This document shows, piece by piece, positions 1 through 64,000 of a stretch of DNA of 64,000 bases; within the stretch, counting starts at the first letter, position 1, and each line of letters starts with the position of its first letter. The notes below the pieces were generated by a model. The model saw nothing but the letters and a program-made list of their open reading frames with translations. It ran no database searches and was not told the DNA's origin. Source of the DNA: Halarcobacter sp. (lineage in GTDB: Bacteria > Campylobacterota > Campylobacteria > Campylobacterales > Arcobacteraceae); the NCBI GenBank assembly GCA_030145305.1, contig JAQYVX010000001.1, positions 329,357-393,356 of the forward strand, in the 5' to 3' direction. The position numbers and the translations under genes are program-made.

Positions 1-719
1 TTTGAAATAATTAAAAAAGGATTACGTCCTAACTCTTTCTCATATAACCTAACTGAGGCAATAAGAGTAATATTGTCAGAAATATTCTTTGATAAGGAAA
101 TTGCGCCTTTTGCAGAAGATAAGTGAGATTTTAAAAATGCTAACTCTTTATATGGCTCTTCTTTCACAAAATAAGGATAGTTGTGCTCTTTTGCAAGTTC
201 TTCAATATTTTCACTTGGATCTACTACAACAAAAGGAACATGGTTCTCATTAAATTGTTTTGCAACTTGTGCTGTATATTCATTATGATAAAAAATCACG
301 AAATGTCTTCTAAGCCTTGCTATTTTATAAAGCATTCTTCTTTCCTTTAATAATTCTCTCAAAGTCCCGTTTGTAATTGCATCAATTACAATACCAACTG
401 CAAAAATTAAACTTGCAAACCCTGCAAGCATCAAACATACAGTAAATACAATTGTTACATTTTTAAAATTAGATTCATTTAATGCTCCAAAACCAGTATT
501 AGTCAAAGTATAAGCTGACTGGAAAATAGCATGCATTATTGTGTAGTCTTCAAAATAAACATACCCCATAGTTCCAATCATTAGAACGATTTGGATTAAT
601 ATTAAGGGTAATCTTATTGGTTTTAATTTTGAGTATATTAGTGGATTTAAGTCGTATTCAGGTTTATTACTCCTAACTTCCCAGCCAAGAGCTTTTTTTA
701 TTCTAATTAAGATGCTCAT
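1..719 (-). CDS. Potassium channel protein with TrkA-N domain (partial, C-terminus off window)
   Basis: The frame reads from an ATG at 719 down through position 1 without a stop, so 239 codons are present and the C-terminus is missing. It shows a first membrane helix (about residues 38-56), a pore loop with TNTGFG (74-79) in place of the textbook TVGYG filter, and a second helix (about 88-113). A Rossmann-like RCK/TrkA-N region follows (from about 138, with VIFYHN and VVVDPS). This is a 2-TM K+ channel of the HpKchA type, which in Helicobacter pylori also lies next to rpmB. Its role would be K+ passage across the inner membrane. It lies 23 bases after the rpmB stop, and a perfect hairpin fills that gap. 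Confidence 0.85.
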   Translation of the reverse strand, partial: MSILIRIKKALGWEVRSNKPEYDLNPLIYSKLKPIRLPLILIQIVLMIGTMGYVYFEDYTIMHAIFQSAYTLTNTGFGALNESNFKNVTIVFTVCLMLAGFASLIFAVGIVIDAITNGTLRELLKERRMLYKIARLRRHFVIFYHNEYTAQVAKQFNENHVPFVVVDPSENIEELAKEHNYPYFVKEEPYKELAFLKSHLSSAKGAISLSKNISDNITLIASVRLYEKELGRNPFLIIS

Positions 720-720
720 T

Positions 721-742
721 GAAGCACTTTTCTAAGTGCTTC
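721..742 (-). promoter_or_regulatory. Perfect hairpin filling the rpmB-K+ channel junction
   Basis: A 9-bp inverted repeat (721-729 GAAGCACTT, 734-742 AAGTGCTTC) with a 4-base loop lies between the rpmB TAA (745-743) and one base before the channel ATG (719). No T-run follows on the minus strand, so a simple intrinsic terminator is unlikely. The 3' arm occupies the place of the ribosome binding site, so the hairpin may couple or limit translation of the channel gene. That role is inference. Confidence 0.55.
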
Positions 743-931
743 TTATGAGTGTTTTTTAAGTGTTCTTAACTCACTTGCAGAAATTCTGATTTTTTTAGTA
801 CTTCCATCTTCTAAAGTAACTCTAACAGTTCTTAAGTTTGGTAAAAATCTTCTTTTTGTTCTGTTTTTAGCGTGACTTACGTTGTTTCCAGACATAGGTC
901 CTTTTCCAGATATTGCGCATCTTCTTGACAT
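743..931 (-). CDS. rpmB: 50S ribosomal protein L28
   Basis: The 62-residue basic protein has the L28 signature: an N-terminal C-x-I-S-G-K-G-P-x-S-G-N-N-V-S-H segment, then KNRTKRRFLPNL and the C-terminal IRISASELRTLKK. Length and sequence are typical of the family. L28 is a component of the large ribosomal subunit. The ATG at 931 has AAGGAA (942-937) upstream. The K+ channel gene follows in the same direction after a hairpin, suggesting co-transcription. Confidence 0.98.
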   Translation of the reverse strand: MSRRCAISGKGPMSGNNVSHAKNRTKRRFLPNLRTVRVTLEDGSTKKIRISASELRTLKKHS

Positions 932-971
932 GTTGTTTCCTTAAGTTTATTATAGTGAAAAATATTCGCGT

Positions 972-977
972 ATTATA
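972..977 (-). promoter_or_regulatory. Candidate -10 box for rpmB
   Basis: The minus strand reads TATAAT here, about 40 bases before the rpmB ATG. That would give a leader of roughly 30 bases that includes the AAGGAA ribosome binding site. A second TATAAT at 949-954 is too close, because transcription would begin at the ribosome binding site itself. No clear -35 is needed in this phylum, where sigma-70 promoters are typically marked by the -10 box and AT-rich upstream DNA. Confidence 0.35.
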
Positions 978-1084
978 CCTTCTAAATCTTAAGTTAAATT
1001 TAAAACTAAGCTTTTTAGTGAGGATAGTAAATATTTATTAATTATATGATAATATTTTATATTATTTATAAAAGGGCGATTTTC

Positions 1085-1900
1085 ATGAAAAACATTATAC
1101 TACTTTTTTGTTTAGTTACTTACTCTTTTCCACAAAATACTCAATTAAATCTTCAAAGTTCAAAAAAATATTCAGGAAATGAAAGTATAAAGGGCTGGGT
1201 TATGAGTGAAAAACTCGATGGAATAAGAGCATATTGGAATGGAAAAGAATTACTTACAAGGAGGGGAAAGAGAATATATACACCACTTTGGTTTATTAAA
1301 AACTTTCCAAATTTTGAGCTTGATGGTGAACTTTGGACTAAAAGAGCAGATTTCGAAAATATTCAAAATATAGTTATGGATAAAAAACCAAGTAAAGATT
1401 GGAGAGAAATAACTTATAACATTTTTGAAGTGCCAAATGAAAAAGGAGCTTTCTTGCAAAGATTAAAAAAGGCAAAAATTTGGTTTAAAAAAAACCCAAA
1501 TTCACAAGTTAAAATTATAAAACAAATAAAATGTAAAGATGCAAAAGAATTAAATTTATTTTTAGAAAAAATCATATCAAAAAAAGGTGAAGGAGTCATA
1601 ATAAAAGACCCTAAAAAGGATTTTCATATAGGAAGAAGTCCTCATACTTTAAAAGTTAAAAAAGCCTTTGACATGGAAGGTGAAGTAATAGGAATAAATA
1701 TATCTGAAAAAACTGGTGTCTTAAAAAGTCTTGTTATAAAACTAAAAGATGGAATAATTTTTAATCTTGGAACAGGTTTTACTAAAGAAGAAAGAATAAT
1801 TCCCGTAAAAATAGGAGAGAATGTTACTTTTAAATATTATGGTCTTACTAAAAATGGTATCCCTAAGTTTGCTTCTTTTTTACATATTAGAAAAGATTAA
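1085..1900 (+). CDS. ATP-dependent DNA ligase, LigE type (probably periplasmic)
   Basis: This is a minimal ATP-dependent ligase of about 271 residues with adenylation and OB-fold domains only. Visible motifs are EKLDG (catalytic Lys about residue 43), ELDGEL, GEGVIIK and the distal LKVKK. I chose the ATG at 1085 rather than 1046 because an AAGGG lies about 9 bases upstream. The protein then starts with a hydrophobic signal-like stretch (MKNIILLFCLVTYSFPQ). LigE enzymes seal nicks and are exported; a role in handling extracellular DNA or natural competence is proposed for the family and is inferred here. It converges on the glycosyltransferase gene at 1897, overlapping by 4 bases. Confidence 0.9.
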   Translation: MKNIILLFCLVTYSFPQNTQLNLQSSKKYSGNESIKGWVMSEKLDGIRAYWNGKELLTRRGKRIYTPLWFIKNFPNFELDGELWTKRADFENIQNIVMDKKPSKDWREITYNIFEVPNEKGAFLQRLKKAKIWFKKNPNSQVKIIKQIKCKDAKELNLFLEKIISKKGEGVIIKDPKKDFHIGRSPHTLKVKKAFDMEGEVIGINISEKTGVLKSLVIKLKDGIIFNLGTGFTKEERIIPVKIGENVTFKYYGLTKNGIPKFASFLHIRKD

Positions 1901-2763
1901 ATATTTTCTATGAGCAAGTTTACTTTTGCAAGTTGTTTTTCTAAAGTATATTCTTTTGCAATTTTTCTATTTTGCTTTTTAATTAATTTTATGTCTGCTT
2001 TATTTTGTAAGAGAGCATCTAATTTAAATTGAGTGCTTCTATCGCTTGGAATTTCCATCGTGGAAAAAACATCAATTACTTCTTTTGCCGCATTGTTTGA
2101 AGTTGTAAAAACCGCACATTTACTATACATAGCTTTTAATACATTTGAAGCAAAGTTTTGTGTATGAGTTGGAAGTAAAAATACATCGGAAGCTAAAAAA
2201 AGTTCATCAATATTTTCATAATCTTCTAATAATATTAATTTATCATTTATATCAAATTTTGAAAGTTGAAACTTTATATTTGTAATTTGTTTTTTATCGC
2301 CTGCAATAATTGCAATCATATTTTTAAAGTTTAAACGCATAACTATATTTATGAAATCTAGAACTCCTGAAGCTTTCATATTTTTAGCTGTGAAAAAAAC
2401 TATTTTTTTCACAGCATCAATTTCTAATTTTTTACAAACTTCTTTTTTAACTTCTTTTGGCTTTTTATATTCCATATTAATACTAGGATAAATAACTTCA
2501 ATCTTATCTTCTATTATTTTAAGCTCTTTAATTATTTGTGCCTTTGAAGTGTGTGAGTTTGCTATTATTTTTCTTGCATTATTTATGTTTTTAATGGCTT
2601 GTGAATCTAATTGTCCCGCATGAAAATAAATATCTGCAAACTCTTCTTTCTTGAAAGTAAGTTTATTCAAAAAGGAATACTTTTCAAGTTCTTTTATACT
2701 CTCTTTTTTTAAGAGTTCTTCTATTATTTTTGTTTTAGTTTTATAAGTTATTGTTTTTTGCAT
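1897..2763 (-). CDS. Glycosyltransferase-4-like protein with degenerate catalytic motif
   Basis: The 288-residue protein looks like a shortened GT-B glycosyltransferase. The C-terminal nucleotide-binding half is recognisable (KKIVFFTAKNMKASGVLDFI, IIAGD, ASDVFLLPTHTQNFASNVLKAM). At the place of the family's E-x7-E motif both glutamates are replaced, by Gln 202 and Lys 210, and the N-terminal half is short. It is the last gene of a minus-strand run that begins far upstream with the heptose genes, 18 bases after the Wzz-like gene. A surface-polysaccharide role is inferred from context; whether it is catalytic is doubtful. Confidence 0.65.
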   Translation of the reverse strand: MQKTITYKTKTKIIEELLKKESIKELEKYSFLNKLTFKKEEFADIYFHAGQLDSQAIKNINNARKIIANSHTSKAQIIKELKIIEDKIEVIYPSINMEYKKPKEVKKEVCKKLEIDAVKKIVFFTAKNMKASGVLDFINIVMRLNFKNMIAIIAGDKKQITNIKFQLSKFDINDKLILLEDYENIDELFLASDVFLLPTHTQNFASNVLKAMYSKCAVFTTSNNAAKEVIDVFSTMEIPSDRSTQFKLDALLQNKADIKLIKKQNRKIAKEYTLEKQLAKVNLLIENI

Positions 2764-2781
2764 GATTTTATAAAAATATCT

Positions 2782-3984
2782 TCATATTATTTGTTCTTCT
2801 TTTTTAAATCCTGTGATAAAATTCATAAAAAATACTATAAAAATTGATAATATAAATCCTGTGATAAAAGAAACAGAAATTATTAATTCTTTCTTTGGTT
2901 TAATAGGATAATCATTAATTTGAATAGTTCCTACAACTTCACTATTTTTTATACTATTATTTGTAAGATCTATTTTTTTTAATTGAATCTTATTTTTTAA
3001 CATATTTATTTTATTTTTTAAATCTATATTCAAATTAATTTCATATTTTCGAATATTTTCATTTATTAAATTCTGTTTTTCTAGTCTCAAATCTTTTATT
3101 GTGATATTTACCAGGTTTTTTATTTTATTTTCTATATCTTTCATCGTGATATTAATTAATTTCTCTCTCTCATTTTTCAAATTTTCTATAGTATTTTGAA
3201 TATTCAATATTAGATTCTGTGTATTTAAAGATTGCATTACCATTAACATATTTTGAGTATTATTAGATAATTTATTTTTAGAAATATTTAATAAATTTTT
3301 TTCGTATTCTTTTAGTTTTTTTCTATTAAACTTCAATTTATTTTCTATAGTTTCTAATTCTACAGTTTTAATTAAAATAATTTGTTCTTTCAATTTTGGT
3401 AATTCTTGAGTCTTAATTAAGGTAATCTTTTCATCTATTTTTGTTATTGATTGAGTTTTTATTCTTTCAATTTTTTTTTGAAGATTAACTTTTTCTACTT
3501 TTTCTATATAAGCTATTTGTTCTTCAAATTCTTTAATATCTAATTTTATCTTAAAAATATTTTCATCTATTTTATATTGATATTCATTTTGAAGGAAAGT
3601 TAGAACTTCTTTATTTTTTGATAATGCTTCTTCATTTGAAAATGCCTCTGTAGATATTTTTAAAAAATTATCTGCAACTTTTACAGATTTTATATTTGAT
3701 ACACGAGCTTCATTCTTTAAATTTCTATTTTTATAATCTACATTAAAAACGAGCCTTAACTTTTGTTCTAAGATCTTGCTTTCTTCAACTAATTTATCTT
3801 TTATATATCCAATTCTAACAACTGTATTAACTTCATAAACAGGAGTTCTACTAAATGCATAAATAATCGCACATAAAGTTACACTCAATGTAAAAATAAA
3901 GATAAACCATCTTTTATTATAAATAGTTTTGAATAATTCTCTTAAATCTATTTCATCTTCTTCTAAATATTGTTTTTCTTGCAA
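2782..3984 (-). CDS. Wzz-type chain-length determinant / polysaccharide co-polymerase
   Basis: The 400-residue protein has the Wzz topology: a cytoplasmic N-terminus with DLRELFKTIYNKRW, TM1 (about 26-45), a long periplasmic coiled coil, the proline-rich PIKPKKELII segment, and TM2 (about 367-391). There is no C-terminal tyrosine kinase. The coiled coil holds three near-repeats of about 16 residues around 171-217 (each with an IKT core), and similar I-N-I-T-x-K-D repeats near 277-299. Wzz proteins set O-antigen or capsule chain length in the inner membrane. The start is TTG at 3984 with an AGGA about 6 bases upstream. No Wzy or flippase gene is seen in the window. Confidence 0.8.
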   Translation of the reverse strand: MQEKQYLEEDEIDLRELFKTIYNKRWFIFIFTLSVTLCAIIYAFSRTPVYEVNTVVRIGYIKDKLVEESKILEQKLRLVFNVDYKNRNLKNEARVSNIKSVKVADNFLKISTEAFSNEEALSKNKEVLTFLQNEYQYKIDENIFKIKLDIKEFEEQIAYIEKVEKVNLQKKIERIKTQSITKIDEKITLIKTQELPKLKEQIILIKTVELETIENKLKFNRKKLKEYEKNLLNISKNKLSNNTQNMLMVMQSLNTQNLILNIQNTIENLKNEREKLINITMKDIENKIKNLVNITIKDLRLEKQNLINENIRKYEINLNIDLKNKINMLKNKIQLKKIDLTNNSIKNSEVVGTIQINDYPIKPKKELIISVSFITGFILSIFIVFFMNFITGFKKEEQII

Positions 3985-4040
3985 TTTTAATCCTAATAAA
4001 TTATTATTTGATATTTTTTATTAATACTATGAATTATTAT

Positions 4041-4607
4041 TTAAGATAATTCATTATCAATAATTTGACATATAGTATGACCAAATAAAATATGCATTTC
4101 TTGAATTCTTGGTGTATCATCAGAAGGAACAATTAGATTTACATCACAATATTCATTCATAATTCCCCCATCACGTCCTGTTAATCCTAAGATTTTACAG
4201 CCTCTTTCTTGGCCTACTTTAAAGGCATTTATTACATTTTTTGAGTTTCCTGAAGTTGATATTCCTATTAATAAATCGCCTTTATTCGCCAAGGCTTCTA
4301 CTTGTCTATCAAATACTCTATCATAGCCATAGTCATTTCCTATTGCAGTAAGTGCAGAAGTATCTGTTGTAAGTGCAATCCCAGGAAGCCCTCTTCTTTC
4401 AGTTTTATATCTACCTGTTAATTCAGCAGCTATATGTTGAGCATCAGCTGCACTTCCACCATTTCCAAATAATAAAATTTTATTTCCTGATTTTAAAGTA
4501 TCAACTACAAGTTTGGAAGCTTCTTCTAATGGTTTTTGCATAGTTTGCATAACTTTTTGAATAATTTCAAAGTGACCTTGAAACTCTTTTTCAATTGCAT
4601 TTTTCAT
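4041..4607 (-). CDS. gmhA: Phosphoheptose isomerase
   Basis: GmhA converts sedoheptulose 7-phosphate to D-glycero-D-manno-heptose 7-phosphate, the first step toward ADP-heptose for the LPS inner core. The 188-residue protein has the SIS fold with [12 protein letters not shown] (47-58) and ISTSGNS (about 116-122). The metal ligands known in E. coli GmhA are visible at matching spacing: His58, Glu62, Gln169 and His177. The ATG abuts the hldE stop, so the pair is translationally linked. Confidence 0.97.
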
Positions 4608-6032
4608 TTATTTAGCCTTTTTAATTTTTTCAATAGTTTTTGTAGTACTCTTTCCATCTATAAACTCAACAAGCTTTGTTTTTTCTGCTATATCAGAACC
4701 TACAACTTCTTTTCCTTCATAATCAGCACCTTTAACCAAAGTATTAGGTTGAATTTTTTTAATCAATTCATAAGGAGTATCTTCATCAAAAATAACAACA
4801 TAATCAACACATTCTAAAGCTGATAAAATGTATGCCCTATCATCTTCACAATTTATAGGTCTATTTTCACCTTTTAGTCTTTTTACAGAATCATCTGAAT
4901 TAAGTCCTAAAATTAAAACATCACCAAAAGATTTTGCAATATTCAAATAAGAAACATGGCCTTTATGCAAAATATCAAAACAACCATTTGTAAATACAAC
5001 TTTTTTATTTTGAGATTTTAATCTTAAAGATAACTTTTCAATTTCATCTCTTGATTTTATATGAAGCTCAATTGAACTTTTATGTAAACTTGCTTGATAC
5101 TCTTCAATTTCATCTAAAGTTGCTGTTGCAGAACCTAATTTTCCAACTACAACTCCTGCAGCTAGATTTGCAAACTCGACAGATTTTTCTATGTCATTTT
5201 CAAGGCTTAAAGCAAAACCAAGTGAAGCTAAAACCGTATCACCTGCTCCTGTTACATCATAAACTTCTCTAGCAACAGTAGGTTTTATTGAAACACTATC
5301 TTCTTCTAAAATAGCTATGCCATCTTCACTTAAAGTTATTAAAGAGACTTTTAAATCTGCTTCCTTTTTAAGTTTTTCTAAGCATTTTTTTAAACTAGCC
5401 TCATTTTCTATTTTTACTTTTGAAGCAATTTCAGCTTCCTTTTTATTTGGTGTTAAAAGATAAGCACCTTTGTATTTAGAATAATCATTACCTTTTGGAT
5501 CAACCAATACTTTAATATCTTTTTTATTTGCATAGTTAATAATTTTAGCTATCAAGTCCTCTGTCAAAACACCTTTTGCATAATCTGAAAGTAAGATGAT
5601 ATCATAGTTCTCTACTTTATTTAAAAATATTTTATATAAATCTTCTACACTTTGTACTGAAATAGGATTTTTACTCTCTTTATCATATCTTACAACTTGA
5701 GAATGTGAAGCCATAAGTCTAGTTTTTCTAGATGTTTTACGACCTTCTTGCTCTAGTAAAAAAGCTTTTACGCTTTGTTTTTCTAGCATTATTTTCAAAT
5801 TATGTCCAACTTCATCATCTCCAATTACTGATAATACAGCTACCTTGGCTCCAAGAGACACTAGATTACTTATAACATTTCCAGCCCCTCCTAAAACAGA
5901 AGTTTCTTTTTTTATATCAACAACTTGAACAGGAGCTTCAGGAGAAATTCTATCACAAGAACCCCACAAATACTCGTCTATCATCAAATCACCAATAACC
6001 AAAATATTAGGTGTTTTATCTATTTTTATCAT
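4608..6032 (-). CDS. hldE: Bifunctional heptose 7-phosphate kinase / heptose 1-phosphate adenylyltransferase
   Basis: The protein of 474 residues has the usual two domains. An N-terminal PfkB-type sugar kinase (about 1-320) carries DVTGAGDT (259-266), and a C-terminal nucleotidyltransferase carries FTNGCFDILHKGH (347-359). The enzyme phosphorylates C1 of heptose 7-phosphate and, after dephosphorylation by GmhB, adds AMP to yield ADP-D,D-heptose. It lies directly between hldD and gmhA with no spacing. No gmhB-like HAD phosphatase is visible in this window, so the intermediate step must be encoded elsewhere. Confidence 0.97.
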   Translation of the reverse strand: MIKIDKTPNILVIGDLMIDEYLWGSCDRISPEAPVQVVDIKKETSVLGGAGNVISNLVSLGAKVAVLSVIGDDEVGHNLKIMLEKQSVKAFLLEQEGRKTSRKTRLMASHSQVVRYDKESKNPISVQSVEDLYKIFLNKVENYDIILLSDYAKGVLTEDLIAKIINYANKKDIKVLVDPKGNDYSKYKGAYLLTPNKKEAEIASKVKIENEASLKKCLEKLKKEADLKVSLITLSEDGIAILEEDSVSIKPTVAREVYDVTGAGDTVLASLGFALSLENDIEKSVEFANLAAGVVVGKLGSATATLDEIEEYQASLHKSSIELHIKSRDEIEKLSLRLKSQNKKVVFTNGCFDILHKGHVSYLNIAKSFGDVLILGLNSDDSVKRLKGENRPINCEDDRAYILSALECVDYVVIFDEDTPYELIKKIQPNTLVKGADYEGKEVVGSDIAEKTKLVEFIDGKSTTKTIEKIKKAK

Positions 6033-7040
6033 TTATTTTACTTCTTCTTTAAACAATCTCTTTATCTCTGGAATATAAGCTTTTATTCCCTCTTCCATAG
6101 AATATTTTGCTTCATATCCCAAGTTTTCTTTTGAAGTTTCTATATTTGCTTGTGTAAAAAACTGGTAAGAACCAATATAAGGATTTGGTATATACTCTTT
6201 TCCATTGTCAATTTCAAGTTCTTTTTGTAAGATATTTACAATATCTTCAAAACTTCTAGCATATCCTGTTCCTACATTATAAATACCACTTTTTTTAGGA
6301 GAACAAGCTTTTATATTCGCTTGAATAATATCTTCAATATATATAAAATCTCTTAATATTTTATCGCTACCTTCAAAAAGTTTAGGAGTAAGACCTTTTA
6401 AAATTTGATGTGCAAATTGTACTACCATGGAAGCTGTTTTATTTTTGAAAAACTCTCGTGGACCATAAACATTAAAATATTTAAGTCCAACAATACTTAT
6501 ATCAACACCTTGTTTTAGATATTTATAAGTAATATTATCCATCATCACTTTAGAAAAACCATAGGCATTATTTGGTTGCTCATATCCAACTTCAAATCTA
6601 TTACTATCACCATAGGTTGCAGCAGAACTTGCATATATCATGTTTGCTTTGTGTTTTATGGCAATTTTTAATAAATCTTCATAAGCATTTACATTAGTTT
6701 GAATCATCAAATCTTGTTCTTGGACTGTAGTATCAGATATAGCTGCTTGATGAAAAATATAGTCAAAATTAAAATTCTCTTCTAAATCTTTTATCAGTTC
6801 TTTATCATTTATATTTCCACTTATAACCTGTCCTTTAAAGCCAAGTAGGTTTTTAAAATGTCCAAAACTTTTTAAATTTCCATTAGAAAAAGTCTCTGAA
6901 TTTCTAAAAGAATCAAGAGCTATTATATTTGCCTTAGGATAATTATTTTGAAAATAGAAACAAAGGCTTGAGCCAATAAAGCCTGCCGCTCCTGTTATTA
7001 GTATATTTTTATTGTTAAAATCTATATTATTATATTTCAT
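6033..7040 (-). CDS. hldD: ADP-L-glycero-D-manno-heptose 6-epimerase
   Basis: This extended SDR enzyme of 335 residues has the NAD(P)-binding GAAGFIG (17-23), the YASSAATYG strand and the catalytic Tyr160-x3-Lys164 pair (AYGFSK). The FIYIEDI and YNVGTG motifs of the family are also present. It converts ADP-D,D-heptose to ADP-L,D-heptose, the donor for WaaC and WaaF. Its stop directly abuts the hldE start. Confidence 0.96.
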   Translation of the reverse strand: MKYNNIDFNNKNILITGAAGFIGSSLCFYFQNNYPKANIIALDSFRNSETFSNGNLKSFGHFKNLLGFKGQVISGNINDKELIKDLEENFNFDYIFHQAAISDTTVQEQDLMIQTNVNAYEDLLKIAIKHKANMIYASSAATYGDSNRFEVGYEQPNNAYGFSKVMMDNITYKYLKQGVDISIVGLKYFNVYGPREFFKNKTASMVVQFAHQILKGLTPKLFEGSDKILRDFIYIEDIIQANIKACSPKKSGIYNVGTGYARSFEDIVNILQKELEIDNGKEYIPNPYIGSYQFFTQANIETSKENLGYEAKYSMEEGIKAYIPEIKRLFKEEVK

Positions 7041-7059
7041 TGTATCTCGCTTTTATATT

Positions 7060-8145
7060 TTAATTTGAATAAAATTTTCTGTACCATTTAATAAACTGGG
7101 CTATTCCATCAGTTAAGTTAGTAGCTGGTTTATAATCAAAATCTTTGATTAAATCATTTGTATCTGCATAAGTAGATACCACATCTCCGTCTTGCATATC
7201 CATAAAATTCTTTTTTGCTTCCCTACCAATAGAAGTTTCTATTGTTTTAATAAAATCTAAAAGTGACACAGGTGCATTATTCCCTATATTATATATTTTA
7301 TATGGGGCAGAAGAAATAGATGGGTTTGGATTTTTTGGATCAAAACTGCTTGATTGCATTGATGGATTATCAATTACTTTTATTATACCATCTACTATAT
7401 CATCTATATAAGTAAAATCTCTAGACATATTTCCATGATTAAATACTTTTATTGCTCTATCATTTAGTATTGCATCAGCAAACAGCATAGGTGCCATATC
7501 AGGTCTTCCCCATGGTCCGTAAACTGTAAAGAATCGTAAACCTGTTGTGTGAATGTTATAAAGATGGGAATAGGTATGAGCCATCATTTCATTTGATTTT
7601 TTAGTAGCTGCATATAATGAAACTGGATGATCAGTATGATTTGAAGTTTTAAAGGGTTGTGATTTATTTAAGCCATATACAGAAGAAGAACTAGCATAAG
7701 AAAGATTTTTAACATCATTATGTCTACAAGCTTCTAGAATATTCATAAATCCTTTTATATTTGAATCGATATAAGCATGAGGATTTTCTATAGAATATCT
7801 AACTCCTGCTTGAGCTGCTAAATTACAAACAGCATCAAAATTTTCTTTTTCAAAAAGTTCATATACAGATTTTGTATCTGCTAAATCCATTTTTATAAAT
7901 TTATGATTTGGAAAAATTTTTGAAAATATTAATTTATTATCTTCAATTTCATTTTTATCTATTCCTAATTCTTTAAGTCTTGCATATTTTAGGTTTACAT
8001 CATAATAGTCATTGATATTATCAAGTCCTATTACAGTATCCCCTCGTTTAAGAAGCTTTTGTGCAAGATGAAATCCTATAAATCCTGCTGTTCCTGTTAT
8101 TAATATTTTACGTTTATTAATCTGTTCATTTTGTTCTTTAATCAT
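7060..8145 (-). CDS. UDP-glucuronate 4-epimerase-type NAD-dependent epimerase
   Basis: The 361-residue extended SDR protein has GTAGFIG (18-24), the NLAAQAGVRYS signature of UDP-glucuronate 4-epimerases, a SSSSVYG strand and the catalytic Tyr178-x3-Lys182. It should interconvert UDP-GlcA and UDP-GalA. The next gene downstream of it in transcription is hldD and the one before is ugd, which makes UDP-GlcA; the pair thus supplies UDP-GalA for the core or O-chain. Spacing to ugd is 13 bases. The exact sugar specificity cannot be proven from sequence alone. Confidence 0.88.
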   Translation of the reverse strand: MIKEQNEQINKRKILITGTAGFIGFHLAQKLLKRGDTVIGLDNINDYYDVNLKYARLKELGIDKNEIEDNKLIFSKIFPNHKFIKMDLADTKSVYELFEKENFDAVCNLAAQAGVRYSIENPHAYIDSNIKGFMNILEACRHNDVKNLSYASSSSVYGLNKSQPFKTSNHTDHPVSLYAATKKSNEMMAHTYSHLYNIHTTGLRFFTVYGPWGRPDMAPMLFADAILNDRAIKVFNHGNMSRDFTYIDDIVDGIIKVIDNPSMQSSSFDPKNPNPSISSAPYKIYNIGNNAPVSLLDFIKTIETSIGREAKKNFMDMQDGDVVSTYADTNDLIKDFDYKPATNLTDGIAQFIKWYRKFYSN

Positions 8146-8158
8146 CTATTTATCTCTT

Positions 8159-9349
8159 TTAATCATCACTATTAAATATATCTCTAGTATATACTTTATC
8201 TTCAACATCTTTAATATTATTAGACAATCTATTTGCCACTATTACATCCGATATATTTTTAAAATCATCTAAGTTTTTTATTATTTTTGAATTAAAAAAT
8301 TCTTCCTCATTTAAATTTGGTTCATAGATTACGACTGCAATCCCTTTTGCTTTTATTCTTTTCATTATTCCTTGAATAGCAGATGAACGGAAGTTATCAC
8401 TTCCTTCTTTCATCACTAATCTATAAATTCCTACAATTTTTGGTTTCTTTGCAATTATTGAATCTGCTATAAAATCTTTTCTTGTACTATTTGCATTTAC
8501 AATAGCTTCAATTATATTACTTGGTACATCTTTATAGTTTGCTAAAAGTTGTTTTGTATCTTTGGGAAGGCAATATCCACCATATCCAAAGCTTGGGTTA
8601 TTATAATGAGATCCAATTCTTGGATCTAATCCTACTCCTTCTATAATTTGTTTAGATTTTAGATTATGAGCTTGGGCATAAGAATCTAGTTCATTAAAGT
8701 ATGCTACTCTCATTGCTAAGTACGTATTTGAAAAAAGTTTTATAGCTTCTGCTTCAGTTGAACCTGTAAAGAGAATATCAATATTCTCTTTTTTAGCACC
8801 TTTGGCTAAAAGGTTTGCAAAAATTTCAGCACGCTCACTTTGCTCTCCTACTATTATTCTAGAAGGATATAGATTATCTAATAATGCTTTTCCTTCCCGT
8901 AAGAATTCAGGAGAAAAGATTATATTATTTGTGTTAAATTCTTCATTTATTAATTTTGTATAACCTACGGGTACTGTTGATTTTATTACCATTGTTGTAT
9001 TTGAGTTTATTTCTAAAACATCTTTTATAACATACTCGATTGATTTTGTATTAAAGTAATTTGTTTTTGGATCATAATCTGTGGGAGTTGAAATGATTAC
9101 ATAATCAGCATTTGTATAGGCTTCTTTTTTATCTAAAGTTGCTTTGAAACTTCCTTTAAAATCTTTTGGATTATTATGTATATTATTTAAATATTCTTGA
9201 ATTTCTTTATCTTCTATTGGAGAAATACCTTTATTTAGCATTTCTATTTTTTCTGGGATAATATCTAAGGCTACTACTTCATTATTTTGAGCTAGAAGTA
9301 ATCCATTTGATAAGCCTACATAGCCTGTCCCTGCGATTGCGATTTTCAT
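8159..9349 (-). CDS. ugd: UDP-glucose 6-dehydrogenase
   Basis: The protein of 396 residues matches the short bacterial Ugd class. It has GTGYVGL at the N-terminus, the conserved STVPVGYT and SPEFLREG segments, and catalytic Cys260 in [11 protein letters not shown]. It oxidises UDP-glucose twice with NAD+ to UDP-glucuronate in the cytoplasm. It stands 52 bases downstream of waaF and 13 bases before the epimerase gene, which suggests one transcription unit for nucleotide-sugar supply. Confidence 0.95.
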
Positions 9350-9401
9350 TTGATTCCTTAATTAAGAGTAATCTAAATTGTAGCAAAATCCCAATAAAAG
9401 C

Positions 9402-10343
9402 TTATTTAATTTCATTGATTCTTAATAAAACATCTTCTGCTATGATTTCTTTCATACAATTATGATGTTTAAGAGGACAAACTCTTTTCATACATGGAGC
9501 ACATTCTAAATTTTTTGTTATGATTGTCTCATTTGGATTATTCCATTGATTTGTTTCAGTAAATTTTGTGGGGCCAAAGATTGCAATAGTTTTTACTTTA
9601 TATGAAGCTGCCACATGCATAGGTCCGGAATCATTTGTTATAAATAAATCTAATCCTGCTATTTTCTCTATTAAGCTAGGGATAGTCGTTTCTCCCGCTA
9701 AATTTTTATAATTATCTATTCTATTTTCTTTTAATTCTTTTTCTATATCATTTGCAATATCTTTTTCACCAGGACCTCCAAAAATAACTATATCATGAGT
9801 TTTTGCCATATTTATAGCTACTTTTGCAAACTCTTTTGGGTACCATCTTTTTGCACTTCCATATGTAGCTCCTGGATTTATTCCAAGTGTTGGTTTAGAA
9901 TATTTAAAAGGTTTAAAATATAGCTTTAAGTTACCTGCTTTATTCTTTAAATTCAAAGAATAATTTATAAAATCATTGTATCTTAGGACTTGATGTATCT
10001 CTTTTTTTTCTAGTCTTTTATAATTAAATTTTTTTTTGGAACTTATAAAAAACATCATAAGTTTTGAAGAAAAACTTCTTCTAAATGAAATAGCTAAATC
10101 AACTTTTCCAACACTTTTTGCAATTTTAAAAAGATTTATATACCTATTTCCTTTTTTCTTTGTATTATCAACTATAACTTTTGAAATATTAGGAATCTTA
10201 CCTAAAGCCTGTGTTGAAACATAAGAGCCTAATAATATTACCTCAGCATTAGGATATTCTTTTATAATATTCTCAATAGCTGGTGTTGTCATAATTGCAT
10301 CGCCCAACCATGTTGGTATTTCTATAAATATTTTTTTAATCAT
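9402..10343 (-). CDS. waaF: ADP-heptose:LPS heptosyltransferase II
   Basis: The GT9 protein of 313 residues has the N-terminal PTWLGDAIMTTPAI typical of WaaF, LGINPGATYGSAKRWY, the FITNDSGPMHVA donor motif, and a Cys-rich C-terminal ECAPCMKRVCPLKHHNCM segment typical of WaaF. It adds the second L,D-heptose to the inner core. The ATG lies inside the end of the preceding gene (8-base overlap), so the two are coupled. Confidence 0.93.
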   Translation of the reverse strand: MIKKIFIEIPTWLGDAIMTTPAIENIIKEYPNAEVILLGSYVSTQALGKIPNISKVIVDNTKKKGNRYINLFKIAKSVGKVDLAISFRRSFSSKLMMFFISSKKKFNYKRLEKKEIHQVLRYNDFINYSLNLKNKAGNLKLYFKPFKYSKPTLGINPGATYGSAKRWYPKEFAKVAINMAKTHDIVIFGGPGEKDIANDIEKELKENRIDNYKNLAGETTIPSLIEKIAGLDLFITNDSGPMHVAASYKVKTIAIFGPTKFTETNQWNNPNETIITKNLECAPCMKRVCPLKHHNCMKEIIAEDVLLRINEIK

Positions 10344-11382
10344 TTATCATCTTTTTATAAGTTTGAAAAGCTGGCATTTTTCGTAATTTTCCATCTCTAT
10401 TATCAACTAATCCATAACCAGGAGCTATTAATTGATGCCAGTAAACTCTTTTTATTTTTTTTGTACCTTTTATAATCTCATGATACTCTATCATGTATTT
10501 TTTATACTCTTCTTCACTTATACATTCGTGTTCACTTGTAGGCGCATATGGAGCTGTATTAGATATAGGCCAATTTACTTCTGTAATATAAATTTCATTT
10601 GAAGCTTTCCACGATAATTTTGTCAATGAATATAATAAATCAACTTTATTTTTTGTATCAAAAACACCATATTGTGTGTTATATGGACTTCCTCTTCTAT
10701 CAACATAAAGTAAACTTGAATGTTTATCATATTTTATATCTTCTAAATTAAATAATGCTCTTGCAGTATAATAGTATTCAAAATCAATAACACTAGGACC
10801 AAGTAATTTTAAATCTTTAAAAAACTCATCTCTTATATTTTGTACCGTTTTATAAAATTTTAAGTATTCACTTACAGAAAAAAAGCCCCATTTTGACCTA
10901 TTAATTGTACTTCCAATTTGATATTCTTCTACAAAACTAGAAAACTTTTCAAAGATAATTTTTATATTTTTTTTTAATAATTCATTATTTTCAATATGTT
11001 CTCTATCTTGCATTATATTTAAAAGAATTTTTATTTCATTATCTTGTTGAATAAATTTTTTTACAAAGTCTATATATTCTTCTATTCTATGCATTTCCCA
11101 AAGAGGCATTCTTATTATTAAATGTTTTACACCTAACTCTTCAACTAAAGCATATTGTTCTTCACCTTTGTCAAGATTTACACCAATACCATATTCAAGT
11201 TTTTCATTTCCTTTAAAAAGTTTCATTAAAACAATTGAAATAGGTAAAACAATAATTGATGTAAAAAAAAGTTTTACATAATCGAATAAATGCTTTTTAC
11301 GCATTGCTTTTTTATATTCTTTGTCTCTTATTACATGAGGTTGGTCTGAGTAATTATCCCATACAAAAGGTTCTTTATTCAA
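10336..11382 (-). CDS. Membrane-anchored glycoside-hydrolase-like protein (TIM barrel, degenerate)
   Basis: I do not recognise a named gene. A single membrane helix (about residues 57-76 counted from an ATG at 11439) is followed by what looks like a clan-A beta/alpha barrel: GIGVNLD, LGVKHLIIRMPLWEM and, near the end, IYITEVNWP, whose Glu fits a retaining nucleophile. At the usual acid/base position (GNE-x-N in relatives) it reads IGSTIN, so that Glu is absent. I prefer a TTG start at 11382 with AAGG upstream, one base past the previous stop; an ATG at 11439 would overlap by 56 bases. It may bind or trim core sugars at the periplasmic face (inference). Confidence 0.6.
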   Translation of the reverse strand: MNKEPFVWDNYSDQPHVIRDKEYKKAMRKKHLFDYVKLFFTSIIVLPISIVLMKLFKGNEKLEYGIGVNLDKGEEQYALVEELGVKHLIIRMPLWEMHRIEEYIDFVKKFIQQDNEIKILLNIMQDREHIENNELLKKNIKIIFEKFSSFVEEYQIGSTINRSKWGFFSVSEYLKFYKTVQNIRDEFFKDLKLLGPSVIDFEYYYTARALFNLEDIKYDKHSSLLYVDRRGSPYNTQYGVFDTKNKVDLLYSLTKLSWKASNEIYITEVNWPISNTAPYAPTSEHECISEEEYKKYMIEYHEIIKGTKKIKRVYWHQLIAPGYGLVDNRDGKLRKMPAFQTYKKMIND

Positions 11383-11383
11383 G

Positions 11384-11998
11384 TTAAAGCCTTGTAAATG
11401 GACGTTTTCCAAGTTTTGCTCTTTGTACATCTTTTTCATACATTCGCATAAACTTTTCCCACTGTCTTGTTATCTTATATTTTGTATAAAGTTTTGAAAG
11501 CTTGTACAATACAAATTTTGCTCCTGTACGTTTTGCACCTAAGCCATCAACTATAATTAGTTTATATTCATTCTCTGCTATTTTAGGGCAAAAAATATTC
11601 GTTAAACTTGTATCTACAAAAAGTATTAAATTTTTTTCTAGATATATTTTTAGTTCATCAATTAATTTTTTTTGTTCATCTAAAGGTATTATTTTATTTG
11701 CAAGGTAATATCTAAAACTTTTACTTGGCATTCCATCATGATCTAATACCCTATCAAATACCAAACCTTTTCCTAAGTTTGTATTTACATATCCATAACA
11801 ATCAGTAAGATATGATAAATCAGTTTTTCTTTTTTTCAAATAATTCATATAATTAAATTCTAATTCATTTTGATTATTATGATTACCTTGGGTATGTAAG
11901 GTTTTAATTACTTTAGTATTATCAATAGGATGAAGATAACAATTCCTTTCTCCACCTTTTGCAATAAGTAAACTATCATCTAAAATTAATTTTGACAA
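11384..11998 (-). CDS. YrbL-family kinase-like protein, paralogue 1
   Basis: This 204-residue protein belongs to the PhoP-regulatory-network YrbL family, which has a protein-kinase-like fold. Visible are the Gly-rich GGERNCY (15-21), Lys32 in KVIK, an Asp129-x4-Asn134 catalytic-loop-like pair (VDTSLTN) and DGLG (151-154) in place of DFG. Two paralogues lie at 14666 and 17100 with identical motif spacing. In this setting it may phosphorylate a core sugar, but no substrate is established for the family as far as I know. It overlaps the upstream P-loop gene by 13 bases. Confidence 0.8.
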   Translation of the reverse strand: MSKLILDDSLLIAKGGERNCYLHPIDNTKVIKTLHTQGNHNNQNELEFNYMNYLKKRKTDLSYLTDCYGYVNTNLGKGLVFDRVLDHDGMPSKSFRYYLANKIIPLDEQKKLIDELKIYLEKNLILFVDTSLTNIFCPKIAENEYKLIIVDGLGAKRTGAKFVLYKLSKLYTKYKITRQWEKFMRMYEKDVQRAKLGKRPFTRL

Positions 11999-12960
11999 AG
12001 TTCTTCCTTCTTTGAAGTCATTACTTCTTTTGCAACATTTGATAAAATATCTTTACAAAGTTCTAAGTCATTTCCTGTATTGATATAGGTATAAATAACA
12101 GAAGGTTTTTCTAAATATATTTTAAAATTTAATTTTCTATATTTTTTAATATCTCTACTTGTTAATTCATCTTTTCTATTTAAAATTATTTTAGCTTTTG
12201 CATCTAAATGAATTATCCAATATGAATGAGGAATAAACTTTAAAAGAGTTTTCCAATTTTCTCTAAGTTTTGTTTTTTTATCTAAAAAAGAGATATTTTC
12301 TAATAAATAATCATTAAAAAACCTATCAATAAAAATCACTCTTTTTCTAAAATTTGAGTTAAATATAAGATAAGGATAATATAAAATCCCAGCAGTTATT
12401 ATCATCAAATAATGAATATCATCATGTTGATCTTTTAAAGGCTTTACCCCAAGTTTTCTTTTTAGTATTATTCTATTAATGGGATATAGAATATTATATA
12501 TAAATGAACGCCTTACTATTTTTTTAAATCTTTTATATAAATACGGCTTCTCTTTTATGTTAAAAGAATTTGTAAGAAGTGTTGTTTTCCCTACTCCATC
12601 AGGCCCAATTACGGGGAAAATTTTCTGCTTTTTGCTTTTTTCTATAACTTTTAAGTATTCAGATTCTTCTTTAGTATTAATTAATGAAGGCTCACAAGTA
12701 TAAATAAAAATTCTTTTTTTATCATTACTAAGTGTATCAAATAAATCTATTTTTAAAAGTTTATATTCATCTCTTAAAATTGTAAAACTCAAATGTGATT
12801 TTGTACATTTTTTAAAGAAAGTCTTTAATAATAAATTAACTATTTCTTCTTTTATAAATATTTTATCTTGATTGTTTTCCAGAATTTCAAATTCAATACT
12901 TTTACTTTTTAAATCTTCTAAAATAGAAGAATAAAAACTCTCAATATTAATATGTTTCAT
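11986..12960 (-). CDS. Thymidylate-kinase-like P-loop protein with N-terminal extension
   Basis: The 324-residue protein has a Walker A GPDGVGKTT (119-127) and a VIFIDRFFNDY segment resembling the DR(Y/F) motif of thymidylate kinases, with an Arg-rich stretch further on (RKDELTSRDIKKYRK). The first 110 residues resemble nothing I can name. At 324 residues it is much longer than a normal Tmk (about 200), and it sits among glycosyltransferases and kinase-like genes, overlapping both neighbours. A nucleotide-synthesis role is therefore unlikely; sugar or lipid phosphorylation is a guess from context. Confidence 0.7.
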   Translation of the reverse strand: MKHINIESFYSSILEDLKSKSIEFEILENNQDKIFIKEEIVNLLLKTFFKKCTKSHLSFTILRDEYKLLKIDLFDTLSNDKKRIFIYTCEPSLINTKEESEYLKVIEKSKKQKIFPVIGPDGVGKTTLLTNSFNIKEKPYLYKRFKKIVRRSFIYNILYPINRIILKRKLGVKPLKDQHDDIHYLMIITAGILYYPYLIFNSNFRKRVIFIDRFFNDYLLENISFLDKKTKLRENWKTLLKFIPHSYWIIHLDAKAKIILNRKDELTSRDIKKYRKLNFKIYLEKPSVIYTYINTGNDLELCKDILSNVAKEVMTSKKEELCQN

Positions 12961-13927
12961 TTAATAACTCTTTTAGACTATTTTCAATTTTTTTATACAA
13001 ATTATCATCATAATTTTCTGGTACACAAAAATTACTTTGTTTCTCTTTTTGACTAATTGTTGCCCATCTTTTAGCACTTGCAAATAAAGAATTTCCAAAA
13101 AAAGAAAGTGTTTTTGTGTTTACTGCACCTGCAAGATGCATAGGTCCAGTTGACGTACTAATAAAGATTTCAAAAGATGCTAATAATTTACAAAAATCTA
13201 CTAAAGATGATTTAGAGTCATAAAGAATTGCACCAAAATCAATATTTTTTTCTATGTACTTTTTAGTTTCTTTATCATCTGGCCCAAAAGTAAATACAAC
13301 TTTTACTTTTTTTATACTTGAAATTGATTTTGCTAGTTTTATATAATCATCAACTCTTAAATTTCCATCACTACTTCCACCAAAACCTGGATGAAAAGCA
13401 ATAAATTTATAGTCATTATCTACTAAATTAGTCTCTTTTTTAAATTTTAATAAAATAGCTTCTATCTCATCTTTTGAAAACTTTAAAAGTGGTTTTTCAT
13501 ATTTTAATTCAGCTTTTGGATAAAAAGCTTTTAACAAATCTAAATTATACTCAGCCTCTGTCCTTTTAACTAAACTTCTTCTCTGATTTATTCTGTAATT
13601 TGAAAAAATCTGCGCTATTTTTGTTGCAGGAGCATATCTTTTTTTTACACCAGCTAATAATAAAGCCAAGGCTAGTTTGGTATCTGTAAAAGCACTAATA
13701 CTTGCATCTATATTTTTCTCTTTTATTCTTTTAACTAAAGTAAATAAATTTTCATCATATAAAATTACCTCATCAATAAATTTCATACTAGAAGCTAATT
13801 CATAATTAACTTTTGAAACTAATGCAAATATTTTTACATTAGGTATTTGTTTCTTTGCAACTTGATAAGTAGGTAAAGTAAGTACAAAATCACCAATTTT
13901 ATCATGTCTTGTAATTAATAGATTCAC
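12947..13927 (-). CDS. GT9 glycosyltransferase (third heptosyltransferase-type enzyme)
   Basis: The 326-residue protein has the GT9 features RHDKIGDFVLTLPTY at the N-terminus, FHPGFGGSSDGN, and STSTGPMHLAGAV near residue 260. It is distinct from waaF (9402) and waaC (26968), so it may add a third heptose or another residue to the inner core. It starts at GTG 13927, sharing one base with the TAG of the upstream kinase gene, and overlaps the next gene by 14 bases. Acceptor and donor are not deducible from sequence. Confidence 0.88.
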   Translation of the reverse strand: MNLLITRHDKIGDFVLTLPTYQVAKKQIPNVKIFALVSKVNYELASSMKFIDEVILYDENLFTLVKRIKEKNIDASISAFTDTKLALALLLAGVKKRYAPATKIAQIFSNYRINQRRSLVKRTEAEYNLDLLKAFYPKAELKYEKPLLKFSKDEIEAILLKFKKETNLVDNDYKFIAFHPGFGGSSDGNLRVDDYIKLAKSISSIKKVKVVFTFGPDDKETKKYIEKNIDFGAILYDSKSSLVDFCKLLASFEIFISTSTGPMHLAGAVNTKTLSFFGNSLFASAKRWATISQKEKQSNFCVPENYDDNLYKKIENSLKELLNETY

Positions 13928-14676
13928 TAATTTCTACCTCTTATTTTACGTTTAAACTCCACAAAATCTTTTAACTTTTTATCAGATTTTTTCAAAATTT
14001 CAATTGCTTTTTTCTCATCAACTTTTGATAAAAAAGCATATCTTTTTGCAATTAAAAGTAAATCATCTTCATCTAACCATAATTTTGCAAAATTATCTAA
14101 GCCTAAAAATAAATCAATACTTTTAAACTCCATTCTATTAATATCTACAATAGAAAAAGTAAAACTTCCATCACTTTTTTTTAAGACAAGGGTATTTCCA
14201 GCTGAGTAATCTTTATGATAAACATTGTTTTGATGAAGATTAAATGTAAAATCAACAAAAGATTCTATAATTTTTATACGCTCGTCTAACTCTTTGTTTC
14301 GTAAAGGTTCTCTAATAGTAAAATCATAATCAAATTTTTCAGATATAAAAAAACTCTCTTTGAATAAAAAAGCTTTATAAAATTCTATATATCCAATTGG
14401 TTTTGGAGTATTTATACCTAATTTTTCTAATCTAATAGCATTTTTATAAGATTTCTTTGCTTTTGAATCTCTAAAATAAGCATAAACTATCTGATTTACT
14501 TTATTAGGGATTTTAAAAGCTTTTACAACTGTTTTAATATTATCAAATTCAATTACTTTTAATTCATTTCTTGCTTTATGTATAGTTTCTGAATTATTTT
14601 CAAAATACTTTTTTATATTTAATAAAAAATCTTTAAATTTTTTTGAATGACTATTTAGTTCATATTTAATATTCAA
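13927..14676 (-). CDS. Lipopolysaccharide kinase (InaA/Kdo-kinase-like)
   Basis: The protein has a complete small-molecule kinase core. An N-lobe Lys (TVVKAFK) is followed by NTPKPIGY, the catalytic loop YHKDYSAGN (His154, Asp156, Asn161) and DIN (Asp178) as the metal-binding motif. This fits the WaaP/InaA/KdkA superfamily that phosphorylates heptose or Kdo in the LPS core. I prefer the TTG at 14676, which has AAGGA 5 bases upstream, over a TTG at 14694. It overlaps the YrbL paralogue 2 gene by about 11 bases, and the third GT9 gene follows with a 1-base overlap. Confidence 0.82.
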   Translation of the reverse strand: MNIKYELNSHSKKFKDFLLNIKKYFENNSETIHKARNELKVIEFDNIKTVVKAFKIPNKVNQIVYAYFRDSKAKKSYKNAIRLEKLGINTPKPIGYIEFYKAFLFKESFFISEKFDYDFTIREPLRNKELDERIKIIESFVDFTFNLHQNNVYHKDYSAGNTLVLKKSDGSFTFSIVDINRMEFKSIDLFLGLDNFAKLWLDEDDLLLIAKRYAFLSKVDEKKAIEILKKSDKKLKDFVEFKRKIRGRN

Positions 14677-15283
14677 TATTATCCTTATTTTCAAGTTTGA
14701 TATTTAAACTTCTTTCGTATTTATAATTTTTTAAAAAAACATCCCATTGTTTTTTTATTTTGTATCTAGCAAAAAACTTCAACTTCATATATAGCCAAAA
14801 TTTAATTCCTGGTCTTCTTGCTCCAAGTCCATCAAATATTATCAATTTATATTCATTCTTTGAAATCTTTTGACAAAAAATATTTGATAAACTAGCATCT
14901 ACAAAAAGTATGTCATTTTTAAACAAATATGCTTTTAAATCATTTATCAATTTCATTGAATAATCATCTTCCAATAAATTATGTTTTATATAAAAGCTCA
15001 TTGTTCTTATTTCACTATTATCATAATTTTTTATTCTTTGAACTACTAAGCCCTCTCCAAAGTTTGTATTAACAAAGCCATAACATTTTGGAATATAAGA
15101 AAAATCAACATCTTGCTTTTCTAAATACTTGATATATGTATATTCCAAAATATTTTGATTATTATGTTTATCTAGTTTTTTTACAATTTTTATAACTTTT
15201 TTTTCATCACGAGGGTAGATATAACAATTACGCTCGCCTCCTGTACCTAAAAAATCATTATCATTTAAAACTATATAACTCAT
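14666..15283 (-). CDS. YrbL-family kinase-like protein, paralogue 2
   Basis: With the start at ATG 15283 (AAAGAGAAG just upstream) the protein is 205 residues and its motifs fall at the same positions as in paralogue 1: GGERNCY (15-21), Lys32, Asp129-x4-Asn134 (VDASLSN) and DGLG (151-154). An ATG at 15313 would add ten residues without family support. It heads the minus-strand run of kinase and transferase genes that ends at waaF or beyond. A role in core phosphorylation is inferred from neighbours. Confidence 0.8.
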   Translation of the reverse strand: MSYIVLNDNDFLGTGGERNCYIYPRDEKKVIKIVKKLDKHNNQNILEYTYIKYLEKQDVDFSYIPKCYGFVNTNFGEGLVVQRIKNYDNSEIRTMSFYIKHNLLEDDYSMKLINDLKAYLFKNDILFVDASLSNIFCQKISKNEYKLIIFDGLGARRPGIKFWLYMKLKFFARYKIKKQWDVFLKNYKYERSLNIKLENKDNIEY

Positions 15284-15313
15284 TAACTTCTCTTTATTTA
15301 AAAAATAGACCAC

Positions 15314-15336
15314 AAAATAGCTATTTTTTTATTATA
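15314..15336 (-). promoter_or_regulatory. Candidate promoter with 14-bp palindrome for the YrbL2-led operon
   Basis: The minus strand reads TATAAT at 15336-15331. Overlapping the expected transcription start is a perfect 14-bp palindrome, AAAATAGCTATTTT (15314-15327). Its position suits an operator, but no regulator is identified and AT-rich DNA makes short palindromes common. Confidence 0.35.
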
Positions 15337-15364
15337 GTATTAAACATACTAGCTAAAACAACTA

Positions 15365-15370
15365 TATAAT
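15365..15370 (+). promoter_or_regulatory. Candidate -10 box for the EptC-like gene
   Basis: TATAAT lies in the 177-base divergent region between the YrbL2 gene and the EptC-like gene, about 90 bases before the latter's ATG. The long leader leaves room for another start site, so this is tentative. The downstream ribosome binding site is AAGGA, about 7 bases before ATG 15461. Confidence 0.3.
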
Positions 15371-15460
15371 ATGGTTAAATAAAAATCCATTATTATTAAC
15401 ATTTATTAATTTTTAATCACTATTTAATTAATATACAAATAATAAAAAACAAGGATTTTA

Positions 15461-17086
15461 ATGCAAAAAATTGTACAAAACTTACTCTTAGCTTTAATAG
15501 TAACACTATTATTTATAACAGTGGAACAAACTTATAGAACTTATAACGATATCTTAACTTTCAATTTAAATTTGAAAAGCTTTTTAGAACAGTTATTATT
15601 AAATTTCTTAATTCTATCAATTATTAGCCGTCGGGCAATACTAACAATTTATTCCATACTAGCACTTCTAGTATGGTTTCAACTTTTACATTTTGGTTAT
15701 TTTGGTACCTGGATTTTTCCTCTTGAGTATTATTTATTTTTTACAAAATTTCAAGAGACCTTTGATACTTTTAAAACTGTTTTAGATATTTCAATTGTAC
15801 CTACAATTTCAATTATTTTTTTATTAATTATTCTTTTTAAAGTAATAAACAAAAATGACAATAAAAGACTTAAACTTCCTTATTTATCTTTAGTTTTAAT
15901 ATTATTTATTATATTTATTCCAGCAAGAGTTTATATTAAAGATTCAAAAAAAGGTCATAGACCTAATGTTGAACACTATCCAATAAAAAATACAGTTAAT
16001 AATCTTGGTTATTTATTAGGAAATATTTTACCTAAAAAAGCAAATGGGCACAGCGGTTTAGAACAAACAATAATAAATACTCCAAAGCTAAATCTTAATA
16101 ATCCTGATATAAATGTTGTAGTAATAATGGGAGAATCATTACATAGAAGCTATATGTCTTTATATGATTATAAAATAAAAACAACTCCATATTTAGATAC
16201 TCTAAAAAATGACCAAAATTTTATTTATAAAAAAGGTATTTCTTCAGGTGTTGTAACTGATGTTGCAATTCCTTCTTTTTTTAATATGATTAAAAGACCA
16301 GATGGAGTGCCACAAATTATTACATCAAATACTTGTCTTTTTAAAATGGCTAAAAAGAATGGTTTTACAACTCACTATTTTAGTGCGCAAGCGCAAGGTC
16401 AATTATCACAACTAAAAAGTTACTTATGTCCTTCATCAATTGACCAATATACAGATGGCACAACTGTTACAAAGGATATTGATAGACCTGCATTAGATGA
16501 GTTTTTAATTGATACTATTGATAAAGTTGACTTTGAAAAACCTAATTTTTTAGTTTTACATCAAAGAGGTTCACATACTCCTTTTAAAGAAGATTACCCA
16601 AAAGAGTTTGAAAAGTTCACAAAAAAAACAAGTGAAGACTCTAGTATCTCACAAAATACTTTAGAATACCAAAACTCTGTTTACTATACAGATTATGTTA
16701 TTTCTAAAATTATTGAGAAAATAAAATCAAAAACAAATAAACCTACATATTTTATATTTACATCTGATCATGCCACAAACATAGGAGATAGCAATAGAAA
16801 TGGACATGGAAGATTAGATTATGATTCTATTTATCAAGTTCCTTTTTTCATATATGGCATAAATAATCCAAAAGATTTATCTAATAAATTTTCTGAATTT
16901 GAATATATTTCTCATTATCAAATATCAAATGTAATAAGTCATTTATTAGGTTACCAAGAAGTAAGTAAACAATTTAATCAAAAAGAAGATTATTATGTAT
17001 GTGATTCAGATATATCTGGACTTGCAGGTATTTTAAAATTATCATTTGATGAAAACAATAATCAAATTCCAAAACTTATAGAGTAA
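15461..17086 (+). CDS. Phosphoethanolamine transferase, EptA/EptC type
   Basis: The 541-residue inner-membrane protein has about five N-terminal membrane helices and a periplasmic sulfatase-fold domain. Metal and nucleophile motifs are present: MGESLHRSYMSLYDY (Glu225), the nucleophile Thr266 in SGVVTDVAIPSF, and SDHATNIGDSNRNGHGR. It should move phosphoethanolamine from phosphatidylethanolamine to lipid A or core, leaving diacylglycerol. It is transcribed alone on the plus strand inside a minus-strand LPS locus that also carries dgkA, which would rescue the diacylglycerol. The Campylobacter EptC also modifies flagellar rod protein, so the target is open. Confidence 0.88.
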   Translation: MQKIVQNLLLALIVTLLFITVEQTYRTYNDILTFNLNLKSFLEQLLLNFLILSIISRRAILTIYSILALLVWFQLLHFGYFGTWIFPLEYYLFFTKFQETFDTFKTVLDISIVPTISIIFLLIILFKVINKNDNKRLKLPYLSLVLILFIIFIPARVYIKDSKKGHRPNVEHYPIKNTVNNLGYLLGNILPKKANGHSGLEQTIINTPKLNLNNPDINVVVIMGESLHRSYMSLYDYKIKTTPYLDTLKNDQNFIYKKGISSGVVTDVAIPSFFNMIKRPDGVPQIITSNTCLFKMAKKNGFTTHYFSAQAQGQLSQLKSYLCPSSIDQYTDGTTVTKDIDRPALDEFLIDTIDKVDFEKPNFLVLHQRGSHTPFKEDYPKEFEKFTKKTSEDSSISQNTLEYQNSVYYTDYVISKIIEKIKSKTNKPTYFIFTSDHATNIGDSNRNGHGRLDYDSIYQVPFFIYGINNPKDLSNKFSEFEYISHYQISNVISHLLGYQEVSKQFNQKEDYYVCDSDISGLAGILKLSFDENNNQIPKLIE

Positions 17087-17101
17087 AACTCTATAAGTTT
17101 T
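17071..17101. terminator. Bidirectional terminator between the EptC-like and YrbL3 genes
   Basis: A perfect 14-bp stem (17071-17084 with 17088-17101) has a 3-base loop. The TAA of the plus-strand gene lies across the loop, and the TAA of the minus-strand gene lies at 17102-17100. The plus strand continues with a T-rich run, and the minus-strand arm ends in TTTT. The stem therefore serves both converging genes. Confidence 0.8.
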
Positions 17102-17666
17102 ATTTTAAATATTTATTTATAAACTTATCCCATCTTCTAGTTATTCTTCTTCTTGCAAAGTATGGAATTTTATTTGGCAGTGTAAAATGAGAAACATCCC
17201 CTAATCCATCTATTAAAACTAAATCAAAATCTGTTTCACTATTTTTTCTAAGTAGAATATTTTTAGGCATCATTCCATAATTAAAAATTATACAATTATC
17301 TAAAAAATATTGTTTATATATAGCTAGTTCTTTTTCGTAAGCCTTTGAACCATTTTCCTTTAAATAATAAGCAAAGCTTTTTGAGACACTTCCATCGTAA
17401 TCTCTTATTAATTCTATTATAAAACCATCACCTTTATTTGTTTTAGTCTCACCAAAAAATTCAGGTAGATGTTTCCAGCTTTTAACACCTCTTTTTATTA
17501 ACTCTTTATAATACTTAATCTCTTTGTCTGATTGTTTACTTTTTTTCCTTTTATTATTTTCAAAGGTAATTTTTATTGTTTTACTATTATCTTCAGGATG
17601 ATGGTAGCAAGCTCTTTCATTTCCCTTAGCTATAAAATCTTCATCTTTTAAAATTATCACTTGCAC
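17100..17666 (-). CDS. YrbL-family kinase-like protein, paralogue 3
   Basis: This 188-residue member has GNERACY (15-21), Lys32 and DGLG (153-156). In the catalytic-loop region it reads FNYGMMPKN, so the Asp seen five residues before the Asn in paralogues 1 and 2 is replaced by Gly131. That divergence suggests a different or lost activity. The start is GTG 17666 with AGGAG upstream; a second GTG six bases on has better spacing but worse alignment with the paralogues. It follows the GT4 gene by 5 bases as the last gene of the 19508-17100 unit. Confidence 0.75.
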   Translation of the reverse strand: MQVIILKDEDFIAKGNERACYHHPEDNSKTIKITFENNKRKKSKQSDKEIKYYKELIKRGVKSWKHLPEFFGETKTNKGDGFIIELIRDYDGSVSKSFAYYLKENGSKAYEKELAIYKQYFLDNCIIFNYGMMPKNILLRKNSETDFDLVLIDGLGDVSHFTLPNKIPYFARRRITRRWDKFINKYLK

Positions 17667-17671
17667 AACTC

Positions 17672-18775
17672 CTAAATTTCTTTTAATACTTTTATTAACT
17701 TTTCAAACTGGATATCATTATTAAATGATTCATTTGCTTTTTTTTCACCATTTTTGGCTAATTTTTCTTTTAAACTATCATCAGAATAAAGTTCTTCTAT
17801 TTTCAAAGCTAAATCATCTGCATTTTGAGACTCAAAAAGTAATCCCGTTTCTTTATCATCTATTATCTCTAATACTCCACCTGCATTTGCACCAAGGACA
17901 GCTGTGCCCATTTGCATAGCTTCAATAGTAACAAGCCCAAAAGTTTCATTTCTTGATGCCATAATAATGCAATCACAAGCTTGCATAAACTTATGTGGTT
18001 CATTCGTAAAACCTAAAAATTTTATCTCTTCTTCCAAACTATATGATTTTATCTTATCTTTCAATTCAATCAAATATTCTTCTTTCATAGCATGACCTAC
18101 AAAAAAAGCCTTAATATTTAAATTTTTTTCTTTCAAGATTTTCATTGCCTCAATTAAAAGATACTGCCCTTTAAATTCATTTATTCTACCAATTATTCCA
18201 ACTATAAAGCTCTCTTTTGAAAATATTGAGTCTTTAAAAAATTCTATCTCATTTTCTGAATACTTAGAAGAGCATGCAGCCCCTAAATAAACTTGTTTTA
18301 TTTTAGGTCTGATATCATTTGGTATAAATTTTATTAATTGTTTCTCTAATTCTTTTGTAACTGCAATTATTAAATCAATATTTTTATATAAAAACTTATG
18401 ATAAAAATCATCTTTAAATCTGGTCATAGTCATATGTCTTGATTGTATAACTTTAGGTTTTCTTTTTGAAATTTTTTTTGCTAAAACAACTATGGGTAAA
18501 TCTTTTGTCCAATGTATATGAACTATGTCAATATTATTAGAATCAATAATTTTAGCTAGTTTCATTGCATTTATTAAAGAAAAACTACTCTTTCTTTTTA
18601 GAGTAAAATATCTATTTTCACCATCTTTATAATATTTTTCTAATTTACTATTTTTAGCAATAAGAGAAACTATATTAAAGTTTTTTGATAAGTGTTTTGC
18701 ACACTTACTCATATAAAGTTCTAAACCACCTAAATCAGGAGATAAACAAACTTCAAGAATATTTTTATTTATCAT
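17672..18775 (-). CDS. GT4 family glycosyltransferase
   Basis: The 367-residue GT-B enzyme has an N-terminal GGLELYMSKCAKHL acceptor-side loop, IVGIIGRINEFKGQYLLIEA, and the E-x7-E motif in RNETFGLVTIEAMQMG. It is a retaining transferase that likely adds a hexose or heptose to the LPS core on the cytoplasmic face. It overlaps the GT2 gene upstream by 11 bases and precedes YrbL3 by 5 bases. Donor and acceptor cannot be read from sequence. Confidence 0.88.
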   Translation of the reverse strand: MINKNILEVCLSPDLGGLELYMSKCAKHLSKNFNIVSLIAKNSKLEKYYKDGENRYFTLKRKSSFSLINAMKLAKIIDSNNIDIVHIHWTKDLPIVVLAKKISKRKPKVIQSRHMTMTRFKDDFYHKFLYKNIDLIIAVTKELEKQLIKFIPNDIRPKIKQVYLGAACSSKYSENEIEFFKDSIFSKESFIVGIIGRINEFKGQYLLIEAMKILKEKNLNIKAFFVGHAMKEEYLIELKDKIKSYSLEEEIKFLGFTNEPHKFMQACDCIIMASRNETFGLVTIEAMQMGTAVLGANAGGVLEIIDDKETGLLFESQNADDLALKIEELYSDDSLKEKLAKNGEKKANESFNNDIQFEKLIKVLKEI

Positions 18776-19508
18776 CTTTTTGCATTTCCAACATCAAAGC
18801 ATATTTCATATATGAACTAAATGCAGAGATAACAGCAACATTCCAGCCATGAATACCATGAAAGGCTCCACCTTTTAAAACTAAGGCTTTAAATAAGGCT
18901 CCAACGCCATGAACAAAGGGGTCAAAAACACTTGCTCTTTTACCAGATTCATAAGAGATTTGTGCACCTCTTTTTATAAATTTTTCAGTCACTCTTATCA
19001 TATGAATATAATCATCATAAGAATAATGAAGCATATCAGCTTTTAAATCACATACATTTTTAGCTTCAACTTTTGCATGACCTTTTTGTTTTGAATAAGC
19101 ACATTTTTTTCTATTATATAGTCTTGTAACTCTATCTGGATACCAAAGCTTAATAAGGTTATTCCCTACATATGTCTTTCTTGCAAAAGAAAATCCATCA
19201 TAGTTTGTATTATCTAAGTCTAGTTTTTTAATTGCTTTTATTGCATTTGTATCAAGTCTTTCATCAGCATCAATGCTTAAAATCCAATCATTTTTTGCAT
19301 ATGGCTCACCAAATGCTTTTTGCGGACCATCCCCTAAATATTCTTGTTTTATAACTTTTGCACCTAAACTTTCTGCTATTTCACATGTTCTGTCAGAACT
19401 TAATGAATCTACTACTAAAATCTCGTCGCATACAGTCTGTACTGACTTAATAACAGCTTCAATATTTTTTTCTTCATTTAGTGTAATTATATTTGCGGTA
19501 ATTTTCAA
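18765..19508 (-). CDS. GT2 glycosyltransferase, WaaE/LgtF type
   Basis: The 247-residue GT-A enzyme starts MKITANIITLNEEKNI and has VVDSLSSDRT and the DxD-type SIDADERLD metal site. These match the WaaE/KdtX/LgtF group, which adds beta-1,4-glucose to heptose I of the inner core. The start is TTG 19508. It is the first gene of a three-gene minus-strand unit (GT2, GT4, YrbL3) and is divergent from the GT4 gene at 19598. Confidence 0.88.
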   Translation of the reverse strand: MKITANIITLNEEKNIEAVIKSVQTVCDEILVVDSLSSDRTCEIAESLGAKVIKQEYLGDGPQKAFGEPYAKNDWILSIDADERLDTNAIKAIKKLDLDNTNYDGFSFARKTYVGNNLIKLWYPDRVTRLYNRKKCAYSKQKGHAKVEAKNVCDLKADMLHYSYDDYIHMIRVTEKFIKRGAQISYESGKRASVFDPFVHGVGALFKALVLKGGAFHGIHGWNVAVISAFSSYMKYALMLEMQKDDK

Positions 19509-19597
19509 AATGTAAAGACCTTATCTTAATATAGTAAATATTATATAATAAGTTTAATTTAAATAGGATATAATCCACATTTTATAAGGGTTTTAAA

Positions 19598-20668
19598 ATG
19601 AATTTGAAAACTGCAATAATTTGCTTATCAAGAGTAAATGGGGGAATGGAATTAGCCTCAGTAAAGTTAGCTAGGATATTAAGCAATGATATTAATATTG
19701 AATTTATTGCTAGAGATAAAAGTTATATATTAGATAAAAAAGAACATTTTGAAAACTATAATATAAAAATACATGAAGTAAACTTTTCTAGTAATTTAAG
19801 CTTCTCACTGATATTTCAAATAAGAGAAATATTGATTAACAATAAAATTAGAAATATCATCTTTTTAGGTGCTTCTGAAATGAAATCTCTCTATTTTGCA
19901 ACCCTTGGTCTTGATATTAATTTTATTATTAGACAAGGTTCAAAAAAAACAACTTCAAAAAAAGATTTTTTTCATAAACTATTTTATTCAAATGTAAACT
20001 ATTTTATAGGAAATTGTGAATATATGAGACAAAATATTATAGATATTTTGCCAATACCTAAAAAAGCAAGAGTAAAAAGAATATATTCCTCTTTAAAACT
20101 TGAAAGAAATATAAACTTTAAACCTTTAGATAAAAAAATAGACTTAGTACATGTGGGAAGAATTCATCCAGGAAAAGGTCAAAAAGATGCTATTGAAGCT
20201 TGCCAAATTTTATATGAAAATAATTTTGATTTTAAAATGACTTTCTTAGGAGATTTCCAAAATAAATTGTATTATGATGAAATTCAAAAAGATTTAGAAA
20301 AGCTTGCATATAAAGATAAAATAGAGTTTGTTGGGTATACCTCAAAAGTAAAAGAATACCTACAAAAATCTGATATATTTATTTTTCCAAGTCTTGGAGA
20401 AGGCATGAGTAATGCCATTATTGAATCACTTGGATTTGGATTAATCCCAATTATTTATAATGATACTTCCTCTCCTGAATTTAAAGATTTGGGATTTCAT
20501 ATTCATTTAACAAAAGAAAATGATATAAAGAACTTAAAAGAAATCCTTCTTGATCTGGCAAAAAATTTTAAAGAAGAAAAAGAAAAAGCTCTATTTAATC
20601 ATGAAAAAGCTTTAGAAATTTTTGCTCCTAAAAGAGAAAAGAATGAATATTTAGAACTATTGAAATAA
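19598..20668 (+). CDS. GT4 family glycosyltransferase
   Basis: The 356-residue GT-B enzyme has VNGGMELASVKLARIL at the N-terminus, the donor-side LVHVGRIHPGKGQKDAIEA, and E-x7-E in LGEGMSNAIIESLGFG. It forms a two-gene plus-strand unit with the next GT4 gene, 8 bases apart, and is divergent from the GT2 gene over an 89-base gap holding the promoters. It probably builds outer core or O-chain. Confidence 0.88.
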   Translation: MNLKTAIICLSRVNGGMELASVKLARILSNDINIEFIARDKSYILDKKEHFENYNIKIHEVNFSSNLSFSLIFQIREILINNKIRNIIFLGASEMKSLYFATLGLDINFIIRQGSKKTTSKKDFFHKLFYSNVNYFIGNCEYMRQNIIDILPIPKKARVKRIYSSLKLERNINFKPLDKKIDLVHVGRIHPGKGQKDAIEACQILYENNFDFKMTFLGDFQNKLYYDEIQKDLEKLAYKDKIEFVGYTSKVKEYLQKSDIFIFPSLGEGMSNAIIESLGFGLIPIIYNDTSSPEFKDLGFHIHLTKENDIKNLKEILLDLAKNFKEEKEKALFNHEKALEIFAPKREKNEYLELLK

Positions 20669-20676
20669 GGTTATTT

Positions 20677-21744
20677 ATGGAAAGTATAGTATTAATAATA
20701 GATTCTCTTATAACAGGAGGAGCAGAAACAACGAATATTAGATTAGCAGATATGTTTCTAGAAGCTGGATTTGATGTGCATATAATATCTATTAAAGATA
20801 ATAAAGAACTTCACATTAGCAAAAATATAAAAGTAGATACTCTAGCCTATAAAAAAAGAAAAAAACTTTTTAATAATAAGTATTATTCAAAATTATTAGA
20901 AAATAAACTCAATCAAATAAAAAATAAAAAATTAATTCTAGGTAGCTTAGGATTAAGTCATAAATTAATGAATATCATAGATAAAAAATTTAATTTTTAT
21001 TATGTTTTACATGGAACAACTACAAAAGCAAAGCTCGATACAAAAAAAGGACTTAGTAGACTTATTAAAAAAAATGAATTGGAAAATTTATACAATAATA
21101 AAAATATTATATGCGTTTCAAAAGGTGTAGAGAAAGATATATTAAGCTTAAATATAAAACCTAAAACCATACAAACAATTTATAATCCATTTAATTTTAC
21201 TTATATAAAAGAACTTTCAGAAAAAAATATTAATATTCAATTGCCAGAAAAATACATTGTTCACGTAGGAAGATTTGCAAAAGTAAAAAAGCATGACATC
21301 TTAATACAAGCTTTTTCTTTATTAAAAGACAAAACATTAAAGCTTGTATTAGTAGGCGATGGAGAAGAAAGAAAAAATATAGAAGAATTGATTAAAAAAT
21401 TAGGATTAGAAAAGAAAATTATATTATTAGGATTTTTAGAAAATCCTTATCCTATTATCAAAAAAGCAAAATTATTAGTATTATCATCAGAAAATGAAGG
21501 CTTTGGGAATGTATTAATAGAAGCAATGATTTTAAATACAAATGTAGTAAGTACAAATGCCCCAACAGGACCTAGTGAAATCCTTATTGATTCATTATCA
21601 GAAAATTTAGCAGAAGTAAATAATTATAAAGATTTACAGATGAAAATAAATCATGCATTATCAAATATGAATATAATAAATTACCCTATATCTCAGTATA
21701 AAGAAGAAGTTATTCAAAAAGAGTATTTTAATCTTTTTGAATAA
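20677..21744 (+). CDS. GT4 family glycosyltransferase
   Basis: The 355-residue enzyme has SLITGGAETTNIRLAD, YIVHVGRFAKVKKHDILIQA and E-x7-E in ENEGFGNVLIEAMIL. The sequence resembles the GalNAc/Gal transferases of the PglA/WbnH kind, but that subclass is a guess. Its 3' end overlaps the converging O-antigen ligase gene by 17 bases. Confidence 0.88.
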   Translation: MESIVLIIDSLITGGAETTNIRLADMFLEAGFDVHIISIKDNKELHISKNIKVDTLAYKKRKKLFNNKYYSKLLENKLNQIKNKKLILGSLGLSHKLMNIIDKKFNFYYVLHGTTTKAKLDTKKGLSRLIKKNELENLYNNKNIICVSKGVEKDILSLNIKPKTIQTIYNPFNFTYIKELSEKNINIQLPEKYIVHVGRFAKVKKHDILIQAFSLLKDKTLKLVLVGDGEERKNIEELIKKLGLEKKIILLGFLENPYPIIKKAKLLVLSSENEGFGNVLIEAMILNTNVVSTNAPTGPSEILIDSLSENLAEVNNYKDLQMKINHALSNMNIINYPISQYKEEVIQKEYFNLFE

Positions 21745-22936
21745 GTTTCTTTTTTGATTCTATAATTATTAATGTAAAAAATACAAATGACATCAAAAAT
21801 AAAATATTTATAGGTTTTTTATCCATTAAACTATTAAAAAGTCCATTATAAAAAATTGTACAATATAAACTAAATGCTAAATATTGATATTGTTTATTAA
21901 TTTTTAATTGATAAATTAACATGCACACTGATGATATAAGTAAAATATATCCTAATAATCCATATCTTAAAAGTATTTCAAAATGTTGATTATGTAAACT
22001 TCCAAAAGATGCATAAGTATTTTCTTTTTCTGCAATTTTTCTATATTCAACTCTTGTATCTCCAGCTCCTACACCAAATAAGGGATTATCTTTTAATATT
22101 AATGCCGAAGTTCGATATAAATAACTTCTAATTCCCCAACTACCCTCATATTTATTTTCCAAGAATACACTTTTTAATTCTTTATAACCTGTAGTAAATT
22201 TTGAAGAAAAATTAACTAAAGAATAGATAGAGATTGTAAATCCTAAAAACATAATTAGTATAATTTTTTTTGTAAAAAAACTTCTAAAAAAGAAAAGTAA
22301 AAATGTAAAAACTGTCAAAATAATTGAAAGATGAGCTGATCTTCCATTATTAATAAGAAAAGAAAAAAGACATAAAATAAATACTAAAATAAATGATATT
22401 TTTTCTAACTTATTATTAGAATAATAACTATGAATATAAGAAAATAGAACTCCCATAGCTAACATAGGTGTCACAATTGCATATTCTAAATGACCTCTAG
22501 GGTCACTGGGAATAGACTCTTTAATAGTATAAAACCCAAAATAAATACCTAAACTATATATTGCATAAATAGCAAAACCATAGGTAAATAACTTCAAACC
22601 TTTTTTTGCATCTTCCATATCTAGGGAGAACAGAAGTACTGGTATAAAGATTAATGATTCTCTATATATCTTTTGAGCCCATAAACCATGTTCCATATTT
22701 GAAGTCCATAGCAAACTTAAATATGTGTATGCAATAAAAACGAATAAAACTAAAATAGGCTTAAATTTCATAATCTCAGAAAATCTTATTTTTAATAAGT
22801 TTTTATCTTTTTTTAAAACTAAAAAAAACAACAATATTACTATTGAAAATGCTGCATAGTGAGAATTAAATAAATACAAAGGGGTAATTAAAAACCAAAA
22901 GTATAAAATCTGTTTATATAGAAAATTATTAAGCAT
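21728..22936 (-). CDS. waaL: O-antigen ligase (WaaL family)
   Basis: The 402-residue polytopic membrane protein has roughly ten to eleven hydrophobic segments. The Wzy_C/WaaL hallmarks are visible: a periplasmic loop with NPLFGVGAGDTR, and SLHNQHFEILLRYGLLGY with the conserved His. WaaL joins O-polysaccharide to lipid A-core in the periplasm. Wzy polymerases share this fold; the WaaL call rests on the neighbouring core genes. It follows the LtaS-like gene by 4 bases. Confidence 0.75.
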   Translation of the reverse strand: MLNNFLYKQILYFWFLITPLYLFNSHYAAFSIVILLFFLVLKKDKNLLKIRFSEIMKFKPILVLFVFIAYTYLSLLWTSNMEHGLWAQKIYRESLIFIPVLLFSLDMEDAKKGLKLFTYGFAIYAIYSLGIYFGFYTIKESIPSDPRGHLEYAIVTPMLAMGVLFSYIHSYYSNNKLEKISFILVFILCLFSFLINNGRSAHLSIILTVFTFLLFFFRSFFTKKIILIMFLGFTISIYSLVNFSSKFTTGYKELKSVFLENKYEGSWGIRSYLYRTSALILKDNPLFGVGAGDTRVEYRKIAEKENTYASFGSLHNQHFEILLRYGLLGYILLISSVCMLIYQLKINKQYQYLAFSLYCTIFYNGLFNSLMDKKPINILFLMSFVFFTLIIIESKKKLIQKD

Positions 22937-22940
22937 AAAA

Positions 22941-24938
22941 TTAATCCTTGTAATGATTTATTAAAAATTGTGTTACTGCTAAACTTGATTTATAATAGTT
23001 TATTAAGTTGTTATTTGTTTCATTTTTCAACTTTGATAATTTAAAAATATTTTCTTTTTGATTTACAATCATAGAACCATTAAATCCATAATGTTTAGCT
23101 TCATAATCAAATAGATTATATCCAATTGATATATAATTTTCATCCTTTAAAGTAAGATTATAAAGAGTAGGAAATATATCTTTATGTGAACCTGCAATAC
23201 TTGTATCAATTTTTAATTTATTTTTTAATTCTTTAGGTAAATAGAAATATAAAGGAATATTCTTTGAGTTAAGTAATTGATTATCATCATACTTCATAAT
23301 TCCATCAATCGTATTATTATCTGCTGTAACTACTACTATAGTATTTTTTGCAAATTCACTTTTTTTAAATTTATCTAAGAATATTCCTACTTGATCAATC
23401 GCATAAGCATAGGACTTAAATCTTTGCTCTGCAAGTTCAAAATCTCCCGTTATATGTTCTTTTATTTCATCTGTATAGATTAAAGGTTTAGATTTATAAT
23501 CAGAAGGTATATTATAAGGAGGATGATTATTTGTACTTAAGGCAAAAATAAATTGCTTTTTATTTTTTGAATCTTCTAATTTATCCAAAATGTGAGAGTA
23601 TAGATGCTCATCAAATATACCCCAAGGATGAAAGTATTCGCTTTCTTCTTTAGTTTTATTCTTGATATTATTAAATATATTAATTTTACCTTGAACATTA
23701 TCATATCCTTGATACTTAATAAACTTACCTAAATTTCTCCAAGATAAATCTCCTCCATAAATAAATGATGTTTCATAATCATGTTTTTTATATAAAAAAC
23801 CAGCAGTATAATCAAAAGATGTTTGTTTATAAATAGATTGAGAGAAAGCAAAGGCATTTGGACGTTTTGGAATATTTAGTAGTAAAGCTTCCAGGCTTGA
23901 TATTGTGCCATCCCCTGAAGAAATAAAGTTTGTAAAAAGGATATCTTCATCAAAATGTTTTTTCAGATTTCCTAAAATATTATAGGACTCTGAATTATAT
24001 TTAGTTATAGGCATTCCAAAACTTTCAACCATTATTAAAACTATATTATAATCATTGTCATCTATTTTTTTAGTTTTATATGTGATATTATTCAATAAAT
24101 TCTTACTATCAATATTATCAGTTTGTTTAAAGTCTTTGAATGCTTTTTCTATATTATTTTTATAACCAGTTTCTTTAATTAAATCATATTCTCTTTTTAA
24201 GTATTTTTTTCTTATGCCATACGCATTTGTAAATGCTCTAAAACCATTTTGGGGTATTTTATTAATAAATTCATTTTCAGATACATTTGGAATCATTTTA
24301 CCTAAAGGATACATACCTAAAGTACCTCTAATTGCTAGAAAATTTAAAACGAATATTATTGTAAAAATTAAAAAAGATATTTTTAATCCAAAAAAAGATT
24401 TAAGATATTTATTTTCCTTATTTAGAATAAAAGAAATGACTTTAAATAAAAAAAATGAATAAATAAAAAATAGTGATAAGATAAAAATTACATTGTAATT
24501 TTGCCAAAAAGTTATAAGAAGAGCAGAAGTATCATCATCAAAAAGTCCAAAAAATAGAATATTTATATGATCTTTAAAATATGAATAAAATCCAAAATCG
24601 GCACCTGCTAATAAACTCACCGCTAAATAGCAAAAGAAAAGATAATAAATTAAAAATTTAGAAAAAAAGTTTAAAAAAGACTCCTTTTTTAAATAATATA
24701 AAATTATAAGCATAATTGTTGGGATAACTTGAATATAACCTACTACAGTAAGATCTATTCTTAATCCTAAAAAAAAAGCTTTGAAAATATCTAGGTAAAA
24801 AATATTAAACTTATCTAGGGGTGAATAATAGAAAAAGAATATAGTTCTAAATAAAGACATAATTATCAAAAGAAAAATATGTGCAAAAATTAATTTTTTG
24901 AAAATATTAAGGGTATGTGACATAATTGTTTGATTCAC
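22941..24938 (-). CDS. LtaS/MdoB-like sulfatase-fold transferase
   Basis: The 665-residue protein has five or six N-terminal membrane helices and a large periplasmic sulfatase-fold domain. Visible are MVESFG (Glu305), the nucleophile Thr345 in GDGTISSLEALLLN, and VVVTADNNT, where the usual Asp-His metal pair is Asp540-Asn541. Relatives transfer phosphoglycerol or phosphoethanolamine from phospholipid to glycans. The gene lies between waaL and a kinase-like gene, close to dgkA, which fits a diacylglycerol-producing transferase acting on LPS. The start is GTG 24938. Substrate is unknown and the Asn substitution makes metal use uncertain. Confidence 0.8.
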   Translation of the reverse strand: MNQTIMSHTLNIFKKLIFAHIFLLIIMSLFRTIFFFYYSPLDKFNIFYLDIFKAFFLGLRIDLTVVGYIQVIPTIMLIILYYLKKESFLNFFSKFLIYYLFFCYLAVSLLAGADFGFYSYFKDHINILFFGLFDDDTSALLITFWQNYNVIFILSLFFIYSFFLFKVISFILNKENKYLKSFFGLKISFLIFTIIFVLNFLAIRGTLGMYPLGKMIPNVSENEFINKIPQNGFRAFTNAYGIRKKYLKREYDLIKETGYKNNIEKAFKDFKQTDNIDSKNLLNNITYKTKKIDDNDYNIVLIMVESFGMPITKYNSESYNILGNLKKHFDEDILFTNFISSGDGTISSLEALLLNIPKRPNAFAFSQSIYKQTSFDYTAGFLYKKHDYETSFIYGGDLSWRNLGKFIKYQGYDNVQGKINIFNNIKNKTKEESEYFHPWGIFDEHLYSHILDKLEDSKNKKQFIFALSTNNHPPYNIPSDYKSKPLIYTDEIKEHITGDFELAEQRFKSYAYAIDQVGIFLDKFKKSEFAKNTIVVVTADNNTIDGIMKYDDNQLLNSKNIPLYFYLPKELKNKLKIDTSIAGSHKDIFPTLYNLTLKDENYISIGYNLFDYEAKHYGFNGSMIVNQKENIFKLSKLKNETNNNLINYYKSSLAVTQFLINHYKD

Positions 24939-24942
24939 AAGC

Positions 24943-25728
24943 TTATCCTTTTAAGTTTTTTAATATAAGAAAAAGTTTGAAAAAACCTTGACCATCTCTT
25001 CCTATTACTTTTTTAAAAAAACGATTTTGACTAAGTGTTATAAAAAAAGAAATTTTTTGTGCCAAACTTTTAAGTTTACGTCTAAAGTCACTATTTTGAG
25101 GTACTAATTCAGTATATTTTTTTATTACGTAATTATAATCTATTTCAAAAGAAGCTCTAGTTTTAGTTAAAGATAATAAAAATAAAATAAAATCCCTAAA
25201 TTGTAAAACTTCTAAATCAATATTATCATCAAAACTATCTTCAAAATCTATAGCTGTAATTTTTCCATCTTTATATAGAAAATTTCTAGCTTGAGGACCA
25301 CCATGATATTCATGATTATTATGAATCAAGGCTAGGTTTTCTAACATTAAATCAATGTAATAATACATTTTCTCTTTACTTATATCTCTTTTTCTAATAT
25401 AAGAATTAACCATTTTCCCAGAATCTTCTAAAACAAAAAAACTTTCATTTTTTATTTTTATTGTGGGTGTATTAACTCCTTTTTGCATTAGTCTTTCAAT
25501 TTTATTTGTTTCAAATTTCAAGCTATCTTTTGCTGTTTTATTCTCAACGGGTAATAATACCTCTATAGAAAAACGCTTATATAATAACTTATGTATAAAA
25601 TTCGATTTTGTTGCTCTTGCCTTTTTTAGCCAATACTTTTTATTTTCAAATTCAAAAGAGAATATCTCTTCTTTTTTTTGCTCATTTAAATTATAAACTA
25701 AATCTTTAAACTCTTTTTCTATGCCCAT
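24943..25728 (-). CDS. Kinase-like protein of the LPS kinase/BUD32 superfamily
   Basis: The protein is about 261 residues from ATG 25728, inside the dgkA stop region; a TTG at 25770 would overlap dgkA by 52 bases. It has N-lobe lysines (KKYWLKKAR), GVNTPTIKI, then HNNHEYHGGPQARN (His142) and AIDFED (Asp161). At the catalytic Asp position it has Gly (HGG rather than HGD), a variation also known from BUD32-like proteins. It is the fifth protein-kinase-like gene of the locus. Core or lipid A phosphorylation is inferred only. Confidence 0.72.
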   Translation of the reverse strand: MGIEKEFKDLVYNLNEQKKEEIFSFEFENKKYWLKKARATKSNFIHKLLYKRFSIEVLLPVENKTAKDSLKFETNKIERLMQKGVNTPTIKIKNESFFVLEDSGKMVNSYIRKRDISKEKMYYYIDLMLENLALIHNNHEYHGGPQARNFLYKDGKITAIDFEDSFDDNIDLEVLQFRDFILFLLSLTKTRASFEIDYNYVIKKYTELVPQNSDFRRKLKSLAQKISFFITLSQNRFFKKVIGRDGQGFFKLFLILKNLKG

Positions 25729-26075
25729 AGTAAAACTACAATCCAAATAATTACATGTAATCCTATACAAAACATTACAGCTGTTGAGCCAATGTCTTTT
25801 GCATTTTTTGCCAAAGGATGAATTTCTTTTGTTACTAAATCAACAACATTTTCAATAGCTGAGTTTATTAACTCAACTATTAAGACTAAAATTCCTGTAA
25901 TAAAAAGTGCTATCTTATAAATAAGAGAAACATCAATAAAAATTATTCCTAGTACAATGAAAACAGCAGCAAAAAGTTCGAGTTTAAAAGAACTTTCTGT
26001 TTTAAATGCGTGTTTTAAGCCATCAAGTGCATATTTTGTATTTTTAAAAAGGTGATATTTTGGTTTATTATTCAT
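25719..26075 (-). CDS. dgkA: Diacylglycerol kinase
   Basis: The 118-residue protein has three membrane helices and the DgkA signature ELINSAIENVVDLV followed by KNAKDIGSTAV. It phosphorylates diacylglycerol to phosphatidate in the inner membrane. In this locus the EptC-like and LtaS-like transferases should both release diacylglycerol, which explains the gene's presence. It starts one base after the acyltransferase gene, and the next gene begins inside its end. Confidence 0.96.
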   Translation of the reverse strand: MNNKPKYHLFKNTKYALDGLKHAFKTESSFKLELFAAVFIVLGIIFIDVSLIYKIALFITGILVLIVELINSAIENVVDLVTKEIHPLAKNAKDIGSTAVMFCIGLHVIIWIVVLLWA

Positions 26076-26984
26076 TTATTTTCTCTTGTATAAATCTTTA
26101 TAAAAATTCTTCCACTTTTTATGTTGCCAAAACCATAAATTAGGAAATTCTTTTATCTGTTTTTCAATAATATTTGATTGTAATTGAGTCAGTTCTTTAA
26201 TCTTATCTTCACTTTTAAACTCTACTTTTAAAGGATCAATCGCTTCATAAACCTTTATTGTATAATCTCTAAAATCATTCATTTCTGCAAATACTGGGAT
26301 AATAAGTGCATCAAATTTTATTGCTAATCTTGCAGTTGCATCTGTAACTGTTACTTTTTTATCAAAAAACTCAATCTCAACACCATTTTTCATATGTTGA
26401 TCAATAGCAACAGCTACATTTTGTTTTTGTTTAAAAGCTTTTATCATTCCTTTTGCTGCAACTTTTTTTTCTAGCATTACAATATTATTTCTATCTCTTG
26501 CTTCAATATACAATTCATTTAACAAAGGATTATCCATTTTTCTATTTACAACTGCTAAAGTTCCATATTTTAAAGCTATATAAGGAATAGCTAATTCCCA
26601 ACCACCATAGTGGGCAGTCACAAATATAATTTTTCTATCAGCTTTTATTGCATTTAAAATAATTTCTTCATTTTCTATTTTTGCTTTTGAAAGTAGTTTT
26701 TCTTTTGAGATTGATTGATTTTCTATAAACTCGTACATATTAAAAAGAAGTGATTTATAAGATTCATAAATTATTATATTTTTTTCTTCATCCAAAATAA
26801 TATTTTCATAAGCCAAATCTAAATTGACTTTTGCAATATGTTTATGCTTTTTATTGAATTTAAATGCAATTTTTGCAGAAAAAATTAAAATATATTTTAC
26901 AAGACTTTTAGGTAAAACTGTAAAAATAAATTTAAAAAATATATAAATATAATATACAAAATACTCTTTAACACTTGCCTTCAA
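26076..26984 (-). CDS. waaM: Lipid A late acyltransferase (LpxL/HtrB type)
   Basis: The 302-residue protein has an N-terminal membrane anchor and the catalytic H-x4-E in VTAHYGGWELA. It also has the family's later AVVNRKMDNPLLN, VAIDQHM and NLWFWQHKKWK blocks. It adds a secondary acyl chain to Kdo-lipid A. The start is TTG 26984 inside waaC, 17 bases of overlap, with AAGGAA upstream. The waaC-waaM pairing is usual in Campylobacter LOS loci. Confidence 0.93.
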   Translation of the reverse strand: MKASVKEYFVYYIYIFFKFIFTVLPKSLVKYILIFSAKIAFKFNKKHKHIAKVNLDLAYENIILDEEKNIIIYESYKSLLFNMYEFIENQSISKEKLLSKAKIENEEIILNAIKADRKIIFVTAHYGGWELAIPYIALKYGTLAVVNRKMDNPLLNELYIEARDRNNIVMLEKKVAAKGMIKAFKQKQNVAVAIDQHMKNGVEIEFFDKKVTVTDATARLAIKFDALIIPVFAEMNDFRDYTIKVYEAIDPLKVEFKSEDKIKELTQLQSNIIEKQIKEFPNLWFWQHKKWKNFYKDLYKRK

Positions 26985-27978
26985 ATAACATTTCCTTCAT
27001 CATTCTCATAATTACATTTTCATCAATTTCTTTTATTGAAAAATCTTCTTTATTTAATTTTTCTGGGTTTACTATTGTTTTTGACTCAATTATTTTATTT
27101 ATTTTTGTTTCATAAGTATTTCTATATCCAGGTGTACAACCAAATATAGTTATTGAAGGTACATTTAAAGCCCAAGCCATATGTGTGGGTCCAGTATCAT
27201 TTCCTACAAGTAAATCTATTTTTGAAACTAATGTTTTTAAATCATTCAAACTAAGTTTTGGTAAAACAACAGCGCTTGAGTTCTTAGAAATAAATTCTAC
27301 AATTTCTTTTTCTTCTTCATTTCCCCAAGCTAACAAAAAATTTGCATCTATATTTTTGCATATTTTAGCGTATTTCTCTTTAGAATACATTTTTGAAGAC
27401 CAACTAGCCCCTGGAACTAAAAGGATGTTTTTTTTGCTTTTTGATAAAGAAGAAGTAAAATCAACTTTTTCTTCAAAGAATAGAAAAGCTTCTTTATTTA
27501 GTATTTGTTCTTCATTATATATTATTTTTAATGGCTTTAATAAAACATCCAAATTCCGTTCTATTACATTTTTAGAATAACTTGAATCAACTTTTTTTGT
27601 ATAAAGCCTTGATGCTAAACTTTCTCTTGTAGAAGTTTTACTAAATCCAAATCTATTTTTACCTAAGATTCTTGTTACGATTGCTGATTTTATTAAACCT
27701 TGTGCATCTATTACTAAATCATAATTGTTTTTAGAATAAGTTTTAATAAGTCTTATTTGCGAAAACAATTTCTTTTTATTCTTTTTAATTGATTTCAAAT
27801 CTAAAGCATAAATATTATCAATATGAGGGTTGTTTTCTAATACTCCAATAAAGGCTTTTTCTACAAACCAATCAATAACAATATTTGGATAACTTTTTTT
27901 TATAAATTGTAAGGCAAGCATTGCATGGATGATGTCACCCATGGCAGAAAGTTTAACTATAGCAACTCTTATGAACAA
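26968..27978 (-). CDS. waaC: ADP-heptose:LPS heptosyltransferase I
   Basis: The 336-residue GT9 protein has VAIVKLSAMGDIIHAM at the N-terminus, LLVPGASWSSKMYSKEKYA, and LVGNDTGPTHMAWAL, all characteristic of WaaC. It adds the first L,D-heptose to Kdo-lipid A. The start is TTG 27978, overlapping the end of the ppx gene by 10 bases. With waaF far away at 9402, the two conserved heptosyltransferases bracket the variable part of the locus. Confidence 0.93.
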   Translation of the reverse strand: MFIRVAIVKLSAMGDIIHAMLALQFIKKSYPNIVIDWFVEKAFIGVLENNPHIDNIYALDLKSIKKNKKKLFSQIRLIKTYSKNNYDLVIDAQGLIKSAIVTRILGKNRFGFSKTSTRESLASRLYTKKVDSSYSKNVIERNLDVLLKPLKIIYNEEQILNKEAFLFFEEKVDFTSSLSKSKKNILLVPGASWSSKMYSKEKYAKICKNIDANFLLAWGNEEEKEIVEFISKNSSAVVLPKLSLNDLKTLVSKIDLLVGNDTGPTHMAWALNVPSITIFGCTPGYRNTYETKINKIIESKTIVNPEKLNKEDFSIKEIDENVIMRMMKEMLFEGKC

Positions 27979-29441
27979 ACTTTTACTTTCAGGCCTTTTG
28001 GTATTTGAAGCTTGTCTATCTCACTTTCTACTATATAAATAGATTTATCTAGGCAGATTTTTAATTTATTTTCTTTTAATCTATATTTTACACTTGGATT
28101 TGACATATCTTGATTTATCATTAGATTTAAACTAATCATAAACGAAAGCCATTCCATAGTATCAAATCCTGGTAAAAGTTCATCATATCTATCCAAATCA
28201 CTTTGTATAGGAAGAGACTTTTTTGAGAATTTAATCATATGTGCAACTGTAACTCGTGAGCAATGTTGAAAATTATAATTTAAACCATTTAATATAAAAT
28301 CAAAAGTATTATCATTTGATTTATAAAAGTTTAATGTAGTTCCAATTGAGTGTAATTTTGAAGCTATTACTAAAAGTGTTTTATATTTATCTTCTAATTG
28401 ATGCAATGGCTTTAAGACATCAAAAATAGAACTTGCATTTTTTCCTAGATAGGAACTTTGTTTAGAGTCAATTTGAAATCTATCTAACAAACTTCTAACA
28501 CTAACATTAAAATTTGCAGGAAATCTACAATTTGAACTTCTTAGAAGATCAGTTAAATATACACCTTCTCTAACTCCGGCTCCTGAAGTTATAACATTTT
28601 TGATATTTAACTCATTTAGTATGGTATCAAAAATAAGAGTTCCCTCTTTAATCGTATCAAACCTATCTTTTTTTATTCCAAGCTGTTTTAGACTATTTGC
28701 ATCTTCTGTTTCTAAAATCGTATCAAAAATATGTTTATTCTCAGATACATCATAAGTATAACCATGAAGTATATCTAATGGATATTCATTTTTTTTCATT
28801 ATAATTTTTGAAAGTGTTCTAATGCTTCCTCCAATTCCAACAACTGTAGAAGGTATTTCAAAACCTGAGTCTTTCACTTCTTTTAATTTTTCTAAAATAT
28901 GCTCTCTAGCACCTTTAATATCACCCTTTGAAAAGAACAATTCATTTAAACGAACCGTTCCAATATCTAAAGAAATACAATGTTCTATTTTTCTATTTTT
29001 AATAAAGGCAAATTCAGTTGAACCACCACCAATATCCACAGTTATAAAATTATCAGAAAAAACCAAATTTTTAGTGGCCACTCCACCATAATATGCTTCT
29101 TTAGGACCATCTATTACTCTGATACTTAAGCCTAATTCGTTTTTTACTTTTGTTAAAAATAGTTTTGCATTTGGAGCATCTCTTAAAGCTGAAGTTGCAA
29201 CACAAATTATTTTTCGTGATTTTAAAGCTTTTGAGATATTTAGAAAAGACTGCAAAGAGTTAAAGGCCCTTTGCATGGGAGCTTCTCGAAGATTGCCATT
29301 ATTTTCATAACAGCCTTCAGAAATTTTTACGCGACTTTTTGTTTCATTTATTAAGTTAAAAGCAAACCTGCTGCTTTTTTCTAAAACAACCATACGCATT
29401 GAGTTTGACCCAATGTCAATAATAGTTGTTACCTTAGCCAT
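27969..29441 (-). CDS. ppx: Ppx/GppA family phosphatase
   Basis: The 490-residue protein has the ASKHA phosphatase features TTIIDIGSNSMRMVV, ATSALRDAPN, and the VDIGGGSTEF phosphate loop, followed by a helical HD-like C-terminal region. It should hydrolyse polyphosphate and/or pppGpp; the family cannot be split on sequence alone. It starts one base after the ferredoxin stop and overlaps waaC. Confidence 0.9.
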   Translation of the reverse strand: MAKVTTIIDIGSNSMRMVVLEKSSRFAFNLINETKSRVKISEGCYENNGNLREAPMQRAFNSLQSFLNISKALKSRKIICVATSALRDAPNAKLFLTKVKNELGLSIRVIDGPKEAYYGGVATKNLVFSDNFITVDIGGGSTEFAFIKNRKIEHCISLDIGTVRLNELFFSKGDIKGAREHILEKLKEVKDSGFEIPSTVVGIGGSIRTLSKIIMKKNEYPLDILHGYTYDVSENKHIFDTILETEDANSLKQLGIKKDRFDTIKEGTLIFDTILNELNIKNVITSGAGVREGVYLTDLLRSSNCRFPANFNVSVRSLLDRFQIDSKQSSYLGKNASSIFDVLKPLHQLEDKYKTLLVIASKLHSIGTTLNFYKSNDNTFDFILNGLNYNFQHCSRVTVAHMIKFSKKSLPIQSDLDRYDELLPGFDTMEWLSFMISLNLMINQDMSNPSVKYRLKENKLKICLDKSIYIVESEIDKLQIPKGLKVKVCS

Positions 29442-29442
29442 T

Positions 29443-29697
<255 letters not shown>

Positions 29698-29728
29698 TCA
29701 ACTTCCTAACTAAAATATTATCATGGAG

Positions 29729-30469
29729 TTATATCTTATTATTCTTAATAATATCTTTAATTAGGTCTAGAAAAGCATCATTTTTAGTAACAATTAAGAA
29801 TTCGTCATCTTGATGTATAAAAAGCTTATTATTTATGTACAATGAAGCTGCAATATCAAACTCTCTTATTTTACCTGCAAAAAGTACAAAATTTACATTA
29901 TTCGCATAAGCTAAAGACAAAGCAACTGCTCCGGGACTTCTAAATTTTATTCTTTTTTTATTTAATTCTTCACAAATTTTTGGATAAGCATATGCTCTTT
30001 CAAATATTGCAATTTGAGGATTTACAACTTCACAAATATTTATTTCTTTTTCATCTAAAAGTGAGATATTCTTTTTCTCTTTATTTAATTTATAAATCAT
30101 AGTTGCATTTGATAAATTTGTAACATAAGCGGCTTTTGTAATTCCATCAATTTGTAAAGCGATAGAAGTACCATAATAAGGTAATTGTGAAAGAAAATTA
30201 TGACTTCCATCAAGAGGATCGATTATAATTTTTATATTAGATTTTGAAGAAAGAAGGCCTATTTCTTCAGAAAAAATATCACCAAATCCTGATAAATATT
30301 TTATAAATATTTTTTCAGCAATGATATCTATGTTTAAAGTCTTGTCTCCGCCATATCCTATAGTTTTAGACTCTTCTAGGTCTAAAGAACTCATATTGGT
30401 ATTTATGTACCAATAGAGCTCTTTATTTGCTTTTATAACTGTTTTAGTAAACAAGTCATAGTCAAACAT
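29729..30469 (-). CDS. Inositol monophosphatase family protein
   Basis: The 246-residue protein has the metal-binding motifs of the family: SEEIG, DPLDGSHNF and a C-terminal EFDIAASL. It is a Mg-dependent, Li-sensitive type phosphatase. The substrate could be inositol phosphate, fructose 1,6-bisphosphate or 3'-phosphoadenosine 5'-phosphate. It begins one base after gltD, suggesting cotranscription with gltBD. Confidence 0.85.
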   Translation of the reverse strand: MFDYDLFTKTVIKANKELYWYINTNMSSLDLEESKTIGYGGDKTLNIDIIAEKIFIKYLSGFGDIFSEEIGLLSSKSNIKIIIDPLDGSHNFLSQLPYYGTSIALQIDGITKAAYVTNLSNATMIYKLNKEKKNISLLDEKEINICEVVNPQIAIFERAYAYPKICEELNKKRIKFRSPGAVALSLAYANNVNFVLFAGKIREFDIAASLYINNKLFIHQDDEFLIVTKNDAFLDLIKDIIKNNKI

Positions 30470-30470
30470 T

Positions 30471-31847
30471 TTAGGCTAAAGCTTTCTCAATCTGTGCTGC
30501 GGCTTCTCTACCATCAAGAGCCGCTGTTACAGCTAAATGTGCACCTCTATTACAATCTCCACCAGCATAAAACTTAGGATTTGAAGTTTGATATGAAGCA
30601 TTTATATCAATTCCACCCCAAGAGTTTGTTTTTAGATTTGCATCTTCAAAAAAATCAGGAGTTTCAGGAGAAAATCCAAGTGCAAAAATAATTACATCTG
30701 CATCTTCAAGATATTCACTTCCATCTATAATAGTAACTCTTTGTCGTCCAGATTCATCAGCTTGAGATAATTCAGTTTTTAGAACTTCAATTCCAACTGC
30801 TGTATCACCCTTTTTGATGATTTTATTAGGGCTTACATTAAAGATGTATTCAACACCCTCTTCTTTTGCATTTACTACTTCTTTCTTACTTCCTGGCATA
30901 TTAGCTTCATCTCTTCTATATAAACACTTAACTGTTGAAGCCCCTTCTCTAACAGATGATCTTACACAGTCCATAGCAGTGTCTCCACCACCTATTACTA
31001 CTACTCTTTTATCTTTTACATCAATAAATGTAGCCTCTGTATTTCCAAGATTTCTTTTTTGAATTCCAGTTAAAAAGTCCATAGCTAAATGAACATTTGA
31101 AGCATCTTCACCTTCAATATTTGCCCATCTACCTTTTTTTGCGCCAATACCAACAAAAATAGCATCAAATTCATCTTCAATTTCTTTAATACTTTTATCA
31201 AGTCCAATTTCACAATTTAAATGAAGTTTCATACCAGCTTCAAGTAACCAGTTTATTCTTCTTTCAACCGTACTTTTATCAAGTTTGAAGCCAGGAATTC
31301 CATACATTAAAAGTCCCCCAGCTCTATCTTCTCTTTCAAACATTTCAACAGCAATTCCACGTCTAAGTAAAAAAGTCGCAGCAGAAATTCCAGCAGGTCC
31401 AGAACCAATAATTGCTACTTTTTTATCACCTTTAATAGGAGAAAACTTAGGTTTCATACCGTTTTCAAATGCTCTTTCATTCAAATGAGTTTCCACTGCA
31501 CCAATAGAAACAGCACCATGTCCAGTATTTAAAGAACAGGCACCTTCACATAATACATCTTGAGGACAAATTCTTCCTAAAATTTCAGGGAAAGGAGAAG
31601 TTTCATTTGATAAAGCAAAAGCTAAATCCATATTTTTTTCTGCTGTTTGTTTTAACCAAGCAGGAATAAAATTATGTAAAGGACAACCTGTATGACAATA
31701 TGGATCACCACATTGCATACATCTATCAGATTGCTCTCTAGCTCTATGTTTTCCAAATACTTGGTAAACCTCATCATAATCTTTTAATCTTTTTAATACA
31801 TCCCTTTTTTCAGGATTTATTCTTTCAAATTTAGTAAAATTTATCAT
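30471..31847 (-). CDS. gltD: Glutamate synthase (NADPH) small subunit
   Basis: The 458-residue protein has an N-terminal Cys-rich segment (QCGDPYCHTGCPLHN, CPQDVLCEGAC) for [4Fe-4S] clusters, an FAD site VAIIGSGPAGISAA, and an NADPH site VVVIGGGDTAMDCV. It passes electrons from NADPH to GltB. It lies 3 bases after gltB, as usual. Confidence 0.97.
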   Translation of the reverse strand: MINFTKFERINPEKRDVLKRLKDYDEVYQVFGKHRAREQSDRCMQCGDPYCHTGCPLHNFIPAWLKQTAEKNMDLAFALSNETSPFPEILGRICPQDVLCEGACSLNTGHGAVSIGAVETHLNERAFENGMKPKFSPIKGDKKVAIIGSGPAGISAATFLLRRGIAVEMFEREDRAGGLLMYGIPGFKLDKSTVERRINWLLEAGMKLHLNCEIGLDKSIKEIEDEFDAIFVGIGAKKGRWANIEGEDASNVHLAMDFLTGIQKRNLGNTEATFIDVKDKRVVVIGGGDTAMDCVRSSVREGASTVKCLYRRDEANMPGSKKEVVNAKEEGVEYIFNVSPNKIIKKGDTAVGIEVLKTELSQADESGRQRVTIIDGSEYLEDADVIIFALGFSPETPDFFEDANLKTNSWGGIDINASYQTSNPKFYAGGDCNRGAHLAVTAALDGREAAAQIEKALA

Positions 31848-31850
31848 TTT

Positions 31851-34800
31851 CTAATCTCCCTCATCCGGATTTAGTGGTAACACTGCCATATTTTTAGGTT
31901 TAACCATCCAGAAGTTTCTAATCTGTGCTCTAAAGTTTTCTAAAATTCCTTCAGCTCTTTCAGATTCAGTTTCATTTAAATAGTCCATTAATAATCTTTT
32001 TAAATAAAGTCTTTCTCTTTCAGTATCATCTGTATCAATTCTAACTGCTTCAATTAATTCTTGATTCATTTTATCTACAAATGTTTTCTCTGGATCATAA
32101 ACAAAAGATAATCCACCAGTCATACCCGCTCCAAAGTTAAATCCTGTATTTCCTAAGATTACAACAATCCCACCTGTCATATATTCACAAGCATTATCTC
32201 CTGTTCCTTCTACAACAGCTGTACATCCAGAGTTTCTTACAGCAAATCTCTCACCTGCTGATGCTCTTACATAAAATGTACCACCAGTTGCTCCATATAA
32301 ACAAGTATTACCTGCTCCTGCAAATAGTGGACCTTGATGTCTAGTATTTATAATAATTTTACCACCATTCATACCTTTACCAACATAATCGTTTGCAGCA
32401 CCTTCAAGATATAAATTCATTCCTTTACTTAATAAAGCTCCAAAAGATTGCCCAGCAATCCCTTTTAAGAAGATATTAATAGAACCATCAGGTAAACCTT
32501 TGTCTCCATAATATTTAGCAATTTCACCAGAAATTAAAGTACCAAATGATCTATTTAAGTTTGTGATATTCTCTTTAATTTTAATTGGAACAGTTGGTTT
32601 TTCAATTGTTCTATGTACTTTTTTAAGTAATTCTCTTTCAAATTTATTCTTATCAAATGGTTCATTTGATTCTTTTTGACAGGTATCAATACCATCAATT
32701 CTTCTTAATACATTTTGGAAATCAAATTTCTTAGCAAATTCATCATCTATTACTTTTAATAAATCACTTCTTCCTACAATTTCTTCAATATTTTTGTATC
32801 CTAAAGAGGCTAAAATATCTCTAACATCTTGAGCTACAAAGTTAAAATAAGAGATTAATCTTTCAACTGTTCCTGTAAAGTGTTCTCTTAATTCTTCATC
32901 TTGAGTAGCAACTCCTACAGAACATTTATTTGTATGACAAATTCTTAAAATTTTACATCCTAAAAGAGTAAGTGCAGCAGTACCAAAGGCATATGATTCA
33001 GCTCCAAGCATTGCAGCTTTTACAACATCAAGACCAGTTTTTAATCCCCCATCAGTTTGTAAATGAACAAGCTCTCTTAAATGATTTGCTTTTAAAGCAT
33101 TATGTGCTTCAGCAAGTCCTATTTCCCAAGGATTTCCTGTATGCTTAATAGAAGTTAAAGGAGCAGCTCCTGTACCTCCATCAGCACCTGAGATTACAAT
33201 TTTATCAGCATAAGCTTTTGCAACACCAGCAGCGATTGTTCCAACTCCTATAGTTGATACAAGTTTAACTGTAATTTTAGCTTCAGGATTTGCTTGTTTT
33301 AAGTCAAAAATTAATTGAGCTAAATCTTCAATAGAATAAATATCATGATGTGGAGGAGGAGAAATAAGTGTGACTCCTGCAATTGTATGTCTTAATGTTG
33401 CAATATAAGGAGATACTTTATGTCCTGGTAATTGTCCCCCTTCACCAGGTTTTGCACCTTGTGCAACTTTAATTTGAATCTCTTCAGCAGATCTTAAATA
33501 TCCAGGAGTAACACCAAATCTTCCAGATGCTACTTGTTTTATTTTAGAATTTTTTAAAGTATTAAATCTAGCTGGATCTTCACCACCTTCACCTGAGTTT
33601 GATGCTCCACCAAGTGTATTCATTGCAATTGCCATTGCTTCATGAGCTTCAGGAGAGATAGAACCACATGACATAGCAGCAGTTGCAAATCTTTTGAAAA
33701 TCTTATCTTTTGATTCAACTTCATTTACATCAATAGCTTTCTTATCAGAATCAAATTCAAAGAAATCTCTAATGAATTTTTTTTCTCTGTTATTAACTAA
33801 ATTTCTTAAGCTATCAAAATCTGAAACATCTTCTTTATTTTTTGCTCTTTTATTATGCATTGCAATAGTTGTACTTGGTCCATAATCATGGTATTCACCA
33901 CCATTAATATACTTATAAAACCCACCTAAATCTAGTGGGAACATATGTTTATCATCAAAAAAGGCATTAAAATGTTGTTTTTCAAGTCTAGCTTCAATAT
34001 CTTCATAACCAAGACCATTTAATTCAGATTGTGAGTCAGTAAAACAATCCTCTATAATCTCATCACTTAATCCAATAACATCAAATAATCTTGAATTTCT
34101 ATATGAAGCAATTGTACAAATACCCATTTTAGACATAATCTTTAAAAGTCCTGCATTTAAAGCTTTTTGAGTATTTTTTAAAGCTCTTTGCATTTCATAT
34201 TTACTAATTTGTTTTCTTTCAGAAAAGGCAACAGCTGAAGCATACATCATATATGGATACATAGCTGTAACACCATATCCCATCATAACAGCTGCCATAT
34301 GAGGATCATAAATCTCTCCTGAAACTGCAACTATTGAAACGTAATGTCTAACACCCTCTTTTAAAAGTCTTTCATTTACAAAACCAACAGCCATTGCCAT
34401 TGGAATTAATTTAGCATTTTCATTAACATCTCTGTCATCTAAAATTACAACGGAAACATCATCTTCTTTTACTGCTCTTATTACTGAAGTTGCTAAGTGC
34501 TCTAAAGCTGCTTTCAAATCATTTTTAAATGTTGTAGAAAAAACTTCATTTTTATAATAGTCATCATATCTAGGAGATCTTTTATCACCAAAAGATGTAA
34601 GTACATCAAATTTTTCTTTCATTAAAATAGGACTAGCTACTTTTAATCTTTTTGCATACTGTGGTTGTTCATCTAAAATATTATGAATATGCCCAAAGCC
34701 TGTTTCCAAAGACATAACAATTTTTTCTCTATAAGGGTCAATTGGTGGGTTTGTAACTTGTGCAAACTTTTGTCTAAAAAAATCTGTGAAATTTCTATTT

Positions 34801-36287
34801 ACAGTTGAAAAACAAGCTAATGGAGTATCATCACCCATAGAACCTACAGGTTCTTTTCCATCTTTTGCCATTGGCTCAATAATTTGGTCAATCACTTCAT
34901 AAGTAATATTAAAATATTTTTGTTTTTTTTCTAATTCTTCTATTTTGTAATCAGTATTATCTAAAAATGACTCATCAATATACTCTTGTAAATATTCCAT
35001 ATCTGAGTTTAACCATTTAACATAGTTTTGTGAAGATTTTAAATAATTATTAATATCATCTTCTTTTAATACTTTCCCATGTTTAAGGTCAAGTCCAATC
35101 ATTTCTCCTGATTGTAATCTTCCTCTTTCTAGAATATTATCTTCATCTAAAGTTACTGTTCCATACTCAGAAGTGATATAAATTTTATGATCTTTTGTAA
35201 TTATATATTTAGATGGTCTTAAACCATTTCTATCAATCAAACAACCAATATGTCTTCCATCTGTAAGTGAAACAGCAGCTGGTCCATCCCAAGCTTCCAT
35301 TGTAGTTGATGTATATTCATAAAATGCTCTTAAATCTGAATCCATATGTGGAGCATTTTGCCAAGGAGCAGGGATTAAGCTTCTAGCTGCTTTAAAGAAA
35401 TCAACACCATTAGCAACTAAAAACTCAAACATATTATCTAATGATGCCGAATCAGAACCACCAATTTGTAAAATAGGTAAAATTCTTTTAATCTCATCAT
35501 CAGTAAATATTTCTGATTTTATTTGTTCTGATTTTATTTGTACATTAAATCTATTTGCTTCTACAGAGTTAATTTCACCATTATGTGCAATTGTTCTAAA
35601 AGGTTGCGCTAATCTCCATTGAGGAAGAGTATTTGTTGAAAATCTTTGATGAAATAATGCAAATGATATTTTAAAATCTTCATCTCTTAAATCCACATAG
35701 AAATTCTTTATATGTGTAGGCATTATAAGCCCTTTATAAGCAATTACTTTAGATGAAAAAGTTGGAATATAAAAATCTTTTTTATCTAGTAGTTTGTGCT
35801 CACACTCTTTTCTTGTTAAATAAAGCATTGCATCAAATCTTTTTGATGACATAAGTGCATTTGCACAAACAAATACCTGAATTATATGAGGTAATGTTTG
35901 TAAAGCTTGCTCTCCTAAAGCATCTTTGTTAAGAGGAACTTCTCTTACCATTAAAACTTTTAAATCATTTTCTTCACAATGCTCTTTAAAAGTTTCAATA
36001 TCATTTAAATCTTTTGTAAATATCATAGCAACTGCATATTTTTCAGGTAAATCAATACCTTTTTCATTAGCAATTTTTCTCATAAATCTATTTGGCATAG
36101 ATAGTAATAAACCAGAACCATCCCCTGTTTTACCATCCGCAGCCACTGCCCCTCTGTGCATCATTCGCTCAAGCGAAGTTATTGCATCTTCTAAGTTTTC
36201 GTGACTTGGTCTATTTTTTAAATCTGCCATTAAACCAAAACCACAGTTATCTTTAAAAGAAGTAAGTAAATCTAAATTACATCCCAT
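31851..36287 (-). CDS. gltB: Glutamate synthase large subunit
   Basis: From ATG 36287 (AAGGAT upstream) the protein is 1478 residues; an upstream frame to 36350 adds 21 unlikely residues. It has a short propeptide before Cys15 (DNCGFG), which becomes the N-terminal nucleophile of the glutaminase domain. The central domain follows, then the FMN-binding synthase domain (GGTGAAPLTS), with 3Fe-4S cysteines in C-x5-C-x4-C (GCKILRICHTNKC). The C-terminal GXGXG helix comes last. It makes two glutamates from glutamine and 2-oxoglutarate. The promoter lies in the 274-base divergent gap with the TRAP operon. Confidence 0.97.
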   Translation of the reverse strand: MGCNLDLLTSFKDNCGFGLMADLKNRPSHENLEDAITSLERMMHRGAVAADGKTGDGSGLLLSMPNRFMRKIANEKGIDLPEKYAVAMIFTKDLNDIETFKEHCEENDLKVLMVREVPLNKDALGEQALQTLPHIIQVFVCANALMSSKRFDAMLYLTRKECEHKLLDKKDFYIPTFSSKVIAYKGLIMPTHIKNFYVDLRDEDFKISFALFHQRFSTNTLPQWRLAQPFRTIAHNGEINSVEANRFNVQIKSEQIKSEIFTDDEIKRILPILQIGGSDSASLDNMFEFLVANGVDFFKAARSLIPAPWQNAPHMDSDLRAFYEYTSTTMEAWDGPAAVSLTDGRHIGCLIDRNGLRPSKYIITKDHKIYITSEYGTVTLDEDNILERGRLQSGEMIGLDLKHGKVLKEDDINNYLKSSQNYVKWLNSDMEYLQEYIDESFLDNTDYKIEELEKKQKYFNITYEVIDQIIEPMAKDGKEPVGSMGDDTPLACFSTVNRNFTDFFRQKFAQVTNPPIDPYREKIVMSLETGFGHIHNILDEQPQYAKRLKVASPILMKEKFDVLTSFGDKRSPRYDDYYKNEVFSTTFKNDLKAALEHLATSVIRAVKEDDVSVVILDDRDVNENAKLIPMAMAVGFVNERLLKEGVRHYVSIVAVSGEIYDPHMAAVMMGYGVTAMYPYMMYASAVAFSERKQISKYEMQRALKNTQKALNAGLLKIMSKMGICTIASYRNSRLFDVIGLSDEIIEDCFTDSQSELNGLGYEDIEARLEKQHFNAFFDDKHMFPLDLGGFYKYINGGEYHDYGPSTTIAMHNKRAKNKEDVSDFDSLRNLVNNREKKFIRDFFEFDSDKKAIDVNEVESKDKIFKRFATAAMSCGSISPEAHEAMAIAMNTLGGASNSGEGGEDPARFNTLKNSKIKQVASGRFGVTPGYLRSAEEIQIKVAQGAKPGEGGQLPGHKVSPYIATLRHTIAGVTLISPPPHHDIYSIEDLAQLIFDLKQANPEAKITVKLVSTIGVGTIAAGVAKAYADKIVISGADGGTGAAPLTSIKHTGNPWEIGLAEAHNALKANHLRELVHLQTDGGLKTGLDVVKAAMLGAESYAFGTAALTLLGCKILRICHTNKCSVGVATQDEELREHFTGTVERLISYFNFVAQDVRDILASLGYKNIEEIVGRSDLLKVIDDEFAKKFDFQNVLRRIDGIDTCQKESNEPFDKNKFERELLKKVHRTIEKPTVPIKIKENITNLNRSFGTLISGEIAKYYGDKGLPDGSINIFLKGIAGQSFGALLSKGMNLYLEGAANDYVGKGMNGGKIIINTRHQGPLFAGAGNTCLYGATGGTFYVRASAGERFAVRNSGCTAVVEGTGDNACEYMTGGIVVILGNTGFNFGAGMTGGLSFVYDPEKTFVDKMNQELIEAVRIDTDDTERERLYLKRLLMDYLNETESERAEGILENFRAQIRNFWMVKPKNMAVLPLNPDEGD

Positions 36288-36368
36288 TATTATCCTTTTT
36301 ATAAAATATTCTATCTTTATATTCCTCGTAAAGGCTATTAATATATCCAAAAAATGTTTAAAAAATGG

Positions 36369-36400
36369 TTAGTTAGTTATATATATTAAGTTCTAACTAA
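36369..36400. promoter_or_regulatory. Inverted repeat upstream of gltB
   Basis: An 8-bp perfect inverted repeat (TTAGTTAG at 36369-36376, CTAACTAA at 36393-36400) has a 16-base AT spacer. Further half-site-like words TCTAAC (36412) and TAGTTAA (36440) follow. It lies about 85-115 bases upstream of the gltB start and could be an operator. No regulator is identified. Confidence 0.35.
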
Positions 36401-36422
36401 TGTGATATTATTCTAACTTTAA

Positions 36423-36463
36423 AGCAATAATATGGCTTTTAGTTAAATTGCTATTTTATTGCT
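36423..36463. promoter_or_regulatory. Second inverted repeat in the gltB-dctP gap
   Basis: AGCAATAA (36423-36430) and TTATTGCT (36456-36463) are reverse complements separated by 25 bases. The location, 100-140 bases before dctP, suits a regulatory site. Chance cannot be excluded in such AT-rich DNA. Confidence 0.25.
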
Positions 36464-36526
36464 ACGAAAAGAGGCTTTTTTTCAAAAATTTGCCTTTTTC
36501 TACATAACTATTACACAAGTTTTAAT

Positions 36527-36532
36527 TATACT
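36527..36532 (+). promoter_or_regulatory. Candidate -10 box for the first dctP
   Basis: TATACT lies about 30 bases before the dctP ATG, with T-rich DNA upstream as is common for sigma-70 promoters in Campylobacterota. The implied leader carries AAGGAG at 36551-36556. Confidence 0.35.
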
Positions 36533-36561
36533 TTTTTCATATACAAATTTAAGGAGTAAAA

Positions 36562-37587
36562 ATGATGAAAAGTAATAGAATCCTGTTTACAGGTAAGAAA
36601 TTAGTAATTGGAGCAGTTGCAGCAGCTGTTCTTGCTACATCAGGTTTAGCAGCGGAGTATACATTAAAATTCTCTCACGTTGTTAGTGATAATACACCAA
36701 AAGGAAAAGCAGCTAGATATTTTGAACAAAAATTAGAAGAATTATCAAAAGGTAGAATTGATGTTCAAGTATACCCATCTTCTCAGTTATATAATGATAA
36801 TGCCGTAGTAAAAGCATTAAGATTAAATTCTGTTCAAATGGCAGCACCTTCTTTTTCTAAATTTGGTAAAATTGTACCAAACTTAGCATTATTTGATTTA
36901 CCATTTTTATTTAAAGATATTGACCACTTACACAGAGTTCAAGATGGAGCGGTTGGTGATAAACTAAAAGAAATGGTAACTGCAAAAGGTATTGTAGCTT
37001 TAGATTTTTGGGATAATGGATTTAAACAATTCTCTTCTTCAACTAAAGCATTAATTAAACCTAGCGATGCAAAAGGTCAAAAATTTAGAATTATGTCTTC
37101 TAAAGTACTTGAAGCTCAAATGCATGCAGTTGGTGGTAACCCACAAATGATGCCTTTCTCTGAAGTTTATTCAGGTTTACAACAAGGTGTAATTGATGCG
37201 GCTGAAAATCCAATATCAAATATTTATACTAAAAAGTTTCATGAAGTTCAAAAATATTTAACTATTTCTGATCACGGTTACTTAGGTTATTTAGTAGTTA
37301 TGTCTAAAAAATTCTGGAAATCTTTACCTGCTGATTTACAAGCAAATGTAAAACAAGCTATGAAAGAAGCTACTGCTAAAGAAAGAGAATATGCTTTAGC
37401 ATTAGAAAAAGAACAATTTGCAGAAATCAAAGCATATGCAGAGAAAACTGGAAAATTAGAAATTATTAAATTAACTCCTGAACAAAGACAAGCTTGGTCT
37501 GATGCTGTTAGTGTAATTTATCCTGATTTTTACTCTAAAAGAACAATTGGTGAAGACTTAATCAAAGGTGCTCTTAATACTAAGTAA
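36562..37587 (+). CDS. dctP: TRAP transporter solute-binding protein (DctP type), secreted form
   Basis: The 341-residue protein has an n-h-c signal peptide (residues 1 to about 30, ending GLAA). The DctP family body follows: YTLKFSHVVSDNTPKGKAA, QVYPSSQLYND, the ligand-Arg block GQKFRIMSS, and MPFSEVYSGLQQGVIDAAENP. It should bind a C4-dicarboxylate or similar organic acid in the periplasm for DctQM. AAGGAG precedes the tandem ATG ATG. The next gene encodes a close paralogue with a lipoprotein signal. Confidence 0.93.
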   Translation: MMKSNRILFTGKKLVIGAVAAAVLATSGLAAEYTLKFSHVVSDNTPKGKAARYFEQKLEELSKGRIDVQVYPSSQLYNDNAVVKALRLNSVQMAAPSFSKFGKIVPNLALFDLPFLFKDIDHLHRVQDGAVGDKLKEMVTAKGIVALDFWDNGFKQFSSSTKALIKPSDAKGQKFRIMSSKVLEAQMHAVGGNPQMMPFSEVYSGLQQGVIDAAENPISNIYTKKFHEVQKYLTISDHGYLGYLVVMSKKFWKSLPADLQANVKQAMKEATAKEREYALALEKEQFAEIKAYAEKTGKLEIIKLTPEQRQAWSDAVSVIYPDFYSKRTIGEDLIKGALNTK

Positions 37588-37595
37588 TTCTTAGC

Positions 37596-37620
37596 AAACT
37601 ATCGGATTTTCCGATAGTTT
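37596..37620 (+). terminator. Hairpin between the two dctP genes
   Basis: An 11-bp perfect stem (37596-37606 with 37610-37620) has a TTT loop and begins 9 bases after the first dctP stop. The 3' arm ends in only three T residues, followed by GGCCCC. It may be a partial terminator or an mRNA-stabilising end that raises the binding-protein level over downstream genes. Confidence 0.6.
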
Positions 37621-37689
37621 GGCCCCACCACATTCTTTCTTAAATTTAAATAAAATTCCACATAAAAAGATTTTTTTTACATATTAAAA

Positions 37690-37695
37690 TATAAT
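37690..37695 (+). promoter_or_regulatory. Candidate -10 box for the second dctP
   Basis: TATAAT lies in the 208-base gap between the two dctP genes, with a T8 run upstream. Another TATAAT is at 37762-37767, nearer the gene, leaving a leader of about 20 bases. Either would let dctP2-dctQM be transcribed apart from dctP1. Confidence 0.35.
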
Positions 37696-37795
37696 GGTAA
37701 CACTCATAAAATAAATTCACTAATTTACTCTTATGTACATAATAGATACATAACTTTAGATTATAATTTTCTAATATAGCTAAAAAGGAGAATAA

Positions 37796-38863
37796 ATGAC
37801 AACTACTATGAAAAGTCTAGTATCATGCTTTGCTACAGCATCCATATTGATATTGACTGGTTGTGGAAGTGAAAAAGAAGAACTAAAAGAAAAAAAACTT
37901 GTTAAGTTAAAACAAGATGACGAAAAAGGTCAATTTATTTTAAAGTTTTCTCATGTTGTAAGTCCTAATACACCAAAAGGAAAAGCAGCAAGTTTCTTTG
38001 AACAAAGATTAGAAGAATTATCAAAGGGCAAAATTGATGTTCAAGTTTATCCTTCTTCTCAATTGTACAAAGATAATGCAGTTTTAAAAGCTTTAAAACT
38101 TGATTCTGTCCAAATGGCAGCACCAAGCTTTTCAAAATTTGGAAAAATTGTACCTCAACTTGCACTTTTTGATTTACCTTTTTTGTTTAAAGACATGCAA
38201 CACTTACACAGAGTTCAAGATGGAGTTGTAGGAACAAAATTAAAAGAGCTTGTGACACAAAAAGGGTACATAGCTTTAAATTTTTGGGATAATCATTTTA
38301 AACAATTATCTTCTTCTAAAAAAGCTTTAGTTTCACCTAGTGATGCAACAGGTCAAAAATTTAGAATTATGTCTTCAAAAGTTCTTGAATCTCAATTTCA
38401 TGCACTAGATGCAAATCCACAAATGATGCCTTTTTCTGAAGTTTATTCAGGTTTACAACAAGGTGTAATTGATGGACAAGAAAATACAATCTCTAATATC
38501 TTTACTAAAAAATTCCATGAAGTACAAAAATACTTAACAATTACAAATCATGGCTATCTTGGATACTTAGTAGTTATGAGTGAAAAATTCTGGAATTCTT
38601 TACCCGCAGATTTACAAGCAAATGTTACTCAAGCTATTAAAGATGCTACAGTTAAAGAAAGAGAATACGCTGAGCAATTAAATACTCAACAATTTAATCA
38701 AATCAAAGCGTATGCAGAAAAAACTGGTAATTTGGAGATTATTAATCTAACAAAAGAACAAAAAGATGCTTGGAAACAAGTTGTTAGTAAAATCTATTCT
38801 GATTTTTATGATGAAGATAAAATTGGTGAAGATTTAATTAAGGGCGCATTAGCCACGGAGTAA
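37796..38863 (+). CDS. TRAP transporter solute-binding protein (DctP type), predicted lipoprotein
   Basis: The 355-residue protein is a close paralogue of the preceding one through most of its length (for example VYPSSQLYKDNAVLKALKLD and GQKFRIMSSK). Its N-terminus instead carries a lipoprotein signal with lipobox ILTGC near residue 23 and a charged linker. One block near the ligand site differs: IDGQENTISN here against IDAAENPISN. It is 4 bases before dctQ, so it is directly tied to the membrane subunits. It should be anchored in a membrane on the periplasmic side; the ligand may differ from that of the soluble paralogue. Confidence 0.9.
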   Translation: MTTTMKSLVSCFATASILILTGCGSEKEELKEKKLVKLKQDDEKGQFILKFSHVVSPNTPKGKAASFFEQRLEELSKGKIDVQVYPSSQLYKDNAVLKALKLDSVQMAAPSFSKFGKIVPQLALFDLPFLFKDMQHLHRVQDGVVGTKLKELVTQKGYIALNFWDNHFKQLSSSKKALVSPSDATGQKFRIMSSKVLESQFHALDANPQMMPFSEVYSGLQQGVIDGQENTISNIFTKKFHEVQKYLTITNHGYLGYLVVMSEKFWNSLPADLQANVTQAIKDATVKEREYAEQLNTQQFNQIKAYAEKTGNLEIINLTKEQKDAWKQVVSKIYSDFYDEDKIGEDLIKGALATE

Positions 38864-38867
38864 AAAT

Positions 38868-39494
38868 ATGGTAATTTTTAAAATAATAAGTAAAACAATA
38901 GGTTTTATAAATCAATCAATTGCAGCAATAGGTATTGCTGGTGGTGTTGCAGTTGCTTTTACAAATGTTGTAGCAAGATACGCTTTTGATGCATCATTAG
39001 TTTGGGCTACGGAGATGACAGTCTTTTTATTTTTATGGAGTGTTTTTTTTGGTGCTGCATATTGTTTCAAAAAAGATGCTCATATAGCTGTAACAATTAT
39101 TCTTGATATTGTTCCATCAAGAATTGCAAAAGTAATGTTAGTAATCTCACATTTTGTGACTTTAATTTTCTTACTTACTGTTGCTTATTTTGGATATGAA
39201 TATATATTATTAATTATTGATTTAGATGAGAGAGCAATTGACCTTTGGGATATGCCAATGTGGATTGTATATTCAGTTATTCCTATTTCATTTGCATTTG
39301 CTTCATATAGAGTTGGAGAAAGAATTCATGGAATTTTATCAACATCACATGATCAGATTTTAAAAGAGAGTGAAGCAGAACAAGTTTTAGCAGGTATGGG
39401 TATTGGAGCTAGTAGAAATAAAGAAAATGAAAATATTCAGGAGCTAAATAAAATGGTTAAAGAAGTTGAAAAGAAAACAGGAGGATTACTATGA
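38868..39494 (+). CDS. dctQ: TRAP transporter small membrane subunit
   Basis: The 208-residue protein has four membrane helices and family features such as VVARYAFDASLVWATEMTVFL and FGAAYCFKKDAHIAV. It has a hydrophilic C-terminal tail of about 50 residues, longer than usual. It partners DctM in Na+-driven uptake. It overlaps dctM by 4 bases (ATGA). Confidence 0.93.
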   Translation: MVIFKIISKTIGFINQSIAAIGIAGGVAVAFTNVVARYAFDASLVWATEMTVFLFLWSVFFGAAYCFKKDAHIAVTIILDIVPSRIAKVMLVISHFVTLIFLLTVAYFGYEYILLIIDLDERAIDLWDMPMWIVYSVIPISFAFASYRVGERIHGILSTSHDQILKESEAEQVLAGMGIGASRNKENENIQELNKMVKEVEKKTGGLL

Positions 39495-40774
39495 GTATAG
39501 CAATACTGTTTGGAATATTTTTCTTCCTTGTAATTTTAGGTACTCCAATTGCAATTTGTCTTGGAGCATCAACTTTTGTAACATTAATGTTATTTACGGA
39601 TATTTCTCCTATTGAAATTTCTTCAATGATGTTTGAAAAAATTAATCATTATTCATTAATGGCAATTCCAATGTTTATTTTTGCAGGTAACTTACTATCA
39701 AAAGGAAGTGCTGCTCAAAGAATTATTGAATTTGCTAAATCAATAGTTGGACATTTACCAGGTGGTCTTCCAATTTCTGCAATTTTTGCATCTATTATTT
39801 TTGCTGCAGTTTCTGGTTCTTCTCCTGCAACTGTTGTTGCAATTGGTTCTATTATGTTTGGTGCAATTATGCAAGCTGGTTATCCTAAGAAATATGCTGT
39901 TGGTACTATTGCTACTGCTGGGTCATTAGGTATTTTAATTCCGCCTTCAATTGTATTAATTGTGTATGGGGTTACAGCTGAAGTTTCTATTGGTAAACTA
40001 TTTATGGCAGGAGTTGTTCCAGGTATTGGTCTTGGTATTATGATGATGCTTGTAACTTATATTGGTGCAGTGAGACTTGGATTTAAAAGAACTGAGCCAC
40101 AACCTTTTAAAGTAAGACTTGCAAAAATGAAAGATGCTTCATGGGGTCTTATGACAATTGTTCTTGTAATTGGTGGTATTTACGGTGGTATCTTTACTCC
40201 AACTGAAGCAGCAGCTGTTGCTTGTGTTTGGGCATTTATTGTTTCAGTATTTATTTACAAAGACATAAAACTTACTAAAATTTATACTACAGCTTTAGAA
40301 TCAGCTAAAACAACTGCAATGATTATGTTTATTATTGCAAATGCAATGTTATTTGCACACTTTTTAACAATTGAAAATATTCCACAAGGAATTACAGAAG
40401 CGTTAATTGAAGCAAATGTAGATAAATATATGTTCTTACTTATGGTTAACTTACTTCTAATTCTTGCAGGGTCTTTTATGGAACCATCTGCAATTATTAT
40501 GATTATGGTGCCATTATTACTTCCTGTTGCAGTTGCACTTGGAATTGATCCAATTCACTTTGGTATTGTAATAACTGTAAATATGGAACTTGGTATGGTA
40601 TCTCCACCTGTAGGACTTAATCTGTTCGTAACATCAGGACTAACAGGTATGAGTATAAAAGATGTAATAGTAGCAGCTTGGCCTTGGACTTTAACTATCC
40701 TTGTAGGTTTAATATTAATTACATATATTCCTGATATAGTTTTATTCTTACCAAACTTAATGTATGGTTCGTAA
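39491..40774 (+). CDS. dctM: TRAP transporter large membrane subunit
   Basis: The 427-residue protein has about 12 hydrophobic segments and DctM landmarks: LMAIPMFIFAGNLL, AAVSGSSPATVVAIG, GILIPPSI, GIFTPTEAAAVAC, and a C-terminal MVSPPVGLNLFV. It is the Na+/solute symport subunit in the inner membrane. It ends the operon, 30 bases before a hairpin. Confidence 0.96.
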   Translation: MSIAILFGIFFFLVILGTPIAICLGASTFVTLMLFTDISPIEISSMMFEKINHYSLMAIPMFIFAGNLLSKGSAAQRIIEFAKSIVGHLPGGLPISAIFASIIFAAVSGSSPATVVAIGSIMFGAIMQAGYPKKYAVGTIATAGSLGILIPPSIVLIVYGVTAEVSIGKLFMAGVVPGIGLGIMMMLVTYIGAVRLGFKRTEPQPFKVRLAKMKDASWGLMTIVLVIGGIYGGIFTPTEAAAVACVWAFIVSVFIYKDIKLTKIYTTALESAKTTAMIMFIIANAMLFAHFLTIENIPQGITEALIEANVDKYMFLLMVNLLLILAGSFMEPSAIIMIMVPLLLPVAVALGIDPIHFGIVITVNMELGMVSPPVGLNLFVTSGLTGMSIKDVIVAAWPWTLTILVGLILITYIPDIVLFLPNLMYGS

Positions 40775-40803
40775 AAGTCATTTAGATAAAAAACTATTAA
40801 AAA

Positions 40804-40830
40804 AACTAGAAGAATTTAATTCTTCTAGTT
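40804..40830. terminator. Terminator between dctM and trxA
   Basis: An 11-bp stem (40804-40814 with 40820-40830) has a 5-base loop that could close further. On the minus strand it is followed by seven T residues, a good intrinsic terminator for trxA. On the plus strand the following DNA is AAATTT, weaker but still suited to ending dctPQM. Confidence 0.75.
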
Positions 40831-40884
40831 AAATTTAAAATCTACTTCTCTTTCTTTTCTTATCCTCTAATATACTTATAGAAA

Positions 40885-41202
40885 TTATAATAAAGAATTA
40901 ATTTTGTCAGTAAATGCTTGCTTTGAAGCTGAACCAATTATTTGGTCAATTACTTCTCCATCTTTCATGAAAAATATAGTTGGAATTGATCTAACTCCAA
41001 ATTTTGTAGCTAATTCTTGTTCTTCATCTGCATTCACTTTACAAATTTTTGCTTTTCCGTCAAACTCTTCAGCTAATTGGTCAATTATAGGAGCTAGCAT
41101 TCTACAAGGTCCACACCATGGTGCCCAAAAATCTACTACAGAAACACCTGCTTTTACTGTTTCATCTATACTATCTTTTGTTAATTCTATATATTTACTC
41201 AT
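40885..41202 (-). CDS. trxA: Thioredoxin
   Basis: The 105-residue protein has the active site WAPWCGPCRML, the cis-Pro block SIPTIFFMKDGE and canonical length. It is a cytoplasmic disulfide reductant. It lies 51 bases downstream of the peroxiredoxin gene in the same direction, so it probably reduces that enzyme and shares its transcript. Confidence 0.97.
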   Translation of the reverse strand: MSKYIELTKDSIDETVKAGVSVVDFWAPWCGPCRMLAPIIDQLAEEFDGKAKICKVNADEEQELATKFGVRSIPTIFFMKDGEVIDQIIGSASKQAFTDKINSLL

Positions 41203-41253
41203 CTTTATTCCTTTTATAGCCCCTATTTCTAGGGACTTTATTTTTATTTATTT

Positions 41254-41850
41254 TTATAAATTGTTCTCATTATTTGATAAATACTCAGCAACACCTTCAG
41301 TAGAAGCTTTCATACCTTCATCACCTTTTACCCAACCAGCAGGACAAACTTCACCATGCTCATTTGTAAATATCATAGTATCTACCATTCTAATCATTTC
41401 ATCAATATTTCTTCCTAATGGTAAGTCATTGATTACAGAATGTCTAACTTTTCCGTCTTTGTCAATTAAGAAAGATCCTCTTAATGCAACTTCTTCATTA
41501 AATAAAACATCGTAATCTCTTGCAATTTGTTTAGATAAATCCGCTACCATTGGAAATTCAACTCTTCCAATTCCACCATTATTAACATCAGTTTCTCTCC
41601 AAGCAAAGTGTGAGAATTGTGAATCAACTGATGCTCCTATTACTTGAATACCTCTTTCTTCAAAATCTTTAACTCTTTTTGAAAATGCAATAATCTCTGA
41701 GGGACAAACAAATGTAAAATCTAAAGGCCAGAAAAATAAAACTGCACCTTTTTCACCAATATTTTTATATAAATTAAAATCCTCAACGATTTGACCATCT
41801 GCAAGTACAGCTGTTGCTGTGAAATCTGGAGCTTTTTTTGTTACTAACAT
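41254..41850 (-). CDS. 2-Cys peroxiredoxin (AhpC/Prx1 type)
   Basis: The 198-residue protein has the peroxidatic Cys in DFTFVCPSEIIAF and the resolving Cys near the C-terminus in GEVCPAGW. It is a typical 2-Cys peroxiredoxin of the Campylobacterota AhpC group that reduces peroxides using thioredoxin. The promoter carries a symmetrical element (41887-41905). No ahpF is seen nearby, consistent with thioredoxin as donor. Confidence 0.95.
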   Translation of the reverse strand: MLVTKKAPDFTATAVLADGQIVEDFNLYKNIGEKGAVLFFWPLDFTFVCPSEIIAFSKRVKDFEERGIQVIGASVDSQFSHFAWRETDVNNGGIGRVEFPMVADLSKQIARDYDVLFNEEVALRGSFLIDKDGKVRHSVINDLPLGRNIDEMIRMVDTMIFTNEHGEVCPAGWVKGDEGMKASTEGVAEYLSNNENNL

Positions 41851-41886
41851 ATATTTTCCTTTTTTTGTTTATAATTTTTTTATGCC

Positions 41887-41905
41887 GAAATTATAGTTTA
41901 ATTTC
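41887..41905 (-). promoter_or_regulatory. Promoter with inverted repeat upstream of the peroxiredoxin gene
   Basis: On the minus strand TATAAT (41895-41890) lies about 40 bases before the start codon. It falls within a 7-bp inverted repeat (GAAATTA at 41887-41893, TAATTTC at 41899-41905). The placement over the -10 box resembles a repressor site, and a PerR-like operator is possible for a peroxiredoxin. Match to a PerR consensus is only partial. Confidence 0.4.
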
Positions 41906-42075
41906 TTTAAATATTTATTAATAAAATATATTAAAAGATAAAAATTATCCTTTGATACAATTACTTGCAATTTGTAATATTTCTAAAGAATTGTTTTTTA
42001 TTTAGTTAAGATGGAGTAATTAAAGTAGTATGTGTTAATAAAACTTATATTACAAAGAAGCAAAAGGAAATATAT

Positions 42076-42405
42076 ATGGATGGTACAATAATGGTAACTT
42101 ACAAAATATTATGTAAAAATGATTTCAACTTAGAAATTACGATTGACAAATTACTTTCAAATGAAAAAATCGCAAAAGCAATAAAAAATGAATTTGCTAA
42201 AGGGATTAGAAATACAAATCTATTTACAAAAGATAGTAATTGTAATATAAAAATTGAAACAATAAAAGAGTTATATCAGTTTGAAGTAAGTAAAAATGAT
42301 TTTGCAGATTTAATATCATTAGCAGAAGAGGATGCAAATTCAAGAAAACTTTCTAAAAAAGATTGTTCACAAATTGAACTTGTTAATATTGAGACAATTA
42401 ATTAA
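42076..42405 (+). CDS. Hypothetical protein, 109 residues
   Basis: I do not recognise this protein. It is soluble, mildly basic and without signal peptide or membrane helix. It has an internal pair of cysteines (LCKND near residue 13 and SNCNIK near 55) and a third at KDCSQ near 97. It has a good ribosome binding site (AAAGGAA about 6 bases before ATG). It stands alone between the peroxiredoxin gene (divergent) and the iron-transporter promoter, about 50 bases before the first Fur box. Confidence 0.65.
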   Translation: MDGTIMVTYKILCKNDFNLEITIDKLLSNEKIAKAIKNEFAKGIRNTNLFTKDSNCNIKIETIKELYQFEVSKNDFADLISLAEEDANSRKLSKKDCSQIELVNIETIN

Positions 42406-42459
42406 AAGCCCAAAATTAGAAAATACGCTATTAAATATTTGATAAATTACAAAGTATCA

Positions 42460-42474
42460 TGATAACCATTACTA
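42460..42474. promoter_or_regulatory. Fur box (distal) upstream of fbpA
   Basis: TGATAACCATTACTA fits the 7-1-7 Fur consensus TGATAATNATTATCA at most positions. It is 73 bases before the fbpA start and 38 bases from a second, better match. Confidence 0.55.
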
Positions 42475-42511
42475 TTATTAAGATAATATTAAGTCACTAT
42501 TGATTAAAATT

Positions 42512-42526
42512 CGATAACAATTATCA
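42512..42526. promoter_or_regulatory. Fur box (proximal) upstream of fbpA
   Basis: CGATAACAATTATCA differs from the 7-1-7 Fur consensus at only two positions. It is about 20 bases before the fbpA start, over the likely transcription start, consistent with iron-dependent repression. Confidence 0.75.
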
Positions 42527-42546
42527 TTAATAAATAAAGGAAAATT

Positions 42547-43554
42547 ATGATTAAAAAATTAGTTTTAGGATCACTTGTATTTGCAAGTTCAATATTTGCT
42601 GCAAATGAAGTGAATATATATTCTCATAGACATTATGATACAGATAAACAACTGTTTAAAATGTTTGAAGAAAAAACAGGAATTAAAGTAAATGTGGTAA
42701 AAGCAAAAGCTTCTGCCTTAATTAAAAGAATAGAAAGCGAAGGTAAAAAATCACCAGCTGATGTTTTAATTACAGTTGATGCTGGAAGACTTTTCCAAGC
42801 AAAAGAAAAAGATTTATTACAATCTATTGAATCTCCATATTTAGCAAAAAACATTCCTGCAAATTTAAGAGATACAGATAACAAATGGTTTGCTCTTACA
42901 AAAAGATCAAGAGTTGCTGTATATAAAATTGGAAGTGGAATTGAAAATGAATTATCTACTTACGAAGATTTAGCTGACCCTAAATTTAAAGGGAAAATTA
43001 TGGTTAGATCATCAAGCAATATCTATAATCAATCACTTCTAGCTGCTATGATTGCACATCATGGCGAAGAAAAAGCATTAGAGTGGGCAAAAGGTGTAGT
43101 TGCAAATATGGCTAAAGATCCAAAAGGAAATGATAGATATCAAGTAAAAGCAGTAGCAAATGGTATTGGTTCTATTGCAATTGCAAATACATATTATATT
43201 GGGAAAATGGTAAATAATAAAGATGTTTCACAAGCCCAAGCTGTGAAAAAAGTGAAGATTCTTTTCCCTAAATTTGAAAATGGTGGAACACATATAAATG
43301 TTTCAGGAGCTGGGGTAGCAAAATATGCTCCTAATAAAGCAAATGCAATTAAATTTATAGAATTTTTAGCTGGACCTGATGCACAAAAACTTTTTGCTGA
43401 AGGTAACTTTGAATACCCTGTATTAGCAGGTGTTAAAGCTTCTGATTTAGTATCTTCATGGGGAACTTTTAAAGATGACACAATTTCGATTAATACTTTA
43501 GGTGAAAACAATGCAAAAGCTGTTAAAATTTTCGATCTAGCTGGATGGAAATAA
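42547..43554 (+). CDS. fbpA: Fe(III) ABC transporter, periplasmic binding protein
   Basis: The 335-residue protein has a short signal peptide (cleavage after SSIFA, about residue 18) and starts mature as NEVNIYSHRHYDTDK. This is typical of FbpA/FutA-type iron binders, with the His-Tyr cluster near the N-terminus and the paired tyrosines ANTYYIGKM that ligate Fe(III). It delivers iron to FbpBC. Two Fur boxes precede it, and AAGG lies before ATG. The permease gene follows after 12 bases. Confidence 0.94.
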   Translation: MIKKLVLGSLVFASSIFAANEVNIYSHRHYDTDKQLFKMFEEKTGIKVNVVKAKASALIKRIESEGKKSPADVLITVDAGRLFQAKEKDLLQSIESPYLAKNIPANLRDTDNKWFALTKRSRVAVYKIGSGIENELSTYEDLADPKFKGKIMVRSSSNIYNQSLLAAMIAHHGEEKALEWAKGVVANMAKDPKGNDRYQVKAVANGIGSIAIANTYYIGKMVNNKDVSQAQAVKKVKILFPKFENGGTHINVSGAGVAKYAPNKANAIKFIEFLAGPDAQKLFAEGNFEYPVLAGVKASDLVSSWGTFKDDTISINTLGENNAKAVKIFDLAGWK

Positions 43555-43566
43555 GGATAACAATTT

Positions 43567-45147
43567 TTGAAAATTTTAAATAAATTAACAATAAGTAGTG
43601 TTTTACTAACACTACTTATTTCAGTTCCTGCCGTAATACTTTTTTCGAATATATTTTCAAGCAGTGAAAATTGGCAACATTTAGTTGATACAGTACTTTT
43701 TGAATATATATTTAACTCACTTTACATAATGATTGGCGTGGCAGTTTTAACGGCAATATTAGGCTTTACAACAGCGTATATTACTTCACTTTTTACTTTT
43801 ACAGGTTCTAGATTTTTCCATTATGCCTTAATACTTCCTTTTGCAATACCTACATATATAGTTGCTTATGTTTATGGAGGAATGTTTGATATAACAGGAA
43901 GTGTGACTACTTTTATATTAAATCTGATGGGTAAAACTTTAGATGAAGTTTACTTCTTTGATATTATGTCAATTGAGGGTGCAATTATTGTAATGTCTTT
44001 AGTTTTATATCCTTATGTATATCTTATTTCTAAAACATATTTAAATGCAGAATCATCTTCAATAATTGATGCTTCAAGAACAATGGGTCTTTCAAACTTT
44101 GAGATTTTTTATAAAGTTATTATTCCAATTTCAAGGCCAGCTATTGTTGCAGGTGTTATTTTAGCTGTAATGGAAGCAGTTGCTGATTTTGGAGTTATGG
44201 ATTATTACGGTGTTTCTACTTTTGTAACGGGTATTTTTAGAACTTGGTTTGGTATGGGAAGTGTTGAAGATGCTTCAAAATTAGCTTCTATGTTAATGCT
44301 TTTTATTTTTATATTAATATTTTTAGAAAGATATCAAAGAAGAAATAGAAGATACAAAAGTTCAGGAAAAGATTTTAAACCAATCTCTAAACAAAAATTA
44401 AAAGGGAAGAAAAATATTCTTGCTTTTATTCTTTGTTTTATTCCTTTTTTCTTTGGATTTTTATTACCATTTACACAAATGTCTTACTGGTTTTATATTT
44501 CATATGAAGATGTTATTGATGAAGATTTTTTAACTACGCTTTATCAAACAATGTCGTTAGGAATTTCTAGTGCAGTTTTAATTACAATTCTAGCTTTTAT
44601 TTTTACATATAATATAAGAGTTCATAAAAGTAAAATTTCAGAGAATTTAACACAAATATCAAAACTAGGATATTCTATTCCAGGAGCAGTAGTTGCAGTT
44701 GGAATTTTAAGTTTTTTCTCTATTATTGATAATAAACTAGATATTTTGATTAGTGGAACTGTTGTTGCTGTTATATTTGGTTATATAGTTAGATTTCTAG
44801 CCGTTTCTATAAATAACTTTGAAGCAGGTTTTTCTAAAATCCCCCAAACTTATGATGACGCAGCAAAAACAATGGGAGTTGACGCTTCAAATACTTTTAT
44901 AAAAGTAATGGCTCCTTTAATAAAAAATTCAGCAATGGCAAGTCTTATTATAATTTTTATAGAAGTTATTAAAGAGCTACCTTTAACAATGATTTTAAGA
45001 CCTTTTAATTTTGACACCTTAGCAGTTTTATCTCATGAGTTAGTAGGTCAAGCCCAAGTTATTGAATCTAGTGTTCCTGCTATGTTTATTGTAGGATTAG
45101 GTATTGTATCAGTATTATTATTAGCAAAAAAAATGCTTAAAGATTAG
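43567..45147 (+). CDS. fbpB: Fe(III) ABC transporter, permease
   Basis: The 526-residue protein is the duplicated FbpB form with about 12 membrane helices and two EAA loops. The first has DASRTMGLSNFEIFYKVIIP (near 167-186), the second DDAAKTMGVDASNTFIKVMAP (near 434-454). The start is TTG 43567 with AAGGA 9 bases upstream. It forms the inner-membrane channel for iron with FbpC. Confidence 0.95.
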   Translation: MKILNKLTISSVLLTLLISVPAVILFSNIFSSSENWQHLVDTVLFEYIFNSLYIMIGVAVLTAILGFTTAYITSLFTFTGSRFFHYALILPFAIPTYIVAYVYGGMFDITGSVTTFILNLMGKTLDEVYFFDIMSIEGAIIVMSLVLYPYVYLISKTYLNAESSSIIDASRTMGLSNFEIFYKVIIPISRPAIVAGVILAVMEAVADFGVMDYYGVSTFVTGIFRTWFGMGSVEDASKLASMLMLFIFILIFLERYQRRNRRYKSSGKDFKPISKQKLKGKKNILAFILCFIPFFFGFLLPFTQMSYWFYISYEDVIDEDFLTTLYQTMSLGISSAVLITILAFIFTYNIRVHKSKISENLTQISKLGYSIPGAVVAVGILSFFSIIDNKLDILISGTVVAVIFGYIVRFLAVSINNFEAGFSKIPQTYDDAAKTMGVDASNTFIKVMAPLIKNSAMASLIIIFIEVIKELPLTMILRPFNFDTLAVLSHELVGQAQVIESSVPAMFIVGLGIVSVLLLAKKMLKD

Positions 45148-45155
45148 GAAAAAAA

Positions 45156-46172
45156 ATGGTAGGAATAAACGTAAAAGATTTTTCAATTTCTTTTGATGAA
45201 ACAAATATATTAAAAGATGTTTCTTTTGATGTAAAAGAAGGTGAAATTGTAACAATTTTAGGCCCAAGTGGTTGTGGTAAAAGTACAATATTAAGAGCGA
45301 TAGCTTCTTTGCAAGATGAATATAAAGGTGAAATTTTCTTAAATGAAAAATGCCTAATTACAAATAAAAATTCATGTAATAAAGATATAGGATATATATT
45401 TCAAGATTATGCCCTATTTCCACATTTAAATGTAAAAGAAAATATAGAATTTGCTCTTTATAAACTCAATAATATAGAAAAACAAAGAAAAGTTGATATC
45501 TTATTAAAACAGTTTGATTTAACAGAACACAGACACAAACAAATTCACGAACTAAGTGGAGGTCAACAACAAAGAGTTTCTATAGCAAGAGTTATCGCCT
45601 ATGAACCAAAGGTATTACTACTTGATGAACCCTTTTCAAATCTTGATACAAACCTAAGAAATAAAACAAAAATCTGGTTAAAAAAACTTATAAAAGATTT
45701 AGGACTTAGTGCTATTTTAGTAACCCATGATCAAAAAGAAGCTTTAAGTATGTCTGATAGAATAGCTATTATAAATGATAAAAAAATTGAACAATTTGGA
45801 ACACCACAAGAGTTATTTGAAAAACCAAAATCTTTATATATTGCAAGTTTTTTAAACCAAATAAATATCTTACCAAATGAGTTACTTGAAACTTTAGATA
45901 TAAAAATTCCTTCTACAGATATTGGAATTATTCCAATTGATAAAATTCAAATTAGTGATAATTTTAATAAGCTAGGAATTAGTGAAATTGAAGCTAGTAT
46001 CTTAGATATTTCTTATTGTGGCGATTATTATGAATTAATTGTCTCTTTAGATGATTATAAAGCAAAAGAATTAGTGGTTAAAGCATCATGCCTAGATTGT
46101 TTAGAAAATAGCGAAAAGTGCTATTTAAACATTAAAAAAGAGGATATAAAACTAGTTAGAAAATCTTTATAA
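45156..46172 (+). CDS. fbpC: Fe(III) ABC transporter, ATP-binding protein
   Basis: The 338-residue ATPase has Walker A GPSGCGKST, the Q-loop in YIFQDYALFPHL, the signature LSGGQQQR, Walker B VLLLDEPFSNLD, and the switch His in LVTHDQKEA. A C-terminal TOBE-like domain of about 100 residues follows, including a CLDCLENSEKC cluster of cysteines that is unusual. It energises FbpAB and is 8 bases after fbpB. Confidence 0.95.
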   Translation: MVGINVKDFSISFDETNILKDVSFDVKEGEIVTILGPSGCGKSTILRAIASLQDEYKGEIFLNEKCLITNKNSCNKDIGYIFQDYALFPHLNVKENIEFALYKLNNIEKQRKVDILLKQFDLTEHRHKQIHELSGGQQQRVSIARVIAYEPKVLLLDEPFSNLDTNLRNKTKIWLKKLIKDLGLSAILVTHDQKEALSMSDRIAIINDKKIEQFGTPQELFEKPKSLYIASFLNQINILPNELLETLDIKIPSTDIGIIPIDKIQISDNFNKLGISEIEASILDISYCGDYYELIVSLDDYKAKELVVKASCLDCLENSEKCYLNIKKEDIKLVRKSL

Positions 46173-46202
46173 AGTCAAACAAAATCCGCTAAAATAATTT
46201 AT

Positions 46203-46217
46203 TGATAATCATTATTG
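46203..46217. promoter_or_regulatory. Fur box (distal) upstream of the imelysin operon
   Basis: TGATAATCATTATTG fits the 7-1-7 Fur consensus at all but the last two positions. It lies 81 bases before the imelysin start, in the 125-base gap after fbpC, showing that the downstream operon has its own iron control. Confidence 0.75.
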
Positions 46218-46268
46218 ATATTAAGTGAAATTTAAGAAATTTCTTACTACAATGTCATCAAATCTTTA

Positions 46269-46283
46269 TGATAACAATTATTA
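46269..46283. promoter_or_regulatory. Fur box (proximal) upstream of the imelysin operon
   Basis: TGATAACAATTATTA differs from the Fur consensus at two positions. It ends 14 bases before the ATG and adjoins the ribosome binding site. Confidence 0.7.
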
Positions 46284-46297
46284 ATATAGGAATTAAA

Positions 46298-47644
46298 ATG
46301 ACAAAATCAAAACTACTGGTTACTTCACTTAGTCTTGCAGCTGCTCTAACATTTTCAGCTTGCACAACAAATACACAAAATATTCAATCAGATTCAAAGG
46401 TTCAATTAGAACAAAAAAACTCTGCTATTTTAGCAAGTTACGCACAAATAGCACAAAAAAATTATACTGATGCTTTAATTGGTGCAAAAGCTTTAGAACA
46501 TGCAATTAATAATTTTGCTTCAAATCCAACACAAAAGACTTTAAATCAAGCAAAAAATGCCTGGCTTGCATCTAGAGAATCTTATGGTCAAACAGAAATT
46601 TTCAGACTTTCTAATGGACCAATTGATGCAGAAGAAGGATGGGTTGCTGATACTTATGGTGCATTAGAAGGACAGCTAAATGCTTGGCCATTAGATGAAA
46701 ATATGATTGATTATACAATCGACGCACAAGGAAATAAAACATCTGGAAATATTATTGATACAATTGGTTCTTTTAATCCAGGAGGAGAAGATTCAAAAGC
46801 TGTAGATGTTTCAACTATAAGCGTTGAGGCCATTACAAATTTAAATGAAAATGGTGGAGATGCAAATGTTGCAACAGGATACCATGCAATTGAGTTTTTA
46901 TTATGGGGACAAGATCAAGACTATTCTAACTTTGTAAAAGATTCAATTACAAATGGAGCAAAAACAGCAGGTCAAAGACCATTATCAGACTTTACAAGTG
47001 AAAAAAATGCTCCTAGAAGAATTGCATTTTTAAAAGCAGCTGCAAGTAAAATTGTTGCTGATTTAGATATTATTGCTAGTGCTTGGGCAGATGATGGTTT
47101 ATATAAAAATGCATTTTTAGGAAAACTAAGTGGCGAAAATGCTTCAAAAAATATTTCCGCAAATGAAGCCTTAAAACAAGTTATAGCAGGGATGGGTGTA
47201 TTTATTAAATCTGAACTTGCAAATGAAAGAATTGCAGTTGCTGTATTAACTCCAAGTGAAGAAGATGAACATTCTTGTTTCTCAGATAACACACATAGAG
47301 ATATTGTAACTAATTATTTAGGATTTAAAAATGCTTTAACTTCAACTTATATGGGTAAAACATATGGAGCTTCTTTATTAGATGCTATGTCAAGTGAAGA
47401 TAAAAATAGAATACTTTCTTTAATGAAATCTATTGAAACAAAAATTGCAAGTATAAATAAAACTGCAATAACAAGTGAACACTTTGACTATCAAATTCAA
47501 CCTGACAATCCTCAAGCAAAAGTTATTGTAAAACTTAAAAATGAGATGAGAAAACTAGGTGATGAGATGGTAAAAGTTGCATCTGCAAATGGAGTTTCTT
47601 TAAGTACAGATGATGTTACAGATCCTGAAGAAACTAAACTTTAA
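46298..47644 (+). CDS. Imelysin-family (peptidase M75-like) lipoprotein
   Basis: From ATG 46298 (AGGAA upstream; an ATG at 46268 would overlap the Fur box) the protein is 448 residues with a lipoprotein signal ending LTFSAC. The imelysin domain shows the hallmark G-x-H-x-x-E as GYHAIEFLLWGQD, plus AWLASRESYGQTE and the acidic PIDAEEGWV. Relatives (IrpA, ICMP, EfeO M75 domain) are linked to iron uptake; proteolysis is not established for most. It begins a five-gene Fur-controlled operon. Confidence 0.92.
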   Translation: MTKSKLLVTSLSLAAALTFSACTTNTQNIQSDSKVQLEQKNSAILASYAQIAQKNYTDALIGAKALEHAINNFASNPTQKTLNQAKNAWLASRESYGQTEIFRLSNGPIDAEEGWVADTYGALEGQLNAWPLDENMIDYTIDAQGNKTSGNIIDTIGSFNPGGEDSKAVDVSTISVEAITNLNENGGDANVATGYHAIEFLLWGQDQDYSNFVKDSITNGAKTAGQRPLSDFTSEKNAPRRIAFLKAAASKIVADLDIIASAWADDGLYKNAFLGKLSGENASKNISANEALKQVIAGMGVFIKSELANERIAVAVLTPSEEDEHSCFSDNTHRDIVTNYLGFKNALTSTYMGKTYGASLLDAMSSEDKNRILSLMKSIETKIASINKTAITSEHFDYQIQPDNPQAKVIVKLKNEMRKLGDEMVKVASANGVSLSTDDVTDPEETKL

Positions 47645-49016
47645 TTCTTTAACCAAATCTATTTTTTCTAAAAACCTTGTAGCTAATTTACTTATATTAG
47701 CTACAGGGTTTTTAGTCGTTAATAGTAATGCTCAAGAATTATCATATAAAAAAGACAAATCACTTTTTGTAAAGCCAATTAAAAATTTAAGTGATAAACA
47801 GTACGATACTTTTATTCTAGGAAGAAGTTTCTTTACTATTCCTTGGGTTGAAGCACCAAGTGCTACGACTGCTAGAGATGGCCTTGGACCTTTATTTAAT
47901 GCAAATACCTGTGCTTCTTGTCATCCAGGAAATGGTAGAGGAAATCTTTATAATAAAGACAATCAATTCTCCCGAAATCTAATTGCAAAATTATCTATTA
48001 AAAATCGTTTCACAAAAGAACATAAAGAAATACTTAAAACTAGTGCTTTAATTATGGAACCTAATTATGGAATGCAAATTGCAATAAATGGCATCCATGG
48101 AGTTAATTATGAAGCAAAACCTGATATAAAATTTAAAGAAAAAAAAGTTATATTTTCTGATGGTGAAATTGCAATACTTTTAAAACCTACTTATGCTTTA
48201 AAAGATTTGCAATATGGACCTCTTCATAAAGATGCAATATTAACTTTTAGACTAGCTCCTAGTTTAAATGGTTTAGGACTTATTGAAGATATTAGTGATG
48301 AAGATATTTTAAAAAACCAAGATGAGTTTGATAAAAACAATGATGGTATTTCTGGACGAGCGAACTTTGTTTACTCTGCAATTACAAAAAAAATGGAACT
48401 AGGCCGTTATTCTTGGAAAGCAAGTATAGCAACACTTAAACAGCAAACAGCAGATGCTGCAAACAATGACATGGGTATTACAACTTCTATTTTTCAAAAT
48501 GATACATGTACGAAAAATCAAAAAGCTTGTAATGAAGCACCAAAACCTAGAGATTCAATTGATCTAACAGATTTAAGACTTGATGCAATAACTTATTATT
48601 TAAAAAATAGAAAAACTTATAGTGCAAAAAAAGATAAAGCTTATAAAGAAGGCTTAGAAATTTTTAGAACTATTGGCTGTATTTCATGTCATATTGATTC
48701 ATTTGTAACTAAAAAAGATGTTAAAATCTCACCCTTTACAGATATGTTACTTCATGATATGGGGGAAGAACTTGCAGATGGAAGAAGTGAATTTAAAGCA
48801 AGAGGAAATGAGTGGAGAACTCCTTCTTTATGGGGACTTGCACTTCATGAAAAAATAAATAAAAGGAAGCCTAGGCTTTTACATGATGGAAGAGCTAGAG
48901 ATTTTCAAGAAGCTATTTTATGGCATGGTGGAGAAGCTAGAACTTCAAAAGAAAACTATATGAATCTTGATAAAGAATTGAGAAAAAAACTAATTAAATT
49001 TTTAGAAAAGGTATAA
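47610..49016 (+). CDS. Di-haem oxidoreductase, DUF1111 (thiol oxidoreductase-like) family
   Basis: The 468-residue protein has an N-terminal signal or anchor (hydrophobic about 24-41) and two c-type haem motifs: CASCH (101-105) and CISCH in the last third. Family blocks such as DGLGPLFNANTCASCHPGNGRG, RAPS-like RLAPSLNGLGLIE and the C-terminal LWGLALHEK and LLHDGRA are present. It should be a periplasmic redox protein related to MauG/CCP enzymes. The ATG lies inside the imelysin gene (35-base overlap), so the two are coupled. A similar imelysin-DUF1111-imelysin order is known in Pseudomonas and Vibrio. Confidence 0.9.
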   Translation: MMLQILKKLNFNSLTKSIFSKNLVANLLILATGFLVVNSNAQELSYKKDKSLFVKPIKNLSDKQYDTFILGRSFFTIPWVEAPSATTARDGLGPLFNANTCASCHPGNGRGNLYNKDNQFSRNLIAKLSIKNRFTKEHKEILKTSALIMEPNYGMQIAINGIHGVNYEAKPDIKFKEKKVIFSDGEIAILLKPTYALKDLQYGPLHKDAILTFRLAPSLNGLGLIEDISDEDILKNQDEFDKNNDGISGRANFVYSAITKKMELGRYSWKASIATLKQQTADAANNDMGITTSIFQNDTCTKNQKACNEAPKPRDSIDLTDLRLDAITYYLKNRKTYSAKKDKAYKEGLEIFRTIGCISCHIDSFVTKKDVKISPFTDMLLHDMGEELADGRSEFKARGNEWRTPSLWGLALHEKINKRKPRLLHDGRARDFQEAILWHGGEARTSKENYMNLDKELRKKLIKFLEKV

Positions 49017-49020
49017 AATT

Positions 49021-50064
49021 ATGAAACGAAGTGGAATTCTGTCTACAGGTAAATTAATAAAAAACTTATTAATAATGACAATCTTATTATTACTTAGCAC
49101 TGTATTTGTAAATGCAAAGGAACCTAATGATGATAAAGAAAATAAACAAATTTTAGTTGACTTATATGAAAAAGTAATTATAAATGATGTAAATACAATG
49201 CTAAAAGATATTGACAATTTAAAAATATCTCTTAAGAAAAAAGATGTAAATAGTTCAAAAGAACTATTTTCGAATCTTGTTAAATCTTGGAAGAAAGTAG
49301 AAACTTTCTATATTTTAGGTGATTTAAATGAAGATTTTATAGATACTCCAAGGTATATAGATATTTTCCATAATGGAAATGAAGATATTACTGAACAATT
49401 AGATTTGGCAATTAAAAGTACAGATACAATTAGAATTGCCTTATTTAAAAACTCTACAAAATCTATTAATGCTTTAGAATATATTCTTTTTGCAAAAGAT
49501 ATTAAAAAAGAAAGAATAAATAAAATTGCTCTTACAATATTAAATAAAATTGCTTTCCATACAAATGAAATAAAAACAGAATATTTAGCCCAAAAAACAA
49601 ACTTTTTAAAGAACTTAAAAAAAGCAAATGCTATTACAATAAATGCAATTATCCAAAATACTTATAAGCTAAAAGAGTGGCGTGTTGCTGATGTTATTGG
49701 AATTAGTAAAAAATTTAAAGACAAAGCTGATAATAGTAGAGCTGAATATTTTTTAAGTAAAAATTCTTCAAATGCAATTGAAGCTATTTTAATTACATAT
49801 AAAAATATTTTGAATAATAATTCTTATGAAGATTATGGTGATTATTTAATCAAATTAACTAATGGAAAAGAGATGCAAAGACTAAGAGTTGCTCTTAATA
49901 ATTCTATTGCTTTAATAAAAGAGATTAAAGATGATGATTTTATTAATAACAAGAGTGCAAAAGAGTTATATGAAAATATTAATACAATTCATGTGATTCT
50001 TTTTGTAGAAATGATAGAAGAACTTTCAATTCATGCAAAAATTCTAGATGCAGATGGTGATTAA
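49021..50064 (+). CDS. Second imelysin-like protein, degenerate G-x-H-x-x-E motif
   Basis: The 347-residue protein has a signal peptide (about residues 1-32, ending VFVNA). The helical imelysin fold is recognisable by LFSNLVKSWKKVETFYILGD and a second-half KLKEWRVADVIGISKK. Where the first imelysin has GYHAIE this one has SINALEYILF, so the His is missing and the Glu retained. It is probably a periplasmic partner of the first imelysin and the DUF1111 protein. It follows DUF1111 by 4 bases. Confidence 0.8.
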   Translation: MKRSGILSTGKLIKNLLIMTILLLLSTVFVNAKEPNDDKENKQILVDLYEKVIINDVNTMLKDIDNLKISLKKKDVNSSKELFSNLVKSWKKVETFYILGDLNEDFIDTPRYIDIFHNGNEDITEQLDLAIKSTDTIRIALFKNSTKSINALEYILFAKDIKKERINKIALTILNKIAFHTNEIKTEYLAQKTNFLKNLKKANAITINAIIQNTYKLKEWRVADVIGISKKFKDKADNSRAEYFLSKNSSNAIEAILITYKNILNNNSYEDYGDYLIKLTNGKEMQRLRVALNNSIALIKEIKDDDFINNKSAKELYENINTIHVILFVEMIEELSIHAKILDADGD

Positions 50065-50066
50065 TT

Positions 50067-50990
50067 GTGAATATACCTCTTGATTTTGCTATTTTAGAGT
50101 ATTTAATAAACCCAGATAAGAGAACCTACTGGGTTTATATTCTTTCATCTTTTGCTATTGCAATAATTTTTTTATACTTTAATAAAAAACAAAAAAGAGT
50201 AATCTTTAGCTCAAAACTTTGGTTACATCCAAGTGCTAAACTTGACTATTATTATTTCATTCTTTCATATTTTATAAAAGTTTTAATGATTGTTCCTATA
50301 GTAATAAGTGCAAAATCAATAGCTTTTTTTATAAATAAAAACTTATATTATGAGTTTGGATTTAATCAAATCCAAACTCTTTCTTATGAAAGCACTATTA
50401 TTTTATATACTGTAATACTTTTTATTGTAAGTGATTTTACAAGATATTTCCTACATAGACTTTTACATACAATTCCTTTCTTATGGGAATTCCATAAGGT
50501 TCATCATAGTGCAAAAGTTTTAAATCCTCTAACTTTTTATAGAGTTCATCCTATAGAAAATATTCTATTTGGTTTTAGATACTCTCTTAGTATTGGTTTA
50601 GTAACTGGAATATTTATTTACTTTTTTGGTTCTAAAATTGGACTATATGAAGTTCTAGGTGCAAATGTTTTTATCTTTGTTTTTTCATTATTTGGATCAA
50701 ACTTAAGACATTCTCATATTCCTTTGTCCTATTTTAAAAGTTTAGAAAAGTGGTTAATTTCACCAAAACAACATCAAATTCATCATAGTAAAAAGCACTT
50801 TGATAAAAACTTTGGTGGATATCTTGCTATTTGGGATAGAGTTTTTGGAACTTTAAAACTATCTCACGAAGTAAAAGTTTTAAAATTTGGATTAAAAAAT
50901 GAACAAATGATAAATTATAATTCATTAACTAAAATATTGATTTATCCATTTATCAATATTTTAAACATTTTAAGAAGGAGAAAAAATTAA
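50067..50990 (+). CDS. Fatty acid hydroxylase / sterol desaturase family protein
   Basis: The 307-residue membrane protein has several helices and the full set of di-iron histidine boxes: HRLLH, HKVHHS, a middle RHSH, and QIHHSKKHFDKNFGGYLAIWDRVFGTL. It should be an O2-using di-iron enzyme acting on a lipid or alkyl chain. The start is GTG 50067, 2 bases after the imelysin-like gene. Its presence in an iron-starvation operon is unusual because it needs iron itself. Confidence 0.9.
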   Translation: MNIPLDFAILEYLINPDKRTYWVYILSSFAIAIIFLYFNKKQKRVIFSSKLWLHPSAKLDYYYFILSYFIKVLMIVPIVISAKSIAFFINKNLYYEFGFNQIQTLSYESTIILYTVILFIVSDFTRYFLHRLLHTIPFLWEFHKVHHSAKVLNPLTFYRVHPIENILFGFRYSLSIGLVTGIFIYFFGSKIGLYEVLGANVFIFVFSLFGSNLRHSHIPLSYFKSLEKWLISPKQHQIHHSKKHFDKNFGGYLAIWDRVFGTLKLSHEVKVLKFGLKNEQMINYNSLTKILIYPFINILNILRRRKN

Positions 50991-50991
50991 A

Positions 50992-52179
50992 ATGAACTAT
51001 TTTAAATATAAAAATGCAATTTTTAGTCTACTTGCTAGTACTTTAATCTTAACTGCATGTTCAAATAAAACAACATCAACAAGAGCAATACTAGTACAAA
51101 AAGAGGAATCTGCACAAAAAACAAAAATGAAAGAAGAGTTAGGAAAAGTTCTATTTTTTGATAAAAATTTATCAAAAAATAGAACTCAATCTTGTGCTAC
51201 TTGTCATAATCCAGAAGCTGGCTTTGTAGATGATAGAGACAATGGAATAAGCAAAATGGCTTCACTTGGTGATGATGGACACTCTTTAGGAGATAGACAA
51301 GCTCCAAGTGCAACTTATGCAATGTTTAGCCCAGTTTTTCATTATGATAAGAAAAAGAAAAAATATATTGGCGGTCAATTTTGGGATGGAAGAGAAGGCA
51401 CTTTAGCTTTACAAGCTGGTGGACCTCCTACAAATCCTATTGAAATGGGAATGCCAAGCATTGAACTAACAGTAAAAAGATTAAAAGAGAATGCTTATTA
51501 TCTTTCAATTTTTAAAGATATTTATGGTGAAGATATATTTAAATCTGCAAAAAAAGCATACACAGCAATGACAGATTCAATTGAAAAATTTGAAATGACT
51601 AAAGAATTTGCACCCTTTGATTCAAAATATGATAGATTTTTAGAAGGAAAATATGATTTATCACCTTTAGAAGATTTAGGAAGAACTCTATTTTTCTCAA
51701 ACAACAATAACTCTTGTGCCACTTGTCATGTTTTAAAAGGTGAAGATAAAAAAGGTGAGACTTTTACAAATTATGAATATCATAATATTGGAACTCCAAT
51801 TAATCATGCTTTAAGAGCAGTTAATGGAGTAAATGCAATAGATAATGGTTTATTAAATAATCCAGCCGTAACAAATGAAACAGAAAAAGGAAAATACAAA
51901 GTCCCAAGCTTAAGAAATGTAGCGGTAACTGCTCCATATATGCATAATGGAGTATTTAAAGAATTAAAAACTGTTGTAGAATTTTATGATAAATATAATA
52001 ACAAAGAAAGAGTATTGAATCCTGAAACTAACAAAATCTGGGATAATCCAGAAGTAAAAGAAACAATCTCAATTAAAGAATTAAAAGCCAAAAAACAAAA
52101 TGAGAGAAAAATCAATGCTCTTGTAGCTTTTATGAAATTACTAACAGATAAAAGATATGAACACTTAATAGAAAAATAA
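50992..52179 (+). CDS. Di-haem cytochrome c peroxidase / MauG-type lipoprotein
   Basis: The 395-residue protein has a lipoprotein signal with lipobox LTAC (Cys23) and two c-haem sites, CATCH (68-72) and CATCH in the second half. The di-haem peroxidase blocks GKVLFFDKNLSKNRTQSCATC, QFWDGREGTLALQA and VPSLRNVAVTAPYMHNGVFK are present. It should reduce H2O2, or oxidise a partner as MauG does, in the periplasm. It is 1 base after the hydroxylase gene and ends at a strong terminator. Confidence 0.92.
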   Translation: MNYFKYKNAIFSLLASTLILTACSNKTTSTRAILVQKEESAQKTKMKEELGKVLFFDKNLSKNRTQSCATCHNPEAGFVDDRDNGISKMASLGDDGHSLGDRQAPSATYAMFSPVFHYDKKKKKYIGGQFWDGREGTLALQAGGPPTNPIEMGMPSIELTVKRLKENAYYLSIFKDIYGEDIFKSAKKAYTAMTDSIEKFEMTKEFAPFDSKYDRFLEGKYDLSPLEDLGRTLFFSNNNNSCATCHVLKGEDKKGETFTNYEYHNIGTPINHALRAVNGVNAIDNGLLNNPAVTNETEKGKYKVPSLRNVAVTAPYMHNGVFKELKTVVEFYDKYNNKERVLNPETNKIWDNPEVKETISIKELKAKKQNERKINALVAFMKLLTDKRYEHLIEK

Positions 52180-52183
52180 CTTA

Positions 52184-52215
52184 AAAATAAGAGGAAAAAA
52201 ACTTCCTCTTATTTT
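52184..52215. terminator. Bidirectional terminator after the iron operon
   Basis: A 13-bp perfect stem (52184-52196 with 52203-52215) has a 6-base loop. The 3' arm ends TTATTTT on the plus strand and TTATTTTT on the minus strand. It serves both the peroxidase gene and the converging ABC1 kinase gene. Confidence 0.85.
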
Positions 52216-52239
52216 ATAAAAAGTTATTGCAAAATAAAA

Positions 52240-53682
52240 CTATCTATAAAGAATTCTTGCAAGTCCTAAAATAAAAAGACCTAAAGCTACTTCTTTTAGC
52301 TCTCTATCGTACAATAAAACAAAAATAGATGAGAGGAATAAAGTTAAGGATAAAACAATTGGTTTAATATAATTTTTTATCTCTTTACTAGCCCACTGCA
52401 ATTGATTATTTGACAATTCAACTTCCAAGCTTCCTTCACTAGCTTTTTTAATAATTGTCTTCATATCTTTCACAATAAAAGGTAAATCTTTTATTTCATC
52501 AATAATTGTCTCAGTGATACTTTGTTTTGCACCTAATGCTTTTGGAATATTTTTTTGTAAGATAGGTAAAATATCTTTTATTCCATTAAAATTTTCAATA
52601 TATGTAGTTCCTAAGCCTTCAACAATAGCACTTACTCTTAAAATATAAATTGCATCACTAGGAAGTTTAAAAGGTAAATTTCTAGTTGATTCTAATACAT
52701 CAAAGGCTAGTTTTTGCATAGATTGACTATCTAAACTATTATTAGAGAAAATATCAAACATTTTTGCAGTAAACTCAGCTAATTGGGCAGTTGGAGCTTC
52801 ATAAGCTATAGTGCCTAATCTTTTGCTAGCATTTATATATAATTCATAATCTTGTTCATGAGCAGCTTTAATTAACTCAATAATCGCTATTCTTTTGTCA
52901 TTTGGTATAGTTTTTACCATTCCAAAATCTAGTAATATTAACTTACCTTTTTTAGTAACTAAAAGATTTCCTGGATGTGGATCTGCATGAAAATATCCAT
53001 TTATTAGCATTTGAGTAGTGTAAAACTCTACTAAATTTGCAATTATTTTATTAAAATCTATTTTATGTTTTAAAATATTTTCTTTATCATCAAATCTAAA
53101 TCCCTCTTCATAACTCATAACTAAAGCATCATCACTACAATATTTTTTATATGGCTTAGGAAATTTAATTTTTTGTTCTTTATAGGTTTTTGAAAAATTT
53201 ACTAAATTATCTAATTCTTTTGTTAAACTAACCTCTTCTACTATCATTTTTGAAAATTCAATAATAACAGCTTCAATAGAATTTTTTGTATTATAAGAAA
53301 ATAGTGGTTTAAAAAATCGATTAAAATAATTAATGATATTAATATCAGCTAATACTTGTTCTTTAATGTCTTTTCTTCTTAATTTTACAGCTACTTTTTT
53401 TCCATTTTCTAAATATGCTAAATGAACCTGCCCTATTGAAGCAGAAGCGATTGCAGTTTTATCAAACTCTTTAAAAGTTATATTTTCAAAGGCTTTATTA
53501 TATATTTCATTAAAGTCATTTTCTTTCATAGCTGGAATTTGGTCATGCAAGTTTTTAAGTTCACATAAATACTCTTCATCAAAAAAATCAGACCTTGTAG
53601 CTAATACCTGAGCAAGTTTAATAAAACTTGCCCCTAATTTTATAATAATATGCTTTAGCCTTTTTGGTTTTAAAGGCTTCAA
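52240..53682 (-). CDS. ABC1/UbiB (AarF) family atypical kinase
   Basis: From TTG 53682 the protein is 480 residues. It has the ABC1 motifs: a K-x-G-Q-like LGASFIKLAQVLATR, the Ala-rich loop AIASASIGQVHLAYL, VAVKLRRKD, catalytic NGYFHADPHPGNLL and LLDFGMV, and two C-terminal membrane helices. UbiB-type proteins support ubiquinone or lipid metabolism at the membrane; menaquinone-using Campylobacterota also carry such genes, so the target is open. The TTG start leaves an abnormally short N-terminus: the frame stays open 31-33 codons further upstream to a ribosome binding site (see the separate feature). Confidence 0.88.
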   Translation of the reverse strand: MKPLKPKRLKHIIIKLGASFIKLAQVLATRSDFFDEEYLCELKNLHDQIPAMKENDFNEIYNKAFENITFKEFDKTAIASASIGQVHLAYLENGKKVAVKLRRKDIKEQVLADINIINYFNRFFKPLFSYNTKNSIEAVIIEFSKMIVEEVSLTKELDNLVNFSKTYKEQKIKFPKPYKKYCSDDALVMSYEEGFRFDDKENILKHKIDFNKIIANLVEFYTTQMLINGYFHADPHPGNLLVTKKGKLILLDFGMVKTIPNDKRIAIIELIKAAHEQDYELYINASKRLGTIAYEAPTAQLAEFTAKMFDIFSNNSLDSQSMQKLAFDVLESTRNLPFKLPSDAIYILRVSAIVEGLGTTYIENFNGIKDILPILQKNIPKALGAKQSITETIIDEIKDLPFIVKDMKTIIKKASEGSLEVELSNNQLQWASKEIKNYIKPIVLSLTLFLSSIFVLLYDRELKEVALGLFILGLARILYR

Positions 53683-53775
53683 ACCTAAAAATGATTCTTT
53701 TCTTTTTATTACTAAATAAACAGTTAATAAAAATAAAAAAACATTATAAATTCGTGTTGGTGAGTAATATTTTAT
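53683..53775 (-). other. Open in-frame extension of the ABC1 gene behind an ATA codon
   Basis: In frame with the ABC1 gene, 31 codons from ATA (53775-53773) encode YYSPTRIYNVFLFLLLTVYL-like residues, a membrane helix, then KRKESFLG. AGGAG (53786-53782) lies 6 bases before that ATA. No ATG, GTG or TTG occurs in this stretch. Relatives of UbiB carry an N-terminal region of this size before the K-x-G-Q motif. Confidence 0.5.
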
Positions 53776-53790
53776 TTTTATCTCCTAATT

Positions 53791-54117
53791 TTAGATTTCA
53801 TCTTTTTTAGTTTCATCTTGATTTACTTCCATCTGGCTTGATTCTTCAACTTCACCTTTTAGCTCGGCTTTCAATTTTCTTAAATCTTTTTTTGTAACTA
53901 ATCCTAAATCATTAATAGTCTCTTTTAAAAGTTTTCTAAAATGCTTTTTGATTCTTTTATCTTCAAGCTTACCTGTACTTTCTAAATTTTTTAAAAAAGA
54001 TTTTGCATCTTTTTTCTTTAACTTTCCACTTTTTCTTAAAGTTTTAACTTCATCTTCTAATTTTTTTCTTAATAAAACTGAAGCTCCCATACCTGTAAAT
54101 ATTAACTCTTTTAACAT
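53791..54117 (-). CDS. Phasin-like small helical protein, ABC1-associated
   Basis: The 108-residue protein begins with MLKELIFTGMGASVLLRKKLEDE and continues with charged helices (KLKKKDAKSFL, GLVTKKDLRKLKAELKGE). It ends in an acidic tail. This layout resembles the phasin-like granule-associated regulators that often neighbour ABC1 genes, and an E-L-x-x-x-G-x-G start is typical. The function is not known. It ends immediately before the ABC1 ribosome binding site, so the two are probably one operon. Confidence 0.7.
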   Translation of the reverse strand: MLKELIFTGMGASVLLRKKLEDEVKTLRKSGKLKKKDAKSFLKNLESTGKLEDKRIKKHFRKLLKETINDLGLVTKKDLRKLKAELKGEVEESSQMEVNQDETKKDEI

Positions 54118-54223
54118 TTTCTCTCCTTAATTTTTTTCATCTGAATTTTATTATTTATATATTCTTTGTCATTATATTAGGATTAGCAAAATATTAGTAT
54201 AAAAAAAATGTCAACTTATAAAT

Positions 54224-55777
54224 TTATTTAGGAAGTATCATTTCAAACCTAGCTCCAAATTCCCCATCTCTTACTCTTAGTTTTCCATTCATATTTTTAT
54301 CAACAATTACTTTTGACATATAAAGCCCAATACCTGTACCATCACTATCTTTTTTAGTTGTAAAATATGGTTCGAAGATTTTACCTCTAGGTTCAACTTC
54401 TATTCCGCCTCCATTATCTTCAATATAAAGAATAATTTTATCGCCTTTAATTTCTGAATAAATTTTTATCCATGGTTTTTTTATTTCTTTTTGAATTAAA
54501 ACATCTTTGGCATTTTTTATTATATTTAAAAGCACTTGTTGAAACTCATTTAAATAAGTATTTAAAAGAATAGAATCGTCAACACAAATAGTAATATTAA
54601 TCTTATTATTTGATAATGAACTTGAAATAATAGTCATAACTGAATCCATAGCAATTGTTAAATTAAACTTCTCTTTCTCTTTTTTTGGCATAAAGAAATT
54701 TCTAAAATCATCAATAGTGTGAGACATAAAATCTAAAACATGCTCCGCTTCTTTAGCTTTTTGTTCCATAATTTCATCATCGAGTTGTCCCATGTTATAC
54801 TTAAACTTTATATTCATCAAAATTGATGAAAGTTCAGATAAAGGTTGTCTCCATTGATGTGCAATATTTGAAATCATTTCACCTAAGGCTATAAATCTAG
54901 ACTTCTGAACAAGAAGTTGTTCATGCTCTCTATTCTTTTCTAGTTCCTCTTCAACTCTTCTTTCTAAGGTTTCATTTAACTCTTTTAATGCAGTAGAGTT
55001 TGATTGAACTTTTTTTCTATATACTTTTAATACATTATCAATTTTTTGAGATACTAAAATCGAAATTACTATTGCTAAAGTCAAAAATAATAAAAATAAT
55101 AAAATATTTTGTACTACTTGGTTTTTAACTGTATGTTTTAAAAGTTTCCTTTTTTGAGCAATATCTTGTTCTATATCATCAACATAAACTCCAACAGCAA
55201 TAACCCAATTCCATCTTTCAAAATATTTAAAATAAGATAATTTTTGTTTTATCTCTTTTGTAAAAACTTTTTTATATGCATATTTAGTATAGGATTCACC
55301 TTTTACTTTTATGTCATTCATAAAAATTTCACGAAATTTCTTTCCATTTATATCTTTATAATTAGTAGAAATCTCTTTTCCTATTAAATCTGGACGATTA
55401 GGATTTACTAAAAGCTTTGCAAAATTATCTCCACCATTCATATCTAAGACTTCATAAACAAAAATATAGTTACTCTTTTCTCTATCATAACTTATATTAT
55501 TTAAAAGCCTTACCGTATCTTTTTTTAACTCAGTTTCATCTTCTTCACTTTTTGCAGCATTATATTTAATAATATCCACAATAGTATCAATATCTTTTTT
55601 TAAAACAACCTCTTGATTAGTATAATGTTCTTGAACAAATTTTTCCATTTGAGTTTCAAAATCTGCATATGTATTTTTCACATAAAAATAAGAGATCATA
55701 AAGATCATCGAAGTCATAATAATAATAAACACATAAATAATAATTTTAGATAAATTTTTCTCTGTAATAAACCTCAA
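54224..55777 (-). CDS. Sensor histidine kinase with extracytoplasmic Cache domain
   Basis: The 517-residue protein has TM1 (about 13-33) and a periplasmic single Cache domain (about 34-220, with NYIFVYEVLDMNGG, LVNPNRPDLIGKE, YFERWNWVIAVGVYVDDIE). TM2 (about 225-248) and a coiled coil follow. The kinase core has the phosphoacceptor His in SNIAHQWRQPLSEL and ATP-binding motifs NIIKNAKDVL, DNGGGI and GTGIGLYMSK. It likely senses a small organic ligand. It is divergent from the response regulator gene at 55839 across 61 bases, its probable partner. Confidence 0.93.
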   Translation of the reverse strand: MRFITEKNLSKIIIYVFIIIMTSMIFMISYFYVKNTYADFETQMEKFVQEHYTNQEVVLKKDIDTIVDIIKYNAAKSEEDETELKKDTVRLLNNISYDREKSNYIFVYEVLDMNGGDNFAKLLVNPNRPDLIGKEISTNYKDINGKKFREIFMNDIKVKGESYTKYAYKKVFTKEIKQKLSYFKYFERWNWVIAVGVYVDDIEQDIAQKRKLLKHTVKNQVVQNILLFLLFLTLAIVISILVSQKIDNVLKVYRKKVQSNSTALKELNETLERRVEEELEKNREHEQLLVQKSRFIALGEMISNIAHQWRQPLSELSSILMNIKFKYNMGQLDDEIMEQKAKEAEHVLDFMSHTIDDFRNFFMPKKEKEKFNLTIAMDSVMTIISSSLSNNKINITICVDDSILLNTYLNEFQQVLLNIIKNAKDVLIQKEIKKPWIKIYSEIKGDKIILYIEDNGGGIEVEPRGKIFEPYFTTKKDSDGTGIGLYMSKVIVDKNMNGKLRVRDGEFGARFEMILPK

Positions 55778-55838
55778 GTTTGCGCCCTAAACTCTTTTTT
55801 GATATGATACCATACATTTTATAATAAGGATTCCTTAA

Positions 55839-56522
55839 ATGGATAAAGAACTTATCTCAAAACTTAGTAATTTTACTTTACTTTATGTAGAAGATGAAGA
55901 AGGTATTAGAAATAATATTAATGATATTTTAAAACATTTATTCAAGGATATTTATCTTGCAAAAAATGCAAAAGAAGCCTATAAACTTTATGAAATAAAT
56001 AAACCTGATTTAATAATAACAGATATTAGGATGTCAGAAGAAACAGGACTTGATTTAATAAGGAAAATAAGAAAAATAGATAGTAAAGTTAGAGTTGTAA
56101 TAACCTCTGCTTATACTGACTTAGAATATATGCTTCAAGCAACAGAATTACATTTAGTAAAATATATTATAAAACCTATTACTGAAGCTAAATTAAATGA
56201 CGCTTTTCATGCTTTTATTAAAAGTTATGATAGTGCAAAAATTTATAATCTTATGGAAGGTTGGCTATTTGATGAAAGTAAATCACATATACAAACTCCC
56301 CAAGAAGAATTCAAATTAACAAAAAAAGAGAATCAATTTTTGAAATTGCTTATTCAAAAAAATAGGATCATTACTTATGATGAAATGGAAAATATTATCT
56401 GGAATGAAGATAGTGTAATGACTCCAAATGCTATGAGACTATTTATAAAAAACTTTAGAAAAAAGCTTCCAGAAGAAGCGCTTAGAAATGTTCAAGGAAC
56501 AGGATATAGATTAGTTTTATAA
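55839..56522 (+). CDS. OmpR-type response regulator
   Basis: The 227-residue protein has a receiver domain (YVEDEEG, phospho-Asp in LIITDIRM, Lys in YIIKPI). A winged-helix output domain follows (KLTKKENQFLKLL to NVQGTGYRL). It should bind DNA upon phosphorylation by the divergent Cache kinase. AAGGA lies before the ATG. Confidence 0.93.
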   Translation: MDKELISKLSNFTLLYVEDEEGIRNNINDILKHLFKDIYLAKNAKEAYKLYEINKPDLIITDIRMSEETGLDLIRKIRKIDSKVRVVITSAYTDLEYMLQATELHLVKYIIKPITEAKLNDAFHAFIKSYDSAKIYNLMEGWLFDESKSHIQTPQEEFKLTKKENQFLKLLIQKNRIITYDEMENIIWNEDSVMTPNAMRLFIKNFRKKLPEEALRNVQGTGYRLVL

Positions 56523-56544
56523 TCTTTATCCTAATCCTTAAATT

Positions 56545-57393
56545 TTATTTTTCTTCTATTAATTTTCTTTCTTCTTTATTTTCACTTCTTAAATCACTAT
56601 TAATATCTTTTGCATTTAAATCAATTCCTCTTAGTTTTTCAAGTTGTAAGAAATAAGAGTGTCCTAAATATATAATATAAAATACCGCAGAGAAAAGTGT
56701 AATAAAAGGAATCATAGAAACAAAATATAAAAAGATTGTTCTAAATCTAAAGCTATTTGCTTTTCTTGCGTGAATCAATACATATTCATCTTTACTCAAT
56801 ATTGTTGATGCTACATCAAAAGTTAATAATTTATGAAAAAAATAATAAAAAGGGATGTTTATAGCAATAATATTTATTAGAGGAATAAAATATAAAGGGA
56901 TTAAAAGTATAAATAATAACAACATTACAAAAGTACTTTTTAGCAAAACCCATAAAGGACTAAGAAGTGTTCCAAAAGGATGTATTTCCAAATGAGAATA
57001 GTGTCTTTTTTGAAGAATAGTTAAAATCATTGGAGTTAAAAATCCAATAATTGCAATAGTTATAAGAACTGAAAACATCATTACAAAAATAGTTCCCACA
57101 GTATAAACTAAAAACCCAACTAACCAAGAAGTAATAGAATACTTAAATAAAAAAGCAAATAAAGACATCATCCATACAAAATAAAAGGGGGCATTTTCAT
57201 CAATATTTATATCTTGCCCATTTTGTGATTGCTCAATAGTAATTTGCAAAGAATCAAAACCATAATCAGCTGCTGAATAAAAAATTATCAACATAATTAA
57301 CATTGTAAGAAGCAAAGGAAGTATTGCAATTTTTAACATGGGTTTAGTAAAAAAGTCTCTTACGCTAAGCCCTATAATTTGTCCTTCTAACAT
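56545..57393 (-). CDS. EI24/CysZ-like membrane protein
   Basis: The 282-residue protein has about five or six membrane helices and an acidic loop near residues 50-75. It starts MLEGQIIGLSVRDFFTKPM and has GFLTPMILTILQKRHY and ANSFRFRTIFLYFVSMIPF, which fit the EI24 family (related to CysZ). Transport of sulfate is established for E. coli CysZ only and is not assumed here. It overlaps the radical SAM gene by 7 bases. Confidence 0.75.
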   Translation of the reverse strand: MLEGQIIGLSVRDFFTKPMLKIAILPLLLTMLIMLIIFYSAADYGFDSLQITIEQSQNGQDINIDENAPFYFVWMMSLFAFLFKYSITSWLVGFLVYTVGTIFVMMFSVLITIAIIGFLTPMILTILQKRHYSHLEIHPFGTLLSPLWVLLKSTFVMLLLFILLIPLYFIPLINIIAINIPFYYFFHKLLTFDVASTILSKDEYVLIHARKANSFRFRTIFLYFVSMIPFITLFSAVFYIIYLGHSYFLQLEKLRGIDLNAKDINSDLRSENKEERKLIEEK

Positions 57394-58322
57394 GATTCTG
57401 CTTCTCCTTTATTTACTTCTATATTCTTTGATTCTTTTTTAGGTTTATCAAAACGTGTTCTATATTCACATTTTTGACAAAACTCTTCAATAACTCTATT
57501 TTCTTTAAAACCTTTTCTTATATCTTTGACTTTATTTGAACTTAAGATATCTTTTAATTGTGAATTATTTATATTTCCAAGATTAATAATTGCATCTTTA
57601 TCCAAACAACAAGGAACAACATTTCCTGAGCTTAAAATTCCAAAATGTGAATCAAGCCCATAACAAGTTCCTTCTTTTGAGACAAAATCATTATTCAAAC
57701 TTGGCCAATTAAAATATTCATCAAAATTAAAAAACATCATTCTAGCAATTCTTATATTTTTTGGTCTAGGTTTATTTACATCATAAAGCTCAGCTATATC
57801 AATATTAGAATCAAATCTTTCATTTACTTTTTGAAATACTTGTTTATTAAACTCTTTAGCACTTTGATGCTCATCTAAATTCCAAATCCTCAAATTTATA
57901 AAAAAATGTTGATTTTTAGAAAGTGCATACTCGCAAAAATCTAAAATAGGATTGATATATTCATCTAAAGTTTTTTTATGAGAATTTGCATTATATGAAT
58001 TAATTGAAAAATTTATCTGTCTTATTGTTTCATTCATTAAAACATCAAAATGTTCTTTTTTTAGATTATTAGCAGTTGTAGTAATATTTACTTTTAAATT
58101 ATGTTTTAAACTTATATTCAAATAGCTTTCTAGATTTGACAAAACTAAAGGATCACCAACTATATGATAAGCTAGTTCCTTTGTAAAATCTTTTAGCTGA
58201 AAATTTAATTTATCAAATTTTTCTAAATTCATAGTTTCATTAGGCACTGTTTTAGGAGGACAAAAACTACATTTTAGATTACAAATATTTGTAATCTCTA
58301 CATGAACTTTTTTAAATTTCAA
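57387..58322 (-). CDS. Radical SAM protein with SPASM-like C-terminus
   Basis: The 311-residue protein has the [4Fe-4S]-SAM motif C-x3-C-x2-C in NICNLKCSFCPP (residues 13-20). It has a C-terminal Cys set (GTCYG, VVPCCLDKD, FCQKCEYR) like the SPASM auxiliary-cluster domain. Proteins of this kind modify peptides, proteins or other substrates; nothing here names the target. It follows the 178-residue unknown gene by 4 bases and overlaps the EI24 gene. Confidence 0.87.
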   Translation of the reverse strand: MKFKKVHVEITNICNLKCSFCPPKTVPNETMNLEKFDKLNFQLKDFTKELAYHIVGDPLVLSNLESYLNISLKHNLKVNITTTANNLKKEHFDVLMNETIRQINFSINSYNANSHKKTLDEYINPILDFCEYALSKNQHFFINLRIWNLDEHQSAKEFNKQVFQKVNERFDSNIDIAELYDVNKPRPKNIRIARMMFFNFDEYFNWPSLNNDFVSKEGTCYGLDSHFGILSSGNVVPCCLDKDAIINLGNINNSQLKDILSSNKVKDIRKGFKENRVIEEFCQKCEYRTRFDKPKKESKNIEVNKGEAESC

Positions 58323-58326
58323 TTTA

Positions 58327-58863
58327 CTACTTCAAAAGATACGGTAAATCACGTTTTAAAGACTCTAGTAATTCTTCATTTAAAAAGAATTTTGCATACT
58401 CTTCTTCTCTGTTTTTATACGCAAAAGCACATACATATCTATTCATTTTGATAAGTTCAATTGTCTCTTCAAGTGAAACTTGAAGTTCTTCATTCTCTAA
58501 ATAATATTTATACATTCTATGTAAAGGTTCTTTGTAAGTTGTATCTTTAAAGAAAACAACATTATCTTCTAAAAATCCAATTACATTATCTTCATTTGAT
58601 TTAATATTTAAAAAAGCTTCTTTTATATCATTCATTCTTAAATCAAATTTATAGCCTAAAACTATAATCTTTTTAAAGTTTTTAAGATCATTTGTTTGAA
58701 AATAATATTGTAAAAGTAAAACTAAATAATGTTCTTTTACATCGTCTTCAAAATCTTCAACATATTCTAAAACTTGATCTGCATCTGCTATTTTATTACT
58801 TTCTAAAACTGTTTTATGAATCATTCCAACTTCTGCAATGATTTCATGTAATCTATCACTCAT
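58327..58863 (-). CDS. Hypothetical helical protein, 178 residues
   Basis: I do not recognise this protein. It is acidic, soluble and almost wholly helical by composition, with pairs of helices that could be TPR-like (EHYLVLLLQYYFQTNDLKNF, EPLHRMYKYYLENEELQVSL). There is no signal peptide. It is 4 bases before the radical SAM gene and may be its partner or an accessory factor; this is context only. Confidence 0.75.
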   Translation of the reverse strand: MSDRLHEIIAEVGMIHKTVLESNKIADADQVLEYVEDFEDDVKEHYLVLLLQYYFQTNDLKNFKKIIVLGYKFDLRMNDIKEAFLNIKSNEDNVIGFLEDNVVFFKDTTYKEPLHRMYKYYLENEELQVSLEETIELIKMNRYVCAFAYKNREEEYAKFFLNEELLESLKRDLPYLLK

Positions 58864-58968
58864 TTTATACCTTTTGAAAATAAAATCTATTTTCGTTATT
58901 TTGCTTATTCTATTGAATTTTGGATTAATAGCAGTTAAAAATTTTTGGGAAAAGTTTAGAAAAGTTTG

Positions 58969-59043
58969 TGGATGGGGTAGAAGGATTCGAACCTTCGAAT
59001 GACGGCACCAAAAGCCGTTGCCTTACCACTTGGCGATACCCCA
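58969..59043 (-). tRNA. tRNA-Gln (anticodon UUG)
   Basis: The minus strand folds into a full cloverleaf. The acceptor stem TGGGGTA pairs with TACCCCA. The anticodon arm is ACGGC-TTTTGGT-GCCGT with anticodon TTG. The T arm is GAAGG-TTCGAAT-CCTTC. Discriminator T and encoded CCA (58971-58969) follow. Confidence 0.97.
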
Positions 59044-59245
59044 GATTATAAAAATAAGAATATTGTAAAACGAGACTTAAACTCAAGATAATCTGCTTTT
59101 AAAGCAGAGATTCTAATTAAATGAGTCATTCTCATATTTGGAATGTGATTTTAACAAACCAGAACTTAAATTTTACTATAATATTAAAAATAAAAGATAC
59201 AAAATGACAAAATTTTAATCAAAGACATGAGATTAATTAAATTTT
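59044..59245. other. Intergenic stretch with a tRNA-arm-like hairpin
   Basis: No gene is visible in these 202 bases between tRNA-Gln and the histidine kinase. An 8-bp inverted repeat (59092-59099 with 59101-59108) resembles a tRNA anticodon arm. A shorter GAG/CTC stem that could be a T arm lies beside it, but no acceptor stem forms. Confidence 0.4.
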
Positions 59246-60415
59246 TCATTTATCAATTCTAATTTTAATTACAAATTTAGCTCCCACTTTCGTATTCAAG
59301 GCATAAATTTCACCATTCATATATTCAGTTACAATTATTTTTGACATATACAAACCTAATCCTGTTCCATTTTTTTCCAATTTTGTTGAAAAATATGGTT
59401 CAAATATTTTTGGCATAACACTTTTTTTTATACCTTTAGCATTATCTTCTATATTTATACAAATAGAATCATCAACTTTTTCATAATCTATTTTTATAAA
59501 TGGCTCATCAACATCATTTTCAAGCAAAGCATCTTTTGCATTTGCAATTACATTTAATAACACTTGGATAAGTTCATTTTTAAACAAATAAAATTTAATA
59601 TTTTCACTAATTTTAAAATACAACTTAATATTTTTATTCTCAAGTTGTTTATCTACAAGACTTATAGCATCTTGAATAATTTGTTGAAGACTAACCTTCT
59701 CTTTTTTTATAGCAGGTTTAAAAAAACTTCTAAAGTTATCTATTGTTTCTGATAGAAATATAACTTGAGAATTAATAGTATTTAATTCTTTTAAAAATAC
59801 ATTTTTATCTAAATTATCAATTGCAAGAGAATAAATTAAATTATTAGAAATCATACTTACTGCTGTAATAGGTTGTCGCCATTGATGTGCAATCATTTCA
59901 ATCATTTCTCCCATCACAGCTTGTTTTGATTGAGCAATAATCATTTTTTCTGATTGCCTATTTTTTTCTATTTCACTTTTTACCTTATATTCTAACTTCT
60001 CATTTAAAAATTTTAAATCCTTAATATTATTACAACTATTTATTGCCATATCAATTTTTTCTCTAAAATTGTCAAAAATAGAAACTATTGTATTTAAATC
60101 AATTGCTCTTTTTTTATAAATAAATTGTAAATAACCATTATTTAATGGAATAATTATACTTTTTAAATTTAGATCTTTATGCATATATATAAAGGTATTT
60201 TTATTTTCTAATATTACATTATCAACTGAAGCCTCAATATTTTTTCCAATTTTAACTAAAGGAAAATCATCATCAAAAATCTGATATTTACTTGAAATAG
60301 CTCCTGTTTTTCTCGAAAAAGTGGTCATCACATTAAAAATCATCTCTTCTAACTTCCATGATGTACCAATAGCATTTAAACATTCATAAGATAATGTAAG
60401 TTTTTGAATCAACAT
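59246..60415 (-). CDS. Cytoplasmic sensor histidine kinase of the FIST operon
   Basis: From ATG 60415 (overlapping the FIST gene's stop as ATGTTGA) the protein is 389 residues. An N-terminal segment of about 140 residues without membrane helix looks GAF-like. A coiled coil and the kinase core follow, with the phosphoacceptor His in EMIAHQWRQPITAV and ATP-binding NVIANAKDAL, DNAKGI, GTGLGLYMSK. No membrane span means it must receive its signal inside the cell, plausibly from the coupled FIST protein. Likely targets are the response regulator and the REC-EAL protein of the same operon. Confidence 0.9.
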   Translation of the reverse strand: MLIQKLTLSYECLNAIGTSWKLEEMIFNVMTTFSRKTGAISSKYQIFDDDFPLVKIGKNIEASVDNVILENKNTFIYMHKDLNLKSIIIPLNNGYLQFIYKKRAIDLNTIVSIFDNFREKIDMAINSCNNIKDLKFLNEKLEYKVKSEIEKNRQSEKMIIAQSKQAVMGEMIEMIAHQWRQPITAVSMISNNLIYSLAIDNLDKNVFLKELNTINSQVIFLSETIDNFRSFFKPAIKKEKVSLQQIIQDAISLVDKQLENKNIKLYFKISENIKFYLFKNELIQVLLNVIANAKDALLENDVDEPFIKIDYEKVDDSICINIEDNAKGIKKSVMPKIFEPYFSTKLEKNGTGLGLYMSKIIVTEYMNGEIYALNTKVGAKFVIKIRIDK

Positions 60416-61467
60416 AAAATACCAACTACACAAGTATTATTGTAAAAAGTAATAAAACTATCAGACTCATTTGCAATTTCACCCAAACTTAAAGTTCCAA
60501 TTAGTTTAGAAGGATTAGGCACTTGTCCTATAATTTGTTTTATCTCTTTTTCAAAGAACTCTTCTAAGTATAAAGATCGTGAAATACAGTCAACAACAAT
60601 AGCAAAACTATTCTCATCTTCATTACATTTGCAAGTAGCCTCTTTTGATGCTTCTAAAGCAGCAAATATCAATTGATGTTTATTTCCTTTTAAAATATTT
60701 ATTACTGAATTTGTAGGTATTTCTCCCACTAAAACAAGATTGTTATTCTTAACAGTAATAGGTGCTCTTACAATCATATCTTTTTCATAAGTAACAATTC
60801 CTAAAGGGTATGATTTTGCAATTTTATAAAAATTGTCACTATTTATTTTCATCTTACTATCTTCTTCAACAATTTTTTTATAAACATCAAAAGCATTTTT
60901 ATAATTAATTTGATAAAGAGTATTCTTTTTACTTTTTGTTGCTACAAAAGGACCTTCTAAAAACTCCCAGCCATGATTAACACCTATTGATAATTTTTGT
61001 TTCAAAGGAATTATTAAAGCCGAATCTTTCATTATATTTGAAGGAGTAAATATTACAGGTTCTTGCTTAAGAGTCAGTTTCCCAGCTCCTCCTCCTAGTA
61101 TTTTTGTTTCTTCCTTTGTCACTTCAAATAATTTTACTAAAAAAGAATCAATATGAATACTAAGCCCATCTACATAAACTAGTAAAGAATCATATTTATT
61201 TATAAGCTCAGCATCAAGAACAGCATTATCAATGTCATTTAAAAAAATAGGTTTAAAATCTAATTCAAGAGCAATTAACCCTGTATTATAATGTTTTTCA
61301 CCATATATAATTTCTGGGAATATTCCTCCATAACAGGCTAGTTTTTTTGATTTCAATTCTTCATAATCAAAATCACAATGTTCTGCAACTAATAATAACC
61401 ACATTTTATCTTGCACATTATTTAACAAGTAAAAATCATCAATTTTTTGAAAATAAAATGAATTCAT
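60409..61467 (-). CDS. FIST domain sensory protein (stand-alone)
   Basis: The 352-residue protein covers FIST_N and FIST_C. Visible are ILGGGAGKLTLKQEPVIFTP, the SIGVNHGWEFLEGPFVATKSKKNTLYQINYKNAFDVYKK junction region, YPLGIVTY and a C-terminal IIGQVPNPSKLIGTLSLGEIA. FIST domains are predicted to bind small ligands, possibly amino acids. It has no kinase domain of its own and no membrane span. It sits 21 bases after the EAL gene and shares its stop region with the kinase start, so the proteins probably work together. Confidence 0.88.
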   Translation of the reverse strand: MNSFYFQKIDDFYLLNNVQDKMWLLLVAEHCDFDYEELKSKKLACYGGIFPEIIYGEKHYNTGLIALELDFKPIFLNDIDNAVLDAELINKYDSLLVYVDGLSIHIDSFLVKLFEVTKEETKILGGGAGKLTLKQEPVIFTPSNIMKDSALIIPLKQKLSIGVNHGWEFLEGPFVATKSKKNTLYQINYKNAFDVYKKIVEEDSKMKINSDNFYKIAKSYPLGIVTYEKDMIVRAPITVKNNNLVLVGEIPTNSVINILKGNKHQLIFAALEASKEATCKCNEDENSFAIVVDCISRSLYLEEFFEKEIKQIIGQVPNPSKLIGTLSLGEIANESDSFITFYNNTCVVGILC

Positions 61468-61488
61468 AAATAACCCTTTTTTATAATT

Positions 61489-63132
61489 TCACTTAAGTTC
61501 TAAAGAAGGAGAACCTAAATAATAACCTTGAAACTCATCTACTTTTAACTCACATAATAAATCAAAAATCTCTTTTTTATATACATATTCTGCAATAACC
61601 ATAATATTTAAAGAGTGTGCTAATTTGATTATAATATCAACAATTTTATAAGATACTTTATCTTCAATAATGTTTTTTATTAAGCTACCATCAATTTTTA
61701 TATAATTTGGTTCTACTTTTAGTATTCTATCAAAATTTGAATACCCTGTACCAAAATCATCTATTGCAATTTTAACACCTAAGTTTTTAAATCTTTTAAC
61801 AAAAGAGTTTAATACTTCAAAATTTTCAATCATTTCATTCTCTGTTATTTCAAAAACTAATCTATTCCCAATATTATGCTCCAAAATCAACTCTTCAATC
61901 TTTTTATTTAAAGATTCATTTAAAATATCAAAATACGAAAAGTTTAAAGAAAGATTTATATCAACCTTAAGCATAAAATCTATAGCTTTATATATAAGAA
62001 TTTCCGAAAGTTGATTATACAAATGCTCATCTTTTGCAAAACTAAGAAATTCAAGTGGAGAAATAAGTTCTTCATTATCTGGATTCCTTTGTATTCTCAT
62101 TAAAACTTCATATTTTGTAACTTTTTTCTCTCTGGAAACAATTGATTGAAAAACAGGAGTAATTAAATCATTTTTAATTGCATATTTTAAAAAATTTTTT
62201 AATTCTATTTTTTCTAAATCTTTAGTATCATTATTTTGATGAAAATAGTATTTAATATTTTCTTCCTTTGCATAATGTACTGCTTGCATAGCTTTTTTTA
62301 ATAATTTATTATTTCCAGATACAATACCAATTGCAGGTTCTATAAAATATTTTTTATTATCATTTTCATTTGTTAGAATATAAGTCTCAAAAAAATTTGC
62401 AATTTTATTTGAAATATCTTTTAATAATTCTTCTTGATCATCATAATCATCTTTAATCAAAATAAATTCTAAAAAAGAAAGCCTATAAAGTTTAAAGTTA
62501 TGAACATTGACTTTATTCAATAAGATATTATTTACTTTAACAAACAATTCATCAAGCTCAATTTCATTATATATCTTTGCTAATTCATCAAAATTTGTTA
62601 TTTGTACTTGAATTAAGGCTTTTTTAGATTCACTTTTTAATATTTTGATTAAAGAAGAATTTATCTTGAAAAATTCCGATTTATATTCTGGGGAGAGTAA
62701 TGTATCATTTTTCTCTTGTTGTTTTTTTATAATTTTTTTTGCATTTTCAAAAAACAAAGTTAAAAAATCATCAGGAAGAATAGGTCTTTTTATAATTTCA
62801 CAGATTCTAATATTTGAAGACTCAATTAAGTTCTCAGAATCATTTGTAGTTGTAATTAGAAAAAAATTCTGTTTAGGCTTATTTAATACGATTTTTCTAC
62901 TTAATTCTAAGCCAGGGGTGGTGTTAAAATGTAAATCTATAATAACAATATCGTAATTATTATCTTTAACTCTGTTCCAACCTTTATCATAATTTTCAGA
63001 CAAGTCTATGTTTGAGAAAAGTCTTCTTAGTAAATTTACTGTTGCATCTCTTGTTAATGATTTATTTCTAATATATAAAACAGATAAGTCCTGACATTCA
63101 AATTGTCTCTGTTTAAGCTGCGATATATCCAT
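61489..63132 (-). CDS. REC-degenerate GGDEF-EAL protein (c-di-GMP phosphodiesterase candidate)
   Basis: The 547-residue protein has an N-terminal receiver domain (1 to about 135, phospho-Asp in VIIDLHF). A GGDEF-like domain follows (about 150-290) whose signature reads SFLEF, so it should not make c-di-GMP. The EAL domain (about 300-547) has EVL in place of EAL but keeps FEITENE, DDFGTGYS, the Lys in YIKIDGS and the late Glu in VIAEYV. Hydrolysis of c-di-GMP under phosphorelay control is likely. It is the second gene of the FIST operon. Confidence 0.9.
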   Translation of the reverse strand: MDISQLKQRQFECQDLSVLYIRNKSLTRDATVNLLRRLFSNIDLSENYDKGWNRVKDNNYDIVIIDLHFNTTPGLELSRKIVLNKPKQNFFLITTTNDSENLIESSNIRICEIIKRPILPDDFLTLFFENAKKIIKKQQEKNDTLLSPEYKSEFFKINSSLIKILKSESKKALIQVQITNFDELAKIYNEIELDELFVKVNNILLNKVNVHNFKLYRLSFLEFILIKDDYDDQEELLKDISNKIANFFETYILTNENDNKKYFIEPAIGIVSGNNKLLKKAMQAVHYAKEENIKYYFHQNNDTKDLEKIELKNFLKYAIKNDLITPVFQSIVSREKKVTKYEVLMRIQRNPDNEELISPLEFLSFAKDEHLYNQLSEILIYKAIDFMLKVDINLSLNFSYFDILNESLNKKIEELILEHNIGNRLVFEITENEMIENFEVLNSFVKRFKNLGVKIAIDDFGTGYSNFDRILKVEPNYIKIDGSLIKNIIEDKVSYKIVDIIIKLAHSLNIMVIAEYVYKKEIFDLLCELKVDEFQGYYLGSPSLELK

Positions 63133-63221
63133 AGAATTTCCTAATATTATTTAACTTTTAATTTCTTATTAAAAAGTTTAGAGCAAAAGTATATTAGAAA
63201 AATGTCTTTGAATTGTCCTTT

Positions 63222-63974
63222 TCATTTAATAACTAGTTTATAGCCTATAGAATAGATACTTTCAATGAGTTCATTGGAAACTTTTTTACGTAATCCATAC
63301 ATTAATTTACGTACATTTTCATGTTTTATATCAATTAAATTAGAATAAAAGTAATTAACTATTTCATCAGAAGTGACAATTAAATTTATTTTAGAGATAA
63401 ATAAAGATAATAACAATTGCTCATAGTTAGTTAATTTTACTTCCTCATGATTTTGATACAAAACTTTAGTATGTCTACAATAAAAAGTATTAGAATTAAG
63501 TTTTAAAATATTTTTATTCTCTAATGTTTCATCAGAAATATCATTTGATATAATTTCCAATTCACTAATAAAGCTTTCAAATTCAATAGGCTTAGGAATA
63601 AACCTTTTAATACCTAAATTTATTAATTCTAACATATATTGAGACTCTTGATATGCTGAAAAAATAACTATATTTTGATTAGGATTTAATTTATATATAT
63701 TTTTAGTTAATTCTATTCCATTCATTTTTGGCATTTGAATATCACTAAATATAATATCATAAGGTTTAGAAGACATATATCTTTCTTTATAAAATTTAAT
63801 TCCTTCTTCTCCACTATCTGCAACATCAACACATTTAAAAAAAGGAGCTAAGAAATTTTTTAAACTATTTAATAAAATATCATGGTCTTCTACTATTAGT
63901 ATTTCTAAATTAGCTGTAAGCTTAGAAATATTTGTGATATTTTTTTTCAAATTATTTATATCTGTATTTTTCAT
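63222..63974 (-). CDS. OmpR-type response regulator of the FIST operon
   Basis: The 250-residue protein has a receiver domain (LIVEDHD, phospho-Asp in IIFSDIQMPKMNG, Lys in FIPKPIEF) and a winged-helix C-terminal domain (KLTNYEQLLLSLF to SIYSIGYKLVI). It is the first gene of the unit RR, REC-EAL, FIST, kinase, with an 89-base gap before the second gene in which I see no terminator. It should be phosphorylated by the kinase at 59246. Confidence 0.9.
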   Translation of the reverse strand: MKNTDINNLKKNITNISKLTANLEILIVEDHDILLNSLKNFLAPFFKCVDVADSGEEGIKFYKERYMSSKPYDIIFSDIQMPKMNGIELTKNIYKLNPNQNIVIFSAYQESQYMLELINLGIKRFIPKPIEFESFISELEIISNDISDETLENKNILKLNSNTFYCRHTKVLYQNHEEVKLTNYEQLLLSLFISKINLIVTSDEIVNYFYSNLIDIKHENVRKLMYGLRKKVSNELIESIYSIGYKLVIK

Positions 63975-64000
63975 CGCGAGGAGTATACCTTAGTTATTCT

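Follow-up and report, generated by a model that had tools for sequence, protein, structure and literature searches.

Three genes of the YrbL family (PF10707) lie in the LOS-core locus of a Halarcobacter sp. and, together with a Kdo/WaaP-family kinase (KdoK), a GT9 glycosyltransferase, a membrane TIM-barrel-like protein and WaaF, they form a conserved, tightly overlapping cassette. One of them, YrbL1, is linked with a P-loop NTPase, both by adjacency and by fusion. The best explanation of the whole is that these genes would make up a module for modification (phosphorylation) of the LOS inner core, to which we give a probability of roughly 0.5.

RESULTS

Layout of the LOS-core locus

The window, that is the whole stretch of DNA analysed, is 64,000 nucleotides long and comes from a low GC genome of 3.03 Mb. 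The open reading frame list and a PF10707 profile search placed the three YrbL genes within 6.3 kb. The same locus encodes KdoK, a Bud32-like protein (Bud32L) and an orphan P-loop protein, and all six of the phosphotransfer-like genes listed in an earlier note on this DNA are present. The features are as follows.

9402-10343, minus strand: WaaF-type heptosyltransferase II (TIGR02195, 162 bits against a cut-off of 134.6)
10336-11439, minus strand: TIM-barrel/PgaB-like protein, labelled by sequence inspection; one predicted transmembrane helix, 57-75
11384-11998, minus strand: YrbL1 (PF10707, 150 bits); full kinase residue set, conserved C-terminal RPFTRL tail
11986-12960, minus strand: P-loop NTPase/nucleotide-kinase-like protein; Walker A GPDGVGKTT, fused to YrbL in relatives
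12947-13927, minus strand: GT9 heptosyltransferase-family glycosyltransferase, by profile search
13927-14694, minus strand: Kdo/WaaP-family kinase, KdoK (PF06293); intact HKDxSAGN and DIN motifs
14666-15313, minus strand: YrbL2 (PF10707, 155 bits); full kinase residue set
15461-17086, plus strand: EptA-like phosphoethanolamine transferase with sulfatase fold, by profile search
17100-17666, minus strand: YrbL3 (PF10707, 193 bits); Asp-less catalytic loop FNYGMMPKN
17672-18775, minus strand: GT4 glycosyltransferase paired with YrbL3, class by sequence inspection
18765-19508, minus strand: GT2 (KdtX/WaaE-like) glycosyltransferase, class by sequence inspection
24943-25770, minus strand: Bud32-like kinase fold, Bud32L, with HGGPQARN; sub-cut-off Bud32 match, adjoins DgkA
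25719-26075, minus strand: DgkA-like diacylglycerol kinase, identity by sequence inspection

The interleaving with core genes claimed previously is evident between 9402 and 15313, where seven minus-strand genes each abut or overlap the next in the order YrbL2, KdoK, GT9, P-loop, YrbL1, TIM-barrel/PgaB-like and WaaF. Beyond YrbL2 come the EptA-like gene and YrbL3, the latter with GT4 and GT2 after it; this part of the locus also holds an O-antigen-ligase-like gene, another protein of sulfatase fold and the Bud32-, DgkA-, LpxL- and WaaC-like genes. The names GT4, GT2, ligase, DgkA, LpxL, WaaC and TIM barrel were assigned by sequence inspection with no profile match, and a Pfam profile search gave no family for the TIM-barrel/PgaB-like protein. 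Sugar-nucleotide genes were observed at the edge of the locus.

YrbL1 and YrbL2 carry a complete set of kinase residues

The scores listed for YrbL1, YrbL2 and YrbL3 all exceed the PF10707 cut-off of 31.5 bits, bearing out their earlier assignment to the family, and a genome-wide search with this profile found no fourth member. Against the NCBIfam equivalog for enterobacterial YrbL, PRK10345, the three reached 121-146 bits where the cut-off is 227. Judged by these scores, they are family members and not orthologue-level matches to the enterobacterial protein. YrbL1 and YrbL2 are 50% identical while YrbL3 is approximately 34% identical to each.

Alignment identified K32 (the beta3 Lys), E47 (the alphaC Glu), D129 (catalytic), N134 and D151 (DFG-type) in YrbL1, with equivalents kept in YrbL2. 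The motifs reported previously, GGERNCY at 15-21, Asp129, Asn134 and DGLG at 151-154, are exact in YrbL1, and YrbL2 has them at identical positions if its numbering starts at an internal ATG. The YrbL1/2-type proteins of relatives retain Lys32, Asp129, Asn134 and Asp151, as well as Glu47, which is Asp in a few of them. By these motifs, YrbL1 and YrbL2 have the residues expected of an active protein-kinase-like phosphotransferase. A recent tandem duplication giving rise to the pair was rejected, as each groups with sequences of other species in a well-supported clade of its own. Hydropathy analysis found no transmembrane segment in the YrbL proteins, and plasmid searches returned relatives only from E. 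coli, Salmonella and Pseudoalteromonas.

YrbL3 has a conserved loop without the catalytic Asp

YrbL3 had been said to have Gly at the Asp position and this Gly does stand five residues before the Asn. YrbL3 belongs to a clade of 15 sequences with support 100/99, and the loop reads FNYGMMPKN in every aligned row of the clade except one (L070, FNYGMMQGN). The catalytic-loop Asp expected of an active kinase is thus missing from YrbL3 and is absent throughout the clade. That this Asp-less loop is so strictly conserved speaks for a function and against decay. YrbL3 also has its own place in the locus, adjoining GT4-GT2 in most relatives. The position of the catalytic Asp is occupied by Ser in E. 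coli YrbL (SLKPQN) and by Glu in one Pseudoalteromonas YrbL. A single Asp-less clade uniting YrbL3 with E. coli YrbL was unsupported; the tree needs three changes and has long branches.

The structure model of YrbL3 (pLDDT 89.4) matched 305 PDB chains at E ≤ 0.001, the top ones being protein kinases, with the minimal kinase NleH2 first and OspG among the nearest solved folds. The model shows a predicted protein-kinase-like fold.

KdoK and the Bud32-like protein

KdoK scored 24.2 bits against PF06293 (Kdo/WaaP; cut-off 21.3), in agreement with its description in the earlier note as InaA/Kdo-kinase-like, and it is the sole PF06293 gene in the genome. The NCBIfam equivalogs for KdkA and WaaP gave 24.8 and 17.8 bits against cut-offs of 142 and 170, so KdoK matches neither at that level. 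The motifs HxDxSxGN and D-x-N are kept in 19/19 sequences. A genome-wide search found no WaaY gene.

For the protein at 24943, the proposed resemblance to Bud32 was observed (E 2.6e-9) but the score of 36.8 bits lies below the curated cut-off of 125. HGGxQxRN is present in 5/5 sequences with its last Gly where Asp is expected. The absence of the catalytic Asp had been overlooked in the description of this protein as a BUD32/LPS-kinase-like one.

The P-loop protein is a partner of YrbL

The P-loop protein gave no curated family match with the Pfam and NCBIfam profiles. Its earlier description as thymidylate-kinase-like holds for the Walker A motif but not for membership of PF02223, to which it gave no match (cut-off 27). 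The best relative reached 15.3 bits (E 0.016), and this single sub-threshold match was accompanied only by a weak fold hint; the P-loop and YrbL domains of a fusion were modelled separately, and the P-loop model was poor (pLDDT 59), with low-confidence fold matches to thymidylate and UMP/CMP kinases. Its identification as a thymidylate kinase was therefore rejected.

Full-strength matches to the P-loop protein were found in 12/104 Arcobacteraceae genomes, all 12 of which carry YrbL no more than about 35 bp away or fused to it. Remoter P-loop proteins, from another family (G009, G191 and G360), adjoin or are fused to YrbL, and the good matches across the class likewise abut it or are fused to it. 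By these gene arrangements, the P-loop protein is an obligate partner of YrbL. The P-loop tree places four P-loop-YrbL fusions of 516 amino acids (G207, G256, G273 and G424) together and two of 645-651 amino acids (G191 and G360) apart from them. A natural fusion is also carried by Arcobacter sp. CECT 8985 (L065). As the fused forms are separate, two origins of fusion are the simplest reading, though the starred branches of the tree force only one change. Long P-loop relatives are extended at the N-terminus by sequence that includes a GDYDF motif. In a Sulfurimonas metagenome-assembled genome (L069), two P-loop genes in tandem come after YrbL1. A second type of fusion, YrbL-TIM-barrel, occurs in three relatives (G106, G237 and G410), and YrbL precedes the transmembrane helix in both of those examined.

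YrbL genes lie near the locus kinase in Arcobacteraceae

YrbL was present in 30/104 Arcobacteraceae genomes, usually in two or three copies, and KdoK in 58/104. The genomes with YrbL are nested in those with KdoK, which was found in 29/30 genomes with YrbL and 29/74 without (Fisher p ~1e-8, kinship ignored). The absence of YrbL from 74/104 genomes indicates that it is accessory. Of the 71 YrbL matches, 63 were on the same contig as KdoK, and none of these 63 was more than 15 kb away from it; the remaining eight were on separate contigs (G381, G415 and G416) or belonged to a genome where KdoK was not detected (G431). The survey of neighbours that the earlier note had proposed, with random placement as its refuter, thus excludes random placement of YrbL in Arcobacteraceae, and a role in LOS-core assembly is well supported. 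One YrbL1 orthologue (L066) sits outside the locus, and one degraded YrbL copy was seen in G410. In a class-level survey of 397 genomes, PF10707 matched in 30 and exceeded the cut-off in 28. Outside Arcobacteraceae, several YrbL genes are near LOS or surface-glycan genes and others are away from them, giving a looser link.

A genome-wide scan for relatives gave 12 loci. The recurrent order is KdoK-GT9-[slot]-TIM-barrel-like membrane protein-WaaF. In the 22 loci where GT9 and the TIM-barrel-like gene were both present, a few of these loci representing the same genome twice, the slot between the two genes was filled by P-loop and YrbL, a P-loop-YrbL fusion, YrbL, two YrbL genes, or YrbL then a YrbL-TIM-barrel fusion, or was empty. 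The slot of L073 deviates in having an unidentified gene and WaaF. Every YrbL in the slot keeps the catalytic Asp.

DISCUSSION

The above results make a core or LOS role for YrbL highly probable. In the proposed mechanism, YrbL1, YrbL2 and KdoK would be small ATP-dependent phosphotransferases at the cytoplasmic face, acting on lipid-linked sugars of the core, or on precursors of these, while the heptosyltransferases (GT9/WaaF) build the core. The P-loop protein may contribute a second step coupled to that of YrbL1, either another phosphotransfer or a nucleotide reaction. YrbL3 and Bud32L, from which the catalytic Asp is absent, would be non-catalytic partners or kinases of altered mechanism. 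Phosphotransfer would determine how negatively charged the core is; in well-studied bacteria, the stability of the outer membrane and its sensitivity to cationic peptides depend on core phosphates. The chance that YrbL1 and YrbL2 transfer phosphate to a core sugar or precursor appears about even, and heptose specifically as the substrate is a more tentative suggestion. The earlier proposal that two YrbL genes could act on different heptoses is speculative. The earlier view that the clustering points to sugar phosphorylation during core assembly thus survives as to the core role and is plausible as to phosphorylation, but it does not extend to all six genes since the YrbL3 and Bud32L clades are Asp-less.

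The YrbL proteins could instead be regulatory protein kinases or pseudokinases that control the LOS enzymes (the P-loop partner, GT9 and the TIM-barrel protein) and not sugar kinases. The nearest solved folds are protein kinases, among them the minimal effector kinases NleH and OspG, the catalytic Asp is absent from YrbL3, E. coli YrbL and Bud32L, and fusion to two different partners suits a regulatory domain. NleH and OspG are secreted effectors whereas YrbL is encoded in a biosynthetic locus. However, no catalytic residue is missing from YrbL1 and YrbL2, the presence of three to four kinase-fold genes in a single core locus beside a Kdo/WaaP-family kinase resembles a set of parallel enzymes, and the ability of YrbL to replace the P-loop protein in the slot would be unexpected for a dedicated regulator. 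We consider regulation rather unlikely.

It is less probable still that YrbL1 and the P-loop protein serve in the synthesis or salvage of a small precursor (a free sugar or nucleotide, in phosphorylated or nucleotide-activated form) for the glycosyltransferases of the locus and leave the finished core unmodified. The weak resemblance of the P-loop domain to nucleotide kinases, the additional GDYDF-containing sequence of its long relatives and the sugar-nucleotide genes at the locus edge would fit such a role, but the cassette is tied to WaaF, GT9 and KdoK and not to the variable sugar-nucleotide genes, and three YrbL paralogues would be redundant. It is very improbable that the YrbL genes have no LOS role and reside in a surface locus of rapid recombination by chance or as selfish elements. 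Genes are gained and lost in LOS loci, and YrbL is patchy with a degraded copy in one genome, but the constant gene order, the overlaps between genes, the obligate pairing with the P-loop protein, the fusions of two types and the motifs invariant within clades all stand against it.

Kinase-like folds encoded beside heptosyltransferases in LPS-core loci are already known in WaaP, WaaY and KdkA (PF06293, PF06176), and KdoK is itself a PF06293 protein. YrbL differs in being from another Pfam family in a host without WaaY. YrbL-PhoP genes have been drawn in the waaC-waaF LOS clusters of Arcobacter butzleri and A. thereius (PMC6477937, Figure 2), though the available part of that paper assigns them no function and describes neither a partner protein or fusion nor a split in motifs or a slot. 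The earlier description of YrbL as a stray gene is apt for E. coli but not for Arcobacteraceae, where it clusters with LOS genes. A literature search found no YrbL set with an obligate fused P-loop partner, an interchangeable slot and a conserved Asp-less branch, and such a set appears to be new. A search for the core-phosphate chemistry of Arcobacter found no structure study recognisable by its title.

E. coli YrbL (PF10707; PRK10345) is a full-length match to the Pfam family with 29% identity to YrbL3, is expected to have the same fold and, like YrbL3, is without the catalytic Asp. It differs in being a single PhoP-regulated gene, located between npr and mtgA, where the present locus has three paralogues, two with the Asp and one with a P-loop partner. 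YrbL is listed as strongly PhoP-dependent and of unknown function (PMC5775216), the latter also in PMC11842939. Four E. coli strains resistant to the cationic peptide TAT-RasGAP317-326 were all mutated in envZ, and three of them had one further mutated gene each, basS, rfaY (an LPS core gene) or yrbL (V149L) (PMC9241736). A second selection gave yrbL E42G, which arose with envZ mutations and gave a limited increase on its own (PMC11842939). In our alignment, E42 precedes the alphaC Glu by one turn, where the Arcobacter proteins mostly have Gln, and V149 is three residues before the DFG-type Asp. Both changes map near active-site elements of the kinase fold. The recovery of yrbL mutations in cationic-peptide resistance agrees with a LOS-core phosphorylation module.

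A wider and more doubtful possibility is that YrbL as a whole is a family modifying the LPS/LOS core, in which the Asp-containing branch, either alongside a P-loop kinase or fused to one, would form a transferase of two steps, while YrbL3 and E. coli YrbL, as the branch without the Asp, would carry out a different core transfer with an altered active site. If true, the orphan PhoP-regulated YrbL of E. coli would gain a function in surface charge and the response to cationic peptides. The Asp-less yet strictly conserved loop of YrbL3 would be a test case for unusual chemistry in a kinase fold. With YrbL locked in LOS-core cassettes and fused to two partners, this orphan family gains a concrete pathway.

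The YrbL1 orthologues end in an almost invariant C-terminal tail, RPFTRL (window 11384-11410), which is likewise kept in fused forms and where another gene comes next. At a Sulfurimonas MAG locus (L069:6615-8499) YrbL1 is followed immediately by two P-loop paralogues in tandem. Longer P-loop relatives at two other loci (L042:8332-9654 and L046:9643-11580) carry a GDYDF motif in an extra N-terminal region, which looks nucleotidyltransferase-like and which has been lost from the P-loop protein of the window. In the genome of another relative, G410, a YrbL match is interrupted by five in-frame stops (C1:472005-472301); this decayed gene is an extra copy, ∼13 kb away from the YrbL copies of the cassette.

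The cassettes of nearly all relatives include a gene for a TIM-barrel/PgaB-like protein. The window protein (10336-11439) is a predicted single-pass membrane protein with a conserved YITEVNWP and has no Pfam family. Published drawings of A. butzleri LOS clusters include a pgaB gene (PMC6477937).

The Bud32-like kinase fold (window 24943-25770) has HGGPQARN where HGDxxxxN is expected, and sequence comparison found the Gly of this loop kept in 5/5 sequences. Its gene overlaps a DgkA-like gene (25719-26075), and the same LOS locus also contains a phosphoethanolamine transferase gene. The DgkA-like protein could recycle diacylglycerol, the by-product of this transferase.
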